Shown in pieces: positions 1-20,038 of a DNA stretch of 20,038 nucleotides (position 1 is the first letter of the stretch; each line of letters opens with the position of its first letter). The notes beneath the pieces were generated by a model. That model saw nothing but the letters and a program-made list of their open reading frames with translations. It did no database searches and had not been told where the DNA came from. The position numbers and the translations under genes were made by a program. Source of the stretch: Candidatus Cloacimonadota bacterium (GTDB lineage: Bacteria > Cloacimonadota > Cloacimonadia > Cloacimonadales > WRIO01); assembly GCA_023230175.1 (NCBI GenBank), contig JALNXV010000018.1:1-20038 (forward strand). The letters run 5' to 3'.

Positions 1-138
1 AGATATGAAGGTGTTGCTTATGATTATTTAAATTATAATAATTTAGATAAAAATGAACAAAATTATATAGATGAAAATGTTTTGATTTTTTCAAATATTT
101 TTGGTGTTATAAAAGCAAGTGATTTGAACTATCAATAG
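1..138 (+). pseudogene. yaaA: Host yaaA, 5' side of the interrupted gene (also cut by the window edge)
   Basis: Frame 1 reads RYEGVAYDYLNY, then YIDENVLIFSNIFGVIKASDL, then runs into element sequence (NYQ) and stops at TAG 136-138. About 25 of 42 residues match residues around 84-125 of the intact YaaA encoded at 5914-6654, so this is the YaaA (DUF328) family. The family is known from E. coli for limiting free iron during peroxide stress. The gene's start lies outside the window. The continuation (IPDYKLKQ...) appears at 19912. Between the two halves only about one codon is missing or duplicated relative to the intact copy. The gene was therefore split by insertion, not decayed by deletion. 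The product would be a truncated protein lacking its C-terminal part. Confidence 0.88.
125..137 (+). repeat. Left terminal inverted repeat
   Basis: TGAACTATCAATA here is the exact reverse complement of 19895-19907. It lies at the point where the yaaA frame is lost. The last few bases also supply the TAG stop of the truncated host frame. It is the likely recombinase core or end site. Confidence 0.85.
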
Positions 139-257
139 TATATAACTTGAGTTAATAAATATAAAACATTGATATTTTAACATTTAAATATTAAGTTATT
201 CTTTATTTTAGTTTATATAAAATATTACTATATATAATTGAATTAGGAATTAATAAA
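138..257 (+). promoter_or_regulatory. Left-end noncoding region with promoter of the recombinase operon
   Basis: This is 120 bp without a gene between the left terminal repeat and the first recombinase. TATAAT at 233-238 is a perfect -10 box with no good -35, as is common in Campylobacterota. AGGA at 245-248 is a reasonable ribosome binding site for the ATG at 258. The sequence at 154-166 (GTTAATAAATATA and following) loosely resembles the reverse complement of the right-end repeats, so recombinase arm sites may also lie here. That resemblance is weak. Confidence 0.5.
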
Positions 258-1649
258 ATGTATAAAGAAATCAGAAATGAGTATTTTTTTACTTTATATT
301 TAAATAATGAACTATATTTCTTTCCTGAACTAGAAAATTATATCAAGATAAAAGTTCTCATTAAAAGGGTAAAACCTAATTCTCTTAAAACAATTTTATC
401 TTCTATCAAATCATTTATTATTTGGAGTTTAGCTAATCCTTCAAATTTAAATGAAGAATTGGTTTTTTATCTTTCAAGATATCTTTCAGACTGTGAAAAT
501 GGATTTGAAATTTATGATTCAATTTTTGTTGAAGAATTAAACCAAGAAGTTAACTACAAAATACTTTCTATAAATCCAAAGCAATCTACAAGTATAGATA
601 AAGATAAAGCAATTATTGAAGATTTTTTAAAATCAACTAATCAAGAGTTGTTTAAAAGTTTTAACCTTCAAAAAAACATTAAATCATTAAATTATAGTTT
701 TAAGAATTCTGTACATGATGGATATGGATTGAGAATGGGGTCTCTTGCCCAAAAAGCATTTGCTAATGATAGTTCTATTATTCCATCAAGAAATAAATCC
801 TTGGGAAATGATTTTAAATCTTTCCCACATCAATTATTTAATTCTTTACTTGAAATATCATCAACAAGAGAAAAACTTATTTATCTATTATGTGGTGCTT
901 GTTCAGCAAGAATTTCACAAGCACTTAATTTAACTTTATATGATTTTGATTATGAAAATAAACATGTATGGTTGATTGATCCTAGAAGTAATGACCAATT
1001 AGGAATACATGGAATAGGTAGAAAAACTTTTTTACAAGATGTTTATAATATTGATGCAGCAAAAGATAAACCACATTCTAATATTGGATTCAAAGCTCCT
1101 ATTCCTTTACGATTCAAGAATAGAATACCACTATATTGGATTTCAGATATATATAGAAACTTATTTTTCGATACTTTAGCAGAGTATAAATTCTTACCCG
1201 AAAGCTCAAGAATACCAAAGCATCCTTTCTTTTTTGTAACAAATAGTGGTGCAAGATTAACTCCGCAACAAGTGCATGTTACATTTACAGCTCATTGTGA
1301 AAAATTAAAAAAATTTTTCCCTGAAAAAGCAAATAATCTTGATGGTTTAGGATTACACTCTTTGAGACATATGTTTGGAGTTATGATGGCTACATTTCAA
1401 GCCAAAATATTAATGAATAAAAAAGATTTAAAATATAATATTCCTATGGACCAGATTAAAATCATTACAAAAGAAGCAATGGGGCATAAAAGTTTATCTT
1501 CAACTGATGTATATTTTAATAGACCATGGCATCTTGATATTGAATTAGGAGAACATATTAATACTTTATATGACGAAATGATGAAATCAATGAGTTTAGA
1601 ACAATTGCAGGAGAAATATGATGGTAAAAGACTTACGAAGCGAAAATGA
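258..1649 (+). CDS. Tyrosine recombinase, first gene of a GMT-like trio (GmtY-like)
   Basis: This 463-aa protein carries the phage-integrase catalytic set in its C-terminal half. R218 lies in CGACSARISQALNL (box I). H367-S-L-R370-H371 is box II. GH410 and the nucleophile Y419 lie in GHKSLSSTDVYFNR. The first 180 residues should be the arm/core-binding part; the segment around residues 35-55 looks like the SAM-like N-terminal domain. It should cut and rejoin DNA at the island ends, forming a 3'-phosphotyrosine. It is longer than phage integrases (usually 330-420 aa) and matches the size of first-position recombinases in trio elements. The start is supported by AGGA at 245-248 and the -10 box at 233. 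Its end overlaps the next gene by 32 nt, implying coupled translation. The recombinase call is secure; the GmtY assignment is from memory of the gene layout. Confidence 0.9.
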   Translation: MYKEIRNEYFFTLYLNNELYFFPELENYIKIKVLIKRVKPNSLKTILSSIKSFIIWSLANPSNLNEELVFYLSRYLSDCENGFEIYDSIFVEELNQEVNYKILSINPKQSTSIDKDKAIIEDFLKSTNQELFKSFNLQKNIKSLNYSFKNSVHDGYGLRMGSLAQKAFANDSSIIPSRNKSLGNDFKSFPHQLFNSLLEISSTREKLIYLLCGACSARISQALNLTLYDFDYENKHVWLIDPRSNDQLGIHGIGRKTFLQDVYNIDAAKDKPHSNIGFKAPIPLRFKNRIPLYWISDIYRNLFFDTLAEYKFLPESSRIPKHPFFFVTNSGARLTPQQVHVTFTAHCEKLKKFFPEKANNLDGLGLHSLRHMFGVMMATFQAKILMNKKDLKYNIPMDQIKIITKEAMGHKSLSSTDVYFNRPWHLDIELGEHINTLYDEMMKSMSLEQLQEKYDGKRLTKRK

Positions 1650-2214
1650 TAATTTAAAAGAGTGGAGAAATAAAAAGAAAGCTCTTACTGAACAGTTGTT
1701 ATCAAGAGCTATTCAGGAATTAAAAAGCCTTAATGCAAAGATTAATCAAAAAAATGTATGTGAAATGATGGAAAAATTATCAACATCTGAGGATAAAAAA
1801 TTTGATGCAGTAATTACTCCATCTGCAATTTCAAAAAATGAAGTTTATAAAAATATGATTTTAGAAGCAAATGAAAAATCAAAATTCAATAATATTAAAA
1901 ATGAGAAATATAAAATAGATGGGGATAAACAATTTGAAGTTTTTAAATTAAAAACTATTATCGCAAAACAAGAAGCCAAAAATAAAGAACTTGAAGCAAT
2001 AATTAAAAGAGCTAACATTCAAAATAATAGTTCTTTGCAAATTCAAAAAGCTAATAATATAGATTTCCAAAGTATTTTAAAAGATTTAGTAAATTTTGCA
2101 AGACAAGAAGGTATTGCTTTTTTAGATAAAGATATGAATTTGATTACTGAGTCTGAACATCAAGTTTTAATATCATCACAAATTATTAAACTATTAAATC
2201 TAGGAAATTCTTAA
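1618..2214 (+). CDS. Small coiled-coil accessory protein of the recombinase trio (GmtX-like)
   Basis: This is a 198-aa charged, Lys- and Glu-rich protein lying between two tyrosine recombinases. Residues 1-45 form a basic helical segment (EWRNKKKALTEQLLSRAIQEL). Residues about 100-130 are a clear coiled coil (FEVFKLKTIIAKQEAKNKEL). I see no enzymatic motif, no membrane segment and no classic HTH. AGGAG at 1609-1613 supports initiation at the ATG ATG at 1618/1621, inside the end of the upstream gene. Its stop shares one base with the next start (TAATG at 2212). The middle gene in trio elements (GmtX, CDS2 of strand-biased elements, or TnpC in Tn554-type operons) is also a small accessory protein. 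A role in recombination or end recognition is inferred from position only. Confidence 0.7.
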   Translation: MMVKDLRSENDNLKEWRNKKKALTEQLLSRAIQELKSLNAKINQKNVCEMMEKLSTSEDKKFDAVITPSAISKNEVYKNMILEANEKSKFNNIKNEKYKIDGDKQFEVFKLKTIIAKQEAKNKELEAIIKRANIQNNSSLQIQKANNIDFQSILKDLVNFARQEGIAFLDKDMNLITESEHQVLISSQIIKLLNLGNS

Positions 2215-5200
2215 TGGCTAAAAATACAACTTTTGGAAAAAAGCAAATATTAGAACTAATTGAAATATTAAAAAAAGAAGGTGTTAGTTCTACTAGTTTT
2301 TACGAACTTGCTCAAAATATGGATAAATATTTTCCTAAACACAATAAAACTACCAAACAGTTGATAATAGCTATGCGAAATTTCTCTAAATTATTTCAAG
2401 ATGCTAATATTAATATTTATGTTTATAGGGATAACAATCATAAAAGAGGAAAAGAGTTAGTAGCAAAAGCATTAAATTATATTAAAAATGAATTGCAAAA
2501 GGACATTATAACAGGAAAAGAATTACAACAAATTTTACTAGAAAAATACAATTTCAAATTACATACAAATAGTACCTTTTTAAAAAACTATAAGGTAAAA
2601 GAAATGATGGATAAATTATCTTTATCTTTTAATACTAATGATAAACAAAAAATGAAAAAATTAACTATTTTAGAAAATTTTTCTAAATCAAAAGTTGTTC
2701 AAGAATTAAATTTAAAAAATGAAAAAATTGATATTCCAACTCTATGCAAATACCTTGAAGGAAAAGTTTCTATAGCTTCTTTATACAAATATTCAAATGA
2801 AATCATTAAAATGAATATCCCTATTACTTCTAATAAGATATTAAAAAATGCTAATTATGATGAAAAAGATATTATAAATAAAATTGCTTCTAATCTTAAA
2901 GAAAAAGGAATATATGAGATTTTTGCTGGAGAATTTTCTAAATTAGGATATCAATATTCTTTTCCTAATTTAGGGTATAAAAAAATATTAGAATATAAAG
3001 ATTATATTCAAGAAATTCATAATATAAGAATTTTATCTAAAGATTTATTTGATGAAAAAAAATTAGAAAATACTCTTGAAGATAATATAAAATATCTTAA
3101 TAAAAATAATAATACAAAAATCTCATATTCAAAAGTTCTACCATTATACCATAATGATGATAGCGAGATTATTGCTGTAGAAGAATGTGAAAAAGATTTA
3201 GAAATTTTCTGGATTAAATATCTGAATGAATATTTAGCTTTATTGTCAGAAGACAGAATAAATGTAACCAACGAATTGTTTGATAAAAATAATAATTTAA
3301 AAATAAATACTGATAATAAGAAAATATACTTTTTATTGGATGAAAAATTACATATAAAAGATTTAAAATTAAAAGACATTGTTCATTTAAGCAGAAAAAA
3401 TGTTTTAGCCAATGATAAAATATATGGTATTCATAGACAAAACATGTTGTTAGGATTTTTAATTTTCTTATATATAAAAAAACAAATACTATTTTCTTTT
3501 GAATTTGTTTATAGAAATATGTATGATTCCAAAAAAGTCCAAAAAGAGTTATCTCTATTTGAATCAGAATTTTTTATTAATAAAAGTTACCAAGATGCTT
3601 TAAAGAGGAATATTTTAAATGATAAAGAAATAAAAATCAAAAGATTATTTTATTTATTTTGTTTTAGCCTGAATAATTTTAATACTAAGATACAAACAAT
3701 TACAGATGAATATTTTAATAAAATAAATATGTTTGATGCAACAAAAGCTAATTTGATAAAAAAAATTTTTAATAAATTGGGTGCAAATATAAATATTTTT
3801 AAAGATACAAATCAATTTACAAGTGATTATTATTTTTATATGAAAAATAAAAACTATCAAGATTTCATAACCATATGTAATGAACATATGAATAGAAAAG
3901 TTAAATTAAATCAAACATCAATACCAAAAACTTATTATAAAAGTACTAGTTCAAAAATAGTTAACTTTTTAGAATTTGTAGATAAATTTCATACAAATAT
4001 GATTCTAAATAAAGATAATTTAACAAAACTATTTGATTATCCAAACTCAAAAATATATACTTATCAAGAATATATTAATAGTTTAGAAATATCAGATAAT
4101 ACAAAAAGTAGCAAAATTTCAATCTTTTTGGAAATATTTTCTAATACAATTGGATATGAAAATGTTTTTACAAAAGGAAAACTTCCAAATTACAATATTT
4201 CAGTACCTTCAAAAAGAGAAGCAATTGAAGATGAAGAAATCATTTATAAAATAGATGATATCGTAACCAACAGACCACCTAAAAGTAATTACTTCAATAA
4301 TCACAAAGTTTCTTTAAATACTACATGGTGGAAATATTTTGATAGAGTTGTTCCCTTTGAGCCATTAATTATTAAATTACATTTAAGAATTCCTACAAGA
4401 GGGGCATCGTTAAGATTAATTGACAGAGATTCCTTATTGGTAATAGGGGATAGAGGTAATATAAAAGGATTTCATTTTGTTAGTGATAAAAACAAAAAAA
4501 GAAAAGAACCTTTTATTGTTCCTAATATTTGGAAAAGTGAGTTATCTTTTTTATTTAATTTAATAGAATATAATAAAGCTTTTTTCCCATTTTTAAAAAA
4601 ATATTATCCTGATGATATAACATTAAAAGATGGTATTTTACCATTATTTCCAAATGCAGACGGTACAGGAGCATATACAGAAAGGCAGCATATGCTTTAT
4701 TGGACAAAAGTGTTAATTCAAGCTCAAATGGAATTTAATCAAGAGAATAAAGATAAATTTCTAGTTTACAGCGAAGAAGTGGATTTACCAAAAACACAAG
4801 AAGAATTAGATAATTTAACAATTGGTGAAATAAATACTTTTAAGAAAAAATATGACATTCACTCATTAAGACATACAGGAATTACTAGAAATATTAAAGC
4901 AGGAATGCCTTTAGAATTGGTAAGAATGCTAAGTGGGCATAGTGGTTTTAATACAATTTTAACTATTTATTACCATATAAATCAAAAAGAATTAGTTAAT
5001 AATTGGCTAAGTAAGCATAATATTGATATTACAGAAAATATAAATATGCATGAAGTAAGTCAATTATTTATAAAAAAAGAAATATTAAAAAATAATATCA
5101 AATCAAAAAATCCAGAAATTATTTTAGAAATATTAAATAATTATAATTTCTTTAACCCACAAAATAGAGAACTAACTTCGAAAGATGAAATTACATTAGC

Positions 5201-5939
5201 AAAAATTTCAGAGTCTGAACCAGCATATTGGAAACCTTTAAGAACAGGAATTTGTACAAAAACTCAATGTCCTTCTGAAATAATTGGAAGATGCAGTTTG
5301 TGCCCATACTTCATAACAAATTATATGTTTACTCAAGAAATTGGTTTGGAAATGCAATTATCAATGGCTAGAGTAAAAAAATATAGTGAGATGATAATTA
5401 AAAATCGAGAAGAAGGAAATAATCAAAATAATTCAAAATTAAAACAGCAGATGAACAATGAAATTGAAGATTTTACAGCTTGGTTAGAGATATTATCATT
5501 GGCAGATTCATCATACCATGATTCAAAGTATAAATTAACTAATCAAGAAAATGATACTTCCTTGATTAGCTATTCAAATCAAATGGAAGACTCTATTTTT
5601 GCTTTAATACAATCTCTTAATATTGAACATGGATATCTAGAGATATTATCTGAGACTTACAAAAGAAAAATATATGATAATGAAACAGTAGTGGATTTAA
5701 CTAACATCATGGCAAATAAAATTATAAAATATACTATAAATAATAATTCTTATAAAGAAATTGAAGATTTAAATAACGAAGAAATTATAAAGTGGTTTTT
5801 ACCAACTTATCAAAAGATATCAATTAATTGGCAAACAAATGAAAAAAACAAACAAGAACTTGAAAATTTATTGAAATTACTTGAAAATAAAAAATTAAAA
5901 TTGGAGTATAAAAATGAAAATCCTATTCTCACCAAGTGA
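2214..5939 (+). CDS. Giant tyrosine recombinase with Cys4 cluster (GmtZ-like)
   Basis: This 1241-aa protein has its recombinase core late in the chain. R729 lies in RIPTRGASLRLID, H883-S-L-R886-H887 is box II, GH909 follows, and Y919/Y920 lie in GFNTILTIYYH. After the core, C1014-x4-C1019-x7-C1027-x2-C1030 looks like a zinc-binding cluster, and residues 1195-1241 are a Lys/Glu-rich helix. The first 700 residues have no motif I recognise; residues 85-135 look like a small basic DNA-binding region. It starts at TAATG and overlaps the next gene, yaaA, by 26 nt. It is very large for a tyrosine recombinase but fits the third gene of trio elements (VPA1269/GmtZ type). It probably acts with the 463-aa recombinase at the island ends. 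The family name is inferred from architecture. Confidence 0.82.
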   Translation: MAKNTTFGKKQILELIEILKKEGVSSTSFYELAQNMDKYFPKHNKTTKQLIIAMRNFSKLFQDANINIYVYRDNNHKRGKELVAKALNYIKNELQKDIITGKELQQILLEKYNFKLHTNSTFLKNYKVKEMMDKLSLSFNTNDKQKMKKLTILENFSKSKVVQELNLKNEKIDIPTLCKYLEGKVSIASLYKYSNEIIKMNIPITSNKILKNANYDEKDIINKIASNLKEKGIYEIFAGEFSKLGYQYSFPNLGYKKILEYKDYIQEIHNIRILSKDLFDEKKLENTLEDNIKYLNKNNNTKISYSKVLPLYHNDDSEIIAVEECEKDLEIFWIKYLNEYLALLSEDRINVTNELFDKNNNLKINTDNKKIYFLLDEKLHIKDLKLKDIVHLSRKNVLANDKIYGIHRQNMLLGFLIFLYIKKQILFSFEFVYRNMYDSKKVQKELSLFESEFFINKSYQDALKRNILNDKEIKIKRLFYLFCFSLNNFNTKIQTITDEYFNKINMFDATKANLIKKIFNKLGANINIFKDTNQFTSDYYFYMKNKNYQDFITICNEHMNRKVKLNQTSIPKTYYKSTSSKIVNFLEFVDKFHTNMILNKDNLTKLFDYPNSKIYTYQEYINSLEISDNTKSSKISIFLEIFSNTIGYENVFTKGKLPNYNISVPSKREAIEDEEIIYKIDDIVTNRPPKSNYFNNHKVSLNTTWWKYFDRVVPFEPLIIKLHLRIPTRGASLRLIDRDSLLVIGDRGNIKGFHFVSDKNKKRKEPFIVPNIWKSELSFLFNLIEYNKAFFPFLKKYYPDDITLKDGILPLFPNADGTGAYTERQHMLYWTKVLIQAQMEFNQENKDKFLVYSEEVDLPKTQEELDNLTIGEINTFKKKYDIHSLRHTGITRNIKAGMPLELVRMLSGHSGFNTILTIYYHINQKELVNNWLSKHNIDITENINMHEVSQLFIKKEILKNNIKSKNPEIILEILNNYNFFNPQNRELTSKDEITLAKISESEPAYWKPLRTGICTKTQCPSEIIGRCSLCPYFITNYMFTQEIGLEMQLSMARVKKYSEMIIKNREEGNNQNNSKLKQQMNNEIEDFTAWLEILSLADSSYHDSKYKLTNQENDTSLISYSNQMEDSIFALIQSLNIEHGYLEILSETYKRKIYDNETVVDLTNIMANKIIKYTINNNSYKEIEDLNNEEIIKWFLPTYQKISINWQTNEKNKQELENLLKLLENKKLKLEYKNENPILTK

Positions 5940-6654
5940 AACAAAATTTAAAGGTGGAGAAACTAAAAAAATTAACAAAAACAGTTTTCTTTTTCCAGAA
6001 TTATTTGAAGAAAGAATAAAAGTAGTAAATTTATATCAAACTTTTATTAATAATGCATCAAATGGAAAATTAGAAAAATTATTTGGAACTAAAAAAGAAG
6101 ATATGATTGATTATTATAAAGGAAATCTTCTAGAAAAAGAAATTATGAAAGTTATAGAAAGATATGATGGAGTAGCTTTTGACTATCTAAAATATTCAAC
6201 TCTAAAAAATATTGAAAAGACATACATTGATGAAAATGTAGTTATCTTTTCGAATTTAATGGGTCCAATTCTTGCAGGTGATATGGGAATTCCAGACTAT
6301 AAGTTAAAACAAAATGAAAAAATTGGAGATTTTGAATTAGAAAATTTTTATAATGAAAAATTTTCTAATTCATTAGATAATTATCTTAAAGATGATGATA
6401 TAGTTGATTTAAGAGCGGGATTCTATGAAAAATTTTATACAATAAAGAAACCATATACAACAATGAAGTTTATAAAAGATGGTAAAGTTGTTAGCCATTG
6501 GGCAAAAGCATATAGAGGTATAATTTTAAGGTTATTAGCTCAAAATAATATTCAGAGTATAGATGAATTAATGAATATAAATATTGATAATCTTTCAATT
6601 AAAGAGATAAAAAAACAGAAGTTAAAAACAGAAATTATTTATAATATAAAATAA
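5914..6654 (+). CDS. yaaA: Element-borne intact YaaA (DUF328) protein
   Basis: This is a full-length 246-aa YaaA-family protein starting MKILFSPSETKFKGG, with the family regions VAFDYLKY, FSNLMGPILAGD, IPDYKLKQ, DDDIVDLRAGFY and VSHWAKAYRG all present. YaaA in E. coli limits intracellular unincorporated iron under hydrogen peroxide stress. The start is preceded by GGAG at about 5902 and lies inside the end of the giant recombinase gene (26-nt overlap), so it is translated as the fourth gene of the mobility operon. It is about 60% identical in protein to the host yaaA halves at 1-124 and 19912-20038 over the parts visible. It is therefore a separate lineage, not a recent duplicate. The likely job is to replace the gene the island destroys; a direct role in recombination is the main alternative. 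Confidence 0.9.
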   Translation: MKILFSPSETKFKGGETKKINKNSFLFPELFEERIKVVNLYQTFINNASNGKLEKLFGTKKEDMIDYYKGNLLEKEIMKVIERYDGVAFDYLKYSTLKNIEKTYIDENVVIFSNLMGPILAGDMGIPDYKLKQNEKIGDFELENFYNEKFSNSLDNYLKDDDIVDLRAGFYEKFYTIKKPYTTMKFIKDGKVVSHWAKAYRGIILRLLAQNNIQSIDELMNINIDNLSIKEIKKQKLKTEIIYNIK

Positions 6655-6684
6655 GTAAGTATAAATGAACATTTAAAATTGCTA

Positions 6685-6776
6685 TTTTGTAAAGTAAATA
6701 CATAATTATAAAATAATTAAAATTGTAAAGTTTAGATATAATTTAGTATCTAAACTTACATTATAGAGGTTACAAA
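6685..6776 (+). promoter_or_regulatory. Res-like inverted repeat and promoter upstream of the serine recombinase
   Basis: A perfect 11-bp inverted repeat, AAGTTTAGATA (6728-6738) and TATCTAAACTT (6747-6757) with an 8-bp centre, is the size of a serine-recombinase crossover or subsite dimer. TATAAT at 6737-6742 falls inside it, so bound recombinase would block its own promoter. TTGTAAAGT occurs twice (6687-6695 and 6723-6731), and TTACAAAA at 6770-6777 is its partial inverse. AGAGG at 6765-6769 is the ribosome binding site. Confidence 0.5.
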
Positions 6777-7400
6777 ATGAGAACTCCCCTATTTTATGGT
6801 TATGCAAGAGTTTCTACTTCTTTACAATCTCTAAAAAATCAGAGACATGAAATTTTTGAATATGCTCACAAAAATAATATGTTAATTGATAAGATTATTG
6901 AAATTGAGATTTCAACAACTAAAAATAAAAAAGAGAGATTAATTGATGAAACATTAAATAAATTAAATAGAGGTGATGTTCTTATTGTTACAAAACTTGA
7001 TAGATTAGGAAGAAGCACTGTCGAAGTCCTTCAAATAATAGAAGATATAAAATCAAAAGGAATTATTTTACATATTATTAAGGATGGTTTGATAATTGAC
7101 TGCAATATTTCAAATCCTATTAATGATATGTTACTTACTTTATTAAGTGGCTTTTCACAAATGGAAAAAAATTTTATTAGTGAAAGAACAAAATCAGCAT
7201 TAGCACAAAGAAAAGCACAAGGTGTTAAACTTGGTAGAAAAAAAGGCACTATTGTGAAATCAAAATATGATGAACATTTAGATACAATCAAAGAATTATT
7301 AAATAAAAATGTTTCAATATCTAGCATAAGTAAAATAATTGGTATGGGTACAAGGCAAAGTTTAAATAATTATATCCAGTCTAGAAAGTTAAAAGAATAA
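6777..7400 (+). CDS. Serine recombinase of the resolvase/invertase family
   Basis: This 207-aa protein has the catalytic serine S13 in YGYARVSTS, followed by LDRLGRST, the E-helix region MEKNFISERTKSALAQRKAQG, and a C-terminal helix-turn-helix at about 168-205 (ISSISKIIGMGTRQSLNNYI). Length and order match small resolvases/invertases of the Tn3 TnpR and Hin type. It makes paired staggered breaks through 5'-phosphoserine links. It has its own promoter and a res-like inverted repeat upstream (6728-6757). A 70-bp gap with another promoter separates it from the cargo operon. It may resolve dimers or cointegrates of the island, or invert or delete a segment, but I see no second copy of its site that would show which. 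It could also be a leftover of an older element nested here. Confidence 0.92.
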   Translation: MRTPLFYGYARVSTSLQSLKNQRHEIFEYAHKNNMLIDKIIEIEISTTKNKKERLIDETLNKLNRGDVLIVTKLDRLGRSTVEVLQIIEDIKSKGIILHIIKDGLIIDCNISNPINDMLLTLLSGFSQMEKNFISERTKSALAQRKAQGVKLGRKKGTIVKSKYDEHLDTIKELLNKNVSISSISKIIGMGTRQSLNNYIQSRKLKE

Positions 7401-7410
7401 TATGCTAAAA

Positions 7411-7465
7411 TTGACATTATTTGTCAGTAGATATTTATACAATTACACCAAATAATTTAAAAGGT
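7411..7465 (+). promoter_or_regulatory. Promoter/operator of the methylase-like cargo operon
   Basis: TTGACA at 7411-7416 overlaps the palindrome TGACA-TTATT-TGTCA (7412-7426). TACAAT at 7438-7443 is a -10 candidate and AAGGTG at 7461-7466 the ribosome binding site for the ATG at 7471. The stretch 7412-7464 aligns without gaps to 12694-12746 in front of hsdM, with about 36 of 53 bases identical by hand count. It is a likely binding site for the WYL protein encoded at 11741-12703. Confidence 0.5.
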
Positions 7466-7470
7466 GAAAA

Positions 7471-9318
7471 ATGAGAAGAAATATAAATGATGCTATAAAT
7501 AGTTTTTACTTACCAAAAAACATTTCGTATCAAATTATTATTAATTTATTAATTTTAAAAACTCTTTCAAAAAAAGAATTTTACTATGGTTTAGATTTTA
7601 GAAGACTATGGGATAATTTAATTAATTCTATTGAAAAAAAAGAATACTTTATATATGAGTATCTACCGTCTTTACAAAATAACAAAACAATTGATCATAA
7701 TCTATCTTTAGTGTTTAAAAATATGCATATACCTTTTACAGATATTGATGATTCAGCATTTAGAAAATTTGTTGATATAGTTGAATATTTTGAAAATGAA
7801 GATATCATTGAGTTTATTGCTAATCTATCAAATGACTTTAAATTAGGGTATCTTAAAACACTTGATGTCCAAATTCAAAAAAATATCATCAGATTATTAG
7901 ATATCAAATTAGACGATAAAGTTTTAGATTTAAATCTTGCTGGAAGTAATTTTTTATCTTTACTAGGTAATGACTCTCATAACAATGTTGGATTTATTCA
8001 AAGCTACAATGATTTACCTCTTAGGTATTTAGAGCTTTTATTAAGTGATAATACTCATGTAGATTTGATTCAAAATAATCCCCTCATCGAATACAATTCA
8101 AAATTGAATAACAAATTTGATGTTGTTTTTGCAATACCACCTTTTGGACAAAGAATCTCAAAATGGGATTGTGATGTAGATTTTCCAATACAAGCAACTA
8201 TGTCACATAATTTATATATTCAAAAGGCATTAAACTCTTTAACTTATGATGGAAAGTGTGCTCTTATAGTTCCTGATAGCTTTTTGAATCAGACGAATAA
8301 AGAATCAGATAGTGCAAGAAGATACATTTTCGACAAATTAGTATGTGTTATTAATTTAGGTGCAGTTTTTAAACCTTATGCAGGTGTAAATGTAAGTTTA
8401 CTAATTCTTAAAAATGATAATTACAACAACGAAATTTTAATGGTTAATTTTCAAGATAATAAACAATTTCCAATAGATGACTTTAGTAAATTTGTTGATA
8501 ATGTTGAAGCTTGTAGATTTGAACTTGATAGACTTGATTTAGATGATATAAAAAATTCTATTCTAGTTTCAAAAGAAGAAATTCTACAAAATAACTATAT
8601 ATTAGATTTTAAGAGATATCAACCTTTAGAGGAAATTATTACACCAATTCAACATCCTGAAGAGTTAATAAAAAAAGTAGAAGTGGGTGCTAAATTATTA
8701 CTTGAATCGATTTCAAATATTAAAAAAGTTAGAAACAATTTAGCTCATGGACAAATAAGTTTACAAACTTTTCAATTAGATCAAATAGCATCAATTCGTC
8801 TAGGGAAACCTCTTCCAAAAGATAATATTGAAAATGGTGAGATACCTTTTGTAAATATAACTGATATCACTAGATGTACAACAGATTATATTGATTCATC
8901 AGAGGTGATGATAAGTGAAGATTTTGCATATCAGAACAATTTAACAATTGTAGAAGCAAATACAATTTTACTCTCTGTTCGTGGAACTATTGGAAAAGTG
9001 ATTTTAGCAGGTTCTAAAATTGCTATTTCTCCTACATTAGTTGCTATAGAAGTTGACATTAATAAAGCAAAACCATATTTTGTGTATCAATGGTTTTTGA
9101 ATAAAAAAGAATACTTTGAAGCAAATGCAGTTGGAGCAACAATAGCATCTTTAAGTACGGCATTTATCAAAGAGCTAAAGATAGATTTACCACCAATTGA
9201 AACACAAAACCAGTTTGAAGAATACAAAAATGATTTAGATAATATCAAACAAACTTTGTCTAAATTAAATGATGAAAATCAAAACTTATCAAAATCTATC
9301 TTTAACCAGTTTTATTAG
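7471..9318 (+). CDS. Type I methylase-like/specificity fusion with degenerate catalytic motifs
   Basis: This 615-aa protein contains, in order, a helical N-terminus (1-140), an N6-adenine methylase-like Rossmann region (145-390), a helical linker (395-428) and one HsdS-type target-recognition domain (about 430-580, with GTIGKVILAG and LPPIETQNQFEEYK) ending in a coiled coil. The methylase shape is clear (LVCVINLGAVFKPYAGVNVSLLILKN matches the HsdM region after motif VIII). However, motif I is LDLNLAGSNFL (152-162) instead of the usual DPxCGSG, and motif IV is IPPF (222-225) instead of NPPF. Methylation is therefore doubtful, and it may only bind a DNA sequence. It heads a four-gene operon with an ATPase, a PLD-fold protein and a WYL regulator. 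A single recognition domain suggests a homodimer on a palindromic site. RNNLAH at 421-426 resembles a HEPN motif but sits in a short linker. Confidence 0.8.
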   Translation: MRRNINDAINSFYLPKNISYQIIINLLILKTLSKKEFYYGLDFRRLWDNLINSIEKKEYFIYEYLPSLQNNKTIDHNLSLVFKNMHIPFTDIDDSAFRKFVDIVEYFENEDIIEFIANLSNDFKLGYLKTLDVQIQKNIIRLLDIKLDDKVLDLNLAGSNFLSLLGNDSHNNVGFIQSYNDLPLRYLELLLSDNTHVDLIQNNPLIEYNSKLNNKFDVVFAIPPFGQRISKWDCDVDFPIQATMSHNLYIQKALNSLTYDGKCALIVPDSFLNQTNKESDSARRYIFDKLVCVINLGAVFKPYAGVNVSLLILKNDNYNNEILMVNFQDNKQFPIDDFSKFVDNVEACRFELDRLDLDDIKNSILVSKEEILQNNYILDFKRYQPLEEIITPIQHPEELIKKVEVGAKLLLESISNIKKVRNNLAHGQISLQTFQLDQIASIRLGKPLPKDNIENGEIPFVNITDITRCTTDYIDSSEVMISEDFAYQNNLTIVEANTILLSVRGTIGKVILAGSKIAISPTLVAIEVDINKAKPYFVYQWFLNKKEYFEANAVGATIASLSTAFIKELKIDLPPIETQNQFEEYKNDLDNIKQTLSKLNDENQNLSKSIFNQFY

Positions 9319-9327
9319 GAGTTTAAA

Positions 9328-10803
9328 TTGCTATCATATTCGTTAGAAAATTTTAAATCATTTGGCTCAAAACAAAAAATACCACTAAAACCAATCACTC
9401 TTATCTATGGTGCAAATAGTTCTGGAAAATCAAGTGTTATTCATGGATATTTATTTATAAGTGAGTTATTAAAGACTGGTAAATGTGATTTAAGTAGCTT
9501 TACAATAGGCGGTGAACTTTTAGATTTGGGTGGATATAAACAGTATTTACACAAAAAAGAGTATGCAACAAGAAATTTAAATCTAGAAGTTGAACTAGAA
9601 AACTATAAACTCATTTTAGAAATATCTGTAGATGGCGAAAATAGAAAACAGCTGCAAAGAAATGCTTATTGGTTGTCGTTAAGTGTTCAAAATATAGTAG
9701 AAAACTATAGCTATAAGTTTCAAAGAAACAAATCAACGAGTGAAATAATACTAGAACATTTTAATGATGAGCCAATAACAAAAAAAGAACAAAAAGCTAT
9801 TATAGAATTAGAAAATATCATCTCTTCACAAATCAAATTAGACCAAATTGAGCGAGGCTCAGTTATAGCTAATAGCTTAAATGAAATTTTTCAAATAATA
9901 AACTCAAGTTACAAAAATATTATTTATCTAGGACCAATCAGATCATACCCAACAAGAGATATATCTCTAACAAATGAATCATCTGAAGATATGGATTATA
10001 ATGCTTGGAATATAGTGAAAAAAGATGCGAATGTAAGAGATAAAGTAAATAAATGGCTTGGCGGTAAAGATTCTAAACTAAAAACTGGTTATGAACTATC
10101 TGTAAAAAAATATTTAGATCCAAAAGATTATCTAGAGAGTTTATTAAATATTATTTCAAATCCAGGTGCTTATGAACATGACCTCAAAGAGTTGTTTGAG
10201 CTTGAAGATGAACAATTTTATGATTATCTTGAAGATTTTACAAATAAACTACTTGAAGAATATGATGCTCTTAAAGAAGATAGACTCATATCATATATCG
10301 CAGATAAATTCTCAAAGCAAACTATTGAAGAACTTATAATTGAAGACTTAAATAACGATAGAACTACTGTAAGCCACAGAGATATTGGAGTTGGTATCAG
10401 TCAAGTTTTACCAGTCCTTGTAAGTGCTTATGCATCTAAAAATGCAGTTATAGCAATAGAGCAGCCAGAACTTCATCTTCATCCAGCACTGCAATCAGAA
10501 ATTGCTGATGTTTTTATTGAAACAGCACTAAAAGAAAACAACAATACTTATCTAATAGAAACCCATAGTGAACATTTGCTTCTTAGAATAATGAGAAGAA
10601 TAAGAGAGACAACAAATGGTGAATTACCAGATGGCATAACACCAATTACTCCAAATGATGTGCAAATTCTTTTTGTTATGCCTGCTCAAAATGTGTCGGG
10701 TTCTGTTATTAAAAAAATAGACTTAAATTATGAGGGTGATTTGATTGATGAATGGCCAGGTGGCTTTTTTGAAGAAGGATATAACGAAAGGTTTGGAGTA
10801 TGA
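9328..10803 (+). CDS. AAA/ABC-type ATPase with C-terminal DUF3696
   Basis: This 491-aa ATPase has Walker A at G28-ANSSG-K34-S35, an ABC-signature-like GVGISQVLPVL at 354-364, Walker B with catalytic glutamates in VIAIEQPELHLHP (374-386), and a switch histidine in ETHSEHLL (H413). The tail EGDLIDEWPGGFF is the DUF3696 signature. These are SMC/OLD-like ATPases often found in defence operons, where ATP binding gates a partner effector. The start is TTG, chosen because MLSYSLENFKSFG is the typical N-terminus of the family and AGGAG lies at 9317-9321. It begins 9 bp after the methylase-like gene and overlaps the next gene by ATGA. There is no TOPRIM or nuclease domain, so any effector activity must come from a neighbour. 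The ATPase call is very sure; the role is inferred. Confidence 0.92.
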   Translation: MLSYSLENFKSFGSKQKIPLKPITLIYGANSSGKSSVIHGYLFISELLKTGKCDLSSFTIGGELLDLGGYKQYLHKKEYATRNLNLEVELENYKLILEISVDGENRKQLQRNAYWLSLSVQNIVENYSYKFQRNKSTSEIILEHFNDEPITKKEQKAIIELENIISSQIKLDQIERGSVIANSLNEIFQIINSSYKNIIYLGPIRSYPTRDISLTNESSEDMDYNAWNIVKKDANVRDKVNKWLGGKDSKLKTGYELSVKKYLDPKDYLESLLNIISNPGAYEHDLKELFELEDEQFYDYLEDFTNKLLEEYDALKEDRLISYIADKFSKQTIEELIIEDLNNDRTTVSHRDIGVGISQVLPVLVSAYASKNAVIAIEQPELHLHPALQSEIADVFIETALKENNNTYLIETHSEHLLLRIMRRIRETTNGELPDGITPITPNDVQILFVMPAQNVSGSVIKKIDLNYEGDLIDEWPGGFFEEGYNERFGV

Positions 10804-11738
10804 TTTCAAACTTTGTATTAACACCAAATGTCTTTGAAGATAGAAACAATAAACAAAACATTATAAGTGTTATGAAAGATTCTATCGCAAATCCAATATT
10901 TGTTGTAGAGTATCAAGGAGCGAACTGGAGTAAAACTATTCTAGTTCAATATATTAGTAAAATCGAGCAAAAAAACAGAGATAGATTTCAAGTACTGCTC
11001 AAAAATCTAAAAGACCAAAAAAAAATCATCAAACAAACTAATCATAGTCTTAGTCTGAATACTTCAGATGATTGGATGAAGGTGTCAGAAAAAGCATTAG
11101 ATTCAAATTTAATAGATTTTGTCATAACAGATGATGAGCTAAAAGATAGTTATAAATCAAGTTTAAATGAAAATTGCGAATCAATTAACGATATCATAGA
11201 AGAAGATACAAAATGGGATACCATTAAAAATAAAAGAAGTTTGACATTAACAAAAACAAAATCAAGTTTGTTACCTTTTTTTAATAATTTTATGCCTTAC
11301 TCTTCAAAGCTTGTTATCATTGACCCATATTTTGAATATATAACTAAATATCAAAACTTTCTAAGACTATGTTCGGAAATCATGGGTAATCGAGTGAATT
11401 TTGCACAAAACAGTTGCAAAATAGAGATTCACACAAGATATGATGATAGAAGTAACTACAACTTTCAAACTTTTTTAACAACATTAAAAAGTCAATATAA
11501 GCACACTTATACAGTTTACATCTGGGATGATTCAAAAGTAGATGCTCATAAGTTTCACGATAGGTTTATTATGACTGAAAGCATAGGATTTTCAGTTTCA
11601 CATAGCTTTGATATATCAGACGGTTCAAACCAAGAAACAACTTGGAGCTTTTTAGATAAAGAAACGCAATCAAAGCATATGAATAACTATAGAGAAGAAG
11701 ACCCACTTTTTATGTTACATAATAAAATAGAGGTGTAG
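10800..11738 (+). CDS. ATPase partner with C-terminal PLD-fold (MIT_C-like) domain
   Basis: In this 312-aa protein, residues 1-160 are an N-terminal region I do not recognise. Residues 165-312 read like the MIT_C/phospholipase-D fold: IIDPYF (173-178), IEIHTRYDD, then H253-D-R-F-I, followed by IGFSVSHSFDIS. In eukaryotic MITD1 this fold binds membranes and has no catalytic HKD pair. Here HDR replaces HxK, so nuclease or lipase activity cannot be assumed. The ATGA overlap with the DUF3696 ATPase makes a complex likely, with this protein as the sensor or effector arm. No signal peptide or TM segment is visible. Family assignment is by eye and moderate; the partnership is inferred from gene order. 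Confidence 0.6.
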   Translation: MISNFVLTPNVFEDRNNKQNIISVMKDSIANPIFVVEYQGANWSKTILVQYISKIEQKNRDRFQVLLKNLKDQKKIIKQTNHSLSLNTSDDWMKVSEKALDSNLIDFVITDDELKDSYKSSLNENCESINDIIEEDTKWDTIKNKRSLTLTKTKSSLLPFFNNFMPYSSKLVIIDPYFEYITKYQNFLRLCSEIMGNRVNFAQNSCKIEIHTRYDDRSNYNFQTFLTTLKSQYKHTYTVYIWDDSKVDAHKFHDRFIMTESIGFSVSHSFDISDGSNQETTWSFLDKETQSKHMNNYREEDPLFMLHNKIEV

Positions 11739-11740
11739 AG

Positions 11741-12703
11741 TTGAACGACATTCACGATACATCCCTAGAAACTTTAAAACTGTTAAAATACCTTATAGAA
11801 AATAATTCTATTTGCACAAATCAATTAAATACAATTTTAAATAATGATAAATCAGAACGCTCAAACTTGCGACAATTCAAAACAATCCAATACTTTTTTA
11901 AAAAAGAGTTTGATGTAGATATCTTTAAAAAAAGCTCAAGAGGTTGTTATGAAGTTGTAAACAAAGAAGTGCTTAGACAATCATTGAATTTTACAGATAA
12001 AAAAGAGCTTCTTAGCTATGTAAAGATTTTAAAAGAGATACTTCCAAATTATTATGAAAAACTTGATAGTGATTTAAAAAATGAGATAGAAAATAGCTCA
12101 CAAAAATCAAAAGAGCTGTATTATTTTCACAACAACCCGCTTGAAGACTTTTCAAACAATCATCTTTTAAAAGAGATAGAGCAAAGCATCACAAAAAAAA
12201 GAAAAGTAAATTTTACATACAAAAACATCAACTATACAGATGCAAAACCACTTCAAATAGTATTTATGGAGGGCAATCTTTATCTTGCAATACTTACAAA
12301 TGAAGAGCTAAACGGTGGCTTTAAATTTCTTAGAATCAACTACATCCAAGAGTATAAAGCTTTAACAATCGAGTATAACGAAACAGCAACCATCTCAAAA
12401 GCTTATGAGTTTTTAAAAGAGTTTCAAACACCTTTTGCATGGTTTGATAGTGAGTATAAACAAGTAAAAATCTCTATCTCAGAGTATGGAAAGGAGTTTT
12501 TCAAACTCAAAAAACACTTACCATCACAAGAGTACAAAGAGCTACCTGATGGTACAGCACAGCTTACATACTATGTAACCAACTACATGGAGATAGTGTT
12601 ACTTGTAAAAAAATGGTTTCCACATCTAAAGATAATCGAACCCGTAGAGTGGAAAGAGAGATTTAGAAGTGAGATAAAACAATATCTTGAAAATGACAAA
12701 TAA
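11741..12703 (+). CDS. WYL-domain transcriptional regulator
   Basis: This 320-aa protein has an N-terminal helical, probably winged-HTH region (1-80), a WYL domain at about 150-215 (KVNFTYKNINYTDAKPLQIV, then EGNLYLAILT, FKFLRINYI), and a WCX-like C-terminal domain (about 225-320). LYL stands in place of the name-giving WYL. WYL regulators often sit in or next to defence operons and repress them until a ligand, thought to be a nucleic acid or nucleotide signal, is bound. The start is TTG with GAGGTG at 11730-11735. The next ATG would remove most of the HTH region. It begins 2 bp after the upstream stop and ends inside a TGACA-N5-TGTC palindrome (12694-12708), which also occurs before the first gene of its own operon. 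This placement suggests it controls both cargo operons. Confidence 0.85.
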   Translation: MNDIHDTSLETLKLLKYLIENNSICTNQLNTILNNDKSERSNLRQFKTIQYFFKKEFDVDIFKKSSRGCYEVVNKEVLRQSLNFTDKKELLSYVKILKEILPNYYEKLDSDLKNEIENSSQKSKELYYFHNNPLEDFSNNHLLKEIEQSITKKRKVNFTYKNINYTDAKPLQIVFMEGNLYLAILTNEELNGGFKFLRINYIQEYKALTIEYNETATISKAYEFLKEFQTPFAWFDSEYKQVKISISEYGKEFFKLKKHLPSQEYKELPDGTAQLTYYVTNYMEIVLLVKKWFPHLKIIEPVEWKERFRSEIKQYLENDK

Positions 12704-12750
12704 TGTCTATGAATATATTTATAATTACAGCATAAAACATAAAAGGAAGA
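12694..12750 (+). promoter_or_regulatory. Promoter/operator of the hsdMSR operon, related to the 7411-7465 leader
   Basis: The palindrome TGACA-AATAA-TGTCT lies at 12694-12708, overlapping the stop of the WYL gene. TATAAT is at 12720-12725 and AAGGAAG at 12743-12749 is the ribosome binding site. The palindrome-to--10 distance is the same 22 nt as at 7412-7443, and AATTACA directly around or after the -10 is shared. The operon can be transcribed independently of the upstream cassette. Confidence 0.5.
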
Positions 12751-12755
12751 AATAA

Positions 12756-14219
12756 ATGATAACGAACGAACTTAAAAACCAAGTAGATAAAATCTGGGAA
12801 ACATTCTGGACAGGAGGTATCTCAAACCCTCTAACAGTTGTTGAACAGTTTACATTTTTGATTTTTATCAAAAGCTTAGATACAGCACAAATCAAAATAG
12901 ACAAAAAGAAAAAGCTTGATAAAAATGTAAAAGATATATTTACAAAAGAGTTCGAACACCTAAGATGGCAAAATGTATCTTCTAAAGCAGCCGAAGATAT
13001 GTTTAGCACATTTCAGACAGAGATGTTTCCTTTTATCAAATCCCTTTCGGATGAACAATCAGCATTTTCAAACTACATGAAAGATGCATCATTTTTAATT
13101 CCTACAGCTAAATTACTGCAAAAAGTAGTAGATATGATAGATAAACTAAACCTTGAAGATAAAGATATCAAAGGTGATTTATACGAATATCTACTTAGTA
13201 AACTTGCAACTGCTGGAACAAACGGGCAGTTTAGAACACCAAGACACATCATAAAAATGATGGTTGAGATGATGCTCTCACATGCAACTATCACAAAAGA
13301 TTTTAAGATCTACGACCCTGCATGTGGTACAGCTGGATTTTTGATAAATTCTATAGAGTACATCAAAGAGCAAAGAGGTGAGATACTAGATACTCTAAGC
13401 TCAAAAGAGTTTGAGGGGTTATTTTATGGAAATGACTTTGATATCTCAATGGCTAGAATCGCATCTATGAATATGATGCTTCACTCAATAGAATCAGCTC
13501 ATATCTCAAACAGTGATGCACTAGCAAAATTTGATCTAATAGAGGAAAACAAATACGATCTAATCTTAGCAAATCCACCTTTTAAAGGTTCCCTTGACTA
13601 TGAAGAGGTATCAAAAGCTGTTTTAGATGTGGCAAAGACTAAAAAAACAGAACTTTTATTTGTATCACTCATACTAAAAGCACTTAAAACTGGTGGGCGA
13701 ACTGCTATCATTGTGCCTGATGGTGTACTTTTTGGCTCAACTACTGCACACAAAGAACTAAGAAGGGAAATAGTATCAAATCAACAGCTTGATGCTATCA
13801 TCTCTATGCCAAGTGGTGTATTTAAACCTTATGCTGGAGTAAGTACAGCTATCATCATCTTTACAAAAACAAACGGACATAAAAACGATAAAGTTTGGTT
13901 TTATGATATGCAAAATGATGGATACACTCTCAACGACAACAGAACTCCATGTGATGGAAGTGATATACCAGATATCCTAGAGAGATTTAAAAATCTTGAG
14001 AGCGAACAAAATAGAGCTAGAACTGATAAAAGCTTTTTTGTGCCAATAACTGAGATAGAAAACAACGACTACGACCTAAGTATCAATAGATACAAAGAGG
14101 TGGTTTATGAAACTATCTCTTACGATAAACCTGCAAAAATCATAGAAGATTTGAAAACTATAAACTATAAAATCACTACTGGACTAGAAGAGTTGAAAGA
14201 GTTAGTAAATGAAAAGTAA
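12756..14219 (+). CDS. hsdM: Type I restriction-modification DNA methyltransferase subunit HsdM
   Basis: This 487-aa adenine-N6 methyltransferase subunit has an HsdM_N helical domain at 5-135 (LKNQVDKIWETFWTGG), then GQFRTPRHIIKMM, an intact SAM-binding motif I D187-PACGTAGFL, and catalytic motif IV N273-P-P-F276. The VPDGVLFGS and FKPYAGVSTAIIIF regions follow. It methylates host DNA at the sequence read by HsdS and also forms part of the restriction complex. Unlike the methylase-like protein at 7471-9318, all catalytic residues are present. The start is supported by AAGGAAG at 12743-12749. The last 11 nt overlap hsdS, so the two are translationally coupled, as expected for subunits of an M2S1 enzyme. 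Confidence 0.96.
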   Translation: MITNELKNQVDKIWETFWTGGISNPLTVVEQFTFLIFIKSLDTAQIKIDKKKKLDKNVKDIFTKEFEHLRWQNVSSKAAEDMFSTFQTEMFPFIKSLSDEQSAFSNYMKDASFLIPTAKLLQKVVDMIDKLNLEDKDIKGDLYEYLLSKLATAGTNGQFRTPRHIIKMMVEMMLSHATITKDFKIYDPACGTAGFLINSIEYIKEQRGEILDTLSSKEFEGLFYGNDFDISMARIASMNMMLHSIESAHISNSDALAKFDLIEENKYDLILANPPFKGSLDYEEVSKAVLDVAKTKKTELLFVSLILKALKTGGRTAIIVPDGVLFGSTTAHKELRREIVSNQQLDAIISMPSGVFKPYAGVSTAIIIFTKTNGHKNDKVWFYDMQNDGYTLNDNRTPCDGSDIPDILERFKNLESEQNRARTDKSFFVPITEIENNDYDLSINRYKEVVYETISYDKPAKIIEDLKTINYKITTGLEELKELVNEK

Positions 14220-15414
14220 TTGGAAAAATTTACAAGATTTACTTTTCTTTCAAGAAGGTCCAGGTGTTAGAAAAAATCAGTTTAAACATACTGGTGTAAA
14301 GCTATTAAATGTTGGAAATATAAATGACAAAAAACTAAATTTAGATACTACTAGTATATTTATATCTGAAGAAGAAGCATTTGGAAAATATAGTCACTTT
14401 CTAGTAGAAGATGGAGATTTACTTATTTGTTGTTCTGGAATTGTAGTTGATAATTTTCATAATAAAATTGTATTTGCAGAAGAAAAACATTTACCACTTT
14501 GTCTAAATACAAGCACAATGAGATTTAGAACTTTAAATGAGGATATTTTAAATATTAAATATTTTTATTATTTCTTAATGACAAGACTATTTAAGGAGCA
14601 ACTTCAAAAATTAATTACTGGTTCAGCACAATTAAATTTTGGACCAAGTCATATTAAAAAAATTTTTATGCCAATTGTCAAGCTCGAAGAACAAAAACAA
14701 ATTGCAAAAACATTAGATAAAGCTCAGGAGCTGATTGACCTTAGAAAAGAGTCAATCGCAAAGCTTGATGAGTTGGCAAAATCTATGTTTATTGATATGT
14801 TCGGCGACCCTGTTAGTAATGAGAAAGGGTGGGATATTGAAAAACTAGATGATATCACTACAAAAATAGGAAGCGGTTCTACGCCAAAAGGCGGTAAAGA
14901 TTCCTACAAAAGTGAAGGTATTTCTTTAATTAGAAGTTTAAATATTCATGATAATAAATTTAAGTATAAAGACTTAGCTTTTATAGATGATGTGCAAGCT
15001 AAAGGATTATCTAATGTTATAGTAGAAAAAAATGATGTATTACTAAATATTACTGGAGCATCAGTTTGTAGATGTGCTATTGTTCCTGAAGATGTACTGC
15101 CTGCTAGAGTTAACCAACATGTCGCAATAATTAGAACTGATGAAAATGTTAATTCAAAATATTTAATGCACTTATTTATTTCTAACTATAAAGATAAATT
15201 AATGCATATCGCAACAGCTGGTGGAGCGACAAGAGAAGCATTGACAAAAGAAAATATACAAAATTTAGAAATTCCACTGCCTTCAATTGATTTACAAAAC
15301 AAATTTGCTCAAATAATAGAAAAAATTGAAGAACAAAAATCACTTTATGAGCAAGAGCTTGAAAAACTAGAAGATAATTTTCAAGCACTATTGCAACAAA
15401 GCTTTGGTGAATAG
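14209..15414 (+). CDS. hsdS: Type I restriction-modification specificity subunit HsdS
   Basis: This 401-aa protein has the usual two-half layout: recognition domain 1 at about 5-155, a central conserved coiled coil at about 158-200 (LEEQKQIAKTLDKAQELIDL, then MFIDMFGDP), recognition domain 2 at about 205-355 (starting WDIEKLDDITTKIGSGSTPK), and a C-terminal coiled coil at 358-401. Two different recognition domains predict an asymmetric bipartite target with an internal spacer. The sequence cannot be read from the protein by eye. Base composition differs along the gene. The recognition domains look more AT-rich than the central coil and than hsdM/hsdR, as expected if they were exchanged by recombination. 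It overlaps hsdM by 11 nt, and hsdR follows after 10 bp. Confidence 0.95.
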   Translation: MKSNWKNLQDLLFFQEGPGVRKNQFKHTGVKLLNVGNINDKKLNLDTTSIFISEEEAFGKYSHFLVEDGDLLICCSGIVVDNFHNKIVFAEEKHLPLCLNTSTMRFRTLNEDILNIKYFYYFLMTRLFKEQLQKLITGSAQLNFGPSHIKKIFMPIVKLEEQKQIAKTLDKAQELIDLRKESIAKLDELAKSMFIDMFGDPVSNEKGWDIEKLDDITTKIGSGSTPKGGKDSYKSEGISLIRSLNIHDNKFKYKDLAFIDDVQAKGLSNVIVEKNDVLLNITGASVCRCAIVPEDVLPARVNQHVAIIRTDENVNSKYLMHLFISNYKDKLMHIATAGGATREALTKENIQNLEIPLPSIDLQNKFAQIIEKIEEQKSLYEQELEKLEDNFQALLQQSFGE

Positions 15415-15424
15415 GAGTTAAGAT

Positions 15425-18400
15425 ATGAGTAATTTTTCATTTTTACAGCATGAGTTTAAACCTCTAGCCAATGAGTCTATAAAGTCTGAATCAAACATAT
15501 ATGAAGACCCAGAAGTATCTGCAATATATGCACGAAAAGCACTAGAGAACTCTGTAAAATTTGTCTATAACCTTGATGAAGATTTAGATGAAAAATTACT
15601 CTATGAGCTTAATACTTTTGAGCTTATCACTCATCCTACATTTAGTGAAATACTGCCAACTGAAATCATAGATGAACTTCATGTCATTAGAAAGATAGGC
15701 AACAATGCAACACATGCCAAACACAATATCCCATTAACAGCTAAAGAGAGCCTTTATGCAAATAAGTGTTTGTTTAAATTTCAAAGATGGATAGTAGAGG
15801 TTTATAGTGATTATGAAGTGTATGAAAACTATGATGAAACAAAGATCGCAAAACCTGTAAAAGAGTCACTTGAAGATGTGCTCAAAATCACAGAAGAGCA
15901 AAAAAGACTTGAAGAGGAAAATCAAAAGCTTTTAGAAGAGCTAGAAATTCTAAAAACTGCTAATGCTTCAAAACCAAGTGAAGATAAAAAAGCCAAAAAA
16001 CAAAGAGTTAAAACACTTGAGGGCATCAATGAGGCAGAAACTAGAGCCTTGCTTATTGACTTGGAGTTAAAAGAAGCTGGCTTTGATACTGAAAACTTCA
16101 AAAAGAAAAAAGATATAGAGTATAAGCTTACTTTAGAAGATGGAAGTAAGGGTTTTGCTGATTATGTGCTTTGGGATGAGGATGATACACCACTTGCTGT
16201 CATAGAAGCCAAAAAATACTCAAAAAGTGTAAGTGCTGGAAAATATCAAGCAAAACTCTATGCACAAGCTTTAAAAAAAGAGTTTGATAAAGATGTGCTT
16301 ATCTTTGTAACCAATGGTAAGGTGATAGAGTACACAAATGGTATCTATCCATTTAGAGAGATTCATAGCTTTTTCCCTAAAAATGAGATAAAAAGAATAC
16401 TTCTGCAAAGAAGTGCGATAGAAAACAATAAACCATCAACTTACCCTATAAATGAAGCTATCACAGATAGAACCTATCAAAAAAGAGTAATAAAGAGTGT
16501 TTTAAAAGAGTATGAAGCTTATAAAATGAGAGCTTTGCTTGTAATGGCAACGGGTACTGGAAAAACAAGGGTAAGTGCAAGTTTGAGTGATGTACTGATT
16601 CGTGCTGACTGGGTGCGAAAGATTTTATTTTTAGCGGATAGAGTTGAACTTGTAAAACAAGCAAAAAATAACTTCAATGAATACCTAAGTGAAACATGTA
16701 CAAACCTTGTAGAAGAGAGAGACCTTGATGCAAGGTTGCATTTTGGAACATACGAAACGGTGCATAACCTTATAAAAAAGGGTGAATATAATAGTGCTTA
16801 TTTTGACTTAATCATCGTAGATGAAGCTCATAGAACGATTTACAAAAAATATAGAGCGATATTTGAGTATTTTGATTCGTTTATACTAGGTCTTACGGCA
16901 ACACCTACAGAAGAAGTACATAGAAACACATATGAGTTTTTTCAAACGGGAGATAAAGAGCCAACGGATGCTTATCCACTAGATCAGGCTATAAGTGATG
17001 GAAATCTTGTACCGTTTCGTGGTAAAGAAATAGATTTAGGAATAGTAAAAAGAGGGATAAAGTACGCTGATTTAAGTGATGAAGAAAAAGAGGAGTATGA
17101 AGAAAAGTTTGAGGAAGATGAAGAGGAGATCTCATCAAGTGAGATAAATGAAAGAATCTTAAACAAAGAGACAAACGAAAAAGTACTAAGCTATTTGCAT
17201 GAGTATGGGCTAAAAATAGAAGATGGTAATAAACTTGGTAAAACTATCATCTTTGCAAAAAACAAAAGACATGCTGAATACATTAAAAAGATTTTTGATT
17301 TAGTTTATCCACATAGAACTGATGAAGCAGAGATTATCCATAGTGAGATATCTCATAAAGATAAGCTCATGGATAACTTCAAAAATCCAAATAAAAATCC
17401 GCAAATCGCCATAAGTGTAGATATGCTTGATACGGGGATTGATGTGCCTGAGATATTGAATCTTGTATTTTTCAAACCTGTAAAATCAAAAACAAAATTT
17501 TGGCAAATGATAGGAAGAGGAACTAGACTATGTCCTAATATTTTTGGAGATGGAGAGCATAAAAAAGAGTTTTATATCTTTGATTTTGGGATGAACTTCT
17601 CATTTTTTGGACTATCACCTGAAGGGATTGCATCAACTCAAAGTATCTCATTGGTTGAAAGGCTATTTTTAAAAAGGGCAAATATCATAAGAACTCTTGA
17701 GAATGGAAGCTTTAAAGATACACTTGTAGAGAAAACAAAATCGCAGGTTGATAATCTGGATTTGGGAGATTATAGACTCAAAAAAGATAGATTTATCATA
17801 GAAGAGTTGCAAAATCAAGATCTAAATATCATAACAGATAAAATTTATGATGATTTGAAGAAAATCTCTGTTTATGTAGAAGATGTTGAGCCATTGGAAG
17901 TGCAAAGATTTCAAATGGAGATTTTAAACTCACAAGAGCAAGTTTTAGCTAATAAAGATAATGCAAAATATACAAATGCTCTGATGCAAAGATGTTTGAT
18001 ACTTAAATCAAAAGAGAGAACCGTAAATGTTGTAAAAAACAAAATTGATACAATCAATAAAATTTTAAACAAAGAGTATGATTTTAGAAATATAGAGCAT
18101 TTAGAAGAGATAAGAAATGAACTTCAACACATAGCTGACCTCTCTGTGCAAAGAGGTGGCGGCAATCCTGTTGAGACAAATTTCAAAGATAAGATTGAAG
18201 AGGTTAGAGATATCAATAGTGATGACTATATTGATAAAGCTTCTATCAAAACTGAGGTGCAAAAAAGATTTAAAGAGTATATGGATAAGCTGCTTATTAT
18301 TCAAAAATTGCAACATAGTGAGTTGATAACAAGTCAAGATATAGAGCATATACGACAATATATTTTTAAAGCTGAAAAAAATATAGAAGATCAAATCAAT

Positions 18401-18709
18401 GATAATAACGATTTTGAGGTCATGATAAAAAATATCATCAATGAAACAGATAAAGAGGTAGCGAATAAACTTCTTGATAATTTTCTCTCAAAAGAAAAAT
18501 ACACTCAAAAACAAGTTGAGTTAATGAATAGACTTAAAAATATAGTTTTTGATAAACGGTATATTGATATTAAAAAAGCAGTATTTAGTATAAAAGACTT
18601 TTTAATTAATGATAATCACCCACTTTCTAGTCAATATGATAGTCTAAGTGAAAATGAGCAAGATGAAATTTTGGAAGTTATACATATTTTAGAAGAACTA
18701 GCAGCATAG
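15425..18709 (+). CDS. hsdR: Type I restriction endonuclease subunit HsdR with N-terminal DUF4145
   Basis: This 1094-aa motor/nuclease subunit has these parts in order: a DUF4145 domain (about 1-140, IRKIGNNATHAKH); a coiled coil (155-190); a PD-(D/E)xK nuclease with D246 and E261-A-K263; helicase motif I ATGTGKT (375-381); the DEAH box D466-EAH; motif III LTATP (490-494); motif VI QMIGRGTR (694-701); and a helical C-terminal part (about 790-1094) for docking on HsdM/HsdS. All catalytic residues expected for ATP-driven translocation and cleavage of unmodified DNA are present. The DUF4145-nuclease-helicase order resembles the EcoKI-like layout. AGGAG at 15415-15419 supports the start. I see no frameshift, so the restriction system appears complete and active in principle. 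Confidence 0.96.
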   Translation: MSNFSFLQHEFKPLANESIKSESNIYEDPEVSAIYARKALENSVKFVYNLDEDLDEKLLYELNTFELITHPTFSEILPTEIIDELHVIRKIGNNATHAKHNIPLTAKESLYANKCLFKFQRWIVEVYSDYEVYENYDETKIAKPVKESLEDVLKITEEQKRLEEENQKLLEELEILKTANASKPSEDKKAKKQRVKTLEGINEAETRALLIDLELKEAGFDTENFKKKKDIEYKLTLEDGSKGFADYVLWDEDDTPLAVIEAKKYSKSVSAGKYQAKLYAQALKKEFDKDVLIFVTNGKVIEYTNGIYPFREIHSFFPKNEIKRILLQRSAIENNKPSTYPINEAITDRTYQKRVIKSVLKEYEAYKMRALLVMATGTGKTRVSASLSDVLIRADWVRKILFLADRVELVKQAKNNFNEYLSETCTNLVEERDLDARLHFGTYETVHNLIKKGEYNSAYFDLIIVDEAHRTIYKKYRAIFEYFDSFILGLTATPTEEVHRNTYEFFQTGDKEPTDAYPLDQAISDGNLVPFRGKEIDLGIVKRGIKYADLSDEEKEEYEEKFEEDEEEISSSEINERILNKETNEKVLSYLHEYGLKIEDGNKLGKTIIFAKNKRHAEYIKKIFDLVYPHRTDEAEIIHSEISHKDKLMDNFKNPNKNPQIAISVDMLDTGIDVPEILNLVFFKPVKSKTKFWQMIGRGTRLCPNIFGDGEHKKEFYIFDFGMNFSFFGLSPEGIASTQSISLVERLFLKRANIIRTLENGSFKDTLVEKTKSQVDNLDLGDYRLKKDRFIIEELQNQDLNIITDKIYDDLKKISVYVEDVEPLEVQRFQMEILNSQEQVLANKDNAKYTNALMQRCLILKSKERTVNVVKNKIDTINKILNKEYDFRNIEHLEEIRNELQHIADLSVQRGGGNPVETNFKDKIEEVRDINSDDYIDKASIKTEVQKRFKEYMDKLLIIQKLQHSELITSQDIEHIRQYIFKAEKNIEDQINDNNDFEVMIKNIINETDKEVANKLLDNFLSKEKYTQKQVELMNRLKNIVFDKRYIDIKKAVFSIKDFLINDNHPLSSQYDSLSENEQDEILEVIHILEELAA

Positions 18710-18730
18710 TTCAAATTTATAGGAGTAAAC

Positions 18731-19741
18731 ATGGCATCACAACAAAATGTAGATAAATTATTAAAATTAATAGATGAGACAATAGAATTTCCCATACCTT
18801 CATTAATAAATTCTAGTGAATGGGGTAAGTTTAATTTTGAAGATATTGAAGATGACTTAAAAAAACTTTTTGAAATGTTAAATCATCTTAAAATTTTACC
18901 TTTAAATCTTTTACCCGATGCAGAAATAACTAAAATAACAACAGGGCTTGATGCTCCCAAGAAAACAATAGATGCTATTAAAAAATTTGATATCGAACAA
19001 CAAAATGCAAAAAGTACTAGAGATAGCTATGTAAACTCTATAAAATCACAAATCGATGCATTTTATATAGCTACACATCTTTGGATACCATATCTTGCTT
19101 ATCAAAAAGGGGATGTTCAAAAAAATATCGAGTCACTTAATGACTCTGTAAAAAAAGCTTCAAATGTTTTAGAACAAACAAAAGTGGATGTAAAAACAAA
19201 AAAATCTGAGATTGATAGTGTTGTACAAGCAGCAAAAGAAGCATCTGCGAGTGTGGGAGTATCACATTTTTCATCAAATTTTAAAAGTGAAGCTGAGATA
19301 TTGGAAAGTACAGCTAGGAAATGGCTAATAACAACTATTGGATTAGCAGTTGCAACATTTATTATTACATTGCTATCTTATTGGATTTTAGATATTCCTA
19401 AAGATTCAAGTACTGCTCAAATAGTTCAAGTTTTATCAACTAAATTGATCATCATTACAGTATTTTTTACTGCTACTTTATGGTCTGGGAAAATGTATCG
19501 AGCTACTATGCATCAAGTAACTGTTAATAAACATCGTGCAAATGCACTTTTAACCTTTCAAGCTTTTGTGAAAGCTTCTAATGATAACCATACAAGAGAT
19601 GCAATACTTATGGAAACGACTAAATCAATATTTGCAATTTCACCAAGTGGATACATTGAAAATGAAAATTCTGGCTCTGGGCAAACAAATATAGTAGAAA
19701 TCATCAAAAGTGGTATTGATAAAATAGGGAAATCAGAATGA
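18731..19741 (+). CDS. Two-TM coiled-coil membrane protein of unknown function, last gene of the hsd operon
   Basis: I do not recognise this 336-aa protein by name. Residues 1-125 are helical and acidic, with no signal peptide. Residues 125-175 form a coiled coil (SLNDSVKKASNVLEQTKVDV). Two transmembrane helices follow at about 198-222 (TIGLAVATFIITLLSYWIL) and 236-256 (TKLIIITVFFTATLWSG), separated by a short acidic loop. Residues 257-336 are soluble and include NKHRANALLTFQAFVKASND and ETTKSIFAISPSGY, a pattern I have seen in other membrane proteins annotated only as hypothetical. It starts 21 bp after hsdR with AGGAG at 18721-18725, so it is probably co-transcribed. The form would suit a membrane-acting defence effector or a protein unrelated to restriction. 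No enzymatic motif is visible. Confidence 0.75.
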   Translation: MASQQNVDKLLKLIDETIEFPIPSLINSSEWGKFNFEDIEDDLKKLFEMLNHLKILPLNLLPDAEITKITTGLDAPKKTIDAIKKFDIEQQNAKSTRDSYVNSIKSQIDAFYIATHLWIPYLAYQKGDVQKNIESLNDSVKKASNVLEQTKVDVKTKKSEIDSVVQAAKEASASVGVSHFSSNFKSEAEILESTARKWLITTIGLAVATFIITLLSYWILDIPKDSSTAQIVQVLSTKLIIITVFFTATLWSGKMYRATMHQVTVNKHRANALLTFQAFVKASNDNHTRDAILMETTKSIFAISPSGYIENENSGSGQTNIVEIIKSGIDKIGKSE

Positions 19742-19800
19742 TTTGATTTGTTAAGTGGAATAAATTTTTATGTATACTTGTTATAATACAATTGCTAAGA

Positions 19801-19820
19801 TATTAATTCATTTATTAAAT
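19801..19820 (+). repeat. Subterminal 20-bp direct repeat, copy 1
   Basis: Identical over 20 bases to 19874-19893, with copies 73 bp apart start to start (about seven helical turns). The flanks differ, so this is a discrete repeat. It may be an arm-type binding site for the trio recombinases. Confidence 0.7.
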
Positions 19821-19873
19821 CAATATTTAGAATAATTAATGAATATTAGTAAAGATTCATTAGTAGGTGTTTT

Positions 19874-19893
19874 TATTAATTCATTTATTAAAT
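19874..19893 (+). repeat. Subterminal 20-bp direct repeat, copy 2
   Basis: Second perfect copy of 19801-19820, one base before the right terminal inverted repeat. Its position directly against the end supports a role in end recognition. Confidence 0.7.
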
Positions 19894-19894
19894 A

Positions 19895-19907
19895 TATTGA
19901 TAGTTCA
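19895..19907 (-). repeat. Right terminal inverted repeat
   Basis: TATTGATAGTTCA is the exact reverse complement of 125-137. The yaaA frame resumes a few bases after it. The alignment of the broken yaaA to the intact copy leaves room for about one codon between GATTTG (121-126) and ATT (19912). About three bases around 19906-19908 may therefore be element-carried coupling sequence. Confidence 0.85.
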
Positions 19908-19908
19908 C

Positions 19909-20038
19909 TACATTCCTGATTATAAATTAAAGCAAGGTGAGAGTTTTAATAACTTAAAAATAGAGAAGTTTTATAGTGATAACTTTAGTAAAGCTATTGA
20001 TGATTATTTAAAAGATGAGGATATCTTAGATTTAAGAG
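19909..20038 (+). pseudogene. yaaA: Host yaaA, 3' side of the interrupted gene (runs off the window)
   Basis: From 19912 the frame reads IPDYKLKQGESF, then FYSDNF, then DYLKDEDILDLR. It matches residues around 128-169 of the intact YaaA at 5914-6654 (about 24 of 42 identical), including an unbroken IPDYKLKQ. It continues the fragment at 1-124. It has no start codon or ribosome binding site of its own in the visible sequence, so it is unlikely to be expressed as a useful protein. Confidence 0.88.

Follow-up and report, generated by a model that had tools for sequence, protein, structure and literature searches.

Integrases usually limit harm by entering at gene ends, tRNA genes or non-genic sites. 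Islands in tRNA genes also repair the gene that they disrupt (PMC4383910), and the recA mobile element (RME) of Vibrio cholerae S24 is an island in recA which carries a complete, divergent and functional recA and is described in both orientations (PMC4405046). At the locus described here the target is yaaA, and the combination seen in the RME, a split target together with a complete divergent copy on the element, is found again. YaaA of E. coli lowers the amount of iron in the cell's pool, and strains mutant for it incur DNA damage when exposed to peroxide (PMC8115020). Since loss of yaaA in E. coli is reported to give no phenotype in normal growth (PMC4834066), a cost of its loss in the hosts considered below is assumed.

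The window, i.e. the whole stretch of 20,038 nucleotides that was analysed, consists of an element with parts of a split native yaaA on either side (Table 1). A preliminary description of this DNA had proposed that an island splits the host yaaA and that a complete, diverged yaaA is the fourth gene of the recombinase operon, overlapping the giant recombinase; our analysis confirmed both proposals. The three genes before the carried yaaA, hereafter the trio, comprise two tyrosine recombinases and a small second gene in which Pfam recognised no integrase domain. A candidate ribosome-binding sequence for the carried yaaA, GGAG, is located within the giant gene. A looser version of the terminal motif, AACTATNNATA, has four matches in the window against 0.84 expected, and four were reached in 2 of 100 shuffles. 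A serine recombinase of the invertase/resolvase type lies directly after yaaA, as it does in the related element of genome G277. The cargo beyond it is defence-like, with a methylase-specificity fusion, an AAA ATPase, a phospholipase-D-like protein (weak BrxL match) and a WYL protein, and is closed by the type I restriction genes hsdM, hsdS and hsdR.

Table 1. Coordinates of the element in the window and of features in related loci.
Feature	Position	Strand	Remarks
Native yaaA, 5' part	1..126	+	truncated by window start; GATTTG at 121-126 is the native-side six-base crossover
Element	127..19905		19,779 bases between terminal motifs; inside native yaaA
Left terminal motif AACTATCAATA	127..137	+	
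Gene 1, tyrosine recombinase, 463 aa	258..1649	+	PF00589, 30.9 bits
Gene 2, 198 aa, no family	1618..2214	+	second trio gene, conserved
Gene 3, giant tyrosine recombinase, 1241 aa	2214..5939	+	PF00589, 26.6 bits (cut-off 27.1 narrowly missed); 33 homologues
Carried yaaA, complete, fourth gene, 246 aa	5914..6654	+	PF03883; 26-nt overlap with gene 3
Crossover position within carried yaaA	6280..6288	+	GATATG and extra glycine codon GGA
Serine recombinase	6777-7400		directly after yaaA
Defence-like cargo	7471-18709		includes hsdM, hsdS, hsdR
Right terminal motif AACTATCAATA, inverted	19895..19905	-	
Right-hand six CACTAC	19906..19911	+	foreign-looking footprint
Native yaaA, 3' part	19912..20038	+	truncated by window end
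Serine recombinase of G277	10583-11200		positions in composite
pSulSP element	L188 4175-16723		
G567 features	L073 2606-5572 and 17432-19999; L211 7947-8201		
Nine-base yaaA of G393	L181 1439-2173		

Related trios were sought with an alignment of 25 giants, searched against whole genomes in overlapping draws. Giants were matched in 9 of 397 genomes drawn from the phylum, 10 of 398 from the order, 5 of 104 from the G277 family, 5 of 175 from the G001 family and 8 of 228 from the G283 family; pooled, the draws gave 20 genomes with 21 trio loci, to which the plasmid pSulSP adds one. Many of the surveyed genomes are fragmentary. A scan of genome contigs found one relative and a scan of viral contigs none. 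The relatives include a Sulfurovum contig (L001) and a close giant of Aliarcobacter cryaerophilus (P0003).

Three of the surveyed genomes (G277, G001 and G675) possess a split native yaaA, a trio and an intact yaaA directly after the giant, so that with the window this holds for all four complete yaaA-site elements; as it recurs in three further complete elements, the arrangement is not a matter of chance. In the DNA fetched for the other 18 trio loci, some of it on short contigs, yaaA was absent and was not the insertion site (18/18). The pairing of yaaA with the trio gave a Fisher p of 2e-4 (4 vs 16 loci), uncorrected for kinship. The giants of the four elements are down to 34% identical and their cargo beyond yaaA differs. 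All yaaA-site elements share one recombinase clade, and the four are thus not independent gains. The expectation that yaaA would follow the trio when, and only when, the element sits in yaaA therefore held in this sample (4/4 vs 0/18), no trio with yaaA in an unrelated locus came up in the survey, and the built-in gene replacement first suggested for the island gains support. Two more loci were left out of this count because their contigs break. In G703, the last 68 residues of a giant are followed by an intact yaaA, a separate N-terminal piece of yaaA stands at another contig end, and no native yaaA was recognised; as contig ends bear two element-like pieces of yaaA, along with a giant fragment (L089, L099), this assembly may be mixed. 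In G694, found through its half yaaA, gene 1 comes next after the native 3' half and has 68% identity to the G001 gene, and the contig ends behind it.

Comparison of the carried YaaA with PF03883 placed it in the family (E 1.3e-37, 130.1 bits, gathering score 29.6), while it lies below the cut-offs of the NCBIfam YaaA equivalogs (best 79.4 vs 339 bits). A phmmer search matched it to no solved structure, a weak search since the E. coli YaaA structure 5CAJ exists (PMC4834066), and a plasmid search with YaaA returned three distant actinobacterial matches and nothing else. As the window starts and stops within native yaaA, only 42 codons of each native half are visible, of which the 5' half (1-126) is 60% identical to residues 83-124 of the carried copy and the 3' half (19912-20037) 57% identical to residues 126-167. 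The same halves are 85% (5') and 88% (3') identical to native yaaA of the G277 family. Copy number in the window's host was judged indirectly, from this family: yaaA was matched in 97 of its 104 genomes, 95 of which have exactly one copy. Across elements, the native halves show 74-97% identity to the natives that match them best, and the highest values with any carried copy are 43-67%; in the window, G277 and G675 their reading frames are open as far as the junction, with 85-97% identity to natives. The split halves thus belong to the native lineage, which speaks against the possibility, raised beforehand, of an old pseudogene beside a second host yaaA.

All four elements cut the same yaaA codon pair, in the window and G675 with the orientation of yaaA and in G277 and G001 with the opposite one. 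Read in the sense of yaaA, the six on the gene 1 side is GATTTG in the window, GACGAA in G277, GATACA in G675 and GACTTG in G001; in the latter three it codes for the same amino acids as in the nearest natives, whereas the window has D-L for the D-K of its nearest natives. At the far end the six are CACTAC (window), TTTAGA (G277) and AGTATC (G675), all unlike natives, and the right junction of G001 gave no clear six. With the window's D-L and the right junction of G001 as exceptions, this footprint may resemble the rule given for SEs, with a target-derived six at the intA end and a foreign six at the other (PMC10214605). The site had initially been read as GATTTG/TACATT in the host and as different in the carried copy; GATTTG is indeed native-side and the copy does differ, but TACATT proved to be half footprint and half native. 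The copy in the window reads GATATG-GGA-ATTCCA (6280-6294), one codon more than the split native, and its arms differ too.

The spacing between the arms of the site is six bases in some native yaaA genes and nine, with an extra glycine codon, in others. Among 47 sampled natives of the G277 family, 19 are six-base and 28 nine-base, and the idea that the glycine codon is an adaptation of the element itself was rejected on account of the latter; six-base natives make up 27/27 in the G001 genus and 26/27 in the G675 genus. The split natives of all four elements are six-base and their carried copies all nine-base, and the copy in G703 has the native six-base spacing with a changed right arm. The nine-base spacing, present in four of the five carried copies, may therefore protect them from the element's recombinases. 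Genome G393, of the genus of G675, has a nine-base yaaA that is 60% identical to the carried copy; no trio adjoins this gene, which could be a remnant or have arrived by transfer.

For the YaaA tree, 106 proteins were used: the five carried copies and 101 natives, after five of 106 native loci had been dropped for length or start codon. The gene on L181 was omitted, being the same as that on L153, and 30 of the natives of the G277 family were chosen as best matches, which biases the sample toward the carried type. One clade (100/99) unites all 27 natives from the genus of G001 and another (100/100) 26 of the 27 from that of G675, and the carried copies of G001 and G675 pair with each other (100/99) outside the native clades of both their genera. 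The carried copies of the window and G277 also pair (100/99). The five copies are not monophyletic in this tree, whose deepest split and backbone are weak. The carried copies are of foreign lineage. Sixty columns are conserved in 95% or more of the 101 natives, and the carried copies retain 57, 58, 58, 59 and 59 of them. Between the window (5871-6654) and G277, yaaA is 99.7% identical as DNA (dS 0) and the trio genes 91-95%, indicating that the yaaA block moved between elements by recombination, in a recent exchange. When the window is compared with G001, yaaA has a dN of 0.36 and the trio genes have values of 0.57-0.67, while dS is saturated or nearly so.

To look beyond yaaA, each ORF of 23 loci was compared with the rest of its own locus. 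An edge fragment together with a complete copy was found in six of them (window, G277, G001, G675, G567 and pSulSP), and no such pair was seen in the other 17, several of which are on short contigs; the proposition that every trio element replaces its target was rejected for this reason. The remaining self-matches are methyltransferase and other cargo paralogues (window, G277, G675, G703). The element of pSulSP has the order gene 1 (42% identical to that of the window), an IS21 element, gene 2 and giant, and an intact nuclease gene stands 42 nt after the giant (PF01223, Endonuclease_NS, E 2e-43). A second nuclease gene, on the other strand, flanks the element in parts: residues 18-133 are encoded to its right and residues 131-228 to its left, and each part has frame breaks. 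Parts on both sides and frame breaks indicate a nuclease gene that was split near residue 132 and has since decayed, the carried gene remaining intact.

The second case is a distant trio in G567, with a gene 1 29% identical to that of the window and a giant of 1643 aa. It lies next to the 3' portion of a mutS-like gene that is 77-85% identical to natives of its genus, and about 85 codons of the 5' part (70-93% identical) are on another contig, running into sequence with a similar ACTATT end. The carried mutS-like gene is 42-46% identical to natives, has MutS domains I, III and V and an in-frame stop after residue 801, and is far from the trio, the split being visible only on joining the two contigs. 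Restoration of the gene by in-frame fusion was considered and rejected, since the native 5' part is on the other contig, which makes this a separate carried gene. The anticipation that elements in other targets would carry those target genes was thus borne out for the nuclease and mutS-like genes. At nine loci which adjoin comM fragments (G371, G503, G239, first locus of G226, G283, G452, G192, G296 and G697) no comM copy was seen, so that replacement is not general. Giants of about 950 aa are found in comM-adjoining relatives (L019, L020, L022, L026, L072, L087 and others). Besides these nine, pSulSP and G567, the 18 other loci include seven without an assigned target (G431, G416, second locus of G226, G273, G658, G702 and G820).

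The explanation that we consider very probable is that the element replaces its target gene, breaking yaaA and supplying its own substitute at insertion. The three-gene tyrosine-recombinase operon would drive insertion at one codon pair of a conserved, normally single-copy yaaA, and with the carried yaaA as last gene of the operon, insertion would destroy the native gene and deliver the substitute in one step. The substitute, of a different YaaA lineage and mostly without the native target spacing, should be spared by the recombinases. The sequences themselves show that yaaA is split, that the element carries a yaaA and where it does so, that the site is common and used in both orientations, that the arrangement recurs, that the carried copies are of foreign lineage with conserved residues, and that two relatives in other targets likewise carry a counterpart of the gene they split. 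We infer that the carried yaaA is expressed and does the native job and that removal of the cost is the reason for its retention; the host probably keeps a working yaaA after insertion. Transcription from the native promoter could enter the operon in the window and G675 but not in G277 and G001, so expression of the carried gene should not depend on that promoter.

YaaA might instead be a fourth core recombination factor, comparable to Srap in SEs or GinD in GInts, rather than a substitute. The place of yaaA within the recombinase operon in 4/4 complete elements would fit such a role, and so would the reports that recombination in GInts (PMC5385486) and SEs (PMC10214605) cannot proceed without a fourth protein and that double-stranded DNA comes along when E. 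coli YaaA is purified (PMC4834066). However, yaaA is missing from all 18 other trio loci in the fetched DNA, a recombination role does not predict that the nuclease gene after the giant of pSulSP matches the element's own target, and the carried YaaA keeps the conservation of natives, all of which makes this role improbable.

We regard it as still more improbable that yaaA rides on the element by chance, as cargo that protects against stress, its match to the target being coincidental or a by-product of recombination there. Stress genes are common on mobile elements, and the exchange of the yaaA block between elements described above would suit mobile cargo; yet yaaA is identically placed in four elements whose later cargo differs, and the match of target and carried gene, seen also in pSulSP and G567 and hence for three targets, disfavours this account. 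If the split gene was already dispensable or a dead duplicate and the carried gene a later insertion, nothing would have been replaced. This reading, which we find scarcely credible, could draw on the native 5' half of G001, which leaves the expected frame near the junction, and on the frame breaks in both native fragments of pSulSP, but decay after insertion accounts for these, the halves in the window, G277 and G675 are open and close to natives, and the family normally has a single yaaA.

A wider and tentative reading, which we hold to be slightly more doubtful than not, is that the trio superfamily consists of "break and rescue" selfish elements, each attacking a conserved target and carrying a recombinase-resistant foreign version of it in or beside the operon, so that loss of the operon would cost the only working copy, and target and rescue gene would change together. 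The targets would be yaaA, the nuclease gene, the mutS-like gene and perhaps recA in Vibrio. If true, change of the rescue gene may be a route to new targets, and foreign alleles of housekeeping genes would spread between families. The elements studied here strike the middle of a conserved gene and come with an entire replacement for it, and target and carried gene remain paired across giants only 34% identical (yaaA) and across three different targets. This makes testable how elements afford conserved protein-coding targets, would explain foreign copies of single-copy genes, and is reminiscent of engineered cleave-and-rescue gene drives.

Gamma-mobile-trio (GMT) elements, as the names of their models imply, likewise have three genes in this order. 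Gene 1 matches the GmtY model (E 5e-12, 45.7 bits) below its cut-off of 340, the giant of L001 matches the GmtZ model (E 4.5e-7, 28.2 bits) below its cut-off of 600, and the giant of the window gave no GmtZ match; the trio recombinases thus appear to be remotely related to GMT. SEs have Srap as the fourth gene where the element here has YaaA, and Tfp homologues shorter than 550 aa are treated as truncated, compared with 198 aa for the second gene here (PMC10214605); the SEs of that report are all from Gammaproteobacteria. The window element has no tfp (>550 aa) and srap beside intA and intB, by which SEs are recognised. GInts are similar in their site specificity, a recombinase operon of four genes at one end and variable cargo, but encode three integrase-like proteins and GinD (PMC5385486), whereas the operon here combines the genes of two recombinases and of a small second protein with a copy of its target; three integrase-family proteins with GinD were not found in the window element.

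Islands in tRNA genes rebuild the gene by fusion with island sequence (PMC4383910), in contrast to the separate whole gene of another lineage here. No case of target replacement in yaaA or by a trio was found in a literature search that missed most subscription papers. The principle of replacement is already published for the recA island, on the account given in PMC4405046, and what is new, as far as our searches went, is its recurrence, the several targets and the position of the copy in or after the recombinase operon. The RME shares with the elements here insertion at a single site within a housekeeping gene, short inverted repeats at the termini, a divergent complete copy and both orientations, and differs in its target recA, its length of 32.8 kb, a recA copy at the end away from the integrase and a SOS-type promoter of its own (PMC4405046). 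The likeness described is one of arrangement, and while that account describes one island, the copy here overlaps the recombinase operon and its pairing with the target recurs across genera and targets.
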